A stretch of DNA of 64,000 nt, taken from positions 1-64,000 of IMG/VR virus record IMGVR_UViG_3300015371_000027. The stretch is one strand, 5' to 3'. The notes below the pieces were generated by a model. It saw nothing but the letters and a program-made list of their open reading frames with translations, was not told where the DNA came from and made no database searches. Origin of the DNA: a virus. Below are positions 1-64,000 of this stretch, piece by piece. A program made the translations under genes and the position numbers. How positions within the stretch are numbered: the stretch's first letter is position 1; every line of letters begins with the position of its first letter.

Positions 1-217
1 CCTTATTAACAGCCTCTCGTACTCCTGCCTTAATCTCCGCTCCTTTCATAACAGTATCTCTCACGAATACTGCCATCCATAGTCCTACAGCAATTTGAAT
101 CTCTCCCTCTGTAGGCTGTCTATGCTGGAATCCAAAAATCCAGATTCCTCCAGCTAGAGTAGTAACTAGCGCGGTCCAGAACGTCTTACTCTTCCAGAAA
201 TCATATGCCCCGCTCAT
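1..217 (-). CDS. Small membrane protein, holin-like (partial)
   Basis: ATG at 217 opens a frame of at least 72 codons that runs off the left edge of the window. Two hydrophobic stretches (about residues 13-30 and 43-58) separated by a short polar turn suggest a small two-helix membrane protein. Its ATG overlaps the TAA of the upstream gene (TAATG), so translation is probably coupled. Position at the end of the late block after tail genes fits a holin, but no family was recognised; holin is inference. The dispersed motif (CTTCCAGAAAT on +) lies at 191-201 near the N-terminus. Confidence 0.6.
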   Translation of the reverse strand, partial: MSGAYDFWKSKTFWTALVTTLAGGIWIFGFQHRQPTEGEIQIAVGLWMAVFVRDTVMKGAEIKAGVREAVNK

Positions 218-477
218 TACTTATGTTTCTCCTGTATCTTATAGTGTATTTCATAGTCATCTAATATCTCTAGTATATCAGAGATACCAAATAAGCTGCA
301 TTGCAGACCTTCTATATAACGTTCATCACCCGCTCTTTCAGGATACTTTTCCAGATACTGTCCAAAATATATTTTTACTGTCGCGATAATTCTAGCGTAA
401 GCTTCTACCTTAGCGGGCGTATGAGTTAGAGCCTTTATAATATTAGACTCCTCAACGGTCTTCCGGCCTTTCTTCAT
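217..477 (-). CDS. Hypothetical protein, 86 aa
   Basis: Complete frame of 86 residues, not recognised. Basic N-terminus (KKGRKTVEES), then predicted helix, no membrane segment or cysteine motif. It overlaps the preceding gene (452-868) by 26 nt and shares TAATG with the following holin-like gene, so it belongs to the same terminal late-operon cluster. Confidence 0.6.
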   Translation of the reverse strand: MKKGRKTVEESNIIKALTHTPAKVEAYARIIATVKIYFGQYLEKYPERAGDERYIEGLQCSLFGISDILEILDDYEIHYKIQEKHK

Positions 478-868
478 TTATATTTTCTTTTGCGCTTAAG
501 TGATTACGTAACATCTCATCAAGAGCATGATTAGTTTCTCTTAATACCTCTGGAACAGTTTTACCAGCAGCATTAGCTGCTTCTTTCAACACATGAGCAG
601 TAATTTTCGTATTAACATCTATCTTATTTTCTAACTGCCTTTGATTTTCCATAATTTCCTTACGATCCTGTACGGCTTTATGTGTAGTTTGCAACTGTAA
701 TTCCTTTACTTCTTGTTGCGATCTAACAAGTTCCTGTTCCCATTTATGCCTCCTTTTTGCGTCTGCAGCCTTAAATACTTCCGTTACTATTAGTGTAAGT
801 ATTACAGTTACACTAGAAATAATTCCTGTCACTACTGTTACTGCTCCCGCCCCACCATCAGATGCCAT
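452..868 (-). CDS. Membrane-anchored coiled-coil protein, 138 aa
   Basis: Residues about 9-30 form one hydrophobic segment (VTVVTGIISSVTVILTLIV) followed by a long charged heptad-like helix (about residues 33-110). Small anchor-plus-coiled-coil proteins next to the late end of tailed phages are often spanin or lysis accessory proteins; no lipobox is visible, so this is only a contextual suggestion. Adjacent 880-1578 has the reverse topology (coiled coil then C-terminal anchor), so the two could act together. Confidence 0.6.
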   Translation of the reverse strand: MASDGGAGAVTVVTGIISSVTVILTLIVTEVFKAADAKRRHKWEQELVRSQQEVKELQLQTTHKAVQDRKEIMENQRQLENKIDVNTKITAHVLKEAANAAGKTVPEVLRETNHALDEMLRNHLSAKENINEERPEDR

Positions 869-879
869 TCCGGTTTTCT

Positions 880-1578
880 CTATTTGTGCGGTATCACTAA
901 CGCAACGATAACACCCGATATTATACTAATTATAGCGATCACAATAGAAACAATAGATATTAATAAAGAGCTACCAGCATGTGTATCTTTCTTTTCTTCC
1001 TGCCTACCTGCTGCCGATGCTTCTATAATAGCTATTCTTTCTTTCAGATCACCATATCTATCATCTTGCGCTTTAGCTATAGTATTAATCATTGCCGCTT
1101 GCTGATCTATTTGTTTTTGAAAACCTAACTCACTTTTTCTAATCGCCTCTGAAGAACACTTGTTTTGTTCTGATAAAGCATCTTTCGCTGCCTGTAAAGC
1201 AGCATCTATAGCTATTCTATTATCACGACTATACTGATCTGCCCTAGTATCTCTCTCACTAAACTGCACCCTTATAGCTTCGAATCTCTCACTATGCAAA
1301 TCTCGTAAATGCCCTACCTGTTTATCTGTTTCCGTAGGTACGCGAGTCAGGTTATCACTAAAGATTATAAACACCTTATCCATCGCATCTAAGCGTGCTC
1401 GTAATATTCCTATCTCTCCTTCTACAATATGCTTTATAGATTCCATTAAACCAATACGTTTAGCATCTATCTTTTCTTCCAGAGATGACATCTCTCTGTA
1501 TAGATGCTCCGTTGTTAAAGCATAAATATGACCCTTATTTATCTGATCTTTCTTATCGAGTTCTTTCTCTTCCGACAT
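880..1578 (-). CDS. Coiled-coil protein with C-terminal membrane anchor, 232 aa
   Basis: Mostly charged, heptad-rich sequence (residues about 1-200), ending in one strongly hydrophobic segment (about 206-228, ISIVSIVIAIISIISGVIVA) and a short basic tail, so it is probably tail-anchored. Function unknown; a lysis or host-interface role is guessed from position only. The dispersed 11-bp motif occurs at 1476-1486, antisense to this gene. Confidence 0.6.
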   Translation of the reverse strand: MSEEKELDKKDQINKGHIYALTTEHLYREMSSLEEKIDAKRIGLMESIKHIVEGEIGILRARLDAMDKVFIIFSDNLTRVPTETDKQVGHLRDLHSERFEAIRVQFSERDTRADQYSRDNRIAIDAALQAAKDALSEQNKCSSEAIRKSELGFQKQIDQQAAMINTIAKAQDDRYGDLKERIAIIEASAAGRQEEKKDTHAGSSLLISIVSIVIAIISIISGVIVALVIPHK

Positions 1579-1594
1579 ACCGCACCTCTAGGTA

Positions 1595-2440
1595 CTACGG
1601 TAATACCCCCATATTATGTAACCTAGTTTCTAACTCGTTTATTCTAGTCCTCATATTACCCATAATAGCTACTTCTGTTGAGTCCCATGTAGTATCTATA
1701 GTTCCCGCATTAGCAGCAGTTAACGCTGTCTGCTGTGCTAGTTTAGTGTTAATACTATCTAGCGAAAGCAAATTCTTTCTACCTGTAGGATTGTTATTTA
1801 CAGAGGTTGCATCAGTCGCACCAAACACAGCAGAGAACGCTATTAATGTTTGCGCTGGCGGAGTGTTAGTGGTTCTTACCGCCCAGGTTCCATCTCTTTT
1901 CAAGAAAAAATAATTGGTAGTACTTAATGTTATAGTTCCATCTGCTATCGCAGCATCATTTAATGTAAAGTCCTGATCTATGACAACCCACATCCACCCA
2001 TCTACGGTATCCCCTGTATTAAGAATACCTCTGGAAACTGTTAATGCTTTCTGTCCAGAAATGGCTGTCGCATTTACATGCGTAGACTTGATGTAACCTG
2101 CAACACCCATAATATCTGAAAGAATAACATATAGTGCCTCCAGAGCATTTCCATCTTTATTCATTTCTGCTGCACCGAGATCATCTCCGGTTACAGCGTT
2201 ATTGATAAAACTATATCGTCTAGTTGCCACAAGTCGAGTACTCCTATTACTTAACCTGAACTCACCAAAAGGAGTAATACCTATTCTTCCTATAGGAACC
2301 CATAATCCTGATTCTATAATTCCTGTTATTAAGGCACCTATTTTAGACCCAGAGCCTACTATAGTAGGATCAGAATTTGCAACGTTTCTTAATCTTCTCT
2401 CTTCATAAACCAGAATATCTAGCGGATTTCTTTGGTTCAT
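1595..2440 (-). CDS. Putative tail-tip/baseplate protein, 281 aa
   Basis: No family recognised. Soluble, beta-rich sequence with a C-terminal helical segment (about residues 230-275, ending RINELETRLHNMGVLP). Its ATG overlaps the stop of the 708-residue tail protein by 4 nt, implying coupled synthesis. Location after the tape measure and tail-tip genes is where siphoviruses encode distal tail or receptor-binding parts. Confidence 0.6.
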   Translation of the reverse strand: MNQRNPLDILVYEERRLRNVANSDPTIVGSGSKIGALITGIIESGLWVPIGRIGITPFGEFRLSNRSTRLVATRRYSFINNAVTGDDLGAAEMNKDGNALEALYVILSDIMGVAGYIKSTHVNATAISGQKALTVSRGILNTGDTVDGWMWVVIDQDFTLNDAAIADGTITLSTTNYFFLKRDGTWAVRTTNTPPAQTLIAFSAVFGATDATSVNNNPTGRKNLLSLDSINTKLAQQTALTAANAGTIDTTWDSTEVAIMGNMRTRINELETRLHNMGVLP

Positions 2441-4563
2441 GTCACTATCAATTCCAGTCCAGCATTACTTTCCAGAGATGATAGACCTTGCTGGCGAGTA
2501 TAATGATGGGTGAGAGAAGCGATCACCATATGAGTTCCTGAAGGTATATTAACACGCTCACAGTTATCAACAATAACTTGTGCGCGTCTTCCTACAGATA
2601 CATCTACTGGAGTAGTGATAATAGGCTCTTGTTTTGTTTGGAACACATCTCTGGAAATAGCTATATTCCTCTCTACCGCTGTTGGGTAGTCTACTCCATC
2701 GAATAATTCCTCTATGATAATAGTTCGCCATGCGGCTGCTCTTAACGAAAATGGATTTTGCTCAGCTTCAAAATCTACCGAAGCTGCCAATACGAACTGA
2801 TCGTATTGGTCGTAACCATGAACAACTACACAAGTTGCGCTCTCTTCATATTTATATCTATTAGCTATACGAGTAATAGCGTTCTGTATAGTGCTGGTTT
2901 CTCTAGCATCAAAGGTTTTAGAAACTGTTCCTAGATAATAATTATACGGAAGAGAATAGAATATTCCGTAGTTATCTACACCTAATTCATACCCGTAGTA
3001 GCCAAAGAGCCGCTTGAGCGTCTTCCATTTCTCCTCATTAACCCTCGTTAACTCAAAGGGCTTGTCCTGCCGCCCCCACGGGAGCATCTGATAATCTCCC
3101 AAAGGGAACCAACTTCTGGAAGTAGCTCCTAGCCCTTCTGTATATAGAACTAAATCCGCAGCAACAGTTAAAGCTCTACCACCTAATCTATACTGACCAA
3201 ACCCATCCCACTTTGCTCGTTCCAGATGGTATGATGTATTCTTACACACAAAAGTAACAACCACCTTACCATAGTCATCCCACACCGGAACAACATCAGT
3301 AATATATCCGGTGAACATTACATACCATTCTTCAGACCCATCATGATGCTCATATCCTAGTCGTATTCTAACAGCCCTATCCCTATAGCTTTCTGCTGCT
3401 AGAATATCTGCTGCGGAACGAGCCTGTACTTGAAAAGTGGCTGTAGTTTGATCTAGACTTCTAGGCAATATTATATTTACATCTATAAGATTATCATCCC
3501 AAGGGAATGTACTACTTAATGTTGGAGTAGAAGATTCTACCGCATATTTAGTATCTACTGCATATAACGTCGGTGTTTTATACCACTGGAAAGGAACTGC
3601 TGTAGCACTTCCTATTACCCCTGGAATTAATTCAGCAGCCCATCCTACTCTCCCATGAAGAGGATCGGAGTTATCTACCAGAATTAAATTAGATGGACTA
3701 GGAATATCAGCAACAGGCTCCAGACTATCAAGCATAGTTCCCGGTACTCTGGAAGTAAGAGTATCTAGTTTAGGATCGAGAATTATCTTTCCTGCTGCCT
3801 GCTTTAGCTGATGAAACCCGAAAGCTATAATTCCACCTTCTGTAGTTAGTCTAGCTTTACTAGATGGAACATTTACAGGTATTCCTTCTACTGTAGCCAG
3901 CTTATAACTCTCTCCAAAATTACCTGATACTAATATCACTCCAGAAACACATCTCACAAAAATTAATCTCTCGTCCGAGGTATCTCCTACACTTGGACTA
4001 GGAGTCCCTACTCTTTCCAGAGTTGACCAGGGGTCGGAAGTAGTAGGACGGAATTGAACATAAGCCCCACTCTTATCTATGTATATACACCATAGAAACT
4101 GTCCAAACTCAAATCTGATATGAGCGGGATGAGTATCAACGTCCTGTCCTTCAACCGTATCAGGTAAGATAAAGCTAATAGCAAACTCAGGATTAATAGG
4201 GAGATTAAAGATAGAAATCCTCTTACCAACAATATTAGGATTACCATCATACTGAACTAACCTTTTTACAATATAGTCTCCCCAAGCAGGAACCTGTTCT
4301 TCCCAAGAACCAGTATCTCCCGCAGTAGAATTCCATTGAGCTAGAGTAGTATCTTTCGCTACCCAATATGCTCTATTAATGATACCTTCTAGTTTGGGTA
4401 TCCATTCCAGAAGTGGTGTTCCTGTTAGGTCAGCATTGTATAGAGATCGTTCTTGCACACTCTTTATAGTAGAGTATGCGCTGAATCCCCTGTCAGTTAC
4501 TACAGGTTGGAACTCAAATACGTCGAATAATTCGACTGAAGCGATAGCATATTTTCTAGCCAT
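2437..4563 (-). CDS. Putative tail tip (central/hub-like) protein, 708 aa
   Basis: Large structural protein downstream of the tape measure. The N-terminal part is beta-rich and resembles lectin-like or BppU-type tail modules. The middle contains an ordinal turn-rich stretch (YVMFTGYITDVVPVWDD, about residue 415-430) typical of phage distal tail or hub proteins, and the C-terminal third has Arg/Tyr-rich beta segments. No exact family can be named. The variant motif TTTCCAGAGAT lies at 2469-2479 near the 3' end. Confidence 0.6.
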   Translation of the reverse strand: MARKYAIASVELFDVFEFQPVVTDRGFSAYSTIKSVQERSLYNADLTGTPLLEWIPKLEGIINRAYWVAKDTTLAQWNSTAGDTGSWEEQVPAWGDYIVKRLVQYDGNPNIVGKRISIFNLPINPEFAISFILPDTVEGQDVDTHPAHIRFEFGQFLWCIYIDKSGAYVQFRPTTSDPWSTLERVGTPSPSVGDTSDERLIFVRCVSGVILVSGNFGESYKLATVEGIPVNVPSSKARLTTEGGIIAFGFHQLKQAAGKIILDPKLDTLTSRVPGTMLDSLEPVADIPSPSNLILVDNSDPLHGRVGWAAELIPGVIGSATAVPFQWYKTPTLYAVDTKYAVESSTPTLSSTFPWDDNLIDVNIILPRSLDQTTATFQVQARSAADILAAESYRDRAVRIRLGYEHHDGSEEWYVMFTGYITDVVPVWDDYGKVVVTFVCKNTSYHLERAKWDGFGQYRLGGRALTVAADLVLYTEGLGATSRSWFPLGDYQMLPWGRQDKPFELTRVNEEKWKTLKRLFGYYGYELGVDNYGIFYSLPYNYYLGTVSKTFDARETSTIQNAITRIANRYKYEESATCVVVHGYDQYDQFVLAASVDFEAEQNPFSLRAAAWRTIIIEELFDGVDYPTAVERNIAISRDVFQTKQEPIITTPVDVSVGRRAQVIVDNCERVNIPSGTHMVIASLTHHYTRQQGLSSLESNAGLELIVT

Positions 4564-4567
4564 ATCC

Positions 4568-5947
4568 TTATGTAAACGTCGCTGTCCCTCCAGAAGTAGA
4601 GAGATTTTTACAGGTCTTTACAACCCTATTACCAGTGCTGTCCTGCTGATAAGTAAACTCCCAATTACCACTCCCTTTCTGCACTAATCTGCCGATAGTA
4701 AATTTAGCATCTGTAGCTATAGTAGCAGGAGAAGACCAAGTATCTGCACTATTATTATATATTGCAATAGACCAGGTTTTACCAGATTTACTATATATTA
4801 AAGCAACAGGAAATGATAAACTACCTAACGCTCCTGCTCTCTCATATACTAATATATCTCCAGAGAAAGGTAACGTTGTCAAAGTCCAAGTCCTCCCTCT
4901 ATCTCTGGAAGTAGCTTTATAGCCTGTCGTTCCTCTTCTATAGAAGACCTGTAATGTGTGTTTACCTAACTCAAATATTCTGGGTTGATGACACGTAGTA
5001 TTAGTGTCTATAACTACCGACCTATCTAATGTTCCGTCACCCTTATATGTTCTAAACGAGATTTTATGTGTATCCCAATCATCTACTTCATATTTATGTT
5101 TATCAAATTCACTATACAGAACATCTATCATTCCAGGCTCAGGGCTAGGGTCCCACGGTCCTCCATCAGACCACCAGAAATATATAGTATGGGTAAGATG
5201 ATAATGATACATCCTCCCAACAGCATCATTATTCTGATCATATATATCACTCGTATCGTAATCCCATCGTAGTTTTTCTTCACACTCTTCATTATAAGCT
5301 AATTCTTTACACCAAATGGAATGGTGCTGATAGCCGTCAGAAGTATAGTAAGGTACAGTAGCGCTTGGAGATATAGTTCCATTTCCATTAAACTCGTAAT
5401 CAAGAGTCATCTCATCAATTGTTTTACTATAACCTCCATCTACCTGTATAGCACCTTCAGCAAAAAATTCACTTATAACAAAAATTGTTTTATCAGTTAG
5501 ATTATTTTTATATCTAGCAGTCCATAATTCCTCTGCTGAAACAACACTACCGTCGTCATTATCATAACCAGCACTATGAACCCTGGTTGCTATAGTACCA
5601 GAAGTACTATCAAAAAGATCAGCACCTTCAAGCTTATACACTACTAGATTTGCAGACCAGTTATAACCTTCACTACCAATACTAGGCGTACCCATTCTTA
5701 CTGATACTGCAAAATCACTAGGCGTATCACTAGGTAATATTCTAGCATTAAGTTCATGTGGTAAATAAGTATAACCTAAAGTGTCGCCAAAATACTCTGT
5801 AACAGAGTAAAAATATCCTGTAAAAAATACTATTAATATAACACCCGCTTCTAGTACTCCCACATTTACTGTTAATGTATCTGCTGTTGGATAGCTATCT
5901 CCATAATACTCTACTGCCCCTATTCTAGTTAATGTATACTGAGGCAT
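4568..5947 (-). CDS. Tail protein with Asp-box (BNR-like) repeats, 459 aa
   Basis: The C-terminal third contains Asp-box sequences (SRDRGRTWT near residue 345 and SKSGKTWSI near residue 400), the S-x-D-x-G-x-T-W pattern of beta-propeller sialidase-like and glycan-binding proteins. The N-terminal half is Tyr/Asp-rich and beta-rich. Together with its place directly after the tape measure, this suggests a tail-tip protein contacting surface glycan. Catalytic glycosidase residues were not identified, so binding rather than cleavage is the safer reading. Confidence 0.6.
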   Translation of the reverse strand: MPQYTLTRIGAVEYYGDSYPTADTLTVNVGVLEAGVILIVFFTGYFYSVTEYFGDTLGYTYLPHELNARILPSDTPSDFAVSVRMGTPSIGSEGYNWSANLVVYKLEGADLFDSTSGTIATRVHSAGYDNDDGSVVSAEELWTARYKNNLTDKTIFVISEFFAEGAIQVDGGYSKTIDEMTLDYEFNGNGTISPSATVPYYTSDGYQHHSIWCKELAYNEECEEKLRWDYDTSDIYDQNNDAVGRMYHYHLTHTIYFWWSDGGPWDPSPEPGMIDVLYSEFDKHKYEVDDWDTHKISFRTYKGDGTLDRSVVIDTNTTCHQPRIFELGKHTLQVFYRRGTTGYKATSRDRGRTWTLTTLPFSGDILVYERAGALGSLSFPVALIYSKSGKTWSIAIYNNSADTWSSPATIATDAKFTIGRLVQKGSGNWEFTYQQDSTGNRVVKTCKNLSTSGGTATFT

Positions 5948-5950
5948 AGA

Positions 5951-8900
5951 TTACCTCGCATACATAGGACTAGAGGATTGCTGTCTGGCAATCATATTCA
6001 ACCACTCTTGGAATGTCTTCCAGAGCTGAGCCTGTGTAGCATTAGGATCGAGCGTAATTTGGAATACAACAGGACGACCTAAAGCTTCTCTATTAGCCAT
6101 ACGTTTCGCTTCATTATTACTCTGTTCAGTATGAGAATCTATATATCCTAACTGGTTATAGACACTCATCATATCTCTTCTATTAAACGCTCCTCCTAAC
6201 GGTCCTCCACCCAACGTTCTCATTCCACGTCTATTCATCCCCATTGCTTCGAATATTTCTCTTCTAGTTTGTTGAGCTTCCGTTCTTCGTCGTTCTGCTT
6301 CTAGCTCCGTCTCTCCAGAAACAGCTTGCATCATATCCTTATAACGCTCCATAAGAACTTTAACAAGACCGCGTTCTCGTTCTCTAGGATTAAGGAAAGG
6401 ATTAGCCTTAATAGCTTCTTCCTGCGTTTTAGTCCTCTGAATAAGAAGGTTATGCTGATCCTCGGCTGTTTTCTTTGCTTCTCTTTCTGCCTTCTTCTGA
6501 TTCTCTTCTCGTTCCTTTATAGCATCTATCTGGATATTAGATATCTCTCCCTCTAACTTCCAGTAATCATTAGCAACTTTATTATATTCTTCCGTTCCTG
6601 CTTTAAGTCTCTGCGCCTTATTAAACAGAAATTCTTGCTCATTCTTAAGAACAGGAATTAAAACTTCTGCTTCTGCTTGCTTCTTTACATCATCTTTTGC
6701 TGAATTTACCCTAGCTTTAGCTTGTTCTCGTAGGGCATCAAAATATGAATCTGTATCCCTCCTCTGCTGATCTACAATCTTCTTATTATTCTGTTCTCTT
6801 TCCTTTTGTCCTCTTCCCAGAAGATCATAAGCTTCTCTTTCCTTCTCGTATCCTTCCTTTTGTAGATCGTTATACTCCTGTGCATCATCTTTATTAGTTT
6901 TGATGGTAGGAAGTAAAGCCTTCATTCGATCTTTAATTTCTTTTATTCGCTTTTGAAGGAGAGGGATTTCTACTGCTGCCCTGGCTTGATCCTGTTGATC
7001 GTCGGCAAACCTGGCAACCATCGCTTCAGCTTGAGCAGCCATCGCCTCTCTTTGCGTTTGATTAATCTTATCTTGCTTTTCTTTACTCTTCTTTATATTT
7101 TCCTTTTGTTCGTTCTCTGCATCCTGCTGAAGCTTCTGGAGTTTGGTTTTCTCTTCAAAGAACTCGCCAATAGTTTTATTAACTTCCTGTGCTGCTTTTG
7201 CATCTGTTTTCGCATCTTTATAAAGTCTGTCGCCTTCTTTTTTCAGATACTCCATACGCTCTTTTATAATAGGAGCATATGCTTTATATTCTTGTTGCGC
7301 TCTAGTATCTTCATCTCCAGAAATAGTAGACTCAGCTATAGATAAACTAGTCCTATATCGACTATCCTGAATTCTTCGCTTTTCTTCTTCGTCAAATACA
7401 TCCTGCACTTGCTTAGCAGCCGCAGCCGCTTTAGCTCTGGAAGCAGGAGTTCCCTCTCTAGCAATTCTCGCCTGTACTTCATTCTTTGCTTCATCAGCTT
7501 GTTTTTGTGCCCATTCTTCATCCTGTTTAGCAGCAACACCGGGCCATAATCTACGAGGATCAAGATTTCGCCACCAATCACCAGGAGTTCTTTTTGGGTC
7601 TAAACCTTGCTGATTTCTTTCATGCCCTTCCACAAACCATTCTGATACCACCGGAGCAGCCATAGCAGCTAACACATACGGGTTAGTCATCATAGGTCCA
7701 ATTTTAGGACCTGCTAGACTAGCGAGCATTAGATAATTAAGAGCATTACTGCCCGCTCCTTTTATCTGCCCCGATACACCCCCATCGGGCAGCATGCCTA
7801 ATGCCATTTGTCCGCCGAGGATAGCTCCAAACCCACCTATACCACCACCAAGCCAACCACTAACAGCACCTTTTACTTTTTGCCATGCAGTTGCAGAAGT
7901 AGTAGCCGCTTGAACATTAGCAGTAGCAACAGCAGCAGCAGAAGCTACTCCAGCAGCAGTAGTAGAATTCAAACTAGCTCTTCTTAAAGCTAATTCTTCG
8001 TCTATAGCGAGACGCTTTATTTGTAATTCTTCTTTTGTAATCTTTCCTTCTTGCGCGAGACGATCTAACTCGAAATTCTTATTCATAGCTGCTTCGTCTG
8101 CAAGAGTTTGCTTAAATTTTAACACAGCATCTTCTGTCTTAGCTGTGTTAACAGTAGAAGCTACTACTACTTCTTCCGCTCCCGCAACCTGATTAGCTTG
8201 TAGCCTTTCTACATTTGCAGTAGTTTGCGCTACTCTTTGTCTCTGTAAAACAACTCTATTATTAGCTTCATCCACTGCTCTTTGCGCTGAACGTGCTTCA
8301 TTCATTTCTACTTCAGCACGCTTAGTCATAGCTATCTCATCAGCAAGTTCTTTTTCTTTAAGCTTTAACTCTGCTTCCAGTTCTACTTTTCTGGAAGTAG
8401 CTATAGCTTTATCTTCTTGTGTTCTCTTAAGAGTAGCTGCTTTATTGTCCGCATCTCGCTTTGCAAAATCTAATCGCCGCTGTGCCTCTACAATTTTGGA
8501 TTGTTCTTTGGCAGCCTCGGCAGTAATTAATGTTTCTTTAGCTTTCTCTTCCTTAAAAAGAGCCTGCTCTAAAGTTAGCTCTTGCTGTTTTTCCCGTAAT
8601 CCAATAGTTTCTATACCTCTGGAAGCAACTTCTATACTTCCAGAAATACTTCCTACCCGCCGCTGTAATCTATCAACACCTGGACCGCCACCTTGCTGAG
8701 CCATTCGCTGAGCGATTTGCTCTTTTTCAATTGCTGTCTTCTGTAACTCTTTTGCTCTATATTCAGCTACTTCTAGATTATTAACAGCAGTTCGATGGGT
8801 AAGTAAAGCATTTTCTAGACGAATAGAATTATTAATTCTATCCTGTTCGGCTTTCTGTTTTGCTTCATCACCAGAGCGGTCGTACATAAATCTCTGGTAA

Positions 8901-9841
8901 GCAAGAGATACAAGCTGAATTTGACCGATAAGGTGAATAACAGGACCCGCAGCCGCAGCAACTAAACCCAAACCACCAACTAAAGCCTGAATAGGAACAG
9001 GGAGTTTAGCAAATAAATTCCCCATTAATTCCAAGCCAGGATTAATTATTTTCAGAAATTGGGTAATAGCTGGTAGAGCGGTTTGTCCTATTGCAGCCGC
9101 AGCCTGATTAACAGAGTCCTTAAAGTTATCGAACGCATTCCTCGCAGTATCCATAGGAGCACGAGGCATTTTCTGCATACGTTCGACAAGCCTATCCATT
9201 ACCTGCTCAACAGATAGACCTAATTCCTTAATCTTCTTAGCAGGATCATCTCCATACTGCTCTTTTAGTAGACTGAAGATTTGAGGCATACGACGAGAAG
9301 TTTCTCTCAATTCTCTTTGAGAAACTACTCCTGCGCTCATCATCTGCTGAACATTAACCATTACTTCATAAAGGTCTTCCTTCTGCCCACCCGCCAAAGC
9401 GATGGCATTAGAGAATTCCTTCATATATCCAGCAGCTTTTTGTGCGCTCAAACCTACAGATTCTAACCTAACCGCTCCCTGAATAGCCTCCTCGAAACCA
9501 ATACCAGGGAGTTTAGCTAACTCCCTCAATTCCTTAAATTGTTTATTAGCTGCTTCAGCACTGCCTGCATTTATTTTAAGAGCCTGCGTTAAACTCTCAA
9601 ATCTAGTAGCAGTATTAATAGCAGCAGTACCTAACGCAACGAGGGGAACCGTTAACCCAAAGGTTAACGCCTCCCCCGCGCGTCTTAGAACTAGCGACTC
9701 ATTATAGAGTTCGCGCAGTTTAGCTTTTACATCCTCGGATGTTCTCCCTACGGATTTGAGATTATTATCGAAGTTCCTAATTACACTCGAAGCGTTATCA
9801 TTTGCTGTTATATTAGCATTTAATGTAGCGTCGGAAGCCAT
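5951..9841 (-). CDS. Tail tape measure protein, 1296 aa
   Basis: By far the longest gene, directly downstream of the tail-assembly chaperone frameshift pair. N-terminal region with AINTATRFESLTQ and ELAKLPGIGFEEA is typical of tape measures; a hydrophobic Gly/Ala-rich segment (IQALVGGLGLVAAAAGPVI, about residues 285-303) is followed by very long Ala/Glu/Lys coiled coil to about residue 1240, with another small hydrophobic patch (GGGIGGFGAILGGQMALGM, about 670-690). Length sets tail length; by the usual proportionality this predicts a long flexible siphovirus tail. Confidence 0.92.
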   Translation of the reverse strand: MASDATLNANITANDNASSVIRNFDNNLKSVGRTSEDVKAKLRELYNESLVLRRAGEALTFGLTVPLVALGTAAINTATRFESLTQALKINAGSAEAANKQFKELRELAKLPGIGFEEAIQGAVRLESVGLSAQKAAGYMKEFSNAIALAGGQKEDLYEVMVNVQQMMSAGVVSQRELRETSRRMPQIFSLLKEQYGDDPAKKIKELGLSVEQVMDRLVERMQKMPRAPMDTARNAFDNFKDSVNQAAAAIGQTALPAITQFLKIINPGLELMGNLFAKLPVPIQALVGGLGLVAAAAGPVIHLIGQIQLVSLAYQRFMYDRSGDEAKQKAEQDRINNSIRLENALLTHRTAVNNLEVAEYRAKELQKTAIEKEQIAQRMAQQGGGPGVDRLQRRVGSISGSIEVASRGIETIGLREKQQELTLEQALFKEEKAKETLITAEAAKEQSKIVEAQRRLDFAKRDADNKAATLKRTQEDKAIATSRKVELEAELKLKEKELADEIAMTKRAEVEMNEARSAQRAVDEANNRVVLQRQRVAQTTANVERLQANQVAGAEEVVVASTVNTAKTEDAVLKFKQTLADEAAMNKNFELDRLAQEGKITKEELQIKRLAIDEELALRRASLNSTTAAGVASAAAVATANVQAATTSATAWQKVKGAVSGWLGGGIGGFGAILGGQMALGMLPDGGVSGQIKGAGSNALNYLMLASLAGPKIGPMMTNPYVLAAMAAPVVSEWFVEGHERNQQGLDPKRTPGDWWRNLDPRRLWPGVAAKQDEEWAQKQADEAKNEVQARIAREGTPASRAKAAAAAKQVQDVFDEEEKRRIQDSRYRTSLSIAESTISGDEDTRAQQEYKAYAPIIKERMEYLKKEGDRLYKDAKTDAKAAQEVNKTIGEFFEEKTKLQKLQQDAENEQKENIKKSKEKQDKINQTQREAMAAQAEAMVARFADDQQDQARAAVEIPLLQKRIKEIKDRMKALLPTIKTNKDDAQEYNDLQKEGYEKEREAYDLLGRGQKEREQNNKKIVDQQRRDTDSYFDALREQAKARVNSAKDDVKKQAEAEVLIPVLKNEQEFLFNKAQRLKAGTEEYNKVANDYWKLEGEISNIQIDAIKEREENQKKAEREAKKTAEDQHNLLIQRTKTQEEAIKANPFLNPRERERGLVKVLMERYKDMMQAVSGETELEAERRRTEAQQTRREIFEAMGMNRRGMRTLGGGPLGGAFNRRDMMSVYNQLGYIDSHTEQSNNEAKRMANREALGRPVVFQITLDPNATQAQLWKTFQEWLNMIARQQSSSPMYAR

Positions 9842-9846
9842 TTTTA

Positions 9847-10367
9847 TTAGCCCTGTAATGGACTCGTCTCTCTTAAAACATCACATTCTAATAAGAGTAG
9901 AGCCATCGTTTTGTAGTATATGGGTTTAGTTCTCAATTCCCAGGGAGCAACACCTAAAGCTTTAGCAGCCCGAAAGAGGTCAACGTTAGGAGGACATTCT
10001 CCTGACATTCCCTTTGTTACGTAAAACTCCCTCCATCGGTCTGCTTCTTCGGGTTTGGGACGATAGCATTCATAATACCGTCCCAAATAGCTGTAAGAAC
10101 TCGAAGAGGAAGTTTCTTAAAACCTTCTTCTGAAACAGGAAGCTTTTGAGTTACTGTCTCTTCCTTCTTACCTTCTTTAATCACTACATCATGAGTAATA
10201 TCCCAATCCGAAATAAGTCCTATCAACGTAGAATTCATATCCTTATGATTTTCTACAAACTCATCCGTATACTTATTAGGAGAAAACTTAATGTGAATAG
10301 TCTCTTTACCAAACGGAATATCTAGTTCAGCAACTTCTTTATCAACTATAGAAATGTTGAGCGGCAT
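9847..10367 (-). CDS. Tail assembly chaperone, frameshifted (G-T) product
   Basis: The upstream frame (10017-10367) contains the canonical -1 slippery heptamer CCCAAAC in the right phase (codons CCA AAC). A -1 slip continues into the overlapping downstream frame (PEEADRWREFY...) to the stop at 9847, giving a fusion of about 173 residues. The downstream frame needs no start of its own. The G/G-T arrangement immediately before a tape measure is a conserved feature of long-tailed phages; both products bind the tape measure during tail assembly but are absent from virions. Confidence 0.88.
10017..10367 (-). CDS. Tail assembly chaperone G-like, 116 aa
   Basis: Zero-frame product: soluble, acidic N-terminal domain (residues 1-105), terminating shortly after the slippery site. 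It lies between the tail tube gene and the tape measure, the conserved position of lambda G-like chaperones. It is made in excess over the fusion in characterised phages. Confidence 0.85.
   Translation of the reverse strand: MPLNISIVDKEVAELDIPFGKETIHIKFSPNKYTDEFVENHKDMNSTLIGLISDWDITHDVVIKEGKKEETVTQKLPVSEEGFKKLPLRVLTAIWDGIMNAIVPNPKKQTDGGSFT
10053..10059 (-). promoter_or_regulatory. -1 programmed frameshift site CCCAAAC
   Basis: On the minus strand the heptamer reads C CCA AAC in the zero frame of the G-like gene, matching X XXY YYZ exactly. Re-pairing at CCC AAA leads directly into the overlapping T frame. Confidence 0.88.
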
Positions 10368-10415
10368 TTCTATCCTTTCTCTCGGCCTAACAGCCTCGTT
10401 ATTTCTGGAAGAGAA

Positions 10416-11381
10416 CTATAGAGCAGCGATATTATTTATAACAACAATTTCCAGCCCATTACCAGTACCACTCTCGTAATTAGGCATTAGAGAAAAAGTC
10501 GAAGCAAAGATATTATCTACATCTCCCCTGGTAGGAGTTTGGAACTTGAACGGAAAAGTAATCTGAATAGAAGCATTAATTCCCGTCTGAACCAGAGGAC
10601 CTGTAATCAGATATCTACAGAACTTCTGAGCAGAATTCCTAAGGTCTGCCATATAACCAGCAGCCACAGAGTTATGCTCCACCTGAATTTGAGCCATATA
10701 ATCAGGTGCGATTTCCACAATATCCGAATAACTATCTTGATCTGCTCGAAGGAAAAACGCCGGTCCTACCCTATTTCTGAAATGTATATTAGCAGATATA
10801 CAATTCTGAAGCATAGTAAGACCACCAACTGTATCTCCTACTGATATAGTTACTAGTTTAGGGCTTGCTACAAGAGATGCTACATTAGTAGTACTAGCCA
10901 TTGTAGCAGTTTCAGACATCGTTCTAGCAAATACATCACCTCTAACTGTTAGACCATTTCTAGCTAGATTAATCTCTACTCCAGAGAAAACTCCAAATCC
11001 ACAACGTTCTGCTCTAGCACTAGAACCATAATCCATAGAGTAAGTCTGGATTACATCAGGGTCCCAACCACTTGGAATAAATGTCCAAGTTTTAGCCGTA
11101 CCACCACCCGAAGGAGCAGAAGGAACTACAAGAGCAGATGCTAATATATAAACAATATCATTAAAGCCTAGAACTCCTTCAAACGTTCCTGTGCTCCATT
11201 CCTTTTCCAGAGTTAGATCGGTATTAAACTTAACACCTACTGGCCTGAACGGCTGAGTGGGCACGTTAGGATTAAGGCTAAACCTAGTATCCAGCAATCT
11301 TTTAGTTGCACTTACCAAAGTTCCCGGCGTAACTTCAGGACCTATATTAAGGTGCTGAAATACTGAAGCTCTTAGCGCCAT
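10416..11381 (-). CDS. Major tail (tube) protein, 321 aa
   Basis: Located directly upstream of the tail chaperones and after connector genes. The sequence is beta-rich with few charges, contains a FEGVLGFNDIVYILASAL segment (about residues 64-81) and a Gly/Ser-rich linker (PSAPSGGGTAKTW), the pattern of siphovirus tail tube proteins. A motif variant, ATTTCTGGAAG on +, sits in the short gap before the chaperone genes (10401-10411). Confidence 0.8.
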   Translation of the reverse strand: MALRASVFQHLNIGPEVTPGTLVSATKRLLDTRFSLNPNVPTQPFRPVGVKFNTDLTLEKEWSTGTFEGVLGFNDIVYILASALVVPSAPSGGGTAKTWTFIPSGWDPDVIQTYSMDYGSSARAERCGFGVFSGVEINLARNGLTVRGDVFARTMSETATMASTTNVASLVASPKLVTISVGDTVGGLTMLQNCISANIHFRNRVGPAFFLRADQDSYSDIVEIAPDYMAQIQVEHNSVAAGYMADLRNSAQKFCRYLITGPLVQTGINASIQITFPFKFQTPTRGDVDNIFASTFSLMPNYESGTGNGLEIVVINNIAAL

Positions 11382-11384
11382 CCC

Positions 11385-11822
11385 TTATACTCCTCTGGAG
11401 ATAAACATCCTGTAGTATCCACCGATGTAATTATAACGAATTCCATCTTCAACTGAAGTGTAGTCAATATCGTTTACTCTCCAACATCCCTGAATATTAT
11501 ACTGTATACCATCCAGAGTTATAGTGTCTACCGCTCCTTCTAAAGCCATATCTATCAGGTTAGCTATCTCGTAAGCTGCCTGTTTATCCTCACCCTGAGT
11601 AGTAGCATTGACCTGAAATACAGGTTCTATCTTTACTCTCGCTTCGGGTATATCCATCATAAATCTAAAGTCATCCCCACCTCTGCGAGAATAAATAATA
11701 TACGGAAAAGGAGAGTGTGACGGTAGATCGCTAAATATTCTATCATCTACTAAATCAGCCAGCGGAGCAGAAGCCGCCAGCTTACTATACACAAATCTAT
11801 TAGCGACTTCTGTTTCTCTCAT
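11385..11822 (-). CDS. Tail terminator/completion protein (DUF3168-like), 145 aa
   Basis: N-terminal pattern of ...FVYSKLAASAPLADLVDDRIF... followed by FPYIIYSRRG and a conserved helix with EDKQAAYEIANLID matches the DUF3168 tail-completion family in layout and length. ATG overlaps the upstream gp10-like gene stop by 4 nt. It caps the tail tube so that it can join the head. Confidence 0.75.
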   Translation of the reverse strand: MRETEVANRFVYSKLAASAPLADLVDDRIFSDLPSHSPFPYIIYSRRGGDDFRFMMDIPEARVKIEPVFQVNATTQGEDKQAAYEIANLIDMALEGAVDTITLDGIQYNIQGCWRVNDIDYTSVEDGIRYNYIGGYYRMFISRGV

Positions 11823-12169
11823 TGACCGTACAGCTCCATCCTTAAGTTGCGATAGAGATTATCTGCCTGCGCCTCAACAGCAGGACGAAGGAACGGTTTA
11901 GCACTCATCTTTACCGTCCCGTACTCGAGAAATATAGCGTGTCTAGCACCTACATTAACTCTCCAATGATTCCAGGCTATCCTCTCATTACTCACAGATT
12001 CTACTAATGCTCCCGACCTCTGATTAAACTTCTCCGATATATTCTGGAGGGTTTGTAGAGAAGCCTGATCTGCTGTCTTCTCTAACGCCCTGTCTACTCT
12101 TTCCTCGAACGTATCCTGTATTTCCTTCAGTCGGATACGATCTAGGAATACATTTATCTGTATGTCCAT
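11819..12169 (-). CDS. HK97 gp10-like head-tail joining protein, 116 aa
   Basis: Signature elements of the HK97 gp10 family: helical N-terminus, KFNQRSGALVESV, NVGARHAIFLEYGT and a KPFLRPAVEA helix at the C-terminus. Lies in canonical order between the head-closure gene and the tail terminator, overlapping both by a few nucleotides. Confidence 0.82.
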   Translation of the reverse strand: MDIQINVFLDRIRLKEIQDTFEERVDRALEKTADQASLQTLQNISEKFNQRSGALVESVSNERIAWNHWRVNVGARHAIFLEYGTVKMSAKPFLRPAVEAQADNLYRNLRMELYGQ

Positions 12170-12549
12170 TACGTTAACCTTATAAGAGATAATTTTAGAG
12201 TTATTCTATTACTATCTCTCCTATTAGTATCCAGAATTTGATACACCTCTCCGCCTAGTAAAATCTCATCTAATTCGTTAGCATCGTAATTCCACGGCAG
12301 AAGCAGAGTAAATCTCTGGAGAGAAGTAACATTCGATCCTATATCCTGTTCCACAGCTAAATTCTGAACAGTTTGCAGAAGTCCTTTAACAATTCTGGAA
12401 GATAAGAGTGTCCTAGTTTTTCCCCCTGTTGCCGTAGTCGCGCTTTTTGTGTATCTATTAATAGTTATATTAGCAGTAAGCAATCTCAGAACTTCTTTGC
12501 GTGCCGTTACTATATTAATATCTGGTATAGATTCTGGAGGGTAAATCAT
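12169..12549 (-). CDS. Head closure-like connector protein, 126 aa
   Basis: Second gene of the connector set; beta-rich, contains LQRFTLLLPWNYDANELDEILLGGEVYQIL-type features (an LLP-x-D turn and a GGEVYQIL strand) reminiscent of SPP1 gp16-like head-closure proteins. Call rests mainly on order and size. It overlaps its downstream neighbour by one nucleotide. Confidence 0.6.
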   Translation of the reverse strand: MIYPPESIPDINIVTARKEVLRLLTANITINRYTKSATTATGGKTRTLLSSRIVKGLLQTVQNLAVEQDIGSNVTSLQRFTLLLPWNYDANELDEILLGGEVYQILDTNRRDSNRITLKLSLIRLT

Positions 12550-12987
12550 TTACCATCCCCATCTTCTAGGATAACATCTGCCTTTAGGATACCCAGAATA
12601 ATAATGGTTACGCATATCTACGAACTCTTCAGTTACATCTGGAAGAGTGGATTCTGTAGCAGTCGATCCAAAATTACCTAGCGTAACGGTAGGATCAAGA
12701 ACTTTAAGTTTACCAAACTCTATACTAAATAGAGATTGATAATTACGAAGTTTCTGACTATACTTAAAGCTATCAGTTCCGGCAGTAGTATCTACCAAAT
12801 CTTTTAGCTTTCCCATCAGCATAGTAAGAACAGATAACTTCGTATATAGCATCACTACTTCTACATTACTACTCTTACTCTCATGTAAACTCCAGTATTG
12901 AGCAATCCTACGCTCAATCTCTGGAATATCATTACTACCAATCTCTTCTCTTATTAACTCCTGAGCCTCGGCAGCAGTTATACTCAT
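12550..12987 (-). CDS. Head-tail adaptor (gp6-like) protein, 145 aa
   Basis: Mostly helical 145-residue protein, first gene after the capsid terminator and before the closure protein, the expected place of the gp15/gp6 adaptor that binds the portal. No diagnostic motif beyond its helical pattern and order. Confidence 0.55.
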   Translation of the reverse strand: MSITAAEAQELIREEIGSNDIPEIERRIAQYWSLHESKSSNVEVVMLYTKLSVLTMLMGKLKDLVDTTAGTDSFKYSQKLRNYQSLFSIEFGKLKVLDPTVTLGNFGSTATESTLPDVTEEFVDMRNHYYSGYPKGRCYPRRWGW

Positions 12988-13002
12988 TAACTGTTCCTTT
13001 AT

Positions 13003-13049
13003 AAAAAGGAGAGAGGGTAAAGCGCCGCTCGAACTTTACCCTACTCTCC
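13003..13049 (-). terminator. Rho-independent terminator after capsid genes
   Basis: On the minus strand, GGAGAG-TA-GGGTAAAG pairs with CTTTACCC-TCTCTCC across an 11-nt loop and is followed by TTTTTATA. It separates the scaffold/capsid genes from the connector and tail genes, allowing higher capsid expression. Confidence 0.85.
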
Positions 13050-13088
13050 TTCTCGCTACGCTACTAATCATAACAGCGTAACCTGTTA

Positions 13089-13622
13089 TTATTCTTCCGT
13101 CTCTTCTACTTCTTCTTCATCTTCGTCGTCGGCGCTATCATTTCTGGAAGGATACCTACCTACTCTTACCTGTCCCATTTCATCTACTTCTACGGGAGGC
13201 GGAGTACGCCTTATTAGTTCTTCCTCTTGACGTTCCCGACGAGTTTTAAGGACCGCTCTAGCAATTGCTTCTCCCGTTTCCTGATCAGGGCAATCCACTA
13301 CTCCGGGTCCCCAATGCTGTCCCCTAAAGGTAACTACAATATCACCCGTATCGACAGCATACTTACCCATTTTTCTTGCTGCACCGCGCTGAGCCTCTTT
13401 ATCTGCCTTTTCAATATTACGCAGGCTTCTCTCCGCAGAAAGGCGACGCTGTTCAGCAAACTCCTGCTTTTCTTTTTCTAGTTGCTGCCTTTCCTGCTCT
13501 AGAGCCTCTCTAGCAGCAAGAATATCTTCTGCCGCATTACGTGCGGTCTGACCGGCAACAGTATCTTCGCCGGTATCCTCTACTTCTGTAATCTGTCGCC
13601 GCAAACTACTCTTTTTAGCCAT
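13089..13622 (-). CDS. Hypothetical capsid-operon protein, 177 aa
   Basis: Residues about 30-90 are a Glu/Gln/Arg coiled coil (EALEQERQQLEKEKQEFAE), followed by a small beta domain (DTGDIVVTFRGQHWGPGVV) and a very acidic C-terminus (DDEDEEEVEETEE). Cotranscribed with the major capsid gene (3-nt gap). Could be a head accessory or assembly factor; not recognised. Confidence 0.6.
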   Translation of the reverse strand: MAKKSSLRRQITEVEDTGEDTVAGQTARNAAEDILAAREALEQERQQLEKEKQEFAEQRRLSAERSLRNIEKADKEAQRGAARKMGKYAVDTGDIVVTFRGQHWGPGVVDCPDQETGEAIARAVLKTRRERQEEELIRRTPPPVEVDEMGQVRVGRYPSRNDSADDEDEEEVEETEE

Positions 13623-13624
13623 TA

Positions 13625-14734
13625 TTAAAGTCCCGTAATAACGTAAATCGCTTCCGGTTCAAGAACTACAGGAAGTCCTGCCTGCCATGCCTGTCCCTGA
13701 AGGCGATACGGCTTTTCATCCGTAATTGCCTTTACGTGGCTAATACGACCAGGAGTACTCTCACCCTGAGCAGTACCAATGCCGTAATAACCAAGTGTAT
13801 TCTGAATAGGAAGGATTTGGTTATCTCCCAGGTCCAGATCAATCGTCCTATCAGTTTCAGCAATAATAACGAAAACGGTTCGCTTTAGGAACCATCCCGT
13901 TGTCGATTGAGTACGATACTGAAGGTCGTACGTTTCGATTCCGGGCATTTCGTTATCGAGCATGATCTGATTAAGAGCGCCCGGAGTAACTCGACCAGGG
14001 AAACCTACTACCGATCCAGAAGCAATCTGAATCGAACCAACACGGTTCCTGATCTTATCATTACCAAGCATCTTATTACGAACCGTTAGACTGGTAATAA
14101 ATCGCTTGGCTCGATATCCTTTTCCCTGAAGGAAATTAAGACCAGCAATAATATCATCCAGCGGATCATAACTATCGTTTGCCCAATCACCACCTGTAGC
14201 GACCCTATGACCAGTAGGATTAACATAGGTGAAGGTATCCGTATAGTTATTATCGCCAACGATAGGAACAGAAGCATCTACAATCGCTTCCCATCGCTGC
14301 TTTTCCTGCTTATCCAGAAGTGGTCGGAGAAGTGTAAGATCAGACCATCGGAGAACCCTTTGCATTGCTTCAAAGGTTCCCATTCCTGCCTGTCCTGCGC
14401 GGGCAAGCATTCTATTCAGGGTATCATAATCCTTAGCCGTAAGCTGAGAACCGATATCCTGATGCCCAAGCCTTACACTAATCGAACCGAACATAACCGA
14501 TTGCTTGATCTGAACAGGACTATATCTAGTCCCATCATTAGCAACCACAGTTCGATACCTTACCTGATCGTCGGTATACTCATTCTCTTCCACCGTTTGC
14601 TCTGGAAGAATAGTAGGTCCGAGATACGTTCGTTCAGGCGGGCCGAACTGTGCCAAAGGATTATTGAGAACTTTATTAAAAACATCTCTCTCAATAAGTG
14701 TATTTACCAGCCCTGGAATAGAATATTCGTTCAT
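13625..14734 (-). CDS. Major capsid protein, 369 aa
   Basis: Position after scaffold and decoration-like genes, single long ORF, and C-terminal features (VFVIIAETDRTIDLDL, a spine-like helix YDPLDDIIAGLNFLQ near residue 190, and a beta-rich P-domain) match HK97-fold major capsid proteins. Codon usage here is more GC-rich and regular than in neighbours, as expected for a highly expressed structural gene. No delta-domain protease cleavage site was identified. Confidence 0.82.
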   Translation of the reverse strand: MNEYSIPGLVNTLIERDVFNKVLNNPLAQFGPPERTYLGPTILPEQTVEENEYTDDQVRYRTVVANDGTRYSPVQIKQSVMFGSISVRLGHQDIGSQLTAKDYDTLNRMLARAGQAGMGTFEAMQRVLRWSDLTLLRPLLDKQEKQRWEAIVDASVPIVGDNNYTDTFTYVNPTGHRVATGGDWANDSYDPLDDIIAGLNFLQGKGYRAKRFITSLTVRNKMLGNDKIRNRVGSIQIASGSVVGFPGRVTPGALNQIMLDNEMPGIETYDLQYRTQSTTGWFLKRTVFVIIAETDRTIDLDLGDNQILPIQNTLGYYGIGTAQGESTPGRISHVKAITDEKPYRLQGQAWQAGLPVVLEPEAIYVITGL

Positions 14735-14736
14735 TA

Positions 14737-15372
14737 TTAATCAGCTCCGGTAATAGTATTCCAACGAGCCCTTACAACTGCTTTAAGGCCAGAAGAAAGT
14801 CCCGACCACCCAGGGAGAAAATTCTCCGCAACAGTTACTCCAGCATTAGGACGAAGAAGTTCGATATCAGGATATCGAACCAAATCTTCCTTATCAAATA
14901 GAAGCAAGCCAAACTCATCATCTGAAGTTGCCGCAGGACCAAAACCTGTTCCTGCATCCCTTTCAGTATAAGTTCGACCCAACAGCGTACCAGAAGGAAG
15001 AAATTTCCTTCCATATCTGGAGAGAATAGCAGTATCTCCAGAAGCAAGAGCTACCACCAATGCTTCTACTGTAAGAGCAGTAGCACCCTTAGCAGCCGCA
15101 GCAGTAACATAAGCAATCTTACCTGATCCTGCTGCACCAAAATAAAGAAATGTTCCAGCAGGAATAGCATCAGGCAAAGCAGTTACAGCAACAGAAGTAG
15201 CACCAATTGCTGCGATAGCGCTAGTAGTAACTAGAATACCCCCTTGATCCGTAAACTGGCTAGGATCAATAATAGCAGGGTAGTGAGAGATCATATCTAG
15301 CTCAAGGAAATCCTTAAGCCATACCGGCGCTGTTTTAACATTATCCCATCGAAGAACAGCACTTCTAGCCAT
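14737..15372 (-). CDS. Putative capsid decoration/stabilisation protein, 211 aa
   Basis: Ala/Gly/Thr/Val-rich beta domain (residues about 50-125, with AIPAGTFLYFG and KGATALTVEAL) resembles small head-decoration proteins made next to capsid genes. ATG directly follows the scaffold gene stop (TAATG-type junction). Confidence 0.6.
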   Translation of the reverse strand: MARSAVLRWDNVKTAPVWLKDFLELDMISHYPAIIDPSQFTDQGGILVTTSAIAAIGATSVAVTALPDAIPAGTFLYFGAAGSGKIAYVTAAAAKGATALTVEALVVALASGDTAILSRYGRKFLPSGTLLGRTYTERDAGTGFGPAATSDDEFGLLLFDKEDLVRYPDIELLRPNAGVTVAENFLPGWSGLSSGLKAVVRARWNTITGAD

Positions 15373-15959
15373 TACTTCTTTCCTCCAATTAGACCAAGAT
15401 TTTCCTTAATCGCACCATACCTACTATTCATGTACTCGTCTGCAACATTCCTCTCTTTACCGCTACCACCTCTAGAAGAACCATGCTCCGTAGTAATAGT
15501 AGATTTACTCATTAGCTCTTTAGCCATTTCAGAATGGCTATCGAACCAATTCATTCTAGCATCTGCATCTTCTGCACCAGGATCAGACTTTTTAACACTT
15601 ACAGGCCAGTCCTTCACCTGAGCGTCAATGGTATCATTAATCTTTTTAGCGTACCGTACCGCCGCCTCATCTCTGGAAGTAAGTTCATCTAGCTTTTTCT
15701 TAGACTCTTCATAGAGCGACTTATAATCATTCTTTTCTTGAGCCTCTTTCTCCTTATTACTCTTTTCCTGCTCCTCAGAAACATTCTTAAGAGCAAGCTT
15801 AACGGCTTCACTTACAGCGGATTGAAAATCATCTTTGGTGAGATACTTCGGCGATTCTTTCTCTTTAGTTTCCTTCTGTTCCCCTTCGGGCTTCTTTTCC
15901 TCAGGCTTCTTATCTTCCTGCTGTTCATTTTTAATATCTTCGTCTGGCATTATTCCCAC
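15372..15959 (-). CDS. Scaffolding-like protein, 195 aa
   Basis: Highly charged: Glu/Lys-rich N-terminal region (residues 5-50), central coiled coil (KLALKNVSEEQEKSNKEKEA and KSLYEESKKKLDEL), and a Gly-rich basic tail. Composition and its place upstream of the capsid gene match gp20-type scaffolds. The dispersed motif at 15669-15679 encodes part of LTSRDE here. Confidence 0.75.
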   Translation of the reverse strand: MGIMPDEDIKNEQQEDKKPEEKKPEGEQKETKEKESPKYLTKDDFQSAVSEAVKLALKNVSEEQEKSNKEKEAQEKNDYKSLYEESKKKLDELTSRDEAAVRYAKKINDTIDAQVKDWPVSVKKSDPGAEDADARMNWFDSHSEMAKELMSKSTITTEHGSSRGGSGKERNVADEYMNSRYGAIKENLGLIGGKK

Positions 15960-16786
15960 CCTAAAATCTCTGGAAGTAAGTATGATCCAGTAGCATCTGT
16001 TGTAAATGTAACGCGAACTGCATCTTCATTATCTCCGCGCCACGCTTGATATGTAGAACTTCTTAACAGAGTAACCATTAAGAGTCCTAATGAGTCACTA
16101 CTCTTGATAAATTGCCTAGAATAGTGTGATTGACCAGCCTCTCCCGGCCCAGCAATTAGTTTGAACGTAATATCTACATTACCCTCTAGCGCTCCTGTTC
16201 TATCGTAAGTGTAAAGTGTCGCATTGGTGGTTAATGGATTACTACTCGAAGGAACTACTGTAGCCGACATAACTCTGGTAATATCTTCATCTCCAGAGAT
16301 TGTCTCTTCAGTAGGAGTATATTCATACCCTGATTTTTCCATAACCAGAGTATAAGTTCCATTTTCTAACCCAAATGAGGCTACTCCATTTATATCAGTA
16401 ATATTAGAGTAAGAATATATACCAATTACTAACCTTACTGATACTCCACTCAAGTTATTTCCATCACCATCTTGAACAGTAAGATTAACTAGATTAGGAC
16501 CCGCACCCGCAGAAGCAGAGGCTCCTTCAGGATCAAAAGCTACAACAGGAAGATTAGGAATAGGCAGTCCATCATTCGTATCAAAAAACTGAACTGCACC
16601 TCTAAAATCATCTAAATAATCGTAAACAAATACGAAATCTCCATTACTACCTATTGCTGCAAATCCTGAAGAAACAAGTCCACCTACTAATGCTCCAGTA
16701 GTATCATATAATTGTGCTCTTAATCTAGATAGAGCCCCTATATATGTAGCACCTAACGAGAGCGAAACAGTTCTTGTTTGTGACAT
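15950..16786 (-). CDS. Head-associated Ig-like/carboxypeptidase-regulatory-like protein, 278 aa
   Basis: Residues about 100-165 carry a typical beta-sandwich repeat (GNNLSGVSVRLVI ... DINGVASFGLENGTYTLV ... SGYEY), as in carboxypeptidase-regulatory-like or Big-type domains used for surface attachment in phage particles. It overlaps the scaffold gene by 10 nt. Location inside the head block suggests capsid-surface display. The dispersed motif is at 15966-15976 near its 3' end. Confidence 0.6.
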   Translation of the reverse strand: MSQTRTVSLSLGATYIGALSRLRAQLYDTTGALVGGLVSSGFAAIGSNGDFVFVYDYLDDFRGAVQFFDTNDGLPIPNLPVVAFDPEGASASAGAGPNLVNLTVQDGDGNNLSGVSVRLVIGIYSYSNITDINGVASFGLENGTYTLVMEKSGYEYTPTEETISGDEDITRVMSATVVPSSSNPLTTNATLYTYDRTGALEGNVDITFKLIAGPGEAGQSHYSRQFIKSSDSLGLLMVTLLRSSTYQAWRGDNEDAVRVTFTTDATGSYLLPEILGWE

Positions 16787-16792
16787 GCATAA

Positions 16793-17518
16793 TTACTCTT
16801 CCGTTGTAGTTGTGTCATGTTCTATAGATCTACCGACAGGACTAACTGAACTACCACTCATTACCATTGGTTTTCTACTAAATTTAGTAGCACTATCATA
16901 CACTGCTCTAGTAGGCCAATTACGAGCAAATGTATGGTCAGCATGAGTAGCGCCGTTAATTGTACACCTCTGGAAAGAAATTGGATTAGTAGAGAGAAGA
17001 TTTAGCGCAAAATCATTCTCCACAATCGTATCTATTACCTCACAGGGACCACATTTATCTGCCGCACTTTCAGCATTAAATTGAAGGCATGCCAGAGCAG
17101 TATGAGATAAGTGACACCTCTTAAGTCTGATTTTCTTTGTGATACCTCGATTAATATTACCAAAGTAGACAGCATGTTGAACTGCCACATTTTTAACAGT
17201 AACATTATTCAACAAGACGCCCTGAGCATTTACGCCCAGAATTCCCTGCTGTCTACACCCTATAACACTCACTCCATCTACTACAATATCTTCCCAATCC
17301 CCATTTGTATTCCCAATCCATATACCGATGAACGATCTAATAGTATTACTAGAACTGCCCTCCACCCTTATTTTATTAGACCGCTCGATATGAATAGCGT
17401 GATTCTGCCCAGGAACATCCAACGAAGCGCCAGTAGCAAAACGAATAATTACATCTCTTTGCCCCTTGACCATAATTGGTCTAGTTTGATGCCCGATAAC
17501 AGCTATAATTTTAGACAT
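16793..17518 (-). CDS. Parallel beta-helix (pectate-lyase-like) protein, 241 aa
   Basis: Successive short strands with regularly spaced Ile/Val and Asn/Gly turns (IVVDGVSVIGC, VLLNNVTVKNVAV, KKIRLKRCHLSH, CEVIDTIVEND) form the repeat of right-handed beta-helices found in phage fibres and depolymerases. No catalytic residues could be assigned. It probably belongs to a surface fibre complex with its neighbours. Confidence 0.6.
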   Translation of the reverse strand: MSKIIAVIGHQTRPIMVKGQRDVIIRFATGASLDVPGQNHAIHIERSNKIRVEGSSSNTIRSFIGIWIGNTNGDWEDIVVDGVSVIGCRQQGILGVNAQGVLLNNVTVKNVAVQHAVYFGNINRGITKKIRLKRCHLSHTALACLQFNAESAADKCGPCEVIDTIVENDFALNLLSTNPISFQRCTINGATHADHTFARNWPTRAVYDSATKFSRKPMVMSGSSVSPVGRSIEHDTTTTEE

Positions 17519-17531
17519 ACCATCTATACCT

Positions 17532-17894
17532 CTATAGTTGACCCATAGCCCTCAAAATAACCTGTCCTCCATCACGTATAGGTTGGCCTGCAATTCCAAA
17601 TTGTTTAGTAAAAGGAGTCTCAGGAATTATCGAGTCTAGAATAACAGAATCTATAAGTGTAGTTACGAGTCTCTGTAGCATTGGGTCTTCATTACTAATA
17701 TCATCTTTTAGATTTGCTCTTAAAACCTGTGCCTCTTCTATCCATTTACCTTCTTCATCTACAGGCCGTAACAGAATATTAATCTCTGAAGGAGTAGTGC
17801 TGTCACCTCTTTCTATAGTCCATTGCCATATCAACAAAGGAACTTCTTCTTCTACTTCTACTGTCCTCTTAATTCTAGCTATAAAATCTGCCAT
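17532..17894 (-). CDS. Hypothetical protein in the fibre module, 120 aa
   Basis: Not recognised. Mixed alpha/beta, acidic in the first two thirds, with ITERGD-type turn content and a Gly-rich C-terminus. It sits between the 832-residue fibre-like protein and the beta-helix protein, both structural, so a connector or chaperone role in that module is possible. Confidence 0.55.
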   Translation of the reverse strand: MADFIARIKRTVEVEEEVPLLIWQWTIERGDSTTPSEINILLRPVDEEGKWIEEAQVLRANLKDDISNEDPMLQRLVTTLIDSVILDSIIPETPFTKQFGIAGQPIRDGGQVILRAMGQL

Positions 17895-17906
17895 GTCATC
17901 TCCTAG

Positions 17907-20405
17907 TTACGCAGGTGCGATAGTAGTTACTGTACCACCACTGCCCCTGTATTTAAGAGCACCCGCTTCCACATACAAATAACCACCATTAGTAGGATTA
18001 GCACCAGGAACAGCAGGACTATTACCCATAAATACTACTACATTCTTGTCGATGGAGTAATTAGGAACTGTTCCACCAGAAGCATTATATAGAGCAAGAC
18101 CGCGCCAGTAAGTTAATAAAGCACCAGATGGTTGAATTCTAAGGGCATCCTGAGTTACATCATCAGAAGCCGATCCTAACATAGAAAGTCTGGTTTGCCC
18201 ACCATCAGCAATACTAACTACCGTAGTTCCATTATCAAGTGCTCTAAATATATCAGCAGCAATAGCAGCATTATCAGCAGCTAGAGCAGCACTACCACTA
18301 CCACCCACAGTGGGAAGCGTCCCTTCTAGCACACCACTATCATAAAAGGTAAAATACCCACCATAAGAAATAGTAGCACCACTTCTTGTATGTCCTAATA
18401 CACCAATAACATGTGCTCCAGTTGCATTATTACTTCCAGCACCAAATATAGCACCATATAATTTAGAAGTTGAACTAGGGTTATTAATAGCGCCAGTTAA
18501 ACCATAAACCGCTACTTGAGTCTTACTTCCAACATTTAATAAATTTGTACCCATTACTCCAGCACAAAGAGTTGTGGCATTAGGAGCAGCACTTATTTTT
18601 CCATTTATAGCGTAGCAGTATCCATTATTATTATTACTAGCATCAAGAGTTGCTCTAATTAAACAAGCCGCACCAGCATTAGAACCACTAGTCATACTAC
18701 CAGTTAGATTCAAATAAGGAGCCACACCATTCCAAGTACTCGCTGCTACTACCTGTATAGCACCCGCGGAATCTGTATATACAGTAGGAGTTGTCGCAGC
18801 AGAAGTGGGATAGACTGCAAGTCCTCTATAGTTAGCTGCTAACGTAGTACTAGGCTGAATCCTAACAGTATCTTGCGTACTATCATTTACTGATGAACCT
18901 AAAGCAGTAAATTTAGTCTGAGCATCAATACCTAATCGAGTAGCTGCTAATCTACTTATATTAATATCTGGAGTAGCAAAACCTGAACTTCCAAATTGAA
19001 TTTTACCACCAGAAGCTACTATAACATTATTACCAACACTAATATCGCCAGCATTAGATACACTAAATTTCCTCACACCAGCAACTTGCAAATCAACAAA
19101 ATTACCAGCAAATCCAGTAACAGCATTAACTGCTATATGAGTTCCACCACTCGCTGTAGCATCTCCAACAAAAAATCCAGTAGTCGAGCCGTCAAATGGA
19201 CCTGCTCCTAGAGACAACAAACCATAGTTAGCATTTACCGTTGGAGCAATAGGAACAGTTAAACTAGAAATCGCATTTCCACCAATTCCTAGTTTAGAGT
19301 TAATTCTAAGTGCTCCCGCAGCCGATCTCTGAAAAGAAGTATCTAACGCAGACGATCCTCCCACTCCCCACTCTAATTTTCCATCTTTATTTAGTGTAAA
19401 AGTAGGACTAGTATCAGTAGAATTTAGATATTGAGTAAGACCTCTATAATTAGCAGATAATGCACTACTAGGCTGGATTCTAATAGCATCCTGAGTATTA
19501 TCATTTACCGAAGACCCAAGATGTTGAGCCATTATTTGTTTATTAGCACCTACTCTACCAGTATAATCTATATAAAATAGAGTAGGAGAAAGTACCCAGT
19601 CAGTAACAGTAAGAATAGGACCGACGCTATCTTTTACTTTACAAACAGAAACACCAGCATTAATACCACCATAAGACGTTCCCGCAACTATAAGCGGTAA
19701 ACTAAAATCGCCCCCAACATTAAGAAGCTGACCCGGAGTAGTTACCTCTGTAGTATGGAATGATAGCGTATTTCCATATGTATAGATAAACATTCCGCTA
19801 TTTGCTGCTGCAACAGCATCACTTGTTAAATAATAACCACCACCTGTTTTTGGAATTATATTATTGAAGATAACAAATTCTGATAAGTTATCTTCATTTC
19901 CAAACATTAGACTAGCATAACCATTAGAAATCCCCGCAGCAAATTCAGAAGTAGTCAGATCAATATCAGAAGTATCTATTTTTCCTAGCTGCAACATTCC
20001 ATTGGCACTAAATTTATATTTAGTTTCTCCGAATTTCTGAATATGAAAGATATCACCAGCAAAGCTGTTAGCGGTGTTTATAGCAAAATATGTTCCAGCG
20101 GAGTTTCCTGCATAAAAGCCTGGAGTAGCGCCATCGAAAGGAGAAGGACCAATAGAGAGAGTTCCAAAGTTAGGAGAAGCAGTAGCAGTGACAGGCAGAG
20201 TTAGTTTAGGAGTTATTAACTCCCCTGTCATAGTATCTCCAACTTTATGAACCAGAGTACTAGTATCAATACTACCGCCAGAACTCCCTATAAACTTACC
20301 AGAACCAGCATCGAATGTGGGAACTTCACCATCTGAAAAACTATTTTTATCCCAATCATCTGCGTCCATTACGCGCGTGATTGCTCTCTGAAGAGTCGCG
20401 CTCAT
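17907..20405 (-). CDS. Fibre-like protein with internal repeats, 832 aa
   Basis: N-terminus contains GDTMTGELI, the common fibre repeat seed. The body repeats at least three times a block of the form LGSSVND-TQD-x-RIQPS-x-L-x-NYRGL (about residues 296-325, 510-540, 745-775) and twice a block with FDGxTxGFxxG and FAGxxxxxQ. Low charge and high Ser/Thr/Gly/Ala/Asn content match a trimeric fibre. It lies in the head region between portal and scaffold rather than with tail genes, so it may be a head fibre. Confidence 0.7.
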   Translation of the reverse strand: MSATLQRAITRVMDADDWDKNSFSDGEVPTFDAGSGKFIGSSGGSIDTSTLVHKVGDTMTGELITPKLTLPVTATASPNFGTLSIGPSPFDGATPGFYAGNSAGTYFAINTANSFAGDIFHIQKFGETKYKFSANGMLQLGKIDTSDIDLTTSEFAAGISNGYASLMFGNEDNLSEFVIFNNIIPKTGGGYYLTSDAVAAANSGMFIYTYGNTLSFHTTEVTTPGQLLNVGGDFSLPLIVAGTSYGGINAGVSVCKVKDSVGPILTVTDWVLSPTLFYIDYTGRVGANKQIMAQHLGSSVNDNTQDAIRIQPSSALSANYRGLTQYLNSTDTSPTFTLNKDGKLEWGVGGSSALDTSFQRSAAGALRINSKLGIGGNAISSLTVPIAPTVNANYGLLSLGAGPFDGSTTGFFVGDATASGGTHIAVNAVTGFAGNFVDLQVAGVRKFSVSNAGDISVGNNVIVASGGKIQFGSSGFATPDINISRLAATRLGIDAQTKFTALGSSVNDSTQDTVRIQPSTTLAANYRGLAVYPTSAATTPTVYTDSAGAIQVVAASTWNGVAPYLNLTGSMTSGSNAGAACLIRATLDASNNNNGYCYAINGKISAAPNATTLCAGVMGTNLLNVGSKTQVAVYGLTGAINNPSSTSKLYGAIFGAGSNNATGAHVIGVLGHTRSGATISYGGYFTFYDSGVLEGTLPTVGGSGSAALAADNAAIAADIFRALDNGTTVVSIADGGQTRLSMLGSASDDVTQDALRIQPSGALLTYWRGLALYNASGGTVPNYSIDKNVVVFMGNSPAVPGANPTNGGYLYVEAGALKYRGSGGTVTTIAPA

Positions 20406-20757
20406 TTACCTTCTCCAATTCTATGCTTTTATCTATCTCAGTTTGATAGTATTTCTGGATGGAAAGGCATTCAGCTAAAGCGCGACCAAATCCTTCTTCA
20501 TCTAACGTTGAGATAATTACCGGCTGTTTGCCAGGAATATGTTGAAGAGGAATTTCCTGAACTATATTTCCTTTTCCATCCAGAACTCCTAAAAATCCAT
20601 CTATCACCATCCTCACTTTTACAATGCGCGGTTTATCTCTGGAAGAGAAGTTAGTATCTTTTAGTTTAACTTTCCCCTTTACAGGAGGAGATACTACCTT
20701 CTCATCCTCACAAGTTTTTGTTAATAGCTCCTGGATCGGGTCCTGTTCCTTGCTCAT
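20356..20757 (-). CDS. Hypothetical protein between portal and fibre, 133 aa
   Basis: A longer frame starts at 20877 but its first 40 residues overlap the portal gene and look compositionally like a shadow; ATG at 20757 (MSKEQDP) is the more likely start although no clear ribosome site precedes it. Product is a mixed alpha/beta protein of 133 residues with GFLGVLDGKGNIVQEIPL in the middle. It overlaps portal by 50 nt and the fibre gene by 50 nt. The dispersed motif at 20635-20645 encodes SSRD. Confidence 0.6.
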   Translation of the reverse strand: MSKEQDPIQELLTKTCEDEKVVSPPVKGKVKLKDTNFSSRDKPRIVKVRMVIDGFLGVLDGKGNIVQEIPLQHIPGKQPVIISTLDEEGFGRALAECLSIQKYYQTEIDKSIELEKVNERDSSESNHARNGRR

Positions 20758-22228
20758 TTTGTTGTCCGAATCTATTTCTATTATCAAACTGTGATTGGTT
20801 TCGTGCGATTTGGGCGGATTGGAATTCAGTAGTTTCTTTGATCTTTTCGGCGATGATTTTTTCGACACTGCTTTCACTATATCCCATCTTTCTCAGACCT
20901 TCTCTGCGAGAAATAAAACCACCTAGCTGTTGAATAGTCTGAGCCATATCGCCGAATTCTACTCGTTCGGTAGGCCCAAACTCCGATACAATCGGGGCCT
21001 TTACCACATCTTCTTCCAGAGTTTGATCTTTAGAAAAAGCATTACTAATTTCCGTAGCTCGATGAGCTACTTCCGACCATTTTACTCTTCCTTTTCTTAC
21101 GTTCCTATTAGCCTTCTGAACAGCAGGACGTTCTGCAATTCTCAATGCATCGGCACTAGGCCAGTCTCCTCCAGAAATAACGTGAAATGGAGTTCTGGTC
21201 ATTTGTGCTACACGTCTTTGTTTCGTACCGTAAGCAGAAAGCAAAGGATTGAGATCACCAGCAGGAATTCTCCCAAACTTTGCATCAGGATTACTGGACC
21301 AAAGTAAACGCCCCGGACCCACTTCTGGAGGTAAGTCATCCCCTTTAGCATCTTTCTTTGGTTCAATTCCTGCTGCGGTATACATTTGATAAGCTGTCAT
21401 TCTAGCAGCGGCTGTAATAGCATATTGTAGATCATTAATTTGATCCTGAAATCCTAGAACTCCGCCAGCTAGATCACTTCTACCATACGCTCCTCTTACT
21501 GTTTTTCCAGAATTAATAAAGTGAACATATGGAATTGCCATATCAGAGCCATCTGCCTTTTTCCACGGCAGCGGCCATTGACCGTTATCTTCTGGAAGAG
21601 AATATGGTATCCATTCAGACCCGCCACCCGGAGAAATATATCTCTCTAGACGACCCTTAAACCATATATTCCTTCTTTTCAAATTATCATTGGGATTACC
21701 ATCTTCATCATAGCCTGGATACCACTCCTTCACACCATATTTAGGCTGTCGAAGGTCATCGTAAGCTATAAATACTCCTTCTCTTTCATCCCACCACGGT
21801 TCGGAATGTAGAGTTACTCTTTGTGCTTCCTGGTCCCATCCTAGAGCTACTACATGATTACCATCCTGAATCATATTGAAGTGGATTTCTCCTGCAAAAT
21901 CTTCAACAGAGGAGGTAATAAATAGAGCATCTAGAAACTCTTGAACTTTCTTATCTTCACAAGTCCATCTAATCATATTTAATCGGTCAGCAGCTTCAGC
22001 AATAATTTGCAAACATACATTATCTGCAAACTCGTGACCGATTACTTCTCGTAGAATCTCTCTCTGCCCTATTGTTAGAGTTTGCTGCTGCTTTCCTTCT
22101 ACGTAATTTCTATATAATCTTAAAGGATCGCAACCACTAACATACTTATTTCTATCATTATTAATGATACTATGAATTGAAGCAGAGGGAGCAGAACTAT
22201 AAAACTGCTCAGAAAGGATAACGGGCAT
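20708..22228 (-). CDS. Portal protein, 506 aa
   Basis: Directly downstream of large terminase (20-nt overlap), and of the usual 450-550 residue size. The middle of the protein contains FINSGKTVRGAYGRSDL and LQYAITAAARMTAYQM, a portal-typical surface (clip/stem) plus helix pattern, and the C-terminus is Gln/Asn-rich and disordered. It forms the dodecameric channel through which terminase packages DNA. Confidence 0.85.
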   Translation of the reverse strand: MPVILSEQFYSSAPSASIHSIINNDRNKYVSGCDPLRLYRNYVEGKQQQTLTIGQREILREVIGHEFADNVCLQIIAEAADRLNMIRWTCEDKKVQEFLDALFITSSVEDFAGEIHFNMIQDGNHVVALGWDQEAQRVTLHSEPWWDEREGVFIAYDDLRQPKYGVKEWYPGYDEDGNPNDNLKRRNIWFKGRLERYISPGGGSEWIPYSLPEDNGQWPLPWKKADGSDMAIPYVHFINSGKTVRGAYGRSDLAGGVLGFQDQINDLQYAITAAARMTAYQMYTAAGIEPKKDAKGDDLPPEVGPGRLLWSSNPDAKFGRIPAGDLNPLLSAYGTKQRRVAQMTRTPFHVISGGDWPSADALRIAERPAVQKANRNVRKGRVKWSEVAHRATEISNAFSKDQTLEEDVVKAPIVSEFGPTERVEFGDMAQTIQQLGGFISRREGLRKMGYSESSVEKIIAEKIKETTEFQSAQIARNQSQFDNRNRFGQQNEQGTGPDPGAINKNL

Positions 22229-23899
22229 CTTTTATCCCACCCAGATAATCGAATGAATGGACTTCAGAACTAAAAGCCCCATCCACAGGTGCAAAAGTCA
22301 TCATGAGCGACATAAAGCGGTCTGGCGATCTACCAATCTTTTCTTTAATATCATCAGTAGATTCCATAGTAATCTTACCAGTGACAGGATGTTTACCGTA
22401 GTTAGGAGCGATGAGTTCTTCATGCAAATCTTTATCATCAGGAATTGCAGCGTGCTCATCTGTCCTTAACCATTCTCTCATCATCCACATCATCTGATCG
22501 CGTAGTTTATTAAACCGCCCTAAATCTTTCATCTCTTGAGTCAGATATTTTTCATTAACAGCAGACTGAACCATAACGCGATTAGCTTTACAACCTCGAC
22601 CCATCATGGTTACAACAGTTCCCGATCCTAAACCAGAACAATCCACATTAGCGTATCGAGCGTGAGCGGGAATGTAAATATCTGCTGCTGTATTCCCATT
22701 CCTGATAGCATCCATACCATTCCAAACAACTTGCGGAGCCACAAAATAATTATACCGAAGCGTCGCAACCGTAAGGTCGCCCTGTTCACTTTCCGCCAGG
22801 TCAACACCCATAATTGGTCTAATACCTGGAACATGGAATAATCCAGTTCTTCTAGTATAGTTCCTATAATTTCTTACTGCCTTATCAATCCATTCCTGTG
22901 AGATTAACTGCTCCTCACTTCTGGAAGGATATTTAGCCAGTACCATATAAGAAAACGATGGATTTACCACTCTCCTATACCCAGAAGGAAGGGGAGGATA
23001 AAAATCATCTTTCTTATATGTTTTAGCCTGAAATCCCTCTAAGTACTCTGGAACCTTAAAACTGTCGGAATTTAACTGATCTCCTAATGGAATAGGAACA
23101 GTCCATTCATTAATCCTACGAACGGTTGTATCACGGGTAACAGCACCAGGGATAATGTTGTCCCCACTAACCACGTTAGGGTGAGATAAAGCATTAATCT
23201 CGACAACGTTCGCAACTTCATCCCTTTCCATAAAATACACAGGACCGCTGGCACGTCTTGGATTAAATAAAACTAATAATCTTGCCAGACTACCACCCGA
23301 GAGACATGATTCTATTCCTCTATAAACTTCATCAGGAACAGCATCACCCTCATCAATAATAAAGAAAATGTGTTCTCTATGCTTTCCAGAGAATTTAGCC
23401 TCTCGCTGTTGAGGTGTTCCTGCCAGCGGAATAGTTAATCCCTGGATAAAATCAAGCTTAGAACGTCTAATATACATGCTAGCAAACGAGATATCGCAGC
23501 CAACAAATAATTCGGGATGTTTTTCTACTATACTACTAATTTCACCCCATAAGATATTTCTCAGATTATTTTCGGGAGGAGCCGCCGCTAGGTAGACCTG
23601 AACTCTCTGGAAGCAAGTAAAGGCCCATATTGCTATCCTAGCAGCGGCATGACTTTTCCCACCGCATTCCCTGTTTTTGCTACAGTTACAGGATTATCTC
23701 TCACACTCAGCATTAAACGCTGAATCTCTGGAGTATAGATATCCCCTAGAACTTGCATCCCGAATTTTACTGGACTTCGCGTGTATTTTGCATATTTAGA
23801 TGGTTTCTTTGCGTTATCTGACTGTCCGCGAAGGCTAGAAATAACATGATCTTGAATAGCTTTATTAAGAGTACCATCCAGAAATTGCGTCTTAAGCAT
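22209..23899 (-). CDS. terL: Large terminase subunit, split in Walker A by a -1 slippery site
   Basis: The first frame (23633-23899) encodes 88 residues ending in AKTGNAVGK then a stop; the second frame continues S-HAAARIA...AAPPENNLRNILW...DISFAS and on to the stop at 22209. Joining them by a -1 slip at GGGAAAA (23654-23660) restores a Walker A of the form G-N-A-V-G-K-S and an uninterrupted 563-residue protein, the usual TerL length. Walker B-like FFIIDEGDAVPDEVYRGIE lies downstream, and an RNase H-like nuclease region with MGVDLAESEQGD follows. Terminase is the ATPase-nuclease that packages DNA. A sequencing or assembly error (4 instead of 5 A) would look identical. Confidence 0.85.
23654..23660 (-). 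promoter_or_regulatory. Slippery heptamer GGGAAAA inside terminase Walker A
   Basis: Minus-strand codons are GTG GGA AAA GTC, so G GGA AAA fits X XXY YYZ in phase. After a -1 slip the next codon is AGT (Ser) and the catalytic P-loop is completed. A small downstream hairpin, TGCTA-GGA-TAGCA, starts about 10 nt later. No upstream Shine-Dalgarno-type stimulator is evident. Confidence 0.6.
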
Positions 23900-23904
23900 T
23901 TTAT

Positions 23905-25743
23905 TTATCTATCAGTCGGAATACCTACTTCTCCAGCTTCCCCGATCAATCTCTGGAGAGAAGTATATGATATGTATACAGGAGGATAGCTTTTACCCCA
24001 TGAATTTCGAAGTTTTACCGCCTGCCTCGAATCACTAGCTCCATTAATACAAATAGCATGACCACCACGAATAGAAGACCAATCTGATCTAGTCCCAATC
24101 CAGTATTCAGTAATTGCACCGCGTTTCCTCATAACTGGTCTATCAAATTCCGAATACCAGTTACAACCCAAAACGCAAGGAATTCTCTGATTTATAGCAG
24201 CCCTGATATCATCTATTGTCTGAGCCCATCTATATATTTTAACGCCTTCTTTAACATCAGGACCATTACTTAATCTAGTACGTATATTTTCTATTACATG
24301 ACCTTTATTTTTCAGCGTATCAAAAGCCGCACGTATGGTAGAACCTTCTTGTGGAGGTGTATTTCTATTACCATCTACTAACTGTGCTTGTCTATAAAGC
24401 CAGAAAGCATCATAACCTAGATGGATAGCAAGTTTATTTAGAAGACTCATCACCCAGGAGGCAGAGAAACCTGTACAGTTATGTACGCCTACACCTTCAG
24501 CTATGTAAGATTCATCTCCCTCAACCGACATATTATATACGTAGTCATCGAATTTCGTGCTCTCTATTTTACGTAATTTTCTCCACGTATAATGTTCATC
24601 ACTCTCAGCCCGCCAGTGTTTATTAGTATCTAGTTGAAAACCAACTTCCCATATATTTTGTCGAACCTTAGCATACCTGTTATTAGAGGGCTCGCGTGTA
24701 CTTATAATAGGTTGGTAGCCTAGATAATTAATAATCTCAAACATACCAATTGCTAGATCATGAGAAATGGTAACTCCAGAAACTACATTTCGTTTACCAT
24801 TAGAAGTTTCATACCTACAATGACCATCTCCTAGTAACCAACCTTCTACAAGTCCAGCTAGAAATTCATCAGGGCCTGAGATAATATCAGGATGAATAAA
24901 CTTACTTCCTGATCCAGTTGCACATAATTTTTCAAATAATGTTTTCCATATTTTACCAAATATAGTTACAACTATACTACCATTACCTCTAATCTGCACG
25001 TAAGGCTCAACACCTAGTTTCTCTCTAAGTAGCTGATCTAATCTAGGAACAAGTGTTTTTCTTTCATGACCACCAAAATAGAATGATACTTTATTTGATG
25101 TAGTAGCTCCTTCAGCTAAAAATAAACCCACTATAACACCAAAATCATTATCTAATATAATCTCTTTAGGTGCAGGATTTAATCTTACAGTACAAATTCT
25201 ACGACCAGGAATTTGCCAATTTCTTGTTCCTGTAGTTTGAATTCTATTAAGATTAATATCTGCAAGATAATTGTAAGGCTTTATTTTCTTACTTACGTAC
25301 TCGGTAAGACACTTAGGGAATGCTATAAAATCATCTTCAGTAAGATTTTTAGCTTTAATATATCCTCTTTTTGTTAGAACAGGATGTTCAGGTGTGAGAG
25401 CAAGATGTTTATGACCCCATATAACTAAATTTAGTATATCTCCTTTATACTTTCTAACACTTAAATTAGTTACCTGCCCTACTCCACATTCAGCAGTCAT
25501 AACTCTATCAAGAAGATTTACATCTTCTATATGCTTGATAGAGCCATCAGACATTAGAATGTGAGTTCCAGCAGGAAAACACGCGCCTTCGTTTCCCTGA
25601 TTATAGAAAACGATCAATTCATCCATATAAGGTGTAGTTATAGTAGTCTCCACCTTTTTAGGGACTGGTAAAGCTGCACCTCTAATCGGATACTTCTCTA
25701 CATGCTCCCAATCCTGCGGTATCTTTCTACCTAAACCAGCCAT
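23905..25743 (-). CDS. Papain-like (C1) cysteine peptidase interrupted by an intein, 612 aa precursor
   Basis: Residues 1-54 and 423-612 together form a 244-residue C1-family peptidase: QGNEGA-C-TGFSASW (catalytic Cys 423 of the precursor), GGHAICINGAS (catalytic His) and LRNSWG (catalytic Asn). Residues 55-422 are an intein beginning at Cys55 and ending ...GVHN before Cys423. The peptidase is therefore broken exactly at its nucleophile and should be inactive until splicing. It lies just upstream of terminase in the late operon; prohead maturation, lysis, or entry are possible roles and none can be chosen from sequence. Confidence 0.88.
   Translation of the reverse strand: MAGLGRKIPQDWEHVEKYPIRGAALPVPKKVETTITTPYMDELIVFYNQGNEGACFPAGTHILMSDGSIKHIEDVNLLDRVMTAECGVGQVTNLSVRKYKGDILNLVIWGHKHLALTPEHPVLTKRGYIKAKNLTEDDFIAFPKCLTEYVSKKIKPYNYLADINLNRIQTTGTRNWQIPGRRICTVRLNPAPKEIILDNDFGVIVGLFLAEGATTSNKVSFYFGGHERKTLVPRLDQLLREKLGVEPYVQIRGNGSIVVTIFGKIWKTLFEKLCATGSGSKFIHPDIISGPDEFLAGLVEGWLLGDGHCRYETSNGKRNVVSGVTISHDLAIGMFEIINYLGYQPIISTREPSNNRYAKVRQNIWEVGFQLDTNKHWRAESDEHYTWRKLRKIESTKFDDYVYNMSVEGDESYIAEGVGVHNCTGFSASWVMSLLNKLAIHLGYDAFWLYRQAQLVDGNRNTPPQEGSTIRAAFDTLKNKGHVIENIRTRLSNGPDVKEGVKIYRWAQTIDDIRAAINQRIPCVLGCNWYSEFDRPVMRKRGAITEYWIGTRSDWSSIRGGHAICINGASDSRQAVKLRNSWGKSYPPVYISYTSLQRLIGEAGEVGIPTDR
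24478..25581 (-). mobile_element. Intein with LAGLIDADG (DOD) homing endonuclease, 368 aa
   Basis: Block A starts CFPAGTHILMSDG; block B contains LTPEHPVLT; the two dodecapeptides are GVIVGLFLAEG (about residue 209 of the precursor) and LAGLVEGWLLGDG (about 294); blocks F/G are DESYIAEGVGVHN followed by Cys at +1. All splicing residues (Cys1, block B His, penultimate His, Asn, Cys+1) are present, so splicing competence is expected. Both dodecapeptides retain the terminal acidic residue, so the homing nuclease may be active. Confidence 0.88.
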
Positions 25744-25765
25744 ATTTAATCCTTAAACATAGACG

Positions 25766-25802
25766 AAAAAAAAAGGGTTATACCTGTTTCCAGGTATAAC
25801 CC
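25766..25802 (-). terminator. Strong intrinsic terminator
   Basis: Perfect 12-bp stem GGGTTATACCTG / CAGGTATAACCC with a 4-nt loop, followed on the minus strand by nine U residues. It lies downstream of the 154-residue gene but also between a promoter at 25870-25898 and the peptidase start at 25743, so it may act as an attenuator of the peptidase-terminase operon. Confidence 0.92.
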
Positions 25803-25869
25803 ATAACGCCTGTTCATGTGTGGTCGGTGTAGAGGTTATCAGGAGAAAGCTACTCCCAAGCCCAACTTC

Positions 25870-25898
25870 ATTATACCCTAGTTGTCAAGTAACGTCAC
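25870..25898 (-). promoter_or_regulatory. Sigma70-like promoter
   Basis: Minus strand: GTGACG (25893-25898), 17-nt spacer, TATAAT (25870-25875), predicted start near 25863. The -10 is perfect, the -35 matches 4 of 6. A second TTGACA lies only 7 nt from the -10 and cannot serve as its -35. Confidence 0.65.
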
Positions 25899-25913
25899 AT
25901 AGCCCCTTTTTAG

Positions 25914-26378
25914 TTAAAAAGTAAGATCAACCGTAGCCTGCATTACACTCCGAACAATGTCTTGTTGCGTACCTTTGATTATATCTGGATTACTTTCTTT
26001 CATAATAGCCATTACTTTAGCATGTTGACTATTAGATATCTGTTTGGCAACAAATGTAATCGGGATTATCTTCTTCCAGATATAATAACCGATCTCTTTA
26101 GTTAAAACATCGAAACCTTTAGTCTCTAACGTAAAGCCCTTATTTCTAAGAGTCTTAGCCATCGTCTTAATCTTATCATCAGTCATGTAGATTTTATGAA
26201 AGGCTTCTCTGATAGCCATATTTAGAGCCTGAATTCCCATATGCTCCAGATCGCCTTCCAAACCTAACATATGGCCTATAATAACAAGCCATCCTAAACT
26301 AATATCTCCTCTAACAGTCGTCTCACCATACGGATCGGCTGTAAAGATAGTTTTCTTCGGAGCGGCTGTCGTAGTCAT
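25914..26378 (-). CDS. Hypothetical protein, 154 aa
   Basis: Not recognised. Mixed alpha protein with the hydrophobic segment GWLVIIGHMLGLEG near residue 29 and basic helices. It is the last gene before a strong terminator, so it belongs to the 30.1-25.9 kb transcription unit rather than to the peptidase-terminase unit. Confidence 0.65.
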   Translation of the reverse strand: MTTTAAPKKTIFTADPYGETTVRGDISLGWLVIIGHMLGLEGDLEHMGIQALNMAIREAFHKIYMTDDKIKTMAKTLRNKGFTLETKGFDVLTKEIGYYIWKKIIPITFVAKQISNSQHAKVMAIMKESNPDIIKGTQQDIVRSVMQATVDLTF

Positions 26379-26390
26379 AATTGTCTCCTT

Positions 26391-26657
26391 CTATATAGTG
26401 GGTTTAGGGAATCTAACGTATAGAACTCTATACTTAAAAGGTGTCGTCCCTGGTTCCTTACTATCGTAATCTGTTTCTGTCTTATCTCCTTTTTTAATAA
26501 ATACAGGAGTAGCAGCAGCTTCCATTTCCAATTCTGATAAAACCATTTCCTTATCTTTTAATTCATCTTCTCCTGCTGCTGCTCCTCTAGCAGTAAGCCT
26601 AATTAAAGCCTCTACTGCTTCTCCCCATTCAGCTTTATCCGAAACATCATCAGGCAT
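26391..26657 (-). CDS. Hypothetical protein, 88 aa
   Basis: Short acidic protein, helical for most of its length (EALIRLTARGAAAGEDEL), with a short beta-like C-terminus. Overlaps the upstream gene by 8 nt. Not recognised. Confidence 0.6.
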   Translation of the reverse strand: MPDDVSDKAEWGEAVEALIRLTARGAAAGEDELKDKEMVLSELEMEAAATPVFIKKGDKTETDYDSKEPGTTPFKYRVLYVRFPKPTI

Positions 26658-27078
26658 GAGGATTACCTCCGCCTAGAAATGGACTTTCTGTACCTGCATC
26701 TACAGGATCAGTAGGCGGATTAATAGGACTATCTGTTCCGCCTCCTCCACTATGAGGCTGCGTACCAGGCCCGAAGAAAGATAGCCTTAAATACCTTACA
26801 TAAACTCTCAAATTCGAGTTATCTGTCACGTTTCTATCTCTAGAACCACCTAGCTTTAGAGATACAGGTATCGCGGGAGCCGCAGCAATCTCTATACCTC
26901 CTTCTATATGAGTATTAGTAATGATATTATGGTCATATTTACCCTCTATTTCCACCTCTGCGAGAGGTAAAAAAGGAGTTTCCGCTTCTAAACTATTCTT
27001 AAGAACAGTTTTTACTGTTTGCCCTATTCCTGCGCCTAACTCTGGCATTTGTCGCCCCTTATCTCTGGAAGAATACAC
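26650..27078 (-). CDS. Hypothetical beta-rich protein, 142 aa
   Basis: Contains a beta domain (VEIEGKYDHNIITNTHIEGGIEI region) and a low-complexity Gly/Pro/Asp tail (HSGGGGTDSPINPPTDPV). The predicted start at 27078 lies within 10 nt of the dispersed motif at 27061-27071, which encodes residues near the N-terminus (SSRDKG). Not recognised. Confidence 0.55.
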   Translation of the reverse strand: MYSSRDKGRQMPELGAGIGQTVKTVLKNSLEAETPFLPLAEVEIEGKYDHNIITNTHIEGGIEIAAAPAIPVSLKLGGSRDRNVTDNSNLRVYVRYLRLSFFGPGTQPHSGGGGTDSPINPPTDPVDAGTESPFLGGGNPHA

Positions 27079-27084
27079 ATAATA

Positions 27085-28050
27085 CTATTCCTCGTCCATG
27101 TCATCTTCATCTTCTTCTATAGGTTTAGTGTAATTACTAGGGTTAACACCAAAAGGTACATCAATAACATCGTCATCATTCGTTTCATCGACTATATTAG
27201 GTCTTTCTTTCATAAAACCAGCGTTTCGGCGCTCCTCCATAAACTTCCTAATTCCTGGAAGAGAACCTTTAGGCACCTGCATTAGCTTTTCTACATCATC
27301 AGCAATCATCTCCAGTATAGTTATATCCTTAACATGATTATTAACGATAGCGACCAGTCCAGTAGCAAACTGAATAGCCTGTTCTGCTGTTAATTGGCGC
27401 ATTTTAGAAGAAATTAGCTTCGATTCTGTTTCGCTTAATTTCCTTCTATGCTCCTGATGCGTCTTAATTCTATCTACAGATGCCTTTTTACTCTTAAACT
27501 GCTCTACAGCGATAGCAATAGCGTATGCTCTATCCCTTAATTTTTCTGTTCCTTTATGGGTAACATCGTCTGCAAGTTCGATGATATCAGCAGATAGTTC
27601 TTCTATAACCTTCATAGAAGCGAAATTGAAGTCCTTAAATCCTTCGATTTCTTCTGAAATAACAGCATCTATAAAAGCTATCTCTGACTTTACCGACACA
27701 ACTTCCTCGTCAGGAAGTTGCATCGTCGTAATGAAAGAACCAACCATTCCTGGAGGTAAATGGCTATATTTGGCCGTCATGCCCTTCATTTCGGGCATTT
27801 TTGCTAACGCTGTATTCTTCGGATAAGCTTTACCTTTATGCTTCCAGCATCTACCATTAGGTCCTACAGGCTTTCTAATACATATCTCATCATTTCCTAG
27901 CTGACTTATAGCGCCACAGATAGGTTCATTAGTTTTAGGATGGAGAGCAAATACCTTTGTTCCATATTCATCTATATATAAGGGCTTTTTCTTATTTTTA
28001 TAAACTAAATCTAGCCTTCTTTCATCTCCTTTTTTCTTCTTTACTTTCAT
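27085..28050 (-). CDS. Zinc-motif protein, possible small terminase, 321 aa
   Basis: Residues about 45-75 form CGAISQLG...CIRKPVGPNGRCWKH, the C-x-n-C-x-n-C-x2-H (HGG-like) zinc motif seen in a family of phage small-terminase-like proteins. The rest is helical (an ADD/ELADD rich centre and a coiled coil), with an acidic tail (DEDDMDEE). TerS is an inference from the motif and from gene order upstream of TerL. The C-terminal overlap with the previous gene is 29 nt. Confidence 0.6.
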   Translation of the reverse strand: MKVKKKKGDERRLDLVYKNKKKPLYIDEYGTKVFALHPKTNEPICGAISQLGNDEICIRKPVGPNGRCWKHKGKAYPKNTALAKMPEMKGMTAKYSHLPPGMVGSFITTMQLPDEEVVSVKSEIAFIDAVISEEIEGFKDFNFASMKVIEELSADIIELADDVTHKGTEKLRDRAYAIAIAVEQFKSKKASVDRIKTHQEHRRKLSETESKLISSKMRQLTAEQAIQFATGLVAIVNNHVKDITILEMIADDVEKLMQVPKGSLPGIRKFMEERRNAGFMKERPNIVDETNDDDVIDVPFGVNPSNYTKPIEEDEDDMDEE

Positions 28051-28498
28051 CCTTATTCCTCGCTAAACTTTCGTATATAGTAACTATAATCATCGAATAG
28101 TTCGCATTATCTATAGCCGTATCGACAAAACTCTCGTCTTTTACCTCATAATACTCCCTTCTAGCAAAAGTTTTAAGACGAGCCCACTTATCCATCATTC
28201 TAATCATAACGCCTTTCCAGGCAGGTATCCCTATTTCCTCGCTTGCCATTAAATTAGAACGATAACTAGGATCATTATCACAATAATCGCTACCTTTTTC
28301 TATTAACTTAACAGCACAACGAACCATTACATTAAAAATATCAGGTCGTTTTCTATATAAATCATATAGAATTTCGCTATCTTTTACAGGAATACACCCC
28401 GTCATCGTAGGACGCATCTCGTTATCTCTTAAAGGGGCTGTATTCCCCTCGCCCTCATGTGTATCATCTCTATATACAACGGTGTTATTATCTTCCAT
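28022..28498 (-). CDS. Hypothetical protein, 158 aa
   Basis: ATG at 28498 has a good ribosome site (CCCGAGGA, 5 nt away), so the longer start is chosen although it overlaps 28429-28671 by 70 nt. Acidic N-terminus, then helical. Its MRPTMTGCIPVKDSE segment and a C-terminal EEKRR tail are not diagnostic. Not recognised. Confidence 0.6.
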   Translation of the reverse strand: MEDNNTVVYRDDTHEGEGNTAPLRDNEMRPTMTGCIPVKDSEILYDLYRKRPDIFNVMVRCAVKLIEKGSDYCDNDPSYRSNLMASEEIGIPAWKGVMIRMMDKWARLKTFARREYYEVKDESFVDTAIDNANYSMIIVTIYESLARNKDESKEEKRR

Positions 28499-28671
28499 AG
28501 ATTCCTCGGGATTTCATTCGCGCAAAATTCTGGAAAGCAATTTAGATGTACCTTATAGATTCCGTCCTTTAGAATTATTTCCATGAAATAAGGATCATCA
28601 GGATCGAAATCTTGTTCGCAGGACATACACCATCTCGGAGGAGATAAATTCTGGAAGGAAATAATATTCAT
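28429..28671 (-). CDS. Small Cys-rich protein, 80 aa
   Basis: Contains CMSCEQDF (C-x2-C) near residue 15 and HLNCFPEFC near residue 42, which together could bind one zinc ion. Size and cysteine spacing suggest a small metal-binding protein; function unknown. Confidence 0.6.
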   Translation of the reverse strand: MNIISFQNLSPPRWCMSCEQDFDPDDPYFMEIILKDGIYKVHLNCFPEFCANEIPRNLWKIITPLYIEMIHMRARGIQPL

Positions 28672-28672
28672 A

Positions 28673-28990
28673 TTAGATTCCCCATTTTTCCTTCATCATC
28701 TTAATAAACTCCGGGGCGCTTATGATATGAGATTGTTCCAAATATCTTAACGCCCGTATAAAATCATGTTTAAGATGAGATATAGGATGAGCAGCGCAAG
28801 TCATAATATGACGGCTTACGGCCTGTACAGACATACGATCAGGCGGTTCTACCGCTTTACTAGGGTGCCCTTCAGCATCCACCTCGAAGGTCTGACCACA
28901 GTAGGCACAGTAGGTAAAGCCTGGTTTATATGTACGCTCGTTATCTTCTACTTTAATAGCAGTATTACTAACAGTATTATCCTGTTCCAT
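28673..28990 (-). CDS. Small zinc-finger protein, 105 aa
   Basis: Contains YCAYCGQTF (C-x2-C) near residue 28 followed by a second half RHIMTCAAHP (His and Cys) about 25 residues later, an arrangement like a C2HC or C2H2-type finger in small phage regulators. Coexpressed with neighbours. Function unknown. Confidence 0.65.
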   Translation of the reverse strand: MEQDNTVSNTAIKVEDNERTYKPGFTYCAYCGQTFEVDAEGHPSKAVEPPDRMSVQAVSRHIMTCAAHPISHLKHDFIRALRYLEQSHIISAPEFIKMMKEKWGI

Positions 28991-29174
28991 GCTTTATCTC
29001 CTCTAAATCTCTGGAAGATATATTTGCAGCTTGTATAGCTTTGGTTATACGTTCAAGCATAGCATTATTTCTTCTAGCTAAAGGAGTATCATAAGATCGA
29101 AAAATGAAATCTTGTGTTTCTATAACGGCTGTAGCTCCGATTTGTGCTAACTTTTTAGTAAGATCGTTACTCAT
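28977..29174 (-). CDS. Hypothetical protein, 65 aa
   Basis: Short helical protein overlapping the zinc-finger gene by 14 nt. The dispersed motif at 29007-29017 lies in its last codons and reads ISSRDLEEI. Function unknown. Confidence 0.55.
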   Translation of the reverse strand: MSNDLTKKLAQIGATAVIETQDFIFRSYDTPLARRNNAMLERITKAIQAANISSRDLEEIKHGTG

Positions 29175-29189
29175 AGCTAATGTATTCTC

Positions 29190-30077
29190 CTATATCAGTG
29201 TTAAAGCTTTAGAGTCCCATATTCTTACTTCTTTTCCATCATTGTTCGCTATGCAGATACAAAAGAAAACTCTTCCTTCTTCAGACCTGTTCCATAGCGC
29301 GACAAGTATATCACAATTCTTCACTAGCTTCACACACCTGGATTGTAGCTTATTCCATGTTCTAGGTATCTCACTTTCATTAACATTAACCACGTTAATT
29401 TCTCTATTTAACCTCTTACCTACTTCAATAACTTGATTACAGAAACTATTAGTATCGCTTTCACAGTACCATTTAGCTTTAGGAAACTCTTTAGCAATCC
29501 TTTTTATATATAAAGGGTCTATAGTACTATCTTTACTCCCTATAAAGCTGATTGCTTTTGGATTTTTAACGCGAGGACTATTGACTGCATCATGTATCGC
29601 GTTAATCATCTTTCTCTTTTCTTCTTCCTCTTTTAACTTTGCTTTTCTTTGTCTAGCTTTTTCTATATTATTTTGACGTTCAGCACCATTTACTATAATA
29701 GGGTCTAAAGTTAATACTTCTCTATTTAAGGTTTGAGCATATCTAAGTGTGCGACCGATTAAACCTCTAGGTTTGTTATCTGTTAATATAACAACCAGAT
29801 TAGAGGCTTTTATAAGCCTTTCACTCTTAAATGGAATTCTTTCATCCTTCCAATCCGAGCATATCCACGATACAGGCATAGGTTTAGGATTAATACAAAC
29901 CGATGTTAAATCCATATCAAACTTTTTACCTACTCTCATTATTTGTTTATCAAAATCAGAATTTGCACCATGATACCATTCAGCAAAAGGATACTCATTA
30001 ATTAGCTCTATTAAATCACTATCACTCGCACAATAACCTCTAATACCGATAAAACCTATTATCATTTTCCTTTTCAT
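29190..30077 (-). CDS. Tandem SLOG (DUF2493/YAcAr-like) domain protein, 295 aa
   Basis: Two copies of a Rossmann-like module, residues about 3-130 and 170-290. The first has GFIGIRGYCASDS and WYHGANSDFDKQI, the second SFIGSKDST and WYCESDTNSFCNQVI, with matching later strands (LVVILTDNKP; DILVALWNRSEE). This pattern (small Gly-rich loop, then W-x-HG-x-x-x-x-D) is that of SLOG proteins such as DUF2493, which bind nucleotide-derived ligands. The second copy lacks the HGG element, so only the first may bind ligand. It is the outermost late-block gene. Confidence 0.7.
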   Translation of the reverse strand: MKRKMIIGFIGIRGYCASDSDLIELINEYPFAEWYHGANSDFDKQIMRVGKKFDMDLTSVCINPKPMPVSWICSDWKDERIPFKSERLIKASNLVVILTDNKPRGLIGRTLRYAQTLNREVLTLDPIIVNGAERQNNIEKARQRKAKLKEEEEKRKMINAIHDAVNSPRVKNPKAISFIGSKDSTIDPLYIKRIAKEFPKAKWYCESDTNSFCNQVIEVGKRLNREINVVNVNESEIPRTWNKLQSRCVKLVKNCDILVALWNRSEEGRVFFCICIANNDGKEVRIWDSKALTLI

Positions 30078-30364
30078 TCCTTAACTATAAAGGACTGTAA
30101 AAATAATAGATATTACGATCTCCTTATCATCGCAACATCTACATCTTCTGTTCGCTCTATTATCTAGTATACGATCTTTTGTACTGAATTCCTTCTTGTT
30201 CCGAAAAGCGTGCCTAACTGTTAGAACGACTAAAGTGTAGACGAACTCGTCTGAATAATTGTATGAGTTAGGACTCAGGGTAGGTAGCGAGAGAAAAAAA
30301 AGTGTGCCGAGAGAGGTGTGGGCTAGATTACAACTCTTTATCATCGCAACATCTCTGGAAGGAT
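30078..30364. other. Non-coding start of the divergent region
   Basis: Mixed-composition DNA before the tandem repeat. The only long frame here (112 residues on the minus strand) is generated by the repeat at 30365-30421 and has no family features. The dispersed motif occurs at 30351-30361, directly beside the repeat. Confidence 0.5.
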
Positions 30365-30421
30365 ATGTAAAACATATGTAAAACATATGTAAAACATATG
30401 TAAAACATATGTAAAACATAA
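30365..30421. repeat. Tandem 11-bp repeat (iteron-like), five units
   Basis: Five direct copies of ATATGTAAAAC (CATATGTAAAA in rotation) with no spacer. The unit length equals about one helical turn, so copies face the same side of DNA, as in initiator or regulator binding arrays. AT-rich and at the junction of divergent transcription blocks. Confidence 0.85.
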
Positions 30422-30499
30422 CGTTATATAATAGGAAATCCCCCTGGACCCCCTATCGTGGGCTTAGTGACAGTGTAATCTGGGTTACGCTGCCTTATA

Positions 30500-30720
30500 T
30501 TTTATATTATCCTAAGTATAAGTATACTTATGAGTTATCTAAGTACTTAGTACTAAGTACTAAGTACTTAGTACTAAGTATAAGTAGTACTTATACTTAG
30601 TACTAAGTACTTAGTACTAAGTATAAGTAGTACTACTACTACGTAGTAGTAGTACCTTATTCGCGCACGCGCATGTATATATCATATACGCGCATGTGTA
30701 TATGATATACGCATACGAGC
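30500..30720. repeat. Dense palindrome cluster, candidate origin or divergent control region
   Basis: Nested AAGTACTT / AGTACT palindromes repeat many times (30540-30630), followed by a perfect 26-bp palindrome at 30630-30655 built of TAC/GTA triplets around ACGT, then two direct copies of a 23-bp unit (GCGCATGTNTATATNATATA core) between about 30668 and 30716. The whole stretch is AT-rich and able to extrude hairpins. There is no ORF here. Confidence 0.8.
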
Positions 30721-31860
30721 AACTTCCCTAGCAACTTTTTCCTACATCACCTACCCTAAGCTCTAACACATACAATTATTCGCATAGCCTCCGACACATA
30801 GTAGCCACCCTAACGGTTAAACCGCCCGGAAGGATAATCGAACTCTACGGTTAATTATATAAGTATTCTTCCAGAAATAAGCGCGATTTTCTAAAATCTA
30901 AAATTTTTATTTTAGATCATATTTTCTTCCAGAAATAGGGGGGGGGTATTAATAATTAAAATAAGGTTTATTTTCTAAATATTAAAATTTTTCTGTAATA
31001 AGGCTCCCGACTGTTTTCGAACCTACAATTCCCGGACCACCCCCTTATGGTATACACTTAACCCTTACAACCCTGCCTAATGTAAATCGAGATTATATTG
31101 TCCCCCTAACAAGCCCTAACAAACGCCCTATTCGATTACTATTATTAGTTTCCCTTTAGTTTTTGCAACCTGGTCGTACATACCATTCCTCTCCTGGTCG
31201 TCCCTCTCTCGTCCCTCTCCCATCGCAGGCAGGGTTCCTCTCACCTTCCCTCGCCCATTGGCATACCCCTAGAAAGCGTCCAGAACTGCGAGAAAACCCT
31301 TCTACGTCCCTCTACGTCCTTCCGCCTCTCCCGTCTCTCTCGTTAAGCCCTTAAGAACCCTCGCCCCTTTCCCGAACCCCCTTTCCACCCTATTTCCTAC
31401 CCCTAGAAAACGGGTCAGACATGTCTATGGAAAAGACTAGTAACCCCTTTCCGAACCCCCGCAAAACCCCCTGAGCAGCGAAACAATAGTAATCGAAACT
31501 ACCCCATTTCTAAACATGATCTAAAGATTGTTTTCGTGTCTCCCGCCGTAGACAGGAACTATTTTCGTCCCTCTAAAATCCCTCTATATTTACCCGTCCC
31601 CTGGCCTTATCCGTCTCCCTTCCCATATTCCCCCTACCCATTACTATTACCCATACCCCATTTATATTCCCGCTCACTCTCCCGCAACAAACTCGCGCAC
31701 CTATTCCTTCCAGAACTTGACCTCTCATGTAGGAGTGGATAGGGTAGGGCAGACCCGAGAAAAAACGGGCCGGCGGAACTCCCTTACCGGGGTTCCCCTC
31801 TCCCCTCTCCATCCTTACCGACGCGAGAGGCGAACAGCAGACAGAGGAACTCTCTTAAAC
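30721..31860. other. Non-coding stretch with two motif copies, no gene identified
   Basis: Contains the A-type variant of the dispersed motif twice, 58 bp apart (30868-30878 and 30926-30936), a run of nine G at about 30938-30946, and short Pro/Ser-coding frames (31163-31354, 31536-31742) whose composition comes from C-rich DNA and which lack ribosome sites. I see no convincing gene. Confidence 0.5.
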
Positions 31861-32632
31861 CTCTCCTGTAATAACGGCGGATAGCTAACCCGATACAAAA
31901 CACTCCCTTCCGGTTAGATCGGTTCCCGAAAGACGTTACTCTTTCCCGAACCCTTCTAGTGTGAACCGGCTAGAGACCAAAGGGAGAAAGCGGCGAAAAG
32001 CCCACTTGGTTGTAACCCTCTCCTTAAGAGACGGCCAGACGAGAATCGGAAGCTAAGGCAAACGAATAGAGAGAACGCGAAACCTTCCCTAGCAGGAAGG
32101 CGAACCGGCTAGCACTTCGAAGGCGAAAGAAGCCTCTACGGTTTCCCGAACCCTCTCGCTGTCCGATTCTCCCTCTTGCCTGTTCTTATCGACTAGGGAC
32201 ACCATAGGGTTTCCTTCCAGAGATTCCGGGTAGTAACGATACCCCATTTCGAAGGACGTTCTTTCTAGCTTCGTAGCTACAAACAGGGTTGATAATCGAA
32301 TAACGGTATGTCCCTTATAACCCTTCCGATTCTACTCGAATCGCGGATAGTCTTAATAGGCGAGAAGGAACCTCATTCCTTCTGAACCGAACCGACTAAC
32401 CCTTTTCGAATGAACAGCGCGAAGGACGGTCTGATAGTTACCCGGAAACACAAGCGTAGCAGGAGAGGGAACCACTAGCCTATCCGTACCAAGAGGTTCA
32501 ATTCCCGACGGGAGTAGGTTCCTCGGTTTCCTACAGAGGAACTCCTGCGATGAAACCTACCCTTCTTCCCCGAAGGGCTAGGCTTACCGGGTAAAGTGTA
32601 TGAATCCCTCAGGTTTCCTGCCTGAGTGGTGT
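31860..32632 (+). ncRNA. Hairpin-rich GC-richer segment, candidate large structured RNA
   Basis: No credible ORF, but many complementary blocks: CCGGTT (31910) with AACCGG (31964); CGATTC-TACTC-GAATCG near 32328; GCAGGAG (32459) with CTCCTGC (32542) enclosing TTCCTC...GAGGAA; CTCAGG-TTTCCTG-CCTGAG near 32609. The block GAACCGGCTAG occurs twice (31963, 32102) and GGTTTCCT-type loops recur. It directly precedes a tRNA-like element. Large ornate phage RNAs of the GOLLD/ROOL type sit in comparable places, but no consensus match was tested. Confidence 0.4.
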
Positions 32633-32701
32633 TAGGTCTGGCAGGCAAAGGGTTTCCTGCGAGTGTATGCGACACTTACCCGTTCGAATCGGGCGGACCT
32701 A
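32633..32701 (+). ncRNA. tRNA-like element A
   Basis: 8-bp end stem TAGGTCTG / CGGACCTA; D-like arm GCAGG-(10)-CCTGC; middle arm AGTGT-ATGCG-ACACT; T-arm CCCG-TTCGAAT-CGGG directly followed by the 3' end strand. The T-loop is canonical, but the middle loop has five bases (or seven with A instead of U at position 33), and there is no variable region. No CCA is encoded. The sequence ACACTTACCCG can also pair with CGGGTAAAGTGT just upstream (32589-32600), an alternative fold. Confidence 0.55.
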
Positions 32702-32746
32702 TTCCTAGCATAATGCTAGGCTGTTACCTTCCAGAGGTAAGTTTCC

Positions 32747-32929
32747 GTGATTATCCTAATCGAAGAGGAAGACGGCCGTTTCTATGTCCTGTTCAGCAAG
32801 TCTGACTCTGGTATATGGCAGGAGTATGCCTGCTACCCTTCCCTGAGGGAAGCAAAAGACCGCGCAGGAACCTTTGCCCGGCAGAATGGAACGGGATTCT
32901 TCCTAGCTGAGAACTACTTCTCAGACTAA
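32747..32929 (+). CDS. Small strand-strand-helix-strand protein, 60 aa
   Basis: GTG start 7-10 nt after AGAGGTAAG. Layout RFYVLFSKSD-GIWQEYACYPS-LREAKDRAGTFARQ-GTGFFLAE: two strands, a helix with spaced Ala, a third strand. This is the first of a series of similar short proteins in the early array (see finding). Function unknown. Confidence 0.65.
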   Translation: MIILIEEEDGRFYVLFSKSDSGIWQEYACYPSLREAKDRAGTFARQNGTGFFLAENYFSD

Positions 32930-32937
32930 CCGCAGCA

Positions 32938-32978
32938 GACAGGAATGGTTTCCAGAGGGTTCGATTCCCTCTCCTGTC
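32938..32978 (+). ncRNA. tRNA-like element B (acceptor-T minihelix only)
   Basis: GACAGGA (32938-32944) pairs with TCCTGTC (32972-32978); between them a 10-nt linker and a canonical T-arm GAGGG-TTCGATT-CCCTC stack coaxially. D and anticodon arms are absent. The linker and T-stem start overlap TTTCCAGAG, a truncated form of the dispersed motif. Confidence 0.55.
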
Positions 32979-33038
32979 CTGTCCCCATAACCCTCGGCAA
33001 TCTAGCCAGGGGTTCCTTCCAGAGATAAGGTTACCATC

Positions 33039-34130
33039 ATGGCAGACACCTTTTACACAGCGTGCTACGCGTACGCCACCAAGCCAGACGGTTCGCCCCG
33101 TTTCCGCAGCATCTCCACAAACACGAGCATGCAGGGAGCAATCCTATCTGCTCAGAACTTCGACCGCCAGAATCCGGGTAGCCTGGTGGTAGTAACAGAC
33201 GGCAGTACACATCCTGTCTGGACGAATGAACCGGCAGAAGAGGACATTGAAGTATCGTTCCCTGCGTCCCTGACTGCCGTTCCCGAACCCATGCCCGTAC
33301 CCATGCCCGAGATATCTCGTTTCGTCCCTATGTCCGAACAGGTTTCGGACGATACCCCTACCCAACCTACCCAAGAGGAGAATGACATGTCCAAGAATCG
33401 CAAGCGCAATCTGTTCTCGATCCAGACGCTGAACAACAAAGGCCAGTGGTACGACATTAAGACATATGCTGCCGCTCCCCAGAAGGACGCGTGCAAGCAG
33501 GAAACCATTCGTCTGGCGAAAGAGAACCCTGGCAAGCCTTATCGCGCGGTCGGACACAAGCCTCAGACTGGCGACTACGTGTTCTGGAATTCCGCGGACA
33601 GTACTAACCCTGAGATTAATCCGCCGACTCCTGCGCCTGCGCCTGCCCCTAAGGCGAAGGACGAGAAAACCGAGAAAGAGCGGGATTCGAAGGACGAGAA
33701 AGAGCGGGATTCGAAGGAGAGAGCGTTCTGTCTGCTAGTGGGACAGTTCATGAACACGCCCGATGATGCAAACCTCGCGCGGCTTATACAAGCGGCAGTT
33801 TCTTTTCAGAAGTCTGCCTCTTCGCCTTCGACTCCGCCCGCTCCCGCTCCCCCCGCTCCTTTCTTCGACCGCGAGAAAGCGGTCCTCGCGGTTACCAATG
33901 CGCTTTCTAACGGTGCGGCGAATACCCGCGTCCTTCGGATGAGTCGGGTACAGGAAGGCGAGAACAAGAAGACTCTCGTCCGGTTCGGGACCTTCTCCGG
34001 TGCGATTCTCGGAAACTGCAAGTTCGGTTGTTATGCGAACGACTCCGAAATGGATTCCCTCGCGGAGTCGGTTTCCTTCGCCTTCGTAGAGGAGAGCGAA
34101 GGCGAGAGACTCTACACCAAGAAGGTCTAA
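33039..34130 (+). CDS. Two-module early protein, 363 aa
   Basis: Starts after the dispersed motif at 33016-33026 and an AAGG ribosome site. Residues 1-55 and about 122-175 are two copies of the small strand-strand-helix-strand module (FYTACYAYAT...; LFSIQTLNNKGQWYDI...), separated by Pro-rich linkers; the middle is a repeated Lys/Glu/Asp/Ser-charged segment and a Pro-Ala linker, then a C-terminal domain (about 268-360) with Phe/Gly-rich strands. Not recognised. GC content is higher than in downstream genes. Confidence 0.65.
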   Translation: MADTFYTACYAYATKPDGSPRFRSISTNTSMQGAILSAQNFDRQNPGSLVVVTDGSTHPVWTNEPAEEDIEVSFPASLTAVPEPMPVPMPEISRFVPMSEQVSDDTPTQPTQEENDMSKNRKRNLFSIQTLNNKGQWYDIKTYAAAPQKDACKQETIRLAKENPGKPYRAVGHKPQTGDYVFWNSADSTNPEINPPTPAPAPAPKAKDEKTEKERDSKDEKERDSKERAFCLLVGQFMNTPDDANLARLIQAAVSFQKSASSPSTPPAPAPPAPFFDREKAVLAVTNALSNGAANTRVLRMSRVQEGENKKTLVRFGTFSGAILGNCKFGCYANDSEMDSLAESVSFAFVEESEGERLYTKKV

Positions 34131-34155
34131 CCCGTCTCTCTCTCTCGTCCCTTTC

Positions 34156-34182
34156 TACCCGCCGGATAATCTCCGGCGGGTA
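34156..34182 (+). terminator. Hairpin after the 363-aa gene
   Basis: Perfect 11-bp stem TACCCGCCGGA / TCCGGCGGGTA with a 5-nt loop (TAATC). The following TTCTCGTCCC is only weakly U-rich, so it may be a leaky terminator or a processing/protection element. Confidence 0.6.
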
Positions 34183-34219
34183 TTCTCGTCCCTGTCTCTT
34201 CGTCTCTAGGAGATAACCC

Positions 34220-34495
34220 ATGTCCGCTAAGCCCATGTTCCTCGTCTTCGGTTTTACCCCTGCTTCCATGCGACAAGTTCCTGAGGGAACCCTCGTATAC
34301 GTTATACGAGCAAACCCTACCCGGAAGAAAGGACGGGGTGGATTCGAAGTGTTCGCTGGACCTTGTACTGCTGAGCGAGCTATCCCTCTTTCCGAAGAGC
34401 ACGCTGCTCTTGCCCATGCCCGTCTAACCGAAGCGGGATATACCCGTGTTACCTGCGTTCCCGTTCCCTCTCTTGCGTCTGTACGCCCCTTCTAG
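34220..34495 (+). CDS. Hypothetical small protein, 91 aa
   Basis: Strong AGGAG ribosome site 8 nt before ATG. Contains FLVFGFTPASMRQV and LVYVIRANP as strand-like segments then a helix (SEEHAALAHARLTEAG) and a final strand, so it fits the small early-protein family. Not recognised. Confidence 0.65.
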   Translation: MSAKPMFLVFGFTPASMRQVPEGTLVYVIRANPTRKKGRGGFEVFAGPCTAERAIPLSEEHAALAHARLTEAGYTRVTCVPVPSLASVRPF

Positions 34496-34505
34496 GAGTA
34501 TCCCT

Positions 34506-34784
34506 GTGTCTACCTGTACCCGTCCTTCGCCTTCGTTCCTCTTCGTCGTACGTCCGAAGGGTTCCCGACCGGAAACCTTCCCTGCTGACATGCTGCGGTA
34601 CGATGCCTGCGAACCTGCCGATGAAGTTTCGCGCTATCTAGTGGAAACGAGGAACGCGAAAGGACGTTCCATTCCTACCCTGTCCGGTATTGCCCTTCGT
34701 TCCCTTCGTTCCCCTACCCCTGAGCGGTGGGAGTCCTTCGGTTGGTCGGTAGTATCTGTTACCCGCGAGAAGGTAAAGGAGTAA
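34506..34784 (+). CDS. Hypothetical small protein, 92 aa
   Basis: GTG at 34506 with TAGGAG 8 nt upstream is preferred over the in-frame upstream ATG at 34446, which would overlap the previous gene by 50 nt. Arg/Ser-rich, begins MSTCTRPSPSFLFVVRPKG. Not recognised. Confidence 0.6.
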   Translation: MSTCTRPSPSFLFVVRPKGSRPETFPADMLRYDACEPADEVSRYLVETRNAKGRSIPTLSGIALRSLRSPTPERWESFGWSVVSVTREKVKE

Positions 34785-34791
34785 CCCTGCC

Positions 34792-35013
34792 ATGCGTATC
34801 TCAGACATGCGAACCGCTAGGATGAAAGGCGAATACATCGCTGTTTCGTACGACCGCAAAGGTGTCTGGCAGCAGACATGGCTAGTCGGTTGTGATCTAC
34901 CCGACGCGATAAAGGAAGCTCGACATATCCGGGCGTACGTGAGCAACGGTTCCCGCGTGGAACTACAGGATGATAGGAATCGCCCCGTCGTAACCTTCTA
35001 CTCCGCCCGCTAA
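34792..35013 (+). CDS. Small strand-strand-helix-strand protein, 73 aa
   Basis: GGAGTAACC upstream. Pattern EYIAVSYDRKGVWQQTWLVG-helix-RVELQDDRNRPVV, with a Trp-containing second strand as in 32747-32929. Function unknown. Confidence 0.62.
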   Translation: MRISDMRTARMKGEYIAVSYDRKGVWQQTWLVGCDLPDAIKEARHIRAYVSNGSRVELQDDRNRPVVTFYSAR

Positions 35014-35034
35014 CCCTCGTCTCTCGTCCCTAGG

Positions 35035-35066
35035 AACCCGTTAGCTAACCCTAGCGGGTTTCTTCT
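35035..35066 (+). terminator. Hairpin between small early genes
   Basis: AACCCGTTAG / CTAGCGGGTT (10 bp, one T-G wobble) with a CTAACC loop, followed by TCTTCTCTCG. Terminator-like but with an imperfect U-tract. Confidence 0.55.
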
Positions 35067-35098
35067 CTCGTCTCTCGTTCCCGTTAAGGAGTAAACCC

Positions 35099-35425
35099 AT
35101 GTCCGAATCCAAATCCGAACCCTTCTGGAATGAAGTAGCGAACCACCTACCCGCATTCCAGGCGAGAGTAATCGCGTTTGCTGCTCGCCTTTCGACAGAT
35201 CAGAGAGTATCGCGGTATTGCCAGCGGCTGATACTGGCCGGCTATCGCTTAGACGGTAGTAAGAAGCCGGGCGTCATGGCGTGGCTAATGCGAAATGGGC
35301 ATGCGGGATTCGTCCCGTCCCCTAACATGCCCTACTATGGCGATTATGTCCGTAATGGTTGGGCAAGTAATGAGTACGCCCGACGTGCTATCGCGGGTAT
35401 GGATACCCATACCGTAAAGGAGTAA
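35099..35425 (+). CDS. Hypothetical protein, 108 aa
   Basis: AAGGAG eight nt before ATG. Mostly helical with RVIAFAARLSTDQRVSRYCQRLI and an aromatic Tyr/Trp-rich tail. Not recognised, no cysteine or catalytic motif. Confidence 0.62.
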   Translation: MSESKSEPFWNEVANHLPAFQARVIAFAARLSTDQRVSRYCQRLILAGYRLDGSKKPGVMAWLMRNGHAGFVPSPNMPYYGDYVRNGWASNEYARRAIAGMDTHTVKE

Positions 35426-35465
35426 TACTCGTTAATCCTCTCTCGCCTTTCCCCCGCTATCCCGT

Positions 35466-35545
35466 AGGAACGCTAGGAAGGTCCCTAGCATATCTCCGAT
35501 TCTTTTCCAGAGATATTGTGTCGGGTTCGATTCCCGACCGTTCCT
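35466..35545 (+). ncRNA. tRNA-like element C
   Basis: AGGAACG / CGTTCCT 7-bp end stem; D-like CTAGG-(6)-CCTAG; middle stem ATATCTC / GAGATAT with a 13-nt loop; T-arm GTCGGG-TTCGATT-CCCGAC. The dispersed-motif variant TTTCCAGAGAT (35504-35514) covers the 3' part of the middle loop and the 3' strand of the stem. The 13-nt loop is not an anticodon loop. Confidence 0.6.
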
Positions 35546-35582
35546 GTGTCCCCTACCCTCTCCTAGAAAGGAGCAAGTTCCC

Positions 35583-35852
35583 ATGTTCCGTTTCCGCACC
35601 CGTCGATATCGCGTGTTCTGCGAGAAGGATGGAGAGACTCTCTTGGTGTCTGAAACCATGGGCGACCATGGCAGGGTTGTCTGTGTCGGATTCTCTCGTT
35701 CCTTCCCTCGCGACGGTTCGCTAACGGGTTTCCATTGGTCGGAAAGCTATGCTAGGAAGATCGTTTCCTGCCTGAGGGACGTTCCTGGTGTATCGAATAT
35801 CCGACGAGAACTCGTCTCTTCGGAATCCCTCTATGGGTCGTACTGCCTGTAA
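35583..35852 (+). CDS. Hypothetical small protein, 89 aa
   Basis: AAAGGAGC nine nt upstream of ATG. RYRVFCEKDGETLLVSE and RVVCVGFS look like strands, followed by helix ESYARKIVSCLR and strand ISNIRREL. Member of the small strand/helix series by layout. Function unknown. Confidence 0.6.
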   Translation: MFRFRTRRYRVFCEKDGETLLVSETMGDHGRVVCVGFSRSFPRDGSLTGFHWSESYARKIVSCLRDVPGVSNIRRELVSSESLYGSYCL

Positions 35853-35901
35853 ACCCTAGCGCGTCTCTAGCGCGTTCTCTCGTCCGTACCCTACGATCCT
35901 A

Positions 35902-35947
35902 GCAGGAGAGGGTTCCTAACCCTCTCCTGCCTTCCCTTCTCCCTTTT
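35902..35947 (+). terminator. Long hairpin, terminator-like
   Basis: Perfect 13-bp stem GCAGGAGAGGGTT / AACCCTCTCCTGC with a 3-nt loop, followed by CTTCCCTTCTCCCTTTT. The pyrimidine-rich tail is compatible with termination. GCAGGAGAGGG also occurs at 32459 in the structured segment. Confidence 0.6.
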
Positions 35948-35959
35948 AGGAGTATCCCT

Positions 35960-36187
35960 GTGCGTATCCCTAACCGTTCAGACATAAAGGTATCCTGTCC
36001 CTCATGCGGGCGTTCTTTCTCGCATGGGATTCCCTTCATGGAACATGCGACGGTCGTATACAGGCGAACCTGTCAGAATCCCGATTGCCGGGAAAAGTGG
36101 AACCTCGTAGTTAAGCCGTTAGGTGGTAAGCCTAAGCAGTACTTCGCCCATGAAGTAACCTTCGCCTTCCTAGGAGTAAAGGAGTAA
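35960..36187 (+). CDS. Small zinc-ribbon protein, 75 aa
   Basis: GTG start after TAGGAG. CPSCGRSF and a downstream CQNPDC (C-x2-C, C-x4-C) predict a zinc ribbon (residues about 14-50), the common fold of small phage regulators binding nucleic acid or RNA polymerase. No further call. Confidence 0.65.
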   Translation: MRIPNRSDIKVSCPSCGRSFSHGIPFMEHATVVYRRTCQNPDCREKWNLVVKPLGGKPKQYFAHEVTFAFLGVKE

Positions 36188-36191
36188 ATCC

Positions 36192-36416
36192 ATGCGCTCG
36201 ATTCCTTCCCCGGAGAAGTATCTCTCTACCGTCTATCGACGCGCTAAGCGTGCTCGTATGCATAGCCTAGAGGATAAGCTTAAGCATACCCGCCGAAAGC
36301 TTCGTACGACTATCCCCTACGCTAACCCGTACTGGGAGTATTGGTTCGAACGATACGAACACCTGTCTGCTGCTTTAAGAGTAAATAATACCCGCAACCA
36401 AAGTAATACCCGCTAA
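36192..36416 (+). CDS. Basic small protein, 74 aa
   Basis: Very basic and helical (KRARMHSLEDKLKHTRRKL) followed by YANPYWEYWFERYEHL. May bind nucleic acid. Directly linked to the zinc-ribbon gene (4-nt gap). Confidence 0.55.
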   Translation: MRSIPSPEKYLSTVYRRAKRARMHSLEDKLKHTRRKLRTTIPYANPYWEYWFERYEHLSAALRVNNTRNQSNTR

Positions 36417-36435
36417 CCCTCGCTTAGGTTAGGGT

Positions 36436-36520
36436 TCCCTTTGCCCGTACGGTACGGGACCTATCTATCCTTACCTTCCAGAGATAGGATGGATAACGCG
36501 GTTCGATTCCGCGCGAGGGA
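36436..36520 (+). ncRNA. tRNA-like element D, motif presented in a 14-nt loop
   Basis: TCCCTTT pairs with CGAGGGA (6 of 7 positions, one G-U); D-like CCCG-TACGGTA-CGGG; middle arm TATCTATCCT / AGGATGGATA (10 bp, one G-T) closing a 14-nt loop whose last 11 bases are exactly CTTCCAGAGAT (36475-36485); T-arm CGCGG-TTCGATT-CCGCG. No anticodon loop of seven bases exists. Confidence 0.6.
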
Positions 36521-36587
36521 GTAGTGTATCGGAATAATCCGGTCGCTAGATCGCTTCGGTTAAGAAGCGCTAGGAGAAACCGTTCCC

Positions 36588-37025
36588 ATGAGTTACCCGC
36601 AAGTGTATCTGTTCCCTCGTAGCGATGGAAACTGGTGGTACGAGCGTTTTAATACCCGTAAGGATTCCTTCGTGGAATCGACGGGTCTGCCCGTAGGTAT
36701 CTTTACCTTTCAGGCAGTAGAGTTCTTGCTAAGGAATGGCGGAGCGTTTCCCGAAGGAACCTTCTTTGACTATCGCAATAGCGAAGTGGAATGGTTAGAA
36801 GCAGGCAACCCTAACCATACTCCTAAGGGTTACGGTCCTTTATCTCTGGAAAGAAAAGAGGTTTGGAGTAACACGCAAACGAGAGGGAAGGTATCTGTAA
36901 GCCAATTCTGCATGGATAGCATGTGGTATCCCCTTCAGGATTGCGCGGGTAGTAGGGTATTACTTTCGCAAGAAGGCTTTAGTACGCCTGAGTTAGCATG
37001 GGCGTTTGTAAAGGAGAACAGGTAA
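36588..37025 (+). CDS. Hypothetical protein, 145 aa
   Basis: AGGAGAAACC precedes ATG. Aromatic-rich N-terminus (YPQVYLFPRSDGNWWYERF), resembles the two-strand start of neighbouring small proteins, then a longer C-terminal part ending FSTPELAWAFVKENR. Not recognised. A small hairpin (CGCTTC-GGTTAA-GAAGCG) lies in the leader. Confidence 0.6.
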   Translation: MSYPQVYLFPRSDGNWWYERFNTRKDSFVESTGLPVGIFTFQAVEFLLRNGGAFPEGTFFDYRNSEVEWLEAGNPNHTPKGYGPLSLERKEVWSNTQTRGKVSVSQFCMDSMWYPLQDCAGSRVLLSQEGFSTPELAWAFVKENR

Positions 37026-37032
37026 ACAAACC

Positions 37033-37299
37033 ATGCCCCGATCTATCGTGCTACGAAACGCGCAGTATACTGCGTTAGGTATCGCGCTTCACTTCATCAA
37101 AGGAGTACGTATCTTTTTCGACGAAAAAGACGTTAAGTATAACGGAGTAATCCTCGCTATGGAAAGGTACGCTATGGAAACTCCTATCACGCATTACTTC
37201 ATTCTACTGCGGATAGAACACTGTCCTAAACCTGTTCGCTTTCTCGTCCCTGTCCGCCCTTCGACTAACGTTATCTCTTCCAGAGATAACCAGGAGTAA
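37033..37299 (+). CDS. Hypothetical small protein, 88 aa
   Basis: Contains a central hydrophobic strand (THYFILLRIEHC) and a basic N-terminus. The stop lies in a hairpin-forming copy of the dispersed motif (GTTATCTC-TTCCA-GAGATAAC, 37270-37290), read in this frame as ISSRDNQE. Confidence 0.6.
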   Translation: MPRSIVLRNAQYTALGIALHFIKGVRIFFDEKDVKYNGVILAMERYAMETPITHYFILLRIEHCPKPVRFLVPVRPSTNVISSRDNQE

Positions 37300-37309
37300 G
37301 GAGTAACCC

Positions 37310-37537
37310 ATGCCCGAACAAGAACAGGAACCAATTTACGCTATCTATCGCTTCGTATCTAAACAGGAGTTAGGTACGCCAGGAGTTATGGAAGTAACGA
37401 GAGACTTCGTACGCTCCTACGCTTCTCCCGTGGTAGCTATGGGCCATGCCCTAACGATCAAACATAACTCCGATCCAGACTATGTTTGGATTAGGGTTAA
37501 GAACCTGGCGACAGGAGAATGGATAGAGGTTAACTAG
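37310..37537 (+). CDS. Small strand-strand-helix-strand protein, 75 aa
   Basis: IYAIYRFVSKQ, VTRDFVRSYASP, helix VVAMGHALTI and YVWIRVKNLATGEW reproduce the array layout. Ribosome site GGAGTAACC. Function unknown. Confidence 0.6.
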   Translation: MPEQEQEPIYAIYRFVSKQELGTPGVMEVTRDFVRSYASPVVAMGHALTIKHNSDPDYVWIRVKNLATGEWIEVN

Positions 37538-37539
37538 CC

Positions 37540-37773
37540 ATGCATATGTACGACATAGGTAATCTTCCCGTTCCGCCTATCGAAGAGAGAGGACCGTTTC
37601 CCGAAGAGGAAGAGATAACCGTCTCTTATTCCGAAGCCGGACGAAGGATTTACTACCGTTCGCCTAGCGGTAGTACCTACCCTGCGACGGTTCTATTCCG
37701 TCTCTCTACGGGTTTGTATCGTCTCTCTGTAAACGGTAGACCCGTTTATGCTTCTCCCGAACAGGTAAGTTAA
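37540..37773 (+). CDS. Hypothetical acidic small protein, 77 aa
   Basis: N-terminal Pro/Glu region (PPIEERGPFPEEEEI), then Tyr/Ser-rich strands (ATVLFRLSTGLYRLSVNGRPV). Follows the previous gene by two nucleotides. Not recognised. Confidence 0.55.
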   Translation: MHMYDIGNLPVPPIEERGPFPEEEEITVSYSEAGRRIYYRSPSGSTYPATVLFRLSTGLYRLSVNGRPVYASPEQVS

Positions 37774-37775
37774 CC

Positions 37776-37976
37776 ATGCGACGGCTTTACTACATCGAAA
37801 ACACGGTACGTACGAATACCATACTGTCCTCTTATCCCGAGGAAAGGGTTATCGAGAGGATTAAAGAGCAGTACCCGGATGTTAAGTTCATCTATCGAGA
37901 AACTACTTCAAAGGAGTATGATGCTATGGATGGAGAACAGTATGTATTACTATGGGAAAGAGATAAGTTAGACTAA
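37776..37976 (+). CDS. Small alpha/beta protein, 66 aa
   Basis: Pattern RRLYYIENTVRTN, helix EERVIERIKEQYP, strand VKFIYRETTS, then QYVLLWERDK. Fits the array layout. Ribosome site is weak and translation probably couples to the previous gene. Confidence 0.55.
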   Translation: MRRLYYIENTVRTNTILSSYPEERVIERIKEQYPDVKFIYRETTSKEYDAMDGEQYVLLWERDKLD

Positions 37977-37985
37977 CTATTTCAC

Positions 37986-38073
37986 AGGGAAACACGCTTC
38001 ATGGAGCGGTCCTTATCTTATCTCTGGAAGGAAAGGTAAGGATGTAATAGGGTTCGAATCCCTATGCTTCCCT
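37986..38073 (+). ncRNA. tRNA-like element E, motif in reverse orientation in a 13-nt loop
   Basis: AGGGAA / TTCCCT plus C-G beyond an A-C mismatch; D-like CGCT-TCATGG-AGCG; middle arm TCCTTATCTT / AAGGTAAGGA (10 bp, one T-G) with loop ATCTCTGGAAGGA, i.e. the reverse complement of the dispersed motif at 38020-38030; T-arm ATAGGG-TTCGAAT-CCCTAT. Same architecture as element D with the motif flipped. Confidence 0.6.
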
Positions 38074-38126
38074 TTCCCTTACTTAACAATCCCGTTAAGA
38101 AGGGCGTTTGCATCGAGAGGGTTATT

Positions 38127-38309
38127 ATGTACTCGGTAGACGTTAAGCTTCCCGTTTCCGCTAAGGCAGGCGCGTGGCAGTTTGTTAAGTACTGCGGTTC
38201 TATCCCTGTAGCGGAGAAGGACATTAACAGGGTAAAGTCTCTTTCCAGAGATAACCCAGAGTTCCGCATTCGTGATACCCGAACGAATAAGATCATTCGT
38301 TCTTACTAG
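38127..38309 (+). CDS. Small alpha/beta protein, 60 aa
   Basis: ATG at 38127 with GAGAGG upstream is preferred over an in-frame ATG at 38064, which sits in the 3' part of tRNA-like element E. Sequence MYSVDVKLPVS-AWQFVKYCGS-helix-EFRIRDTRTNKII again shows the array layout. Motif variant TTTCCAGAGAT at 38242-38252 encodes LSRDN. Confidence 0.55.
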   Translation: MYSVDVKLPVSAKAGAWQFVKYCGSIPVAEKDINRVKSLSRDNPEFRIRDTRTNKIIRSY

Positions 38310-38330
38310 GAGAGGAAGAGGAAAAAGAGA

Positions 38331-38603
38331 ATGTCTAAGCTTATTAAGAACCCGACTGTGTGGGAATCTGTGCCTGTGTGGGAATCTGTATCCGGTATCC
38401 CTACAGAACAAACAATTTACTCTGTTCACATAATCAATGATATGATGATTGAGAGTGGAGGTGTAATGTTTTCTAGCTTAGAGAAAGCGAAGGAGTATGC
38501 GGAAAATCTGAAAGTAGTCCCTTATATATCCATGATCTATATCATAGAGAGTAAGCGTGTTTGTGTAGTTAAGAACGGGCAAGAGGAGAAAGAGAATGCT
38601 TAG
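38331..38603 (+). CDS. Small strand-strand-helix-strand protein, 90 aa
   Basis: N-terminal 20 residues include a short repeat (TVWESVPVWESVSG), then TIYSVHIINDM, GGVMFSS-LEKAKEYAENL helix and MIYIIES strand. A clear member of the array series. Ends overlapping the next ATG by 8 nt. Confidence 0.62.
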   Translation: MSKLIKNPTVWESVPVWESVSGIPTEQTIYSVHIINDMMIESGGVMFSSLEKAKEYAENLKVVPYISMIYIIESKRVCVVKNGQEEKENA

Positions 38604-38781
38604 GTATGCTGTTTACTTCGGAGAAATAGAAGTAGCTAACTTCGTTATGGGTATCCATGCCATGAAGTTTGCTCGGGACACGTTTAATGCGAGAGAAAAG
38701 GGCATGCTCTACTGCTCGATTAAGGTGGTAAACAAAGAGACAGGACACATCCCCGTCTATTACGAAGAGGTAAAGGAGTAA
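38596..38781 (+). CDS. Small strand-strand-helix-strand protein, 61 aa
   Basis: RYAVYFGEIEVANFVMGIHA-MKFARDTFNA helix-LYCSIKVVNKETG: same layout as neighbours but with its own sequence. Ribosome site GAGGAGAAAG inside the preceding gene. Confidence 0.62.
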   Translation: MLRYAVYFGEIEVANFVMGIHAMKFARDTFNAREKGMLYCSIKVVNKETGHIPVYYEEVKE

Positions 38782-38784
38782 CCC

Positions 38785-39006
38785 ATGCCACTTAAGTTCG
38801 TAGAACCGGAAGCACCTAAATACGAGGTATGGTATCTCTTGCAGGATAGATACCAAGGTAAACCTTCTTTTGTTTCGAAACAAGAAGCCCTTAACTTCTT
38901 GGTAAAGCTTAAGAAGAAACCCGATCTCGTAGAGGCTAGACTCTACAGGGTAAGTAATAGGCTGTCCTACCATAACGAGGACATAGACCCGAGAAGGAGT
39001 CTCTAG
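38785..39006 (+). CDS. Small strand-strand-helix-strand protein, 73 aa
   Basis: YEVWYLLQDRYQGKPSFVSK-QEALNFLVKL helix-VEARLYRVSN. Ribosome site AAGGAG. The FxS-x-x-EAxxF junction between strand 2 and the helix is shared with 38331 and 39116. Function unknown. Confidence 0.65.
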   Translation: MPLKFVEPEAPKYEVWYLLQDRYQGKPSFVSKQEALNFLVKLKKKPDLVEARLYRVSNRLSYHNEDIDPRRSL

Positions 39007-39024
39007 CTACCCGTCGAAGTTAAT

Positions 39025-39080
39025 AGTAGAGACGAAACTAAACCCTTTGTCTCTACTTCCCCATACCGGACTATTCCGGT
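39025..39080 (+). terminator. Two hairpins after a gene of the small-protein array
   Basis: AGTAGAGAC / GTCTCTACT (9 bp, 15-nt loop) then ACCGGA-CTAT-TCCGGT (6 bp). No strong U-tract, so termination or RNA processing are both possible. Confidence 0.5.
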
Positions 39081-39115
39081 AGTTCCCTCGCTTCTAGTAA
39101 AGGAAAGGAAAACCC

Positions 39116-39352
39116 ATGCGAAGAGTAAGGAAGGGAAAACCCGCTTTCTACACTGTGACAGTAGAAACTAAAAAAGTAATAAACGGATTAAACGGATACA
39201 GTCGTATCTTTAACTCTGAAGAGAAGGCTAATGCTTTTGCCCAGACAATTCTGGAAAGAGAGAATACTGAACTTCTAAAAGAAGTATCCATCGTTAAAAC
39301 CGTAACCCTGGTTTGCTTCTCTAACGATCCGAAGAAGGAAGATTATGAGTAA
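39116..39352 (+). CDS. Small strand-strand-helix-strand protein, 78 aa
   Basis: AFYTVTVETKKV, GYSRIFNS-EEKANAFAQTILE helix, LKEVSIVKTVTLV. Clearest sequence similarity in the array to 38331 and 38785 (FxS-x-EkAxxFA). Its end overlaps the next gene (ATGAGTAA). Confidence 0.65.
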   Translation: MRRVRKGKPAFYTVTVETKKVINGLNGYSRIFNSEEKANAFAQTILERENTELLKEVSIVKTVTLVCFSNDPKKEDYE

Positions 39353-39485
39353 AGATAAAGCCCTTCCGATAGCGATATTCCTGTTCGTTATGTTTGCCAT
39401 ATCTATGGCGATAGGAGATTTAACAATAGCAGCAGTACTGATAATGTCTGCTGTTATCGTGCTTATACTAGAAAGGGGAAACTAG
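39345..39485 (+). CDS. Two-helix membrane miniprotein, 46 aa
   Basis: ATG overlaps the stop of the previous gene. Residues about 6-22 and 25-41 are hydrophobic (ALPIAIFLFVMFAISMA; LTIAAVLIMSAVIVLIL) separated by Gly-Asp, so it is a likely two-pass inner-membrane peptide. Role unknown. Confidence 0.65.
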   Translation: MSKDKALPIAIFLFVMFAISMAIGDLTIAAVLIMSAVIVLILERGN

Positions 39486-39487
39486 GA

Positions 39488-39805
39488 ATGCCTAAAGATG
39501 GTAATTATGGAATGCAAGCATTAGAACCAGACGATGGTAATACCACTTGCGAGTTCGAATATTCGCAACCAGAGTTTCCTACCCGATATCAAATCGTAAT
39601 ATACGAAGACGATCTAACGCCCGTCTTTTATGCATGGTCGGAAGACGAGTTAATATGGGTTACTATAACTCCCGAAGTAATGCCTAGAGAAGCAGTACAA
39701 GCCCTTAAGATTGCTGTATGGTTAGAGATGAAAGGAAGAGAGATTAACTCTCTTAAAGATGAACTGTTTCCTGAAATGCGACTTAATATGAAAGGAAGAA
39801 AATAG
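39488..39805 (+). CDS. Hypothetical acidic protein, 105 aa
   Basis: Acidic, contains RYQIVIYEDDLTPVFYAWSEDEL and a long C-terminal helix (EAVQALKIAVWLEMKGREI). Not recognised. Confidence 0.6.
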   Translation: MPKDGNYGMQALEPDDGNTTCEFEYSQPEFPTRYQIVIYEDDLTPVFYAWSEDELIWVTITPEVMPREAVQALKIAVWLEMKGREINSLKDELFPEMRLNMKGRK

Positions 39806-39806
39806 A

Positions 39807-40424
39807 ATGCCGACGCCAGACGAGATTATGCAGGATAAGGAGTTATCTTCCAGAGATAAGCTTGCGCGTATGAGGAAACTCGTATGCGAACTTCCTAAAG
39901 GAAGTAAAATGTACCATCTTGCAGTTAAGTACTGCGGGCAACTGTACGACTATGTATTAGATGAAAAGTCGGAAATAGGTAAAGTCATGATCGAAGTAGT
40001 AGCGGCTCGAAAGAAGACGTATGTTAAGCCAGGAGAAATTTTCATATCCGCTAACCCATATAGCGAGGTATGTATGCATATGAAGGTAGCTGGAAAGCTA
40101 CAAGCCAAATACATTACCACGGGTAGATATCCGATGGTACAGCTTCTCAATCTAGAAAACCCTGCTCTCCCTTGTCCTTTCTCCTTCCCTATTACACTAG
40201 GAGAAGGCGGAATATATAGGGAAGACGAAGGGAAATATTACTACGTTCCCGAATATGCGATTAATATTCCCGAAGCAGTATATGAGTACGATAATGGGTT
40301 CTGCTACTACGACGAAGTACAGGGGAATGTAGGACCTTTTTCTTCCAGAGATGAGGCTGAGAAGGATAGAGCAGCCTACATAGACAAGCTTATAGAAGAG
40401 AGGAGAAACGAGAATGTCGGGTAG
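39807..40424 (+). CDS. Hypothetical protein, 205 aa
   Basis: The dispersed motif occurs twice in frame as SSRD: at 39847-39857 near the N-terminus (ELSSRDKLARM), where it forms the hairpin TTATC-TTCCAGA-GATAA, and at 40342-40352 near the C-terminus (PFSSRDEAEKDR). Middle is beta-rich with Tyr/Asn/Glu (YREDEGKYYYVPEYAINIPEA region). No family recognised. Confidence 0.62.
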   Translation: MPTPDEIMQDKELSSRDKLARMRKLVCELPKGSKMYHLAVKYCGQLYDYVLDEKSEIGKVMIEVVAARKKTYVKPGEIFISANPYSEVCMHMKVAGKLQAKYITTGRYPMVQLLNLENPALPCPFSFPITLGEGGIYREDEGKYYYVPEYAINIPEAVYEYDNGFCYYDEVQGNVGPFSSRDEAEKDRAAYIDKLIEERRNENVG

Positions 40425-40716
40425 ATATCGCCCCGTTAGCGAGGTAACGAAAACTATTCTTATGATTATTCCCGATACGGAAAAGGCAATTAAGAATGAG
40501 TTTAAGGAAGCTACCCGGCATATTATGTCGAGTGGCCCGTATCGTGCGCCTGAGGATCAGGCTGATCTCTGGAAAGAATTACTGTATGCATTATCTAGCA
40601 TCGTAGGGGACCCTGGAGAAAGAGAATGGGCGATTAAAATATCGCTCATTATGCGCGGGAAAATTGACTACAGAATATACATGCCATCCCATAAAAGGGA
40701 TGAGAATAGGAGCTAA
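40414..40716 (+). CDS. Hypothetical helical protein, 100 aa
   Basis: Overlaps the previous gene by 11 nt. Helical (AIKNEFKEATRHIMSSG, EDQADLWKELLYALSSIV) and basic. A CTCTGGAAAG-type motif near 40565. Not recognised. Confidence 0.58.
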   Translation: MSGRYRPVSEVTKTILMIIPDTEKAIKNEFKEATRHIMSSGPYRAPEDQADLWKELLYALSSIVGDPGEREWAIKISLIMRGKIDYRIYMPSHKRDENRS

Positions 40717-40718
40717 GC

Positions 40719-41093
40719 TTGTTATTATTGCTGAGGTATGAGGAAGTAGAAGAGAAGCTAAGAGCGTGGCAAAAGATTCTACGCTTACAGGATTGGTTTG
40801 TGGAAGTAGAAATAGTTCGCAAGCATGAAATGGAATGGCATACTTCTAAAGGAGAGGTATGGACGAGAACTAATGCTAATAGGGCATTGATTAAACTACT
40901 TGACCCTGTGGACGATACTTGTCCTAAAACTGATCCTTATGATATGGAAGAAACTCTCGTGCATGAGTTACTACATCTACATATGGATAGGTTCGAACCT
41001 CCGAAAGAGGATACGATTAGGAGCAACGAATTAGAGCGAACTATAGATACATTAGCAAACGTGCTAGTAAATCTGTATAGGGATAGGAGCTAA
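40719..41093 (+). CDS. HExxH metallopeptidase-like protein, 124 aa
   Basis: ETLVHELLHLHMDRF carries the zinc-peptidase HExxH motif (H-E-L-L-H, about residue 85), preceded by DWFVEVEIVRK and EVWTRTN strands as in SprT-like or ImmA-like small metallopeptidases. TTG start at 40719 with AGGAG 6 nt upstream. The third zinc ligand is not obvious, so activity is unproven. Possible targets are host or phage repressor-type proteins. Confidence 0.65.
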   Translation: MLLLLRYEEVEEKLRAWQKILRLQDWFVEVEIVRKHEMEWHTSKGEVWTRTNANRALIKLLDPVDDTCPKTDPYDMEETLVHELLHLHMDRFEPPKEDTIRSNELERTIDTLANVLVNLYRDRS

Positions 41094-41102
41094 CGTTTAG
41101 GT

Positions 41103-41168
41103 TTCCCTCGTGCTCAGGTAGCTTATTTCCTTTCAGAAATAAAGAGCGTTCGAATCGCTCCGAGGGAA
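41103..41168 (+). ncRNA. tRNA-like element F
   Basis: 8-bp TTCCCTCG / CGAGGGAA; D-like GCT-CAGGT-AGC; middle TTATTTC-CTTTCA-GAAATAA (7 bp, 6-nt loop); T-arm GAGCG-TTCGAAT-CGCTC stacked on the end stem. 66 nt. CTTTCAGAAAT is a one-base variant of the A-type dispersed motif. CTTTCA resembles a Glu anticodon loop but the loop is one base too short. Confidence 0.6.
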
Positions 41169-41220
41169 TGCTCCCTATTAACAATAGAGTTAATGGGAGT
41201 ATGTGCCAGGAGAAGGATAA

Positions 41221-41610
41221 ATGTCTAAGGGAGTAAAGCAGGTTAAGCGTATGTCCATTGTCGGCCTTAAGGTAGAAAGGGTAATTGATGAGGAAGAAGT
41301 AACAGTCGCATGTGAGACTAATAAAACGCATTATGCCCTTACGACGGATGGAACTAGTGTTAGTTATCACCTATCGCTAGATGATGCTGACTCTTTCATT
41401 AAATGCGAGTACGAGGAGGTTCCGCCTAGAGTAATTCAAGCTTTTGCAGAAGACCTTCTGGAAATTGCATGGGATCAAGCGAAGAAGCTTCGGAAAGAAG
41501 AAGACGACGAAGATGAAGATAACGAAGACGATGAGGATAGCGAGGACGAAGAGGGCGAAGACGAGGAGGAAGAAGATGAAGATGAAGATGAAGATGAAGA
41601 CGATGACTGA
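41221..41610 (+). CDS. Protein with long acidic tail, 129 aa
   Basis: Residues 1-90 form a small alpha/beta domain (VKQVKRMSIVGLKVERVIDEEEVTVACE, ALTTDGTSVSYHLSL). The last 37 residues are nearly all Asp/Glu, coded by GAA/GAC/GAG/GAT triplets. Acidic tails of this kind mimic DNA or bind basic proteins; no family was recognised. Confidence 0.62.
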   Translation: MSKGVKQVKRMSIVGLKVERVIDEEEVTVACETNKTHYALTTDGTSVSYHLSLDDADSFIKCEYEEVPPRVIQAFAEDLLEIAWDQAKKLRKEEDDEDEDNEDDEDSEDEEGEDEEEEDEDEDEDEDDD

Positions 41611-41634
41611 ATAAATAATAATATAAAAAGAATA

Positions 41635-41991
41635 ATGGATATATACGAGGGTCGAACAAAACACCACGACAACAGTATATATGATATATTCATGGCTCTA
41701 GTTCATATAAAACCTGCTTCTTTATGCTGTAAATCCAGTTTAGAGGAGCTAGGTTTATATAAGGGTATACTAAAACTGGCAAAGTGTGAAGGGTTAACAA
41801 CTGCTTTATGGTTAGGTACGATTATCGTAGGTAAGAAAGAGAGTGTGAATGAGATAGTAGAAGTATTCACCAAAGGTATAAGGGGTAACGAAAGGCACAG
41901 ACGACTTGGTAAAGCGTTAGGTTATTCTGATGAGATGATCGAGCAGTTTATAAGGAAGATAGACGAAGATGAAGACGAGGACGAAGAATGA
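41635..41991 (+). CDS. Hypothetical helical protein, 118 aa
   Basis: Helical with two adjacent Cys (SLCCKSSLEELGLYKGI), ends in a short acidic tail (IDEDEDEDEE). Overlaps the next gene (ATGA). Not recognised. Confidence 0.55.
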   Translation: MDIYEGRTKHHDNSIYDIFMALVHIKPASLCCKSSLEELGLYKGILKLAKCEGLTTALWLGTIIVGKKESVNEIVEVFTKGIRGNERHRRLGKALGYSDEMIEQFIRKIDEDEDEDEE

Positions 41992-42266
41992 AGACGACAC
42001 AATATGTATGCGATAGCTGTAATAAACCGTTTGAACCAGGCTACAATAAGGAAGGAGGTATAGCTTCCGATACGGAAGATAAGTATATAAAGATAAAGGA
42101 AGGAGTGTACCTGTTCATCTCTGGAAGTAATTATGGGAAAGATGCCCATAGCTACAAAGGAATTGTGAGACCTACGGATATCTGTATGAAGTGTATTGCC
42201 GTCGCTCTAGGGTTAAATCCTAACCCTACGTTTAAGCTTAAAAAGGGAGAGAGTTACGATGTTTAA
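41988..42266 (+). CDS. Small zinc-ribbon-like protein, 92 aa
   Basis: YVCDSCNKPF (C-x2-C) near residue 6 and DICMKCIA (C-x2-C) near residue 66 make a four-Cys zinc site. The dispersed motif at 42117-42127 reads FISGSNYG. Function unknown. Confidence 0.62.
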   Translation: MKTTQYVCDSCNKPFEPGYNKEGGIASDTEDKYIKIKEGVYLFISGSNYGKDAHSYKGIVRPTDICMKCIAVALGLNPNPTFKLKKGESYDV

Positions 42267-42744
42267 TGTATCGAATGCGGCTGATGGTGGAATTCTTATC
42301 GAAGCCGAAGAAGAGAACAAGTTTTCTCTTATCGTTAACGTCTCTATCGAAGAGGCTTATGATCTTGCAAAGGAGCTAATGAAAGCCGCTATTATGGCGG
42401 AGATGAAGAAGGCTACGTTTAAGGTTCCGTCTTCTACTCCTACCTCGCCACCTATCAAGGTAGGAACAATATCGGGAGGAAAGTTAGAGATAACTAATCC
42501 TACTGTTACTGCTCCCGTTAGTAAGCCGAAGGAAGAGAAGAAAGATAAGGAACCTGTCCTGATTATTACGCCTGATATGATTGACGAAGAGGAAGATGAG
42601 GACGAGGACGAGGATACTCCCGCCGATCCTTTTGCAGACGAGGAAGAGAAAGAGGAAGAGGAAGAGGAAGAGGAAGAGGAAACTCCTCCGCCAGTAGAAG
42701 TACCTGCTCCTAAGAAGAAGAACGGGAAGAAAAAGAAGAAGTAA
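42259..42744 (+). CDS. Protein with acidic tract and basic tail, 161 aa
   Basis: N-terminal 65 residues form a small helical domain (EEAYDLAKELMKAAIMAEM), then a Pro/Thr linker, an acidic tract (about residues 108-145) and a Lys tail (KKKNGKKKKK). Overlaps the previous stop by 8 nt. Confidence 0.62.
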   Translation: MFNVSNAADGGILIEAEEENKFSLIVNVSIEEAYDLAKELMKAAIMAEMKKATFKVPSSTPTSPPIKVGTISGGKLEITNPTVTAPVSKPKEEKKDKEPVLIITPDMIDEEEDEDEDEDTPADPFADEEEKEEEEEEEEEETPPPVEVPAPKKKNGKKKKK

Positions 42745-42762
42745 TTAAGTAAGTAGAAGGAT

Positions 42763-42828
42763 TCCCTGGCTATGGTAGCTATTTCTGGAAGTAAAGGATT
42801 TACTAGGGTTCGATTCCCTAGCAGGGAT
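42763..42828 (+). ncRNA. tRNA-like element G
   Basis: TCCCTG / CAGGGA end stem; D-like GCTA-TGG-TAGC; T-arm CTAGGG-TTCGATT-CCCTAG. The A-type dispersed motif ATTTCTGGAAG (42781-42791) replaces the middle arm, followed by GTAAA-GGA-TTTAC, which could form its own hairpin. No anticodon loop. Confidence 0.55.
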
Positions 42829-42864
42829 TTACTCTAATAGTAGAGTAAGAAAGAGAGAAGGGTA

Positions 42865-43155
42865 ATGCTTACACCTCATCAGCAGTATCTTGCTAGGGTA
42901 GAGAAGGAGAGGAAGGAATGGGAAGAGAGAAGGGAAGAGGCTTTACATATGCCTTACGCTCTTATGCAAATGTCTCCTCGTAAGTATGCTGTAATATACA
43001 ATATTGGTAACCATTATTCTGGAAACGATCTTATTCCTGTTCCTCGATGGGGAATATCAGTAGGGAAACTAGATTATACGGAAGCACATGATATGGTAAC
43101 TCGTCTTAATCGAGAGTATAGAGAGAAAGTAAATGCTAAAAAGGAAAAAGATTAA
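42865..43155 (+). CDS. Hypothetical protein, 96 aa
   Basis: Very basic/acidic N-terminal helix (RVEKERKEWEERREEALHM), then a small beta region and C-terminal helix (EAHDMVTRLNREYREKV). Ribosome site AGAGAAGGG. Not recognised. Confidence 0.6.
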   Translation: MLTPHQQYLARVEKERKEWEERREEALHMPYALMQMSPRKYAVIYNIGNHYSGNDLIPVPRWGISVGKLDYTEAHDMVTRLNREYREKVNAKKEKD

Positions 43156-43504
43156 AGATTATATATTAGAACCAAGAACAGAAGTAGAGGAAGAAAAGGA
43201 AGAACTAAGACCAAATCCGCTTAGCCTCTCTGACTCGGAACGTCTGAAGCAAGCTAGACAAGTGGCGGAAGCAAGCAAGAGTAAGTACGCCATTCTAGCC
43301 AGGACTGTGCGGAAGACACAGTACGGAAAATATGTACAAACCTTTACAATCCTCGTTCGGAATCCCGAACCTCATCTACTTGGTAGCCACGAATTACCCA
43401 TTTTCGAATACAAGCCACTTTACAGTCTACTGTCCAAGAGAAGCTTAGCTAAGATGCTCTGTAAACTGCACGAAGCAGAACTTGACGAGGAAGAGAAAGG
43501 ATGA
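43133..43504 (+). CDS. Hypothetical basic protein, 123 aa
   Basis: Overlaps the previous gene by 23 nt. Basic N-terminus, then SKYAILARTVRKTQYGKYVQTFTILVRN strands and a helix (SLLSKRSLAKMLCKLHEAEL). Reminiscent of the array layout but longer. Not recognised. Confidence 0.58.
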   Translation: MLKRKKIKDYILEPRTEVEEEKEELRPNPLSLSDSERLKQARQVAEASKSKYAILARTVRKTQYGKYVQTFTILVRNPEPHLLGSHELPIFEYKPLYSLLSKRSLAKMLCKLHEAELDEEEKG

Positions 43505-43546
43505 TAATATGATCCTGATACCTGTTCGACTCCCGAGGAGGCTGCT

Positions 43547-44935
43547 ATGCTAGGGACGGTCGTAGAGTTTCAAAGCTATGGAGAAACCCCTACTCCCACT
43601 ATTAAAGGAACCCTAAAGCAAGTTTTGCCCACAGGACATTTTGTATTCGAGTTTGTGAACCCTGTATCTCCAAAATACAGCGTCTTACAAAACGTCCGTA
43701 ATACGGATGGACGATTAGTATTAGCTAATAGTTATGGGGGATTTGAAATACCCAAACGTATGCTGGCTTATCTAAATAAATACGCACAGACTATGAAGGA
43801 GCCGAATATATCGTTAAAAGAACCTGAAGCCGCCCCTAATATAAAGTTACCTTCCAGAAATGTTGATCGTGACCTGGATATCTCCGAGAGGAAAAAGAAG
43901 TTCAAGATGAAGAAAAAGATTATACGAACCAGTACGCGAGATGATGAGGACTTGCCCGTACTCGATCCTAATAAGAAAGAGTATCGTAATGCCCGAGGTT
44001 TGAAACCGAAGAATTCCCTTACCAGAAACAGAGAGGATATTAAAGAAATGTCTACCGCTACAGTTAACAAGAAGAAGAGTTCGCCGTTTGCCGAAGAGAA
44101 GAGTTCGAAGTCTATGTCTACGTCTAATGGAAAGGATGATACCATGAGCAGCAAGAGCACCGTTACTGTTAAGATGGCCGAAGGGCTTATCACTACGCTT
44201 TATGAGAGCGTTAAGGGTAAGAAGAATAAGGACAACGAGGAGAAGCAGTATATTAAGGAGATTATCGAAAGCGCAGAAGAGAAGAATAACCAGTTTAATA
44301 TCGAACTAACTAAGAAGAAAGCGCGCGCTCTTCTTGCTTACTTTGATTCCGGCGTGCTCGATGATCTTAACAATAAGTCGATGCGTGGAGTCGTAAGGAT
44401 TAGCCAGGAACTCAATAAGGAGTTTGATCTTAAGATTCCGAAGGTAGCAAAGGCTCGTATGGAAGAGACTGGAATTAGTTCTTCTTCTGCCCCTACTCCT
44501 AAGGCAAAGAAGGATAAGGACGAAGATAAGCCGAAGGCAAAGAAGAGTCGTTTTGCTTATGGCGAAGATGACGATGATGAGGAAGAGGAGACTCCTACTC
44601 CGAAGGTAAAGAAGGGTAAGATTAAGACGAAGGAAGTAAGTAAGTCAGAAGCTAAGACGCTTCTGGAGAGAGGAAAGATTAATCGTCCCAAGAAGGCAGC
44701 AGAAGAAGACGTTCCTGTAAAGCGCGGACCCGGACGCCCGAAGGGTTCTAAGAATAAGCCGAAGGACGAGGAAGAGGATGTAGTAGTAACCTTTACTCGA
44801 AATGGTAAGAGTAAGAAGGATGACGAAGATACTACTGTAAAGAATATTGCTAGTAAACTAAAGAAGGCTGGAGAAGAGGTTCGCGCAGGAAAGAAACTGT
44901 CCGGTCTCAGCAAGAAGCTTGCCTCTCGCCGTTAA
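43547..44935 (+). CDS. Lys/Glu-rich protein with AT-hook-like motif, 462 aa
   Basis: N-terminal domain (1-95) beta-rich; middle and C-terminal parts are Lys/Glu/Ser rich and disordered; KRGPGRPKGSKNK near residue 392 matches the AT-hook core R-G-R-P in minor-groove-binding proteins (here RGPGRPKGS). A helical domain at about 222-310 (GLITTLYESVKGKK ... LNKEFDLKIPKVAKARM) may also be structured. Suggests a nucleoid-organising or transcriptional role. ATG follows GAGGAGGC. A 14-residue acidic stretch lies near residue 340. Confidence 0.65.
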   Translation: MLGTVVEFQSYGETPTPTIKGTLKQVLPTGHFVFEFVNPVSPKYSVLQNVRNTDGRLVLANSYGGFEIPKRMLAYLNKYAQTMKEPNISLKEPEAAPNIKLPSRNVDRDLDISERKKKFKMKKKIIRTSTRDDEDLPVLDPNKKEYRNARGLKPKNSLTRNREDIKEMSTATVNKKKSSPFAEEKSSKSMSTSNGKDDTMSSKSTVTVKMAEGLITTLYESVKGKKNKDNEEKQYIKEIIESAEEKNNQFNIELTKKKARALLAYFDSGVLDDLNNKSMRGVVRISQELNKEFDLKIPKVAKARMEETGISSSSAPTPKAKKDKDEDKPKAKKSRFAYGEDDDDEEEETPTPKVKKGKIKTKEVSKSEAKTLLERGKINRPKKAAEEDVPVKRGPGRPKGSKNKPKDEEEDVVVTFTRNGKSKKDDEDTTVKNIASKLKKAGEEVRAGKKLSGLSKKLASRR

Positions 44936-44960
44936 CTAATAACTAAATACTAGCCCTATC

Positions 44961-45000
44961 AGGGGAGAGATGCTGTTTATCTCTCCCCTATTTCTATTTA
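44961..45000 (+). terminator. Intrinsic terminator
   Basis: AGGGGAGAGAT / ATCTCTCCCCT (11 bp perfect, 7-nt loop), then ATTTCTATTT. Ends the AT-hook gene transcript. A motif-like CATATCTCTGAAAG follows at 45008-45021. Confidence 0.85.
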
Positions 45001-45030
45001 AGCCGAACATATCTCTGAAAGGAAAGATGT

Positions 45031-45282
45031 ATGATCCGTATTCAGACGCAGTTCACCATTCCTAAAACGGGTAGTAGTATTTGGGTGACATATTTAGGGT
45101 TAATCTATGAAGACCCTAATATGCATAGGGTAGTAGTAAAGAATGGAGATGACTTTTACTATGCTGATATCTACGAAACCGATCCTAAACTTCCGGGTTC
45201 CGATTACACTATTTCGCAAGAATATCTAGAGACAGCAGAGAAACTCTGGAATATACTTAATAACGAAGATGAAGAAAGATAA
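45031..45282 (+). CDS. Hypothetical protein, 83 aa
   Basis: Beta-rich N-terminus (RIQTQFTIPKTGSSIWVTYLGL), C-terminal helix with LETAEKLWNILNNEDEER. Fits strand-then-helix layout. Not recognised. Confidence 0.6.
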   Translation: MIRIQTQFTIPKTGSSIWVTYLGLIYEDPNMHRVVVKNGDDFYYADIYETDPKLPGSDYTISQEYLETAEKLWNILNNEDEER

Positions 45283-45748
45283 GGTTAGAGTAAAATGGAT
45301 CGAAGTTAGTAGGAAAAGCATAAAGCCCGGATTAAGAATGGTTTGTCAGTTTCCTTCTCTGTCGAAGGATTCATATCTCGGTACGGTAGAAACTGTGGAT
45401 TGGGCTTATAAGAAAGGAGATATAGATGATAATGGGCACGTTCTACTAAATATATTAGTAGAAATGCCGAAGAGTAATATACTCTATGGATATTCATGTA
45501 TGAGAGGCGAAACTATTCCTGCCCTGATAAATAAAAAGGGTAAAGTAGTAATAAAGGAGCTACCATATATGAAACCTGTCTCCCTCAAACCTAGAGGAGC
45601 ATATACATTACCTTCCAGAGATAAGGAAGAGGAAGAGGTAAAAACCTCCTTTAAGTTAAAGAAAAAGAAGAAAATAAATAAGGAAGAGAAAGTAAAGAAA
45701 TCAACAAACACGCTCCGTTTGAAGCCTAAGAAGGGAAGTGGGCAGTAG
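45269..45748 (+). CDS. Hypothetical Lys-rich protein, 159 aa
   Basis: Overlaps the previous gene by 14 nt. Small beta domain (residues about 5-95, with LSKDSYLGTVETVDWAYKKGD) then a Lys-rich tail (KKKKKINKEEKVKKS). The dispersed motif at 45612-45622 reads LPSRDKEEE. May bind nucleic acid. Confidence 0.6.
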   Translation: MKKDKVRVKWIEVSRKSIKPGLRMVCQFPSLSKDSYLGTVETVDWAYKKGDIDDNGHVLLNILVEMPKSNILYGYSCMRGETIPALINKKGKVVIKELPYMKPVSLKPRGAYTLPSRDKEEEEVKTSFKLKKKKKINKEEKVKKSTNTLRLKPKKGSGQ

Positions 45749-45781
45749 AAGGCGAATGTAGTATAATAGGAGAAGAGAGCT

Positions 45782-46666
45782 ATGATGAAGGTGAAGAAGA
45801 TTAAGGCTCCGAAGGAAACCGTTTCTGTTACTAATAAGTCTGTGGATAAGATTAAAGTAGATAAGCCAGTAGATAATAATCCCTATAAGCTTATCGAGCG
45901 CCAGTTTAGGAATAAGGAACTAATTAAGGAAGTAATTATCGCAGAAGGAAAAGATGAAGAGGAATTGGAAGGAGAATGGTATTATATAGTTAATAAGAGA
46001 AAGTCGCAGAACTTCTTTATGAAAGATGTCACTCCCCTGGAGAACGAGGTTCGTAGGGTAGAGGGATGGGATGACTTTAAGCATGATACGGAGATTAGTA
46101 TTATCCGTATTACTCCAGAAATGGATAAGACTGACAAGTATTTCAAGTCCTTAGGAAAAGGTCCGTTTGGGAATGGTAGAACTGTTTCGCCTAGTCCTTT
46201 TCCGCCGGACCCTGTATTTGCCTCTAATGTATCGACAGAGAAGACGCCTCCGCCCTGTAAGGTTAAGGACGGATTCTATACCTGCGTATTTAAGGATGGA
46301 GATTATCGCACGTTAAAAGTAGAGACGAAACCTCTCGATGCCATTACTCTTCCAGGTAAGACTATTATCTCTTATCTACATGGTCCCGATAACAGTAGGG
46401 ATTATAGTGGCTTCGGATTTATTAATCACGATAAGGAAGGGGACGAGGTATTCTATCTCTGGAAGAAACATAAGAAGGAAGATGGGTCACCTAGCGAAAG
46501 CGCAAAGTCTCTAGTTAGGGCAGTGGAGATTCTTCTGAAGAAGCCTGAAAAAGCAGGGCTGGAGTATGCTACTCGCAGCGGTAATTGTTATCGTTGTGGA
46601 CGACAGTTAACCGTTCCTGCTTCTATTAACGCAGGGCTCGGTCCCGACTGTGCTAAGAAAGTCTAG
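45782..46666 (+). CDS. DUF6011-type zinc-motif protein, 294 aa
   Basis: The C-terminus (about 263-294) contains GNCYRCGRQLTVPASINAGL then GPDC: the C-x2-CGR-L-x-P-S-x-GxGP-x-C pattern of the small zinc module called DUF6011, found in many phage and helicase-associated proteins. N-terminus is basic and unstructured; the middle is beta-rich. The dispersed motif at 46455-46465 reads YLWKKH. Probably nucleic-acid binding. Confidence 0.65.
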   Translation: MMKVKKIKAPKETVSVTNKSVDKIKVDKPVDNNPYKLIERQFRNKELIKEVIIAEGKDEEELEGEWYYIVNKRKSQNFFMKDVTPLENEVRRVEGWDDFKHDTEISIIRITPEMDKTDKYFKSLGKGPFGNGRTVSPSPFPPDPVFASNVSTEKTPPPCKVKDGFYTCVFKDGDYRTLKVETKPLDAITLPGKTIISYLHGPDNSRDYSGFGFINHDKEGDEVFYLWKKHKKEDGSPSESAKSLVRAVEILLKKPEKAGLEYATRSGNCYRCGRQLTVPASINAGLGPDCAKKV

Positions 46667-46674
46667 AAACTACA

Positions 46675-46815
46675 ATGATAGGGATTCTTATAGCGACATT
46701 GGTAGTTTCGATACTTAACTTGATGATTCTCTGCGGAGTTTTTATCTATACGTTTTATCTGATAAAGATATTCGCAGACTCAGGTATACCTAATCCTGAT
46801 GAGGACTGCCGCTAG
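46675..46815 (+). CDS. Membrane miniprotein, 46 aa
   Basis: ATG 8 nt after the previous stop. Residues about 2-34 are hydrophobic (ILIATLVVSILNLMILC and VFIYTFYLI), ending in a short acidic tail. Overlaps the next gene by 17 nt. Confidence 0.6.
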   Translation: MIGILIATLVVSILNLMILCGVFIYTFYLIKIFADSGIPNPDEDCR

Positions 46816-46993
46816 AATAACTACTGTCGCCTTAGGTTTGTATTGCGTTTTCCATAACGGGTGGTCACTATTACTGTTCCTGTTATCCATTCTCATATGG
46901 ATTCCAGTGGTAGTAGTGACTGCCTGGAAACGCGGAGCAAGCGTTAAAGGTGTTAGCCAGAAGGGAATTCCCCTCTTCTGGTATTGGTGGTGA
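46799..46993 (+). CDS. Two-helix membrane protein, 64 aa
   Basis: Residues about 7-22 and 22-40 hydrophobic (VALGLYCVFHNGWSLLLFLL; LIWIPVVVVTAW), basic tail ending in WYWW. Sits in tandem with the 46-residue membrane gene, so a two-component pair (for example superinfection exclusion or lysis control) is possible but unproven. Confidence 0.58.
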   Translation: MRTAARITTVALGLYCVFHNGWSLLLFLLSILIWIPVVVVTAWKRGASVKGVSQKGIPLFWYWW

Positions 46994-47011
46994 GAAAAGG
47001 GGAGTATAAAA

Positions 47012-47833
47012 ATGCCGCTCATAGAAGGTAAGTATATATCCTTTACCGCCATAGAGAAGGATGTATACGAAGTTCTGGAAGTAAATCCTAATCATAGACG
47101 AGAAAAGCTTATAGGTATTATTTCCAGAAATGAACAGGGATGGGTGATAAATAATGACGCGTTAGATACCGATCTACGGTATTCTTCCAGAGATAAAGCG
47201 GCGCAAGCTTTAGTTCGAACCTATCTAGGGAAGGATGTAGAAGAACCTGAAAAGGGTGGAGAGATATATAAGCCAAGGGTTGTAGAGGTACTAGGCAGGG
47301 AAGTTCAAATCGAGAAAAAGCAAGTTGGGGAAGGGCATAACTATTATATTTATCTTCTCGATGGAGCTAAACCAGATAAACCCATCGGTTATATATTCCG
47401 ATCCATTACTGGAAAATGGGCTTCTAATACATATAGAGAAGCATATGAGAAAAAGAAGCATGCATTGGAAGCTATAGTGAGAGGCTACGAAGTGCCTGTG
47501 TTTAAGGTTAAGAAGAAGGTTGAGACAAAGGAGAAAGAAGAGATGGCATCGAACTTGAAAAAGAAGTCTGCTCCCGTTGTAGAACCCGTTAAGAAGGTTA
47601 GCTCTAACGGTATTAAGCCGAGTAAGGTTAGAGTAAAGGTTCCCCATGAGTTCGAAATAAATGATGATGGAGATATTATTCTTACCATTCATCCTAATCC
47701 TCGTCCTTCTAAATCTGGAAGAACTGTCCTGATAGGTAGTATGGGAATGAAGTCTACGGGACTCTATGTAGAATATGAAGGCGAAGAGTACGAAGTAACT
47801 GGTAGCTTTAACTTCTGGATCAAACCCGAATGA
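47012..47833 (+). CDS. Hypothetical multi-strand protein, 273 aa
   Basis: Contains at least two repeats of the strand-strand-helix layout (YISFTAIEKDVYEVLEVNP...AAQALVRTYLG; YYIYLLDG...KKHALEAIVRGYEV), a Lys-rich linker, then a C-terminal beta domain ending KPE. Dispersed motif at 47184-47194 reads YSSRDKAAQ. Ribosome site GGGGAG. Confidence 0.6.
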   Translation: MPLIEGKYISFTAIEKDVYEVLEVNPNHRREKLIGIISRNEQGWVINNDALDTDLRYSSRDKAAQALVRTYLGKDVEEPEKGGEIYKPRVVEVLGREVQIEKKQVGEGHNYYIYLLDGAKPDKPIGYIFRSITGKWASNTYREAYEKKKHALEAIVRGYEVPVFKVKKKVETKEKEEMASNLKKKSAPVVEPVKKVSSNGIKPSKVRVKVPHEFEINDDGDIILTIHPNPRPSKSGRTVLIGSMGMKSTGLYVEYEGEEYEVTGSFNFWIKPE

Positions 47834-48033
47834 GTAAGAAAACAGATACCTCTGGAGATGAAGCTTGTCATATCTCTGCTCTGCGAGAGTATCTAACAGT
47901 AGAATACGATATAGAAGCAAACGAAGTAGGACGCCTACTTATTAAGTATGAGCATCGCATTAATGTAGCCTCTCGTTTCGGAGATAAAACGCGCGATGTA
48001 GCGAAGGATATAATGAGAGCAGAGGGTAAGTAG
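47830..48033 (+). CDS. Hypothetical protein, 67 aa
   Basis: ATGA overlap with the previous gene. Helical, acidic N-terminus (TDTSGDEACHISAL), then YEHRINVASRFGDKTRDVAKDIM. Not recognised. Confidence 0.55.
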   Translation: MSKKTDTSGDEACHISALREYLTVEYDIEANEVGRLLIKYEHRINVASRFGDKTRDVAKDIMRAEGK

Positions 48034-48035
48034 AT

Positions 48036-48347
48036 ATGCCTATGCAGCAATTTAACGTTCTGCCTAGATGGTTAGATGGTATCCCACCTAAAAGTGCGTA
48101 CAAGTTATGGGAGGTAGATTTGGATTGCGGAAAAGTGATATATTCTATGCGCCTTAAGGCATTTGATAGAATAGATGCTCAAATAAAAGCGCAAGATTAC
48201 ATGCAAAAGATGAATGAAGCAGGTAAGAAAGGTTTATCCTTAAATGCACCTCCAGGTGTTCCATTGAAGGATGGAGAGTTCTATGGTCATAGTATTAAGT
48301 TTAGGCAGCATTTAGTGATAACTCTAGACATACGGCCAGTGAGATAG
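48036..48347 (+). CDS. Hypothetical alpha/beta protein, 103 aa
   Basis: YKLWEVDLDCGKVIYSMRLKAFDRIDAQIKAQDYMQKM places two strands before a helix, as in the array proteins, followed by GHSIKFRQHLVITLDI. Not recognised. Confidence 0.58.
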   Translation: MPMQQFNVLPRWLDGIPPKSAYKLWEVDLDCGKVIYSMRLKAFDRIDAQIKAQDYMQKMNEAGKKGLSLNAPPGVPLKDGEFYGHSIKFRQHLVITLDIRPVR

Positions 48348-48355
48348 AGGTAGAT

Positions 48356-48652
48356 ATGGATCGAACATGGGTGGAAAAGTTACTGTATCCATACGGGAAG
48401 ATATTTCCTGATAGGCGAGTGGTTCTTTATCACCCAGAACTAGTAGACCCAAAAACCGGAGAGTTAGGTGCTCTCCATATGAAAAAGCAAGGAAATTTAT
48501 GGTACGTCTCTCATGTGACCTATCCACGCGGGATTGTAGAGGAAGGAATTAAAGCACTTTCTTCCAGAAATTTAATGCTACGAGATCACAAAGATTACGA
48601 ACCCGTTATAGTTAGAAAGGGTGGAACTGTAGATGAAAGAGATGAAGATTAA
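48356..48652 (+). CDS. Hypothetical protein, 98 aa
   Basis: YGKIFPDRRVVLYHPELVDPKTGEL, LWYVSHVTYPRGIVEEGIKAL helix; last residues acidic. The A-type motif variant at 48561-48571 reads LSSRNLML. Not recognised. Confidence 0.58.
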   Translation: MDRTWVEKLLYPYGKIFPDRRVVLYHPELVDPKTGELGALHMKKQGNLWYVSHVTYPRGIVEEGIKALSSRNLMLRDHKDYEPVIVRKGGTVDERDED

Positions 48653-48797
48653 TAAAGTAAAGGCTTATGAAATGATTACAACGGAAACTGGACGTAAGCT
48701 TCTTGACCAGGGTTTTGCTGTTCTGGTAGACGGTGGTTTCTCCACTGTTAAGAAGATTAAAGAAGGCGCGATTACCCGCTACTTGTGGAAATTTTAA
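48633..48797 (+). CDS. Hypothetical small protein, 54 aa
   Basis: Starts at ATG 48633 inside the end of the previous gene and ends in TAATG shared with the next. Contains VKAYEMITTETGRKLLDQGFAVLVDGGFSTV, a helix-strand-turn pattern. Too short for family assignment. Confidence 0.55.
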   Translation: MKEMKINKVKAYEMITTETGRKLLDQGFAVLVDGGFSTVKKIKEGAITRYLWKF

Positions 48798-49105
48798 TGC
48801 CTAAGAAATTCGGAGAGTTTTCCGTACTAGATAAAAACAAACCTACTAAGACTTACGCTCCAGAAGTTCCTAGCCCTATAGATAAAAAGGCAAAACCTCT
48901 AAAAGATTTTGAACTGACAGGAGAGTTTAGATGCCCTTTAGAGGGAGAATGGATAGTAGGTATGACAGGCTATCCTAGACGAGTAGGTTTAGATTATGGC
49001 ACTATGAAGTTTCACATCCTGCGTCGAAAGATTCAGGTTGTGGAAAACGAAAATGAAAGTCAAAAGAAAACCTCAAAGGGTAAAAATAATACCCGTAAGG
49101 ATTGA
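48797..49105 (+). CDS. Hypothetical protein, 102 aa
   Basis: ATG at 48797 in TAATG is preferred to an upstream in-frame alternative. Basic, Pro-containing N-terminus (KKFGEFSVLDKNKPTKTYAP), then beta segments (FRCPLEGEWIVGM, VGLDYGTMKFHILRRKIQVV). Not recognised. Confidence 0.55.
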   Translation: MPKKFGEFSVLDKNKPTKTYAPEVPSPIDKKAKPLKDFELTGEFRCPLEGEWIVGMTGYPRRVGLDYGTMKFHILRRKIQVVENENESQKKTSKGKNNTRKD

Positions 49106-49298
49106 AGAGACTTCCATTTTCGGCCTCGTCTGTACTCGTTGCAATACGTTAGTCCTTTGCCCCTTTAATAATACTCCCTTCTGGGATCATTCGCATGTTC
49201 TGATAAGAAAGAATGTAGATTGTCAGAACTGCGGATTACTTATTAAAGTGGGCAAAGGCTATCGTATTATTTCTGAAGGAGAAGAAGAATATGGATGA
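49038..49298 (+). CDS. Small zinc-ribbon protein, 86 aa
   Basis: CTRCNTLVLC and, about 30 residues later, CQNCGLLIKVG give a four-Cys zinc ribbon (C-x2-C and C-x2-C). Overlaps the previous gene by about 68 nt; ATG at 49053 (MKVKRKPQ) would reduce the overlap and is an equally plausible start. Confidence 0.58.
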   Translation: MWKTKMKVKRKPQRVKIIPVRIEETSIFGLVCTRCNTLVLCPFNNTPFWDHSHVLIRKNVDCQNCGLLIKVGKGYRIISEGEEEYG

Positions 49299-49554
49299 TG
49301 TAAAGGAAATGACTCGACTAGTTAAGGAAAAGGAAGTTGCTGTGCTAGAGCACCTCGATGCTGCGGATAAAGTCGTAGCACGTATGCTTAAGCTTTACGA
49401 TAGGGGCGAAAGGCCCGGCGTAGAAATGGCTTCCGATCTTGAAGGTCATCTTTCCAGTTTGCGAGGAGCTGTTACTTCGCAAAAGGCAGCCAATTTTGGT
49501 AATGCCTCAGTAACCGAACAGGAGGCTAAACAAGCAGCAGCAAAACCAAAATGA
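49291..49554 (+). CDS. Hypothetical helical protein, 87 aa
   Basis: Helical throughout (EMTRLVKEKEVAVLEHLDAADKVVARML), Lys/Ala tail. Overlaps its neighbours. Not recognised. Confidence 0.55.
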   Translation: MDDVKEMTRLVKEKEVAVLEHLDAADKVVARMLKLYDRGERPGVEMASDLEGHLSSLRGAVTSQKAANFGNASVTEQEAKQAAAKPK

Positions 49555-49907
49555 GAACTTTACTGTTAGGCGTGTTAGGTGCTCTATGCGTATGTGCGAC
49601 ACTTACTATCCTGATTGAACTCAGGAAGATACAGGAACAATTGAAAGCTATGGCCGACCAGACTCAAGAACTTCAGGACGCAATTAACGAGTTGGTTACT
49701 TCTGTTCAGAATGAGAAGCAGGAAGTACAGGCTTCCATTTCAGAATTGAACCAGAAGATCAGTGACCTTCAGGCTGCGATTGATCAGGGACAGAATCTTG
49801 CGCCCTTTATTCAGGAAGTTAAGGACGCAAGCAACGAGGTTAAGGGTATTGTTGATCGCCCCGTTCCTGTTCCTGTAGAACTGAAAAGGGCAAGTCGGAA
49901 GTCCTAA
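49551..49907 (+). CDS. Signal-anchor coiled-coil protein, 118 aa
   Basis: N-terminal hydrophobic segment (residues 3-20, LLLGVLGALCVCATLTI), then a long regular coiled coil (about 30-100: AMADQTQELQDAINELVTSV... ELNQKISDLQAAIDQ) and a basic tail. Membrane-tethered rod; role unknown. Confidence 0.62.
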   Translation: MRTLLLGVLGALCVCATLTILIELRKIQEQLKAMADQTQELQDAINELVTSVQNEKQEVQASISELNQKISDLQAAIDQGQNLAPFIQEVKDASNEVKGIVDRPVPVPVELKRASRKS

Positions 49908-49932
49908 CTTAATAGAGGCTAAGTCGTAAGGG

Positions 49933-49975
49933 AGAGGCTAGTGTCTGTACGAACTGGCCTCTTTCTTTATTTATT
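49933..49975 (+). terminator. Intrinsic terminator before the helicase gene
   Basis: AGAGGCTAGT / ACTGGCCTCT (10 bp with one T-G) and a 10-nt loop, then TTCTTTATTTATTT. The U-rich tail runs into the dispersed-motif variant at 49974-49984 that abuts the helicase ATG. Confidence 0.78.
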
Positions 49976-49982
49976 TCCAGAG

Positions 49983-51404
49983 ATGAAAATCCCAAAGAAG
50001 CAGTTACCACCGCTTAGAGAACTAATGCCCCACCAGCAAGAAGCATTTGATAAATACTTCAGGATGTATAAACATCCTGCCCTATTTATGAGAATGCGTC
50101 TTGGCAAAACACTTCTGGCTATTCGATGGGTTAAGTCGCTTCGCCTAATAAAGAATGTTCTGGTTGCCTGTCCGGGTCCCGTGATTAGGGAATGGGAGAA
50201 GGAGCTAAAGTTAGAGAGAGAAGAATATATTCGCTTCTGGTCTCTTCCAACCGCGAAAAAGATACCAATTCTGGAAGAAAATTGGGATGATCCTAATCGA
50301 AAATGGTTTCTATCTAATTACGAAACTATACGGGTTTCGCCAGGATTAGTCAATCTTAATTGGGATGTAGTGATAGCTGACGAGGGGAAGATCATAGCTA
50401 ACACTAAATCCTTTATAGGACAGCTTTTTGTTTTAGGGTTTAGAGAAACCAGGCATAGATGCCTATTAAATGGAATGCCATTTTCCGAACATGAGCTAGA
50501 GCTATTTAACCAGATGAAGTTTCTCGACGGACATTTTTTGGGCCATGAAAATTTCTGGAAGTATAGACATGCTTTCTTTCAGAAATACGATAACTGGAAT
50601 TGGTCGCCAAAGCCAGGAACGAGAGAGAAGCTTAAAGTAGAAATACATAAAAGAGCATTTGTAAAGACCCGTAGAGACGCAGGGATGAAAGAAAGCTGGA
50701 CTCATCAGGTTCGGCGTATAGAAATGTCAGATAGCCTGCGTCGGATATATAAGGATATAGAATACGATTTTGCATTTCAGATAGAAGTAGGTAAAGAACA
50801 GCTTTCCTTCGAAACGAAGTATGCTCCTGTTCAGTATATATGGCTACTTCGTTTGTGCGGAGGGTTCAGTCCTACCGCAGATATTATCCTTTCTCGACAG
50901 AAGATAAACGAATTAATAGCACTTCTGGAAGGAGAGCTATGCGATGAAAAAGTAGTCATATGGTTTCACTTTAAGAAAGAACTGGAAGAGATATCTAACA
51001 CACTAACAAAGCGTAAGATAGAACATGTGAACGTGTATGGAGATGTTAAGAGTAAAGCCGAGAGAGATAGAAGGTTGGATGTATGGAATAAAGATAAGAA
51101 TGTGAAGTTCTTATTAGCTACAGAAAGTATCATCAAATATGGAGTAGACTGTTCTGTAGCTGATACAGAGATTTACTATTCCAATGATCCATCATATGCT
51201 ATCAGAGCACAGAGTAAAGAGAGAATCTACCATCCGAAGAAGAAAACTAATCTCTTATGTATTGACCTGGTTATGGCTGATACAGTAGATGAAGATATGG
51301 TAGACCTTCTTAATGAAAAAGGTATGAGTGAAAAGATGTTCATGATGAGGATGGCAGATAGGTTTGAACAGAGGAGATATAAAGGTGTCAGTACGAGAGG
51401 TTAG
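49983..51404 (+). CDS. SNF2-type DNA helicase/translocase, 473 aa
   Basis: Motif I MRMRLGKTLLAIRW (GKT), Walker B-like VVIADEGKIIAN in place of DEAH, motif III LLNGMPFSE, motif V/VI YYSNDPSYAIRAQSKERIY. Length fits a two-domain SNF2 remodeler-like protein. ATG at 49983 follows the motif variant TTTCCAGAGAT; an upstream GTG at 49941 would place translation inside the terminator hairpin, so 49983 is preferred. Likely acts in replication, repair or transcription. Confidence 0.8.
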   Translation: MKIPKKQLPPLRELMPHQQEAFDKYFRMYKHPALFMRMRLGKTLLAIRWVKSLRLIKNVLVACPGPVIREWEKELKLEREEYIRFWSLPTAKKIPILEENWDDPNRKWFLSNYETIRVSPGLVNLNWDVVIADEGKIIANTKSFIGQLFVLGFRETRHRCLLNGMPFSEHELELFNQMKFLDGHFLGHENFWKYRHAFFQKYDNWNWSPKPGTREKLKVEIHKRAFVKTRRDAGMKESWTHQVRRIEMSDSLRRIYKDIEYDFAFQIEVGKEQLSFETKYAPVQYIWLLRLCGGFSPTADIILSRQKINELIALLEGELCDEKVVIWFHFKKELEEISNTLTKRKIEHVNVYGDVKSKAERDRRLDVWNKDKNVKFLLATESIIKYGVDCSVADTEIYYSNDPSYAIRAQSKERIYHPKKKTNLLCIDLVMADTVDEDMVDLLNEKGMSEKMFMMRMADRFEQRRYKGVSTRG

Positions 51405-51840
51405 TAAGGACACAGATTATTGGTCTCATACAGAAGTTGATATTAGAGTTAATGCTGTTAACTGTATGGGAGTAATGGGAAAAGGTATTGCTCTAGAATT
51501 CAAGAAGCGATATCCTGGCATGTATTACGATTACTTAACTAGATGTAGTAAGAGAGAGATAGAGCCCGGCGGTATTCTTGCCTATAGAAAGGAAGATGTA
51601 CACATACTTAATGCTGTTACTAAGTATAAATGGCAGGAGCCATCTAAGTATTTATGGATCGCATTAATAGCTTGCGGGCTTAAACATTATCTATCTATTC
51701 ATCCAGATAAAAAAGTAGCTCTACCAGCATTAGGATGTGGTAATGGTGGACTTAAGTATGAGGTAGTAAAGGAGATAATAATAGACGAACTCAACGATAG
51801 TTGTGCAGATATTCTACTATTTCCTCCTTGGAGCAAATGA
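51385..51840 (+). CDS. Macro-domain protein (DarG-like ADP-ribosyl hydrolase), 151 aa
   Basis: GTG at 51385 with GAGGAG upstream is chosen over in-frame TTG at 51364. VNAVNCMGVMGKGIALEFKKRYP is the DarG/TARG-type macro-domain nucleotide loop; PALGCGNGGL is the second loop. Single domain of full macro length. Macro domains of this type remove ADP-ribose from DNA (antitoxin of DarT) or from other conjugates. In a phage this is a candidate counter-defence factor. Confidence 0.78.
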   Translation: MSVREVSKDTDYWSHTEVDIRVNAVNCMGVMGKGIALEFKKRYPGMYYDYLTRCSKREIEPGGILAYRKEDVHILNAVTKYKWQEPSKYLWIALIACGLKHYLSIHPDKKVALPALGCGNGGLKYEVVKEIIIDELNDSCADILLFPPWSK

Positions 51841-52055
51841 ATAAGATGTTAAATAAGACGACGAAACTATCGTTGATGGAAGAGATGATTATAAATGATC
51901 TTAGCGAAGGCAAGCATAAAGAAACTATCTCTAGTATAAGAAAAGGTATGCCGGAACATATCTCTGATAACCTATCGGATGTAGAAATAGTAATGGTTAT
52001 GGTTCTTTTTGTAAAAGATCTTAAAGAGAGAGCGCAAAATAGAACATCGTTATGA
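51837..52055 (+). CDS. Hypothetical helical protein, 72 aa
   Basis: ATG at 51837 overlaps the macro gene stop (ATGA). Helical (LSLMEEMIINDLSEGKHKE; HISDNLSDVEIVMVMVLFVKDL). Cotranslated between the macro and SLOG genes, so it may work with them. Not recognised. Confidence 0.55.
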   Translation: MNKMLNKTTKLSLMEEMIINDLSEGKHKETISSIRKGMPEHISDNLSDVEIVMVMVLFVKDLKERAQNRTSL

Positions 52056-52402
52056 AAAAGCTTGCCTTTACAGGACATAGAAATAAGTTAGCTAACCCAG
52101 ACGATCTACGAATAGCTACCTATAAGTATAGAGGTTATGAATGGGTACACGGAGGTGCAAAAGGATTTGATACACAAGTAGATAATCTCGCTAAAGAACT
52201 CGGCGTAAAAGTTACAGTTATCCGACCGGACTATGAAAATAACCCGCCTAAAATAGCACCTCTACTTCGTAATCACGATATAGTAAAAGGAGCTAAACTA
52301 TTAATTGCTCTTTACGATGGACGAAAAGGAGGCGGTACGTTATACGCAATTAACTTTGCTAAAAAATCAGGCGTTCCTGTCCATATTATAATTCCCGAGT
52401 AA
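52052..52402 (+). CDS. SLOG (DUF2493-like) protein, 116 aa
   Basis: KKLAFTGHRNKLANPDD, YEWVHGGAKGFDTQVDNLAKE and LLIALYDGRKGGG are the Rossmann-like SLOG motifs (start strand with GHR, HGGAKG-x-D, and the distal Gly-rich loop). Single-domain counterpart of the tandem protein at 29190. ATGA overlap with the upstream gene. SLOG proteins sense or bind NAD-, ADP-ribose- or nucleotide-derived signals. Confidence 0.75.
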   Translation: MKKLAFTGHRNKLANPDDLRIATYKYRGYEWVHGGAKGFDTQVDNLAKELGVKVTVIRPDYENNPPKIAPLLRNHDIVKGAKLLIALYDGRKGGGTLYAINFAKKSGVPVHIIIPE

Positions 52403-52406
52403 CTAG

Positions 52407-53765
52407 ATGATACAGGAATACTGTAAAGGTCCTTTACTTCTCTACCAGGGAGATTTTAACGAACTACAAGAAGGAGTAGAGAGTTCTGTAGTAGACGCCT
52501 GCGTATGCGATCCTCCCTATGTCCTTACCTCTAACGCTAGATATAAGCCTGGACAACAACCTACTAAAACTACAGCAGGACAATATAAACGTTTAGCTAA
52601 AGGTTTTATGGGAGAATCCTGGGATGGATCGGATGTAGCCTTTAAGAAAGAAACCTGGGAAAATGTATGGCGGCTTATTAAGCCCGGTGGTTATCTACTT
52701 GCTTTCGGCGGGCGTCGCACATTTCATCGTATGGTTGTCGCAATCGAAGATGCAGGATTTAAGATCAACGATTTTATAGTCTGGGGGTTTTACTCAGGAT
52801 TTCCTAAGTCGCATAACTTCCCTCTTGATATAGATAAATTAGAAGGAGTAGAGTCGGAAGAAAACGAGAGGCGGGTATATAACAACTCTGGAATGAAGTT
52901 TGCTCTAGCAGATAACGGTGGATATAATGATCCAAAAAAAGTAGGAACGTTAGTTAAGTTAAAGCAAGCTACTTCTTCCAGAGCTAAGGAGTGGGCAGGG
53001 TGGGGGACCGATCTCAAACCCTGCTTCGAGCCGATATGTGTAGCCCAAAAACCTCTGGAAGAAAAGACGTATGCGAAGAATGTCCTTCGCTTCGGAACAG
53101 GAGGAATGAATATAAATGGAACGAGAATCTTCCGAGAAGGTAAGGAGGCTGGTTGGCGATCTAGCGGTGCAGATGGTAGAAAAGGATTCCATAGAAAAGG
53201 ATTTGTTATCAGAGAGAGAAGTAGAGATGATATTGCGACCAGAACTTCTGTGGGAAGCTATTGGCCGGGAAACTTTATCCTCGGAACCCCTGCCGAAATT
53301 CTGGAAGAACAGTTAAAGATAAAAGATTACCTTCTCTGTCTAGAGTATCCTACTCCCTTTATATACTGTCCGAAGACGACACCTAAGCAAAGGGATATAG
53401 GATTATCTTCCAGAGATAGTGTAGAGGTTTATCGGGCAGGACACGGTAATAAAGAAGAGGATGATGTAACAAAAAGATTTAGGACTCAAGTTAAGAACGG
53501 GCATCCGACTGTAAAACCTCTTAACTTAATGCGTTATCTTGTTAGATTAGTATGTCCTACAGGCGGAGTAATCCTCGATCCTTTTATGGGTTCAGGAACG
53601 ACAGGCTGCGCTTCTATCCAAGAAGGTATGCACTTCGTAGGTTTCGAGCTAATAGAAAGCTTTTTCGATTTATCGAAGGAAAGAATAAACTACTATTATA
53701 AACAGCAAATCGCTGCGTACAGGTCAATAGAATGTCTAAACAAAAGGAGCGGAAAATCTTCATAA
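52407..53765 (+). CDS. DNA methyltransferase, class beta (DPPY), 452 aa
   Basis: Motif IV DPPY at residues 35-38 in the N-terminal half and the AdoMet motif I near the C-terminus (VILDPFMGSGTTGCAS, about 392) define order IV...I, i.e. a class beta N6-adenine (or N4-cytosine) methylase. FGGRRTFHRM and TYAKNVLRFGTGG flank the target recognition region (about 140-300). No cognate endonuclease is adjacent, so it is likely solitary: modification, anti-restriction or regulation. Confidence 0.82.
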   Translation: MIQEYCKGPLLLYQGDFNELQEGVESSVVDACVCDPPYVLTSNARYKPGQQPTKTTAGQYKRLAKGFMGESWDGSDVAFKKETWENVWRLIKPGGYLLAFGGRRTFHRMVVAIEDAGFKINDFIVWGFYSGFPKSHNFPLDIDKLEGVESEENERRVYNNSGMKFALADNGGYNDPKKVGTLVKLKQATSSRAKEWAGWGTDLKPCFEPICVAQKPLEEKTYAKNVLRFGTGGMNINGTRIFREGKEAGWRSSGADGRKGFHRKGFVIRERSRDDIATRTSVGSYWPGNFILGTPAEILEEQLKIKDYLLCLEYPTPFIYCPKTTPKQRDIGLSSRDSVEVYRAGHGNKEEDDVTKRFRTQVKNGHPTVKPLNLMRYLVRLVCPTGGVILDPFMGSGTTGCASIQEGMHFVGFELIESFFDLSKERINYYYKQQIAAYRSIECLNKRSGKSS

Positions 53766-54226
53766 TTCCAAAGAAGAAATATGTAAAGCCTGCTAAAAAG
53801 AGAAACTATCCGATACTGTCAGGTTTCTGTAAGGTGTTTAGTTGGTACAGACCGGACTGGAATCCGCATACTCTAGGAATTAGAACACCTATAGAGATAT
53901 GGGAATGGGGCTGCTTTAGGGGTGGTAAGTACAGAGGTGTTCCTTTCGATAAAGTTCCTACGTGGTATTTCATATGGTTTCTTAATACTCAAGCCCCTCG
54001 AAGCAACGGGCTATGGTTCAAAGTAGAGCATGAATACTGGAAAAGGACAGATAGAGAAGACCCAGACGTTCTTAAAAAAGCATCTGTCGGTCGATCCAGG
54101 GAGCGCAGGCAGCGGCGTCGCATTGTGGGACTCAGAGAAATACCACGAGATGCAAATGCCAAGAGATTTATTTTCCCTCTTGAGCCGCCAAAAAACATGG
54201 GAGAACCGCGTACAGGATATATCTGA
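53732..54226 (+). CDS. DUF3820-like protein, possibly fused to RuvC by frameshift, 164 aa
   Basis: Residues about 55-110 match the DUF3820 pattern (GGKYRGVPFDKVPTWYFIWFLNT). After the A6 run at 54074-54079 the frame becomes an Arg-rich stretch (SRERRQRRR) that coincides with the RuvC coding region read out of frame. One fewer A would join DVLKK directly to HLSVDPG of the resolvase. Either a frameshifted fusion, an indel, or true overlapping genes. ATG overlaps the methyltransferase end. Confidence 0.6.
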   Translation: MSKQKERKIFIIPKKKYVKPAKKRNYPILSGFCKVFSWYRPDWNPHTLGIRTPIEIWEWGCFRGGKYRGVPFDKVPTWYFIWFLNTQAPRSNGLWFKVEHEYWKRTDREDPDVLKKASVGRSRERRQRRRIVGLREIPRDANAKRFIFPLEPPKNMGEPRTGYI

Positions 54227-54557
54227 ACAACTAATAGTTAAAATTAGACCATATGAAATATTAACTGCTAGTATAGAGTTTCCAGAGTTTATGGAAGGAG
54301 TGAGAGGCTACGCAGCAGCCAGGGAAGAGAGCGTCACTAAACTAGCCTTTATGGTAGGTGTAATATCTGAGAAGCTATGGCGCTTAGGTACAGAGGTGAA
54401 GCTTATTCGTCCGCATGAATGGAAAGGACAGTTAACCAAACACGCAGTAGAAGCTAGAATCATACGTCGTCTTCCAGAGATTAAGGAAAAAATGAATCCG
54501 CGTTCCCATCAATGGGACGCTATAGGAATAGGGCTTTATGCAAAAGGACATTTTTGA
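54030..54557 (+). CDS. RuvC-like Holliday junction resolvase, 175 aa
   Basis: LSVDPGSAGSGVALWDSEK (first catalytic Asp), ASIEFPEFMEGVRG (Glu in the second motif), and RSHQWDAIGIGLYA (Asp/His in the third) follow the RNase H-fold resolvase layout of phage RuvC-type nucleases. The listed ATG lies within the upstream DUF3820 gene, about 200 nt before its stop. The dispersed motif at 54471-54481 reads RLPEI. Resolves recombination intermediates before packaging. Confidence 0.75.
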   Translation: MNTGKGQIEKTQTFLKKHLSVDPGSAGSGVALWDSEKYHEMQMPRDLFSLLSRQKTWENRVQDISEQLIVKIRPYEILTASIEFPEFMEGVRGYAAAREESVTKLAFMVGVISEKLWRLGTEVKLIRPHEWKGQLTKHAVEARIIRRLPEIKEKMNPRSHQWDAIGIGLYAKGHF

Positions 54558-55161
54558 TGAGTTAATGGAATGGAAGAAGTGTACTGAATGCGAAATAGGT
54601 AAGACCGCATATAGGCATGTTCTATTTGATACCATTCCTAGACGAAAACATAAAGTGGATATCCTATTTATAGGAGAAGGTCCAGGGCAATCAGAAAATA
54701 CAATAGGTCGTCCATTCGTAGGAAGATCGGGACGACTATTACGGGCCGCTATTAGAAGCGCGAATGAGGATATAGAGCTAGATATAGGTATAGCTAATCT
54801 AGTAGCTTGCCGCCCGTGTGATACAATTAGCTCGGGCAACCGACCACCTTCCGACGAAGAGGTTAAAAACTGCAAAGATAGGCTGCATCTAACTATAAAG
54901 CTACTAGAGCCTAAAGTTATAGTAGCTCTAGGTAATGTGCCCGGAAGATGGGTAGAAACCTTTAATAAGGAATGGTTACTAACATATCATAAGCTATATC
55001 ATCCCTCTTTTGTATTGAGAAATGGAGGTACGGGAGGAGTTATGTATAGTAAATATGTAGAGGATATAAAGGATATTTTAGAAAATGTTAGTAAAGAAAA
55101 AGAAAAGTCTGCCGATAATCGAACCTCCATCCCCTCCCTCCGAGTTTTGGAATCTCTATAA
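54538..55161 (+). CDS. Family 4/5-type uracil-DNA glycosylase, 207 aa
   Basis: CTECEIGKTA (C-x2-C) near residue 15, GEGPGQSENTIGRPFVGRSG (active-site motif A, about 46-65), LVACRPC and a later NCKDRL Cys supply the 4Fe-4S cluster ligands of family 4; HPSFVLRNGG is the C-terminal motif. Removes uracil from DNA, here in the same operon as resolvase, RecB-like nuclease and recombinase. Overlaps both neighbours. Confidence 0.85.
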   Translation: MQKDIFDELMEWKKCTECEIGKTAYRHVLFDTIPRRKHKVDILFIGEGPGQSENTIGRPFVGRSGRLLRAAIRSANEDIELDIGIANLVACRPCDTISSGNRPPSDEEVKNCKDRLHLTIKLLEPKVIVALGNVPGRWVETFNKEWLLTYHKLYHPSFVLRNGGTGGVMYSKYVEDIKDILENVSKEKEKSADNRTSIPSLRVLESL

Positions 55162-56137
55162 AGATGGAGTAACTAAATCGTTTATAGAGAGGCTGCTGTC
55201 CTGTCCCGAGAAGGGCAGACTAATGATGGTAGAAGGTCTACAGAGTAACGGCTTTCGTCATGCGTTAGAGTTCGGTAATATTATACATGATGCTCTGGAC
55301 AAATTATATACCCACGCAAAAGAAACTAAAGTAATTAAATGGGACGTAATGCTAAATCTTGTTCCAGAAGTGATGAAGGGCATAGAAGCAGAGCAAATAG
55401 CGAAGCTAAACTCATTATCTGTTACTCCCCCTTCTTCTCATGAAAATCTGGAAGAGATGTTAGCGGTTGCAGAAGTACTTCTGGAAGGATACTTCCTTAA
55501 CTATAAAAGAGATTATAAGAAGTTTAATTGGGTATTTCTGGAAAAGGAGTTTGCTGTTAGGTTCCTTCCCCGAATATCTCTTGGTGTAGATAGGGACCCT
55601 ATATGGGTTAGAGGAAAATGGGACGGCGTGTTTCAAACTGAAGGGCAGTTCGACCATCTATGGTTGTTCGAAACAAAAACGAAGGGGCGAATAGAGCACG
55701 ATAATATCCTAAGCAAGCTTCATTATGACCTACAGGTTATGCTTTACCTCTGGGCGCTTAGAGCGCAAACAGGTTATACTCCTAGAGGAGTAGTGTATAA
55801 TATTCTTCGTCGCCCCATGCATGAGAGAAAGAAGGCAGAGTCACTTCCAGAATTCGCGCAGCGCATTAAAAAGGACATTAAGAGCAGGCCAGAACATTTC
55901 TTCGTAAGGTTCGATGTAAGAATAAATCTCGATGATATGAAGAAGTGGGAAGAGGAGTTTAACAGAATAATGCTCTTTGTCATAAGGTGGCATGATGGAG
56001 ATTACAGATACAAGAACTCCTCTGCTTGTGTCGATGGATTAGGACCCTGCGAGTTCTTACCTATCTGTTCAAGAGGAGATATGTCCTATTACGTAAAGCG
56101 AGAGACTTGCTTTCCAGAATTAAAAGGGCATGAGTAA
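55085..56137 (+). CDS. RecB/Cas4-type PD-(D/E)XK nuclease with Fe-S cysteines, 350 aa
   Basis: GNIIHDALDKLY (His motif) near residue 60, VRGKWDGVFQ (Asp motif) and LFETKTKGRI (E-x-K, about 200), then LQVMLYLWAL; the C-terminus CVDGLGPCEFLPIC gives clustered cysteines as in Cas4/AddB. This architecture is common in phage end-processing nucleases paired with recombinase. Overlaps the UDG gene by 77 nt. Confidence 0.8.
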   Translation: MLVKKKKSLPIIEPPSPPSEFWNLYKDGVTKSFIERLLSCPEKGRLMMVEGLQSNGFRHALEFGNIIHDALDKLYTHAKETKVIKWDVMLNLVPEVMKGIEAEQIAKLNSLSVTPPSSHENLEEMLAVAEVLLEGYFLNYKRDYKKFNWVFLEKEFAVRFLPRISLGVDRDPIWVRGKWDGVFQTEGQFDHLWLFETKTKGRIEHDNILSKLHYDLQVMLYLWALRAQTGYTPRGVVYNILRRPMHERKKAESLPEFAQRIKKDIKSRPEHFFVRFDVRINLDDMKKWEEEFNRIMLFVIRWHDGDYRYKNSSACVDGLGPCEFLPICSRGDMSYYVKRETCFPELKGHE

Positions 56138-56299
56138 ATGAGTAAGCGTAGTACTACACAGCAAAAGTTTTACGAAATTGAAAAATCACTAGCTCTTGCT
56201 CTCTTCCATCTTCAGGAAGATGAGCCAGGTCAAGCAAAGGAAGAAATAGCTAAAGCAAAAAAGATAGCTAATTACTACGCAAACGAACAAGTGAAGTGA
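56138..56299 (+). CDS. Hypothetical helical protein, 53 aa
   Basis: ATG one nucleotide after the nuclease stop. Short amphipathic helices (EIEKSLALALFHLQED; AKEEIAKAKKIANYY). Could be a small regulator or partner; not recognised. Confidence 0.6.
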   Translation: MSKRSTTQQKFYEIEKSLALALFHLQEDEPGQAKEEIAKAKKIANYYANEQVK

Positions 56300-56305
56300 A
56301 ACAAT

Positions 56306-56521
56306 ATGCACAAAGGAAAAGTTAAGTGGTTCAATAAAGCAAAGGGTTATGGGTTTATCGTAAACGAATCTCTGGAAAAAGATGTATTCGTGCATTATAA
56401 ACATATAAATTCTGATAACCCAGATGAGTATTTATATCTAAAAGAAGGGCAGGAAGTGGAGTTTTCTTATAGAGAGAAAGATGATGGTAAGTTAGAAGCA
56501 ACAAAGGTAATAAGAAAATGA
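56306..56521 (+). CDS. Cold-shock protein (CspA family), 71 aa
   Basis: RNP1 KGYGFI at residues 13-18 and RNP2 VFVHY at 27-31 within a full five-strand OB-fold of standard length. Binds single-stranded RNA or DNA; in phage operons it may melt mRNA structure. Seven residues before RNP2 a variant motif encodes SLEKD. Confidence 0.92.
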
Positions 56522-56748
56522 TAAAGACGTATCTAGAATACGATATGCTAGAAAGGGATGAAAACTTTAAGTCTCAATGGAATATGCTAAATGGAGCAGG
56601 AGGAGTAGCTGACTCTAGTCTTCCAGAGTTTCTTACTTACCTTAATAAAACAGAAGGGTGGCAAGTAGTAAGTATGACTGACACTAGGATTCTTCTAGTG
56701 AGAGAGGTGCTTTTGGAGGCTAGAGAAGGAACTAGCCGCTATGAGTAG
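56518..56748 (+). CDS. Hypothetical protein, 76 aa
   Basis: ATGA overlap with the cold-shock gene. C-terminal [19 protein letters not shown] is a two-strand hairpin like that of DUF4177-type small proteins. Not otherwise recognised. Confidence 0.58.
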
Positions 56749-56760
56749 AATCTATAAAGT

Positions 56761-57567
56761 ATGAGAAGATCAGATAAGCCGGAGGTATCGCTGCCTACAA
56801 AGAAAAGCGAACCCATCAAAACGCCTGGAGAAACTATTACCTTTCTATTCGGGGAACCGAAGATCGGTAAAACATCACTTGCATCTCAATTTGAAGATGC
56901 ATTATTCTTAATGTTCGAGCCCGGAGGTAAAGGACTACGTATATACCAAGAACCCGTAACTACATGGGCAGAGTTTATTGCTTATGTTGATTTGATAGAG
57001 AAAGATAAGCAGTTCAAAACAGTAGTAGTCGATATCATCGACAAGTGCTATAAACGTTGTTCTGATACTGTATGTAAGGAAGCAGGAATTAAACATCCTT
57101 CTGACATGCCGTACAGTAAAGGATGGGACCTCGTGCAGAACGAGTTTACCAAACAGATAGATAGGCTTACAGCTAGAAAAGGAGTTGTGTTTATAAGCCA
57201 TGCAACCATAAGAGATATTCCTACCAGAACTGGTAGAATCTATTCCAGAATTGAACCGACAATTTCTGGAAAAGCAGGACAGTATGTTATCGGTATTTCC
57301 AATATCCTAGCTTTCTACGGGTATTACGGGGACACTAGATATATTACTGTCCAAGGATCAGATGAAGTCCAGGCAGGAACTCAACTAGATGAGAACTTCT
57401 GGACTTCTAGTAAGAAGAAGCGTGTTCATTCTATATCTGTAGGGGAAAACAAGCAAGATGCGTATGAGAACTTCGTGAAAGCGTTTAAGAACGAACAAAA
57501 GGATGAAAATAATCCTGCGAAGAAAGCTGTTATCACACCTACCAGACAGAAGATCGGAAAGCGTTAA
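56761..57567 (+). CDS. Sak4/AAA_24-type recombinase ATPase, 268 aa
   Basis: Walker A GEPKIGKT at residues 31-38; Walker B-like KTVVVDIIDKCY near residue 95; later SHATIRD and GISNILAF. The RecA-like core and length fit the phage Sak4 single-strand annealing/RecA-like ATPases (AAA_24). It is followed directly by a DUF669-like ssDNA-binding protein, the standard Sak4 partner arrangement. Confidence 0.85.
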   Translation: MRRSDKPEVSLPTKKSEPIKTPGETITFLFGEPKIGKTSLASQFEDALFLMFEPGGKGLRIYQEPVTTWAEFIAYVDLIEKDKQFKTVVVDIIDKCYKRCSDTVCKEAGIKHPSDMPYSKGWDLVQNEFTKQIDRLTARKGVVFISHATIRDIPTRTGRIYSRIEPTISGKAGQYVIGISNILAFYGYYGDTRYITVQGSDEVQAGTQLDENFWTSSKKKRVHSISVGENKQDAYENFVKAFKNEQKDENNPAKKAVITPTRQKIGKR

Positions 57568-57584
57568 CAGGAGAAAGTAGAACC

Positions 57585-58430
57585 ATGAAGACCAAGATGA
57601 AGAACAAGCCCGTTGTTGAAGAGAAGAATGGAAAGATGAAGAAGAGTAAAGATCAGGAAGAAGAACCGAGTCGCTTTAATCTTAACAAGTTTGTTAAGAA
57701 GGGTAAGGAAGTATGGACGGCTGCTGCTCAGGCTGCTAAAAAGAACTCTACCATTAATCTCGATCCGGGCGATTATATCGGACGAGTTAATAAGCTTCAA
57801 GTTAAGGAATATGAGAAGAAAGGCGAAACGCAGTATCTCGCTATTTGGGGACTGACAGTTATCGAAGGTAAGGAAGCAGGGAACTCCTGCGATAAGCTTG
57901 CCGGTCTTAACGATGAAAGAGGAAGAGAGTTCTTCCTTCGTGATCTAGGAAGATTTGGTTACGATCCTGAGGAAGTAATTGATAACCTCGAAGAAGTATG
58001 TGAGGCGTTTGCAAAGGATCAACCTGTAATCCAATTCCGAGTCGTTCCTAATAAAGATAATCCCGAATACGTTAATATTTACTTCCAGAAATATATCGAG
58101 GATTACGAGGAAGATGAAAAGGACGAAGACGAAGACTCCGACGAAGATGAGGATGAAGACGAAGAAGACGAGAAGGACGAAAAGGAAGACGATGAGGACG
58201 AAGAAAACGATAGCGAAGATGAGGACGAAGAAGATAGCGAAGACGAGGAAGACGAGGGAGAGCTAGAAATCGGCTCTATGGTAGAGTTTGAACATGAGGG
58301 AGAAGACCTTCAGGGTAAGGTAGTCTCCATCAATGAGAAGGACGAAGTAGCAAAGGTTAAGGTTAAGTCTCTCGGAAAGTCGCTTATGGTTCCCATCGAG
58401 GAGCTAACCCTACTTTCTGAAGAGGACTAA
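57585..58430 (+). CDS. DUF669-like ssDNA-binding protein with long acidic tract, 281 aa
   Basis: Residues about 55-180 contain PGDYIGRVNKLQVKEYEKKG ... YLAIWGLTVIEGKEAG, the OB-like DUF669 signature. Residues about 180-228 are almost wholly Asp/Glu, then a small SH3/KOW-like domain (EIGSMVEFEHEGEDLQGKVVSI). Single-strand binding proteins use acidic tails to recruit partners, but this tract is internal, not C-terminal. A-type motif at 58082-58092. Followed by a terminator. Confidence 0.8.
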   Translation: MKTKMKNKPVVEEKNGKMKKSKDQEEEPSRFNLNKFVKKGKEVWTAAAQAAKKNSTINLDPGDYIGRVNKLQVKEYEKKGETQYLAIWGLTVIEGKEAGNSCDKLAGLNDERGREFFLRDLGRFGYDPEEVIDNLEEVCEAFAKDQPVIQFRVVPNKDNPEYVNIYFQKYIEDYEEDEKDEDEDSDEDEDEDEEDEKDEKEDDEDEENDSEDEDEEDSEDEEDEGELEIGSMVEFEHEGEDLQGKVVSINEKDEVAKVKVKSLGKSLMVPIEELTLLSEED

Positions 58431-58467
58431 AGGGTTAGGTCGGAGCACTAAAACTCCGGTCTAGCAA

Positions 58468-58512
58468 AGGGGAGTCTAGTCTATCATTAGCTAGACTCCC
58501 CTCTTTATTTCT
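58468..58512 (+). terminator. Intrinsic terminator
   Basis: AGGGGAGTCTAG / CTAGACTCCCCT perfect 12-bp stem with an 11-nt loop, then CTTTATTTCT. Preceded by a smaller CGGAG-(8)-CTCCG hairpin. Ends the recombination operon. Confidence 0.9.
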
Positions 58513-58535
58513 ACTTTACCTTAAAGGAAACTTAA

Positions 58536-58802
58536 ATGAGTAATACAGTAGATTTAGGTAATGGTCATAGGATAGAATTCACTAGAGATAATCTAGGTGA
58601 TAATGCTGGTTTAATTCACTACCATCCCCGCCCGGATGGACAGGGAGAATGTGCGGGCGCCATCACGTTCCGCGGGCGCGGCTCCGGGCAGCCGGAGTGG
58701 GATTTAGTTTCATTAGAGCCATTGACTGCTACACCATCTCTTTTATGTGGAATCTGTGGTAGTCACGGATTCATTCGTGATGGAAAATGGGTCGATGTTT
58801 AA
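58536..58802 (+). CDS. DUF6527-like protein with a GC-rich insert, 88 aa
   Basis: C-terminus has a short Cys pair (CGICGSHGFIRDGKW), and the centre HYHPRPDGQGECAGAI. The CGSH...IxxGxW ending is like DUF6527 small proteins. DNA from about 58622 to 58700 is strongly GC-rich against AT-rich flanks, suggesting recent acquisition or a recombined segment. TAATG junction with the next gene. Confidence 0.6.
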   Translation: MSNTVDLGNGHRIEFTRDNLGDNAGLIHYHPRPDGQGECAGAITFRGRGSGQPEWDLVSLEPLTATPSLLCGICGSHGFIRDGKWVDV

Positions 58803-59047
58803 TGTCTAAAAGTCGTACTCTTTATACATTAAAAGCTGGACTTAATCAGGGTAATGTTATATATGTAAAGAAGTCCGAACTCCCTGTGATTAAGAAGTAT
58901 GAGAAGTTCTTAAAGCGTAAACCAAAGATGTTATCTCTGGATAATAGAGGTAGACCTAAATATAGTGAGAAGGACGAGAAATACATTAAAGCCGACCCGG
59001 AGTTACTAGCTTATGTAAAACGACTAGGAGTTCAATTAGATGAGTAA
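58802..59047 (+). CDS. Hypothetical basic protein, 81 aa
   Basis: ATG at 58802 in TAATG. Basic, helical (SELPVIKKYEKFLKRKPKM), ends KRLGVQLDE. Overlaps the next gene by 8 nt. Not recognised. Confidence 0.58.
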   Translation: MSKSRTLYTLKAGLNQGNVIYVKKSELPVIKKYEKFLKRKPKMLSLDNRGRPKYSEKDEKYIKADPELLAYVKRLGVQLDE

Positions 59048-59480
59048 CCGTAATTATATGCTAGATATAATAGCCGAATTCGATGAAAAGAAATATAAAT
59101 GTAAACCTACCAAAACTAGACTGACTAAAAAGCAGATTCTAGAGATTAGAAGTTTCTCTCCAGAGATAACCGATACAGTTCTCTCTCGCAGATATAAAGT
59201 CAACAGGCATTACATAGGCAGGATTCGTAGAGGACAAGAACGTAAGAATATCGGCGGAAAGGTTATCAGGCGATTAAGAGTTTATGGTGGTAGTTCAGGC
59301 GAGTTTCGCAAACTTCGTTATAGATTAGAGCTAACTCAAAAGGAACTCGCAAAGATAATGCATGTGTGTATATACACTATAGTTAAATACGAATCAGGAG
59401 TTTGTCCCATTCCGCTATATAGATGGGAGAAAATAAATGAGCTTGTTCAATCCAAAGAAGCTTCTAGTAATAGACACTGA
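59040..59480 (+). CDS. Regulator with two HTH motifs, 146 aa
   Basis: Residues about 26-65 (TKKQILEIRSF...LSRRYKVNRHYIGRIRRGQ) form an HTH like those of intron-encoded nuclease/NUMOD and resolvase-type proteins; residues about 88-135 (LRYRLELTQKELAKIMHV...VKYESG) are an XRE-type HTH. Overlaps the DNA polymerase start by 44 nt. Probably a transcriptional or replication regulator. Confidence 0.65.
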   Translation: MSNRNYMLDIIAEFDEKKYKCKPTKTRLTKKQILEIRSFSPEITDTVLSRRYKVNRHYIGRIRRGQERKNIGGKVIRRLRVYGGSSGEFRKLRYRLELTQKELAKIMHVCIYTIVKYESGVCPIPLYRWEKINELVQSKEASSNRH

Positions 59481-61569
59481 ATGCTCAGGTTTAAGACCCT
59501 GGCATGGGGATATGCCTTTTGCCTTTCCTCTGTGTGATGAAAATGGAAACAAGAAGTATATAGAATGGGATGTTGATCCTATCTCCAGAATTCCTATCGC
59601 CAAACCTGATGAACTGGAATTTCTGAAAGAGATAATGGATAGTAAAATACCGAAGGTCTTCTTCAACGCAAAATATGACGTGCGTATGATGGCGACCTTC
59701 GGTATATTTGTCCGAGGCTATATACACGATGTTTCTATCGCCGCTAGGATAAGCTACACATTAGAGCTAGTCAACGCTCTGAAGCCTCTTGCCTGGAAGT
59801 ACGCCCGGTATCCTATGGACGACCAGAAGGACCTACAGAAAGCAGTTAATCACTGTAGGAGGATAGCAAAGAAAGAGTTAGGATGGAATATAGGCTCTAG
59901 CCCGGCTATGGATTACTGGTTGCCTAGAGCCTTACATAAAGCGGGCTATCCTGTCGATCCTAAAGCCTGCTCCCGATATGCTTTAGGAGATGTAGAAAGA
60001 ACTCTGATCCTTCATTATATGTATAAGGAGATAATGGAAAATGATCCATATCTTCTCAATACGTATAGAATGGAAATGGAGGAGCTATGGCCCATCGTAT
60101 ATAAGATGGAGGAGAGAGGCATACGTATTCATCCAGAGATAGCGAAGGCAAAGCAGAAAGAGCAGGGAGAAATTCTGGTAAGAGAGTTAGCAGAGATAAG
60201 GAGATTGGTAGGTGATCCGAAGTTTAACCCTAACTCTCATATACAATTAAAGAAGAAGCTGTTCGGTCCTAAGTCCGAAGGTGGTCTAGAGTTACCGATC
60301 CTTAAATACACTACCAGTAAAAAGAAGCGCGGAGCTAAGGTTAAGACAGATAACCCGTCTACCGAAGCTGATATCTTAAAGAAGTTTGTAGATACTCCTC
60401 TCGTTCGCCATATTCTATACTTCAAATCTGCTTCACATTCCAAGAGTCAGTTCTTCGATAAGATCAATGAACTAATGGTTGCTGATATAAACCATTACGT
60501 TTATTGTATTCACCATAATCTCCAGCAATGTGATACGGCAACGGGCCGCACGTCCTCTAGAGACCCTAACCTACAAAACCAGCAGAACGCCGACACAAGC
60601 GCCAAGAGCTTCGTAGCTGTTCAGACGCGAGATTGCTTCGGCCCGCGCCCAGGTTATGTATGGATTAAGATAGATTGGGCGCAACAAGAGATTAGAATCT
60701 TTGGAGAATGTGCTAATATCCAGAGCATCTACGATGCTGCTATCTCTGGAAGAGATATTAATGATGATAATACTAACCTCGCCTGGGGCGGTAAAGATAA
60801 TCCTTATGCTCTACAAGCCGCCGCTTACGCTCTAGAGTTAGGAAATACAGAGATAGTTGAACGAGCAGAGCAAATACATAAAGATAAAGTTCTAATCTCT
60901 AATCTCTGGAAAGAACTAGGATGGTCTAGAAAACACGTTGAGAAGTATGGAGCATCAAGTGATGCAGCCTTCACCATTGCAGATGAGTGGCTTTCCAGAT
61001 TTGACTATGATATTGTTAAAGCTGAAAAGAGTATTGGTAAAAAGGCTAGTCGAACCAGGGCAAAGAACTGCTTTTATGCCAAGATTTACGGAGGTGGTGC
61101 TGAAGCAGTTATGTATATGCTTTACTGTCCCAGAGATGAGGCAGCAGAGTTCTTATCCCAATTCGATGATATTTTTCCTGGGATTAACAGGTATTCCCGT
61201 TACCTCTCGAACAAAACGAAACGCGATGGTTTTGTCATTACTAAATACGGACGGAAGCTTAGTGTTGACCCTGATTTTGCGTATCGCTCCGTTAATTATG
61301 AAGTCCAGGGCACCGCTGCTGATATGTGTAAACGGTCGATTATTCGATGTGACTCAAAGATTAAGGAAGTCGGATGGGACGCCCATATTCTATTACCTGT
61401 CCACGATGAGTTAATATTCGAAGTGAAGGAAGGACAGGACGATCTGGAGTTCTGTCGAACAATGGCTAACATAATGAGAGATACAGAAGGTCGCCTGGAA
61501 ATCCCTATGGAAGTAGAGGTTACTAGGGCTAGAACGTACTGGCATGAGAAAGAAGAAGTAAAAATATAA
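59437..61569 (+). CDS. polA: DNA polymerase I family (family A) with 3'-5' exonuclease, 710 aa
   Basis: Exonuclease motifs D13-x-E15, NAKYD with D81 and Y181-x3-D185. Polymerase motif A KIDWAQQEIRIFG (D413), motif B KNCFYAKIYG (K543 to Y551), motif C PVHDE (H656-D657-E658); TGRTSSRDPNLQN at 369-381 is the thumb/finger loop. At the position of E. coli Phe762 this enzyme has Tyr547, as in T7 polymerase. No 5'-nuclease domain. Dispersed motif at 60742-60752 reads ISGR. Confidence 0.95.
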   Translation: MSLFNPKKLLVIDTECSGLRPWHGDMPFAFPLCDENGNKKYIEWDVDPISRIPIAKPDELEFLKEIMDSKIPKVFFNAKYDVRMMATFGIFVRGYIHDVSIAARISYTLELVNALKPLAWKYARYPMDDQKDLQKAVNHCRRIAKKELGWNIGSSPAMDYWLPRALHKAGYPVDPKACSRYALGDVERTLILHYMYKEIMENDPYLLNTYRMEMEELWPIVYKMEERGIRIHPEIAKAKQKEQGEILVRELAEIRRLVGDPKFNPNSHIQLKKKLFGPKSEGGLELPILKYTTSKKKRGAKVKTDNPSTEADILKKFVDTPLVRHILYFKSASHSKSQFFDKINELMVADINHYVYCIHHNLQQCDTATGRTSSRDPNLQNQQNADTSAKSFVAVQTRDCFGPRPGYVWIKIDWAQQEIRIFGECANIQSIYDAAISGRDINDDNTNLAWGGKDNPYALQAAAYALELGNTEIVERAEQIHKDKVLISNLWKELGWSRKHVEKYGASSDAAFTIADEWLSRFDYDIVKAEKSIGKKASRTRAKNCFYAKIYGGGAEAVMYMLYCPRDEAAEFLSQFDDIFPGINRYSRYLSNKTKRDGFVITKYGRKLSVDPDFAYRSVNYEVQGTAADMCKRSIIRCDSKIKEVGWDAHILLPVHDELIFEVKEGQDDLEFCRTMANIMRDTEGRLEIPMEVEVTRARTYWHEKEEVKI

Positions 61570-61630
61570 GTCAGGCCGCTTATAGGGCGTAATAAAGGAT
61601 ACCCTAATGATAAAACAGAGGTAGGCAGTA

Positions 61631-63880
61631 ATGCCGAAATCTAAAGTAGATAGAAACTATCTTCCAGTATTTGAGAAGCTAGGATTTGATCCTGTAGGAG
61701 AATCAGGAGGAAATCATTATGGCGACTGTCCCTTCTGCGGAAAGTCAAATAAGTTTTACGTTAACAGAACAACAGGACAATACCAGTGCAAATCTGCGTC
61801 TTGCGGTAGTGAAGGGAATATCTATAACTTCCTTAACCAGAGCTATGAAATGCTATGGGAGAATCATGCTTCGTTCCCCTGGGAGGACTTATCCGAACAC
61901 AAGAATATTTCTGTAGAACTCCTTAAACATCATGGTCTAGTATACGAACATGGGCAATGGATTATACCAGTTCGTAATGAGAAAGGAACGATGGTAAATC
62001 TCCTATTCTATGATCCTCAGGCTAAGAAACCGAAGCCTATGGGGTTAACAGGAATGGGACAATACCTTATCGGGCTAGACCTATTACATAAATACGATCC
62101 AAAATGTCCGATATACTTAACCGAGGGAAAATGGGATCAGATATGTTTGCAGGAATTATTAGGAACAAAGGGAGTTGCGATAGGAGTACCAGGAGCTAAC
62201 TCTTTCAGAGATGAATGGATCAAACCCCTGGAAGGTAGGAATGTTGTTATCTGTTATGATAACGACATAGATGGGGAGAAAGGAGGAACGAAGGCTGCTA
62301 GTAAACTCTTGAATATCTGTCCTAAAGTTAAGAAGATATACTGGCCCGAAGGATTACCCGACGGGTTTGATATACGAGACTTCTATAAATCAGGACAGCC
62401 TCTCAAAGAGTTAAAGAAGTTCATCAAGAAGTTTCGTCCAGAAGATGATCTATCTCTGGAAGAAGTAGCTGAAGGTAATCCTATAGATGAATACCCTCTG
62501 CTCTCTTCCGGTAAGAGACCACCTCTGGAAGAAATAATAGACATATATAGAAAGTATCTCTTCTTTACCCAAACCCTTATAGACGCTCTGCGTTGTATAT
62601 TCGCAGTAGTCATATCTAATCAATTAGAGGGATGCCCATTATGGTTATTCATTGCTGGACCGCCCGGATATGGGAAAAGCGAGCTACTAACTTCTACTTC
62701 AGAAGTAACCTGCTGCGTCAACAGATCGACGGTAAGTCGTCCTACGTTAGTATCAGGATGGAAGGTCGGGAAAGACCCTAGCCTTATCCCTAAACTTATA
62801 GGGAAAACCCTGATACTTAAGGACTTCACCGAAGTTCTACAGATGGGTAAACAACAAAAGGAAGAAGTATATGCTGTTCTCCGAGGGGCATTTGATGGTA
62901 AAGTAGAGAGAGATTTTGGCTCCGGTATTATGAGAGAATACACGGGTCAATTTACTATGGCAGCAGGTGTTACGAATGTTCTCTTTGCGGAAAGTAATAC
63001 TACAATGGGAGAGCGGTCATTAACATTTCGCCTTCCAGAGATGAACTCGGAGCACGAGAACATCCTGATTACTGCCGCCATATCCAATTCTGGAAAGCAA
63101 GTAATGATGAAAGAGGTACTCCATAAAGCGGCTAAATCTTTCTTAGAGTATAAGATAAAGGAAGAGGATTACCCATTAATACCAGTAGATTATGTCTTAA
63201 AGATCGTAGCTCTTTCCAGAGTTGTCGCCTACCTTCGGGCGGCGGTAGATCGGGACCCGTATAAGGACACTATTTTATATCAGCCCATGCATGAGTTAGG
63301 GAGTAGGATTGCTATACAGTTACATAAATTAATGGTAGCACTTGCTCTCCAGAGATACCCGGCAGAGGTGACAGAAGATGACTTTCGCGTAATAAGAAAA
63401 GTAGCTCTAGATAGTTGTTCGGAATGGAACCTTAAGATCATTAATGTGTTAGTAGAGAGAGATGGTCTAGACCTTAATGAGATAGCTAAATTACTCGCTA
63501 CTCCTAAAACAACGGTTAAGCTACATGTGGATGATCTAGTTCTCCTTAAGGTTATAAGAGTCGAGACACATAAAACAGGAGAGATAGGTCGTCCTGTTAG
63601 TCATTATTACCTGGAAGAAGAGATTAAAGATTTATGGGTAAAAGCGGGATTCGAAATTAAAACTACCGCTCCTATAGAAGTAGAAGTTAAGAATGATCTT
63701 AACGGGCATGTTACTCCTATAGAGCCTATTACTTTAGCGAAGAAATTTAAGATTAAGAAGAAGGTCAACCCTAATGGCAATCACACACCCGAACCCGATA
63801 ACTCTGGAAGAAAAGATAACCAGGCTCCAAGAATTAGAATCAAAAGGATGGATAAAGGATTTAGAAAGAATAAGATTTGA
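61631..63880 (+). CDS. Primase-helicase-like protein, 749 aa
   Basis: CHC2-like zinc finger (C33, C36, C53, C58); TOPRIM region (YLTEGKWDQ with E165 and YDNDIDGEKGG with D210/D212/D214); P-loop ATPase FIAGPPGYGKSE (K349) followed by helicase-type sequences; C-terminal winged-helix (LNEIAKLLATPKTTVKLHVDDL about 623-645). Domain order zinc-TOPRIM-ATPase-wHTH is that of replicative primase-helicases of tailed phages. Dispersed motif at 62452-62462 and 63032-63042. Confidence 0.85.
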   Translation: MPKSKVDRNYLPVFEKLGFDPVGESGGNHYGDCPFCGKSNKFYVNRTTGQYQCKSASCGSEGNIYNFLNQSYEMLWENHASFPWEDLSEHKNISVELLKHHGLVYEHGQWIIPVRNEKGTMVNLLFYDPQAKKPKPMGLTGMGQYLIGLDLLHKYDPKCPIYLTEGKWDQICLQELLGTKGVAIGVPGANSFRDEWIKPLEGRNVVICYDNDIDGEKGGTKAASKLLNICPKVKKIYWPEGLPDGFDIRDFYKSGQPLKELKKFIKKFRPEDDLSLEEVAEGNPIDEYPLLSSGKRPPLEEIIDIYRKYLFFTQTLIDALRCIFAVVISNQLEGCPLWLFIAGPPGYGKSELLTSTSEVTCCVNRSTVSRPTLVSGWKVGKDPSLIPKLIGKTLILKDFTEVLQMGKQQKEEVYAVLRGAFDGKVERDFGSGIMREYTGQFTMAAGVTNVLFAESNTTMGERSLTFRLPEMNSEHENILITAAISNSGKQVMMKEVLHKAAKSFLEYKIKEEDYPLIPVDYVLKIVALSRVVAYLRAAVDRDPYKDTILYQPMHELGSRIAIQLHKLMVALALQRYPAEVTEDDFRVIRKVALDSCSEWNLKIINVLVERDGLDLNEIAKLLATPKTTVKLHVDDLVLLKVIRVETHKTGEIGRPVSHYYLEEEIKDLWVKAGFEIKTTAPIEVEVKNDLNGHVTPIEPITLAKKFKIKKKVNPNGNHTPEPDNSGRKDNQAPRIRIKRMDKGFRKNKI

Positions 63881-64000
63881 GATACCATTCCCGTATATAA
63901 GAGACCAAATAGCAGATATAATAGACCGTATTACTGTATCTTGCATGAGAGAGAAGGTACAGCCTGCTATATGTATCTCCGTTCCCGAGGGAGTAGATTC
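63774..64000 (+). CDS. Hypothetical protein, 5' part
   Basis: ATG at 63774 opens a frame that stays open to the window end (75 codons) and overlaps the 3' end of the primase gene by 107 nt. Helical and charged (LEEKITRLQELESKGWIKDL). The frame looks protein-like, but a start further right cannot be excluded. Not recognised. Confidence 0.45.
   Translation, partial: MAITHPNPITLEEKITRLQELESKGWIKDLERIRFEIPFPYIRDQIADIIDRITVSCMREKVQPAICISVPEGVD

What the first reader, a model, noticed from the sequence alone, without database searches (positions are those of the whole stretch)
32633..42828. Seven tRNA-like elements between early genes, none with a canonical anticodon loop
Elements at 32633, 32938, 35466, 36436, 37986, 41103 and 42763 share a T-arm with TTCGAAT or TTCGATT loop stacked directly on an end stem of 6-8 bp, and six have a short D-like arm. 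The middle arm varies and never gives a 7-nt loop with U33; there is no variable loop. They are not the usual phage tRNA set and are placed between short ORFs. As acceptor-T minihelices are minimal RNase P substrates, they may punctuate the polycistronic early RNA, or act as decoys for tRNA-binding or tRNA-cleaving host proteins. The role is inference.
Basis: partly seen in the sequence, partly recalled or inferred. Interest (0 to 1): 0.88.

Follow-up and report, generated by a model that had tools for sequence, protein, structure and literature searches.

The report
Anticodon-less tRNA mimics between phage genes
A bacterial virus carries seven small RNA structures that keep the end-helix and elbow of a transfer RNA but have no working anticodon, each placed in a gap between early genes, where they most likely mark cutting points in the long early messenger RNA; this would be the first such arrangement described for a virus of bacteria.

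Summary
A search of the whole 66.6 kb phage genome for a 12-bp acceptor+T helix with a TTCRANN loop returns exactly the seven listed elements and nothing else; shuffled genomes give 0.25 on average, at most 1. Among the copies 11 of 12 helix pairs show two-sided changes and 94% of cells pair. G53:C61, G57 and T60, which the search did not demand, are invariant. Six have a short D-arm with GG in its loop. None has a 7-nt anticodon loop with U33 and R37 on a full stem, none encodes CCA, Rfam reports none at curated cut-offs, and ARAGORN calls only 41103, as 'tRNA-???'. All lie on the + strand in gaps of one gene string: six lie 8-41 nt after a stop codon, all seven 37-67 nt before the next start; the other four long gaps hold long plain hairpins. 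The best reading is tRNA-like processing signals, comparable with plant mitochondrial t-elements. Cleavage is inferred, not shown. No relative carrying the region was found, so orthologous covariation is untested. Six elements carry, where the anticodon arm would be, a copy (one a variant) of a 7-mer that occurs 110 times in this genome; that motif is unexplained.

The parts
32633..32701 (+). tRNA-like element e1: acceptor TAGGTCT/GGACCTA, D-like arm GCAGG-CAAAGGGTTT-CCTGC, arm GAGTG-TATGCGA-CACTT, T-arm ACCCG-TTCGAAT-CGGGC; 45 nt before the start at 32747
32938..32978 (+). e2: bare 41-nt acceptor-T minihelix (GACAGGA ... GAGGG-TTCGATT-CCCTC TCCTGTC) with only ATGGTTTCCA between; 8 nt after a stop, 60 nt before the next start
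   Evidence: sub-threshold mascRNA match
35467..35544 (+). e3: acceptor GGAACGC/CCGTTCC, D-like arm TAGG-AAGGTC-CCTA, 7-bp middle stem holding TTCCAGA, T-arm TCGGG-TTCGATT-CCCGA
   Evidence: sub-threshold tRNA-Sec match
36436..36520 (+). e4: acceptor TCCCTTT/CGAGGGA, D-like arm CCCGTA-CGG-TACGGG, 10-bp middle arm holding CTTCCAGAGATA, T-arm CGCGG-TTCGATT-CCGCG
37988..38071 (+). e5: acceptor GGAAACA/TGCTTCC, D-like arm CGCT-TCATGG-AGCG, long middle arm whose loop holds the motif in reverse (TCTGGAAG), T-arm TAGGG-TTCGAAT-CCCTA
41104..41167 (+). e6: acceptor TCCCTCG/CGAGGGA, D-like arm GCT-CAGGT-AGC, middle arm TTATTTC-CTTTCA-GAAATAA, T-arm GAGCG-TTCGAAT-CGCTC; ARAGORN 'tRNA-???'
42763..42827 (+). 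e7: acceptor TCCCTGG/GCAGGGA, mini D-arm CTA-TGG-TAG, irregular middle part with TCTGGAAG (motif in reverse), T-arm TAGGG-TTCGATT-CCCTA
34157..34182 (+). plain 11-bp hairpin in a long early gap without a tRNA-like element (control gap 34131-34219)
35033..35064 (+). plain 13-bp hairpin in a gap without an element (control gap 35014-35098)
35903..35931 (+). plain 13-bp hairpin in a gap without an element (control gap 35853-35959)
39025..39083 (+). plain 12-bp and 7-bp hairpins in a gap without an element (control gap 39007-39115)

Best explanation
The seven elements are RNA structures descended from or mimicking tRNAs, kept for the part that tRNA-maturing enzymes read (12-bp acceptor/T helix, T-loop and, in six, the D-loop GG that can close the elbow) and released from selection for decoding. 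In the long early transcript the host's RNase P, with RNase Z or 3' exonucleases, would cut at them, separating the upstream message just after its stop codon and leaving the downstream message with a short leader that holds its ribosome-binding site. The four long gaps without an element hold strong plain hairpins that may do the same job by another route. Shown: the structures, their uniqueness in the genome, the pair changes among copies, the placement and the missing decoding features. Inferred: one early transcript, cleavage, the enzymes, and the benefit of separately tuned early messages.
For: Exactly seven hits genome-wide against 0.25 in shuffles. Covariation among copies: 11 of 12 pairs with two-sided change, score 1.03 against 0.25 shuffled and at most 0.31 when slid. 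G53:C61, G57 and T60 are invariant although the scan did not demand them. D-loop GG in six. All on the sense strand in gaps; six lie 8-41 nt after a stop codon and all seven 37-67 nt before a start, and every gap of at least 80 nt is structured. Decoding features and encoded CCA are missing. Promoter-like sites in the region are no more than chance, 13 against 15.8, compatible with long transcripts. Precedents: plant mitochondrial t-elements lack encoded CCA, are cleaved by RNase P and RNase Z at mRNA ends and are not aminoacylated (PMC11658184); bacterial RNase P also cleaves non-tRNA substrates such as phage M3 and C4 RNAs and polycistronic mRNAs (PMC11143913).
Against: No transcript, end-mapping or cleavage data. 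Bacterial RNase P works better with a 3' CCA (phage T4 dimeric precursor, PMC11143913), and none is encoded. Four elements start with U1:A72 instead of G1:C72. Four equally long gaps do without an element, so it is not a universal separator. The elements were found by their pairing, so percentage paired is partly circular; the shuffles and the unasked T-arm positions are the fair tests. No orthologue was found.
Confidence: 0.5

Rival explanations
1. They are diverged phage tRNA genes, either decaying or still working with unusual anticodon arms, collected singly between genes. Their acceptor and T arms persist because the loss is recent or because some are still charged.
For: D-loop and T-loop follow tRNA consensus; e6 is called by ARAGORN; e1 has a 5-bp/7-nt anticodon-like arm; e4, e6 and e7 share related acceptors (TCCC..), as do e3 and e5 (GGAA..), as if copied from two ancestors. 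A contig with a related terminase holds a D-armless tRNA-Pro-like gene (L159), so phages of this kind tolerate odd tRNAs.
Against: Decay should hit helices too, yet the helices are kept with compensatory change while the anticodon region alone is free. None of the seven keeps a decoding loop. Only one in seven is called at all.
Confidence: 0.2
2. They are decoys for proteins that bind or cut tRNA: the RNAs accumulate early and occupy host tRNA nucleases or modification enzymes through the elbow and acceptor-T helix.
For: Seven different copies in an early region of small unknown genes. Phage tRNAs are known to counter host tRNA nucleases (PMC10264068; PMC11555353 listed).
Against: Known counter-defence uses working tRNAs with altered anticodon loops, and the nucleases concerned read the anticodon loop (PMC10264068), which is missing here. 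A decoy has no reason to sit in gaps between a stop codon and the next leader rather than in a tRNA cluster.
Confidence: 0.13
3. They are not cut but act in place as stable folds that protect 3' ends or insulate the leaders, like the plain hairpins in the other gaps.
For: Other long gaps hold plain long hairpins, so a structure as such may be what counts.
Against: A plain hairpin would do; it does not explain the conserved T-loop, G53:C61, D-loop GG and the 7+5 geometry in all copies.
Confidence: 0.12
4. They are DNA-level sites, such as attachment or cassette-exchange sites for a recombinase, or carriers of the dispersed TTCCAGA motif.
For: Small unknown genes alternate with elements; the 7-mer motif is found in six of seven in exact or variant form, in either orientation.
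Against: Primary sequence differs from copy to copy while pairing is kept, the reverse of a DNA site. The motif is everywhere in the genome, 110 copies, most of them in genes.
Confidence: 0.05

Closest known systems
Plant mitochondrial t-elements (PMC11658184)
   Same: tRNA-like sequences at mRNA ends, no encoded CCA, not used in translation; recognised by a subset of tRNA enzymes
   Different: There cleavage is demonstrated and homology to tRNA genes is clear. Here the carrier is a phage, seven differ from one another, the anticodon arm is replaced, and cleavage is not shown
mascRNA/menRNA (Rfam RF01684)
   Same: Small acceptor + T-arm RNA; e2 and e5 match the model weakly
   Different: 22.6 and 20.1 bits against a cut-off of 42.5; mascRNA is an animal RNA made from MALAT1 (own knowledge and the Rfam title), one per locus
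Phage-encoded tRNAs (e.g. T4, C1 mycobacteriophages)
   Same: Phage location; acceptor, T-arm and D-arm features; often no encoded CCA
   Different: Those have anticodons and usually lie in clusters; here no anticodon, scattered between early genes
RNase P model or non-tRNA substrates (acceptor-T minihelices, M3 RNA, C4 RNA)
   Same: Acceptor/T helix geometry; e2 is such a minihelix
   Different: Synthetic or single RNAs; no array between genes is known to me

Membership tests
canonical tRNA | 7-bp acceptor stacked on 5-bp T-stem with TTCRANN loop and G53:C61 | tested here: met
   (at most one mismatch per element)
canonical tRNA | D-arm with G18G19 | tested here: inconclusive
   six of seven have a shortened D-like hairpin with GG; e2 has none
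canonical tRNA | 5-bp anticodon stem with 7-nt loop, U33 and R37 | tested here: not met
   none of the seven
canonical tRNA | called by tRNA models at curated cut-offs | tested here: not met
   Rfam none; ARAGORN one of seven, as tRNA-???; tRNAscan-SE not available
t-element (tRNA-like mRNA end signal) | tRNA-like fold next to mRNA ends, no encoded CCA | tested here: met
   for position relative to genes; actual mRNA ends unknown
t-element (tRNA-like mRNA end signal) | cleaved by RNase P and RNase Z in vivo | not testable with these tools
   needs RNA end mapping or in vitro cleavage
t-element (tRNA-like mRNA end signal) | homologous to identifiable tRNA genes | tested here: inconclusive
   consensus D/T-loop features only; no parent tRNA identified
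mascRNA-menRNA (RF01684) | covariance model score at or above 42.5 bits | tested here: not met
   22.6 and 20.1 bits
tRNA-Sec (RF01852) | covariance model score at or above 47 bits | tested here: not met
   e3 21.8 bits
tmRNA tRNA-like domain (RF00023) | tmRNA model match | tested here: not met
   no match up to E = 10, while a search at curated cut-offs reports one in an unrelated phage locus, L009

The most novel reading that the evidence does not exclude
A phage uses an array of decoding-incompetent tRNA mimics as RNase P/RNase Z cutting marks to segment its early polycistronic RNA: tRNA punctuation, known from mitochondria, in a virus of bacteria. In an extended form, the loops in the anticodon position, which carry TTCCAGA in some elements and its complement in others, also pair with each other or with the many copies of the motif in phage messages.
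Probability: 0.35. Interest if true: 0.82.

Novelty: new variant of a known kind. Interest (0 to 1): 0.66.

Why it matters
Phage tRNAs have puzzled the field for decades, with explanations built on decoding or on resisting anticodon nucleases. Seven elements that keep the processing features and drop decoding would separate the two roles and show a viral use of the tRNA fold in messenger RNA architecture. It is directly testable with synthetic transcripts and standard RNase P. Standard annotation is nearly blind to such elements (one of seven found, and that one without an amino acid), so they may be overlooked in other phages.

Tried and rejected
Relatives: IMG/VR scans with portal, terminase, helicase, DNA polymerase and primase gave only one near-identical contig (36 kb, G001), which lacks this region. 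A terminase alignment gave 29 further contigs, most at 44-50% identity; ten loci covering five of them were taken in stretches of up to 20 kb and none has such an array. The megablast of phage records found nothing. Scanner control on about 1.5 Mb of other held loci: 32 hits, about half of them ARAGORN tRNAs; the rest are single chance hits, a tmRNA-like domain in the L007-L010 contigs, a D-armless tRNA-Pro in L159, and in L071 tRNAs with short D-loops whose anticodons I read as normal. A pattern scan joining the motif to a T-arm found only an unrelated phage region. Motif spacing is Poisson-like (CV 0.98), so not regular. Remnants of integration into tRNA 3' ends were rejected because both acceptor strands are present and pair. 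Bulge-helix-bulge introns were considered and not seen, by eye only.
Full report
What the window is. The window is 64 kb of a 67.1 kb virus record whose ends overlap by 445 nt at 94% identity, so the genome is about 66.6 kb, circular or permuted. Portal, terminase, major head and tape-measure genes lie on the - strand from about 1 to 30 kb; helicase, DNA methylase, exonuclease, Sak4-like protein, DNA polymerase and primase lie on the + strand up to 64 kb. The finding lies at the start of the + strand genes, among small ORFs without a clear family match. 'Early' is an inference from this layout. The terminase is about 39% identical to Salinibacter phages; the host is unknown.

The elements. Seven elements exist at the stated places. 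Each is a 7-bp acceptor directly stacked on a 5-bp T-stem with a TTCGAWT loop. A scan for a 12-bp acceptor+T helix with a TTCRANN loop, at least 11 pairs and an energy-like threshold returns these seven in the 66.6 kb genome, both strands, and none else; 40 Markov shuffles average 0.25, maximum 1. The scan did not ask for G53:C61, G57 or T60, yet all seven have them. Cut down to the 31 helix and loop positions, the seven copies form standard pairs in 94% of cells, 11 of 12 pairs change on both sides, and the covariation score is 1.03 against 0.25 in shuffles and at most 0.31 when partners are slid. The selection by pairing makes the first of these numbers partly circular; the genome-wide scarcity and the unasked positions are not.

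tRNA or not. Six elements have a hairpin that starts 0-1 nt after the acceptor with GG in its loop, the place of the D-arm and of the G18G19 that meet the T-loop; the single-element shuffle chances are 0.009-0.25, about 0.002 combined by Fisher's method (my arithmetic). No element has a 5-bp/7-nt anticodon arm with U33 and R37; e1 has the lengths but A at 33, e6 has a 6-nt loop, e2 lacks everything but the acceptor-T helix. None has an encoded CCA. Rfam at curated cut-offs finds nothing; at E up to 10 it lists mascRNA-like matches for e2 and e5 and a tRNA-Sec-like match for e3, all far below cut-off. ARAGORN calls only e6, as tRNA-???. They are therefore tRNA-like, not members of the canonical tRNA family.

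Placement. All seven are on the sense strand in noncoding gaps, although gaps make up only 1320 of 9935 nt of the gene string. e2-e7 lie 8, 41, 19, 11, 10 and 18 nt after the preceding stop codon and 60, 38, 67, 55, 53 and 37 nt before the next start; e1 lies 45 nt before the first ORF. Purine-rich stretches that look like ribosome-binding sites lie between element and start. There are ten gaps of 80 nt or more: six hold an element and four hold long plain hairpins with 11-13 bp stems. No excess of sigma-70-like promoters is seen, though other promoter types are not excluded.

How it most likely works. Conservation is concentrated in what RNase P, RNase Z and CCA-adding enzymes read, and is lost where ribosomes and most synthetases read (established knowledge of tRNA recognition). 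The closest working parallel is the plant mitochondrial t-element: tRNA-like, no encoded CCA, cleaved at mRNA ends, not aminoacylated (PMC11658184). Bacterial RNase P cleaves several non-tRNA substrates, including phage RNAs and polycistronic mRNAs (PMC11143913). I therefore favour cutting signals in the early RNA at about 0.5. The absence of CCA would lower RNase P efficiency in bacteria of the E. coli type (T4 precursor example), so RNase Z or tailing may have to act first. Rivals are diverged tRNA genes, decoys, uncut protective folds and DNA sites, in that order. Paralogue covariation argues against DNA sites and against simple decay, but only RNA data can separate the first four readings.

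The motif in the middle. The genome carries 110 copies of TTCCAGA on both strands (48 + and 62 -); in the window the 7-mer has 105 copies against about 23 expected from a third-order Markov model. The extended consensus is roughly TTTYC-TTCCAGA-RAT. In genes it occurs in all six frames relative to the reading frame, so it looks like a DNA-level motif. Five elements carry it exactly (e2, e3, e4 forward; e5, e7 in reverse) and e6 carries the variant TTTCAGA, always in the part between D-like arm (or acceptor, in e2) and T-arm. With a gap density near 1 per 440 nt, about 0.4 would be expected in the roughly 175 nt of free sequence; this is my rough estimate, made after seeing the data. Counted instead against the early gaps alone, where 5 of 7 exact sites fall in the elements, the excess is marginal (about 0.05). 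The motif is not enriched in terminase relatives, and collection scans gave only scattered single hits. I have no explanation for it.

Limits. No relative with this region was found in the viral collection by five proteins, and the near-identical contig G001 covers only the rest of the genome. Orthologous covariation, expression, processing and host identity remain open. The literature library held no phage precedent in the searches made, but it covers open-licence papers only, so the novelty claim is provisional.

Noticed in passing
whole window, e.g. 33017, 37278, 39848, 45613, 47185 (+); 20644, 27070, 36851, 38029 (-): Dispersed asymmetric motif TTTYC-TTCCAGA-RAT: 110 copies of the 7-mer in 66.6 kb on both strands, in all frames of genes and in gaps, Poisson-like spacing; not enriched in terminase relatives. 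Function unknown.
   Followed up: partly
30543-30632: Array of nested CTTAGTACTAAG palindromes (four copies) in the gap between the two divergent gene arms; possible operator or replication origin.
   Followed up: no
23380-23910 (-): Terminase reading frame changes by -1 at G GGA AAA (a classic slippery heptamer) inside the Walker A motif (KTGNAVGK then SHAAARIAIW); identical in contig G001. Either programmed frameshifting or a shared sequence error.
   Followed up: partly
23905-25743 (-): Protein with an intein-splicing domain; the flanking halves look like a papain-type cysteine peptidase, with the intein next to a Cys that may be catalytic (by eye).
   Followed up: partly
L006 around record position 66020: Terminator-like hairpin AAAAATAGGGG...CCCCTATTTTTTTTT whose inner part holds the TTCCAGA motif in reverse.
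   Followed up: no
L159 near 16291 (-): A contig with a related terminase holds a tRNA-Pro(UGG)-like gene without a D-arm that ARAGORN does not call.
   Followed up: partly
L009 5965-6940: Unrelated phage locus with a manA RNA, a tmRNA-like domain and further T-arm-like hairpins whose acceptor partners are not evident.
   Followed up: partly
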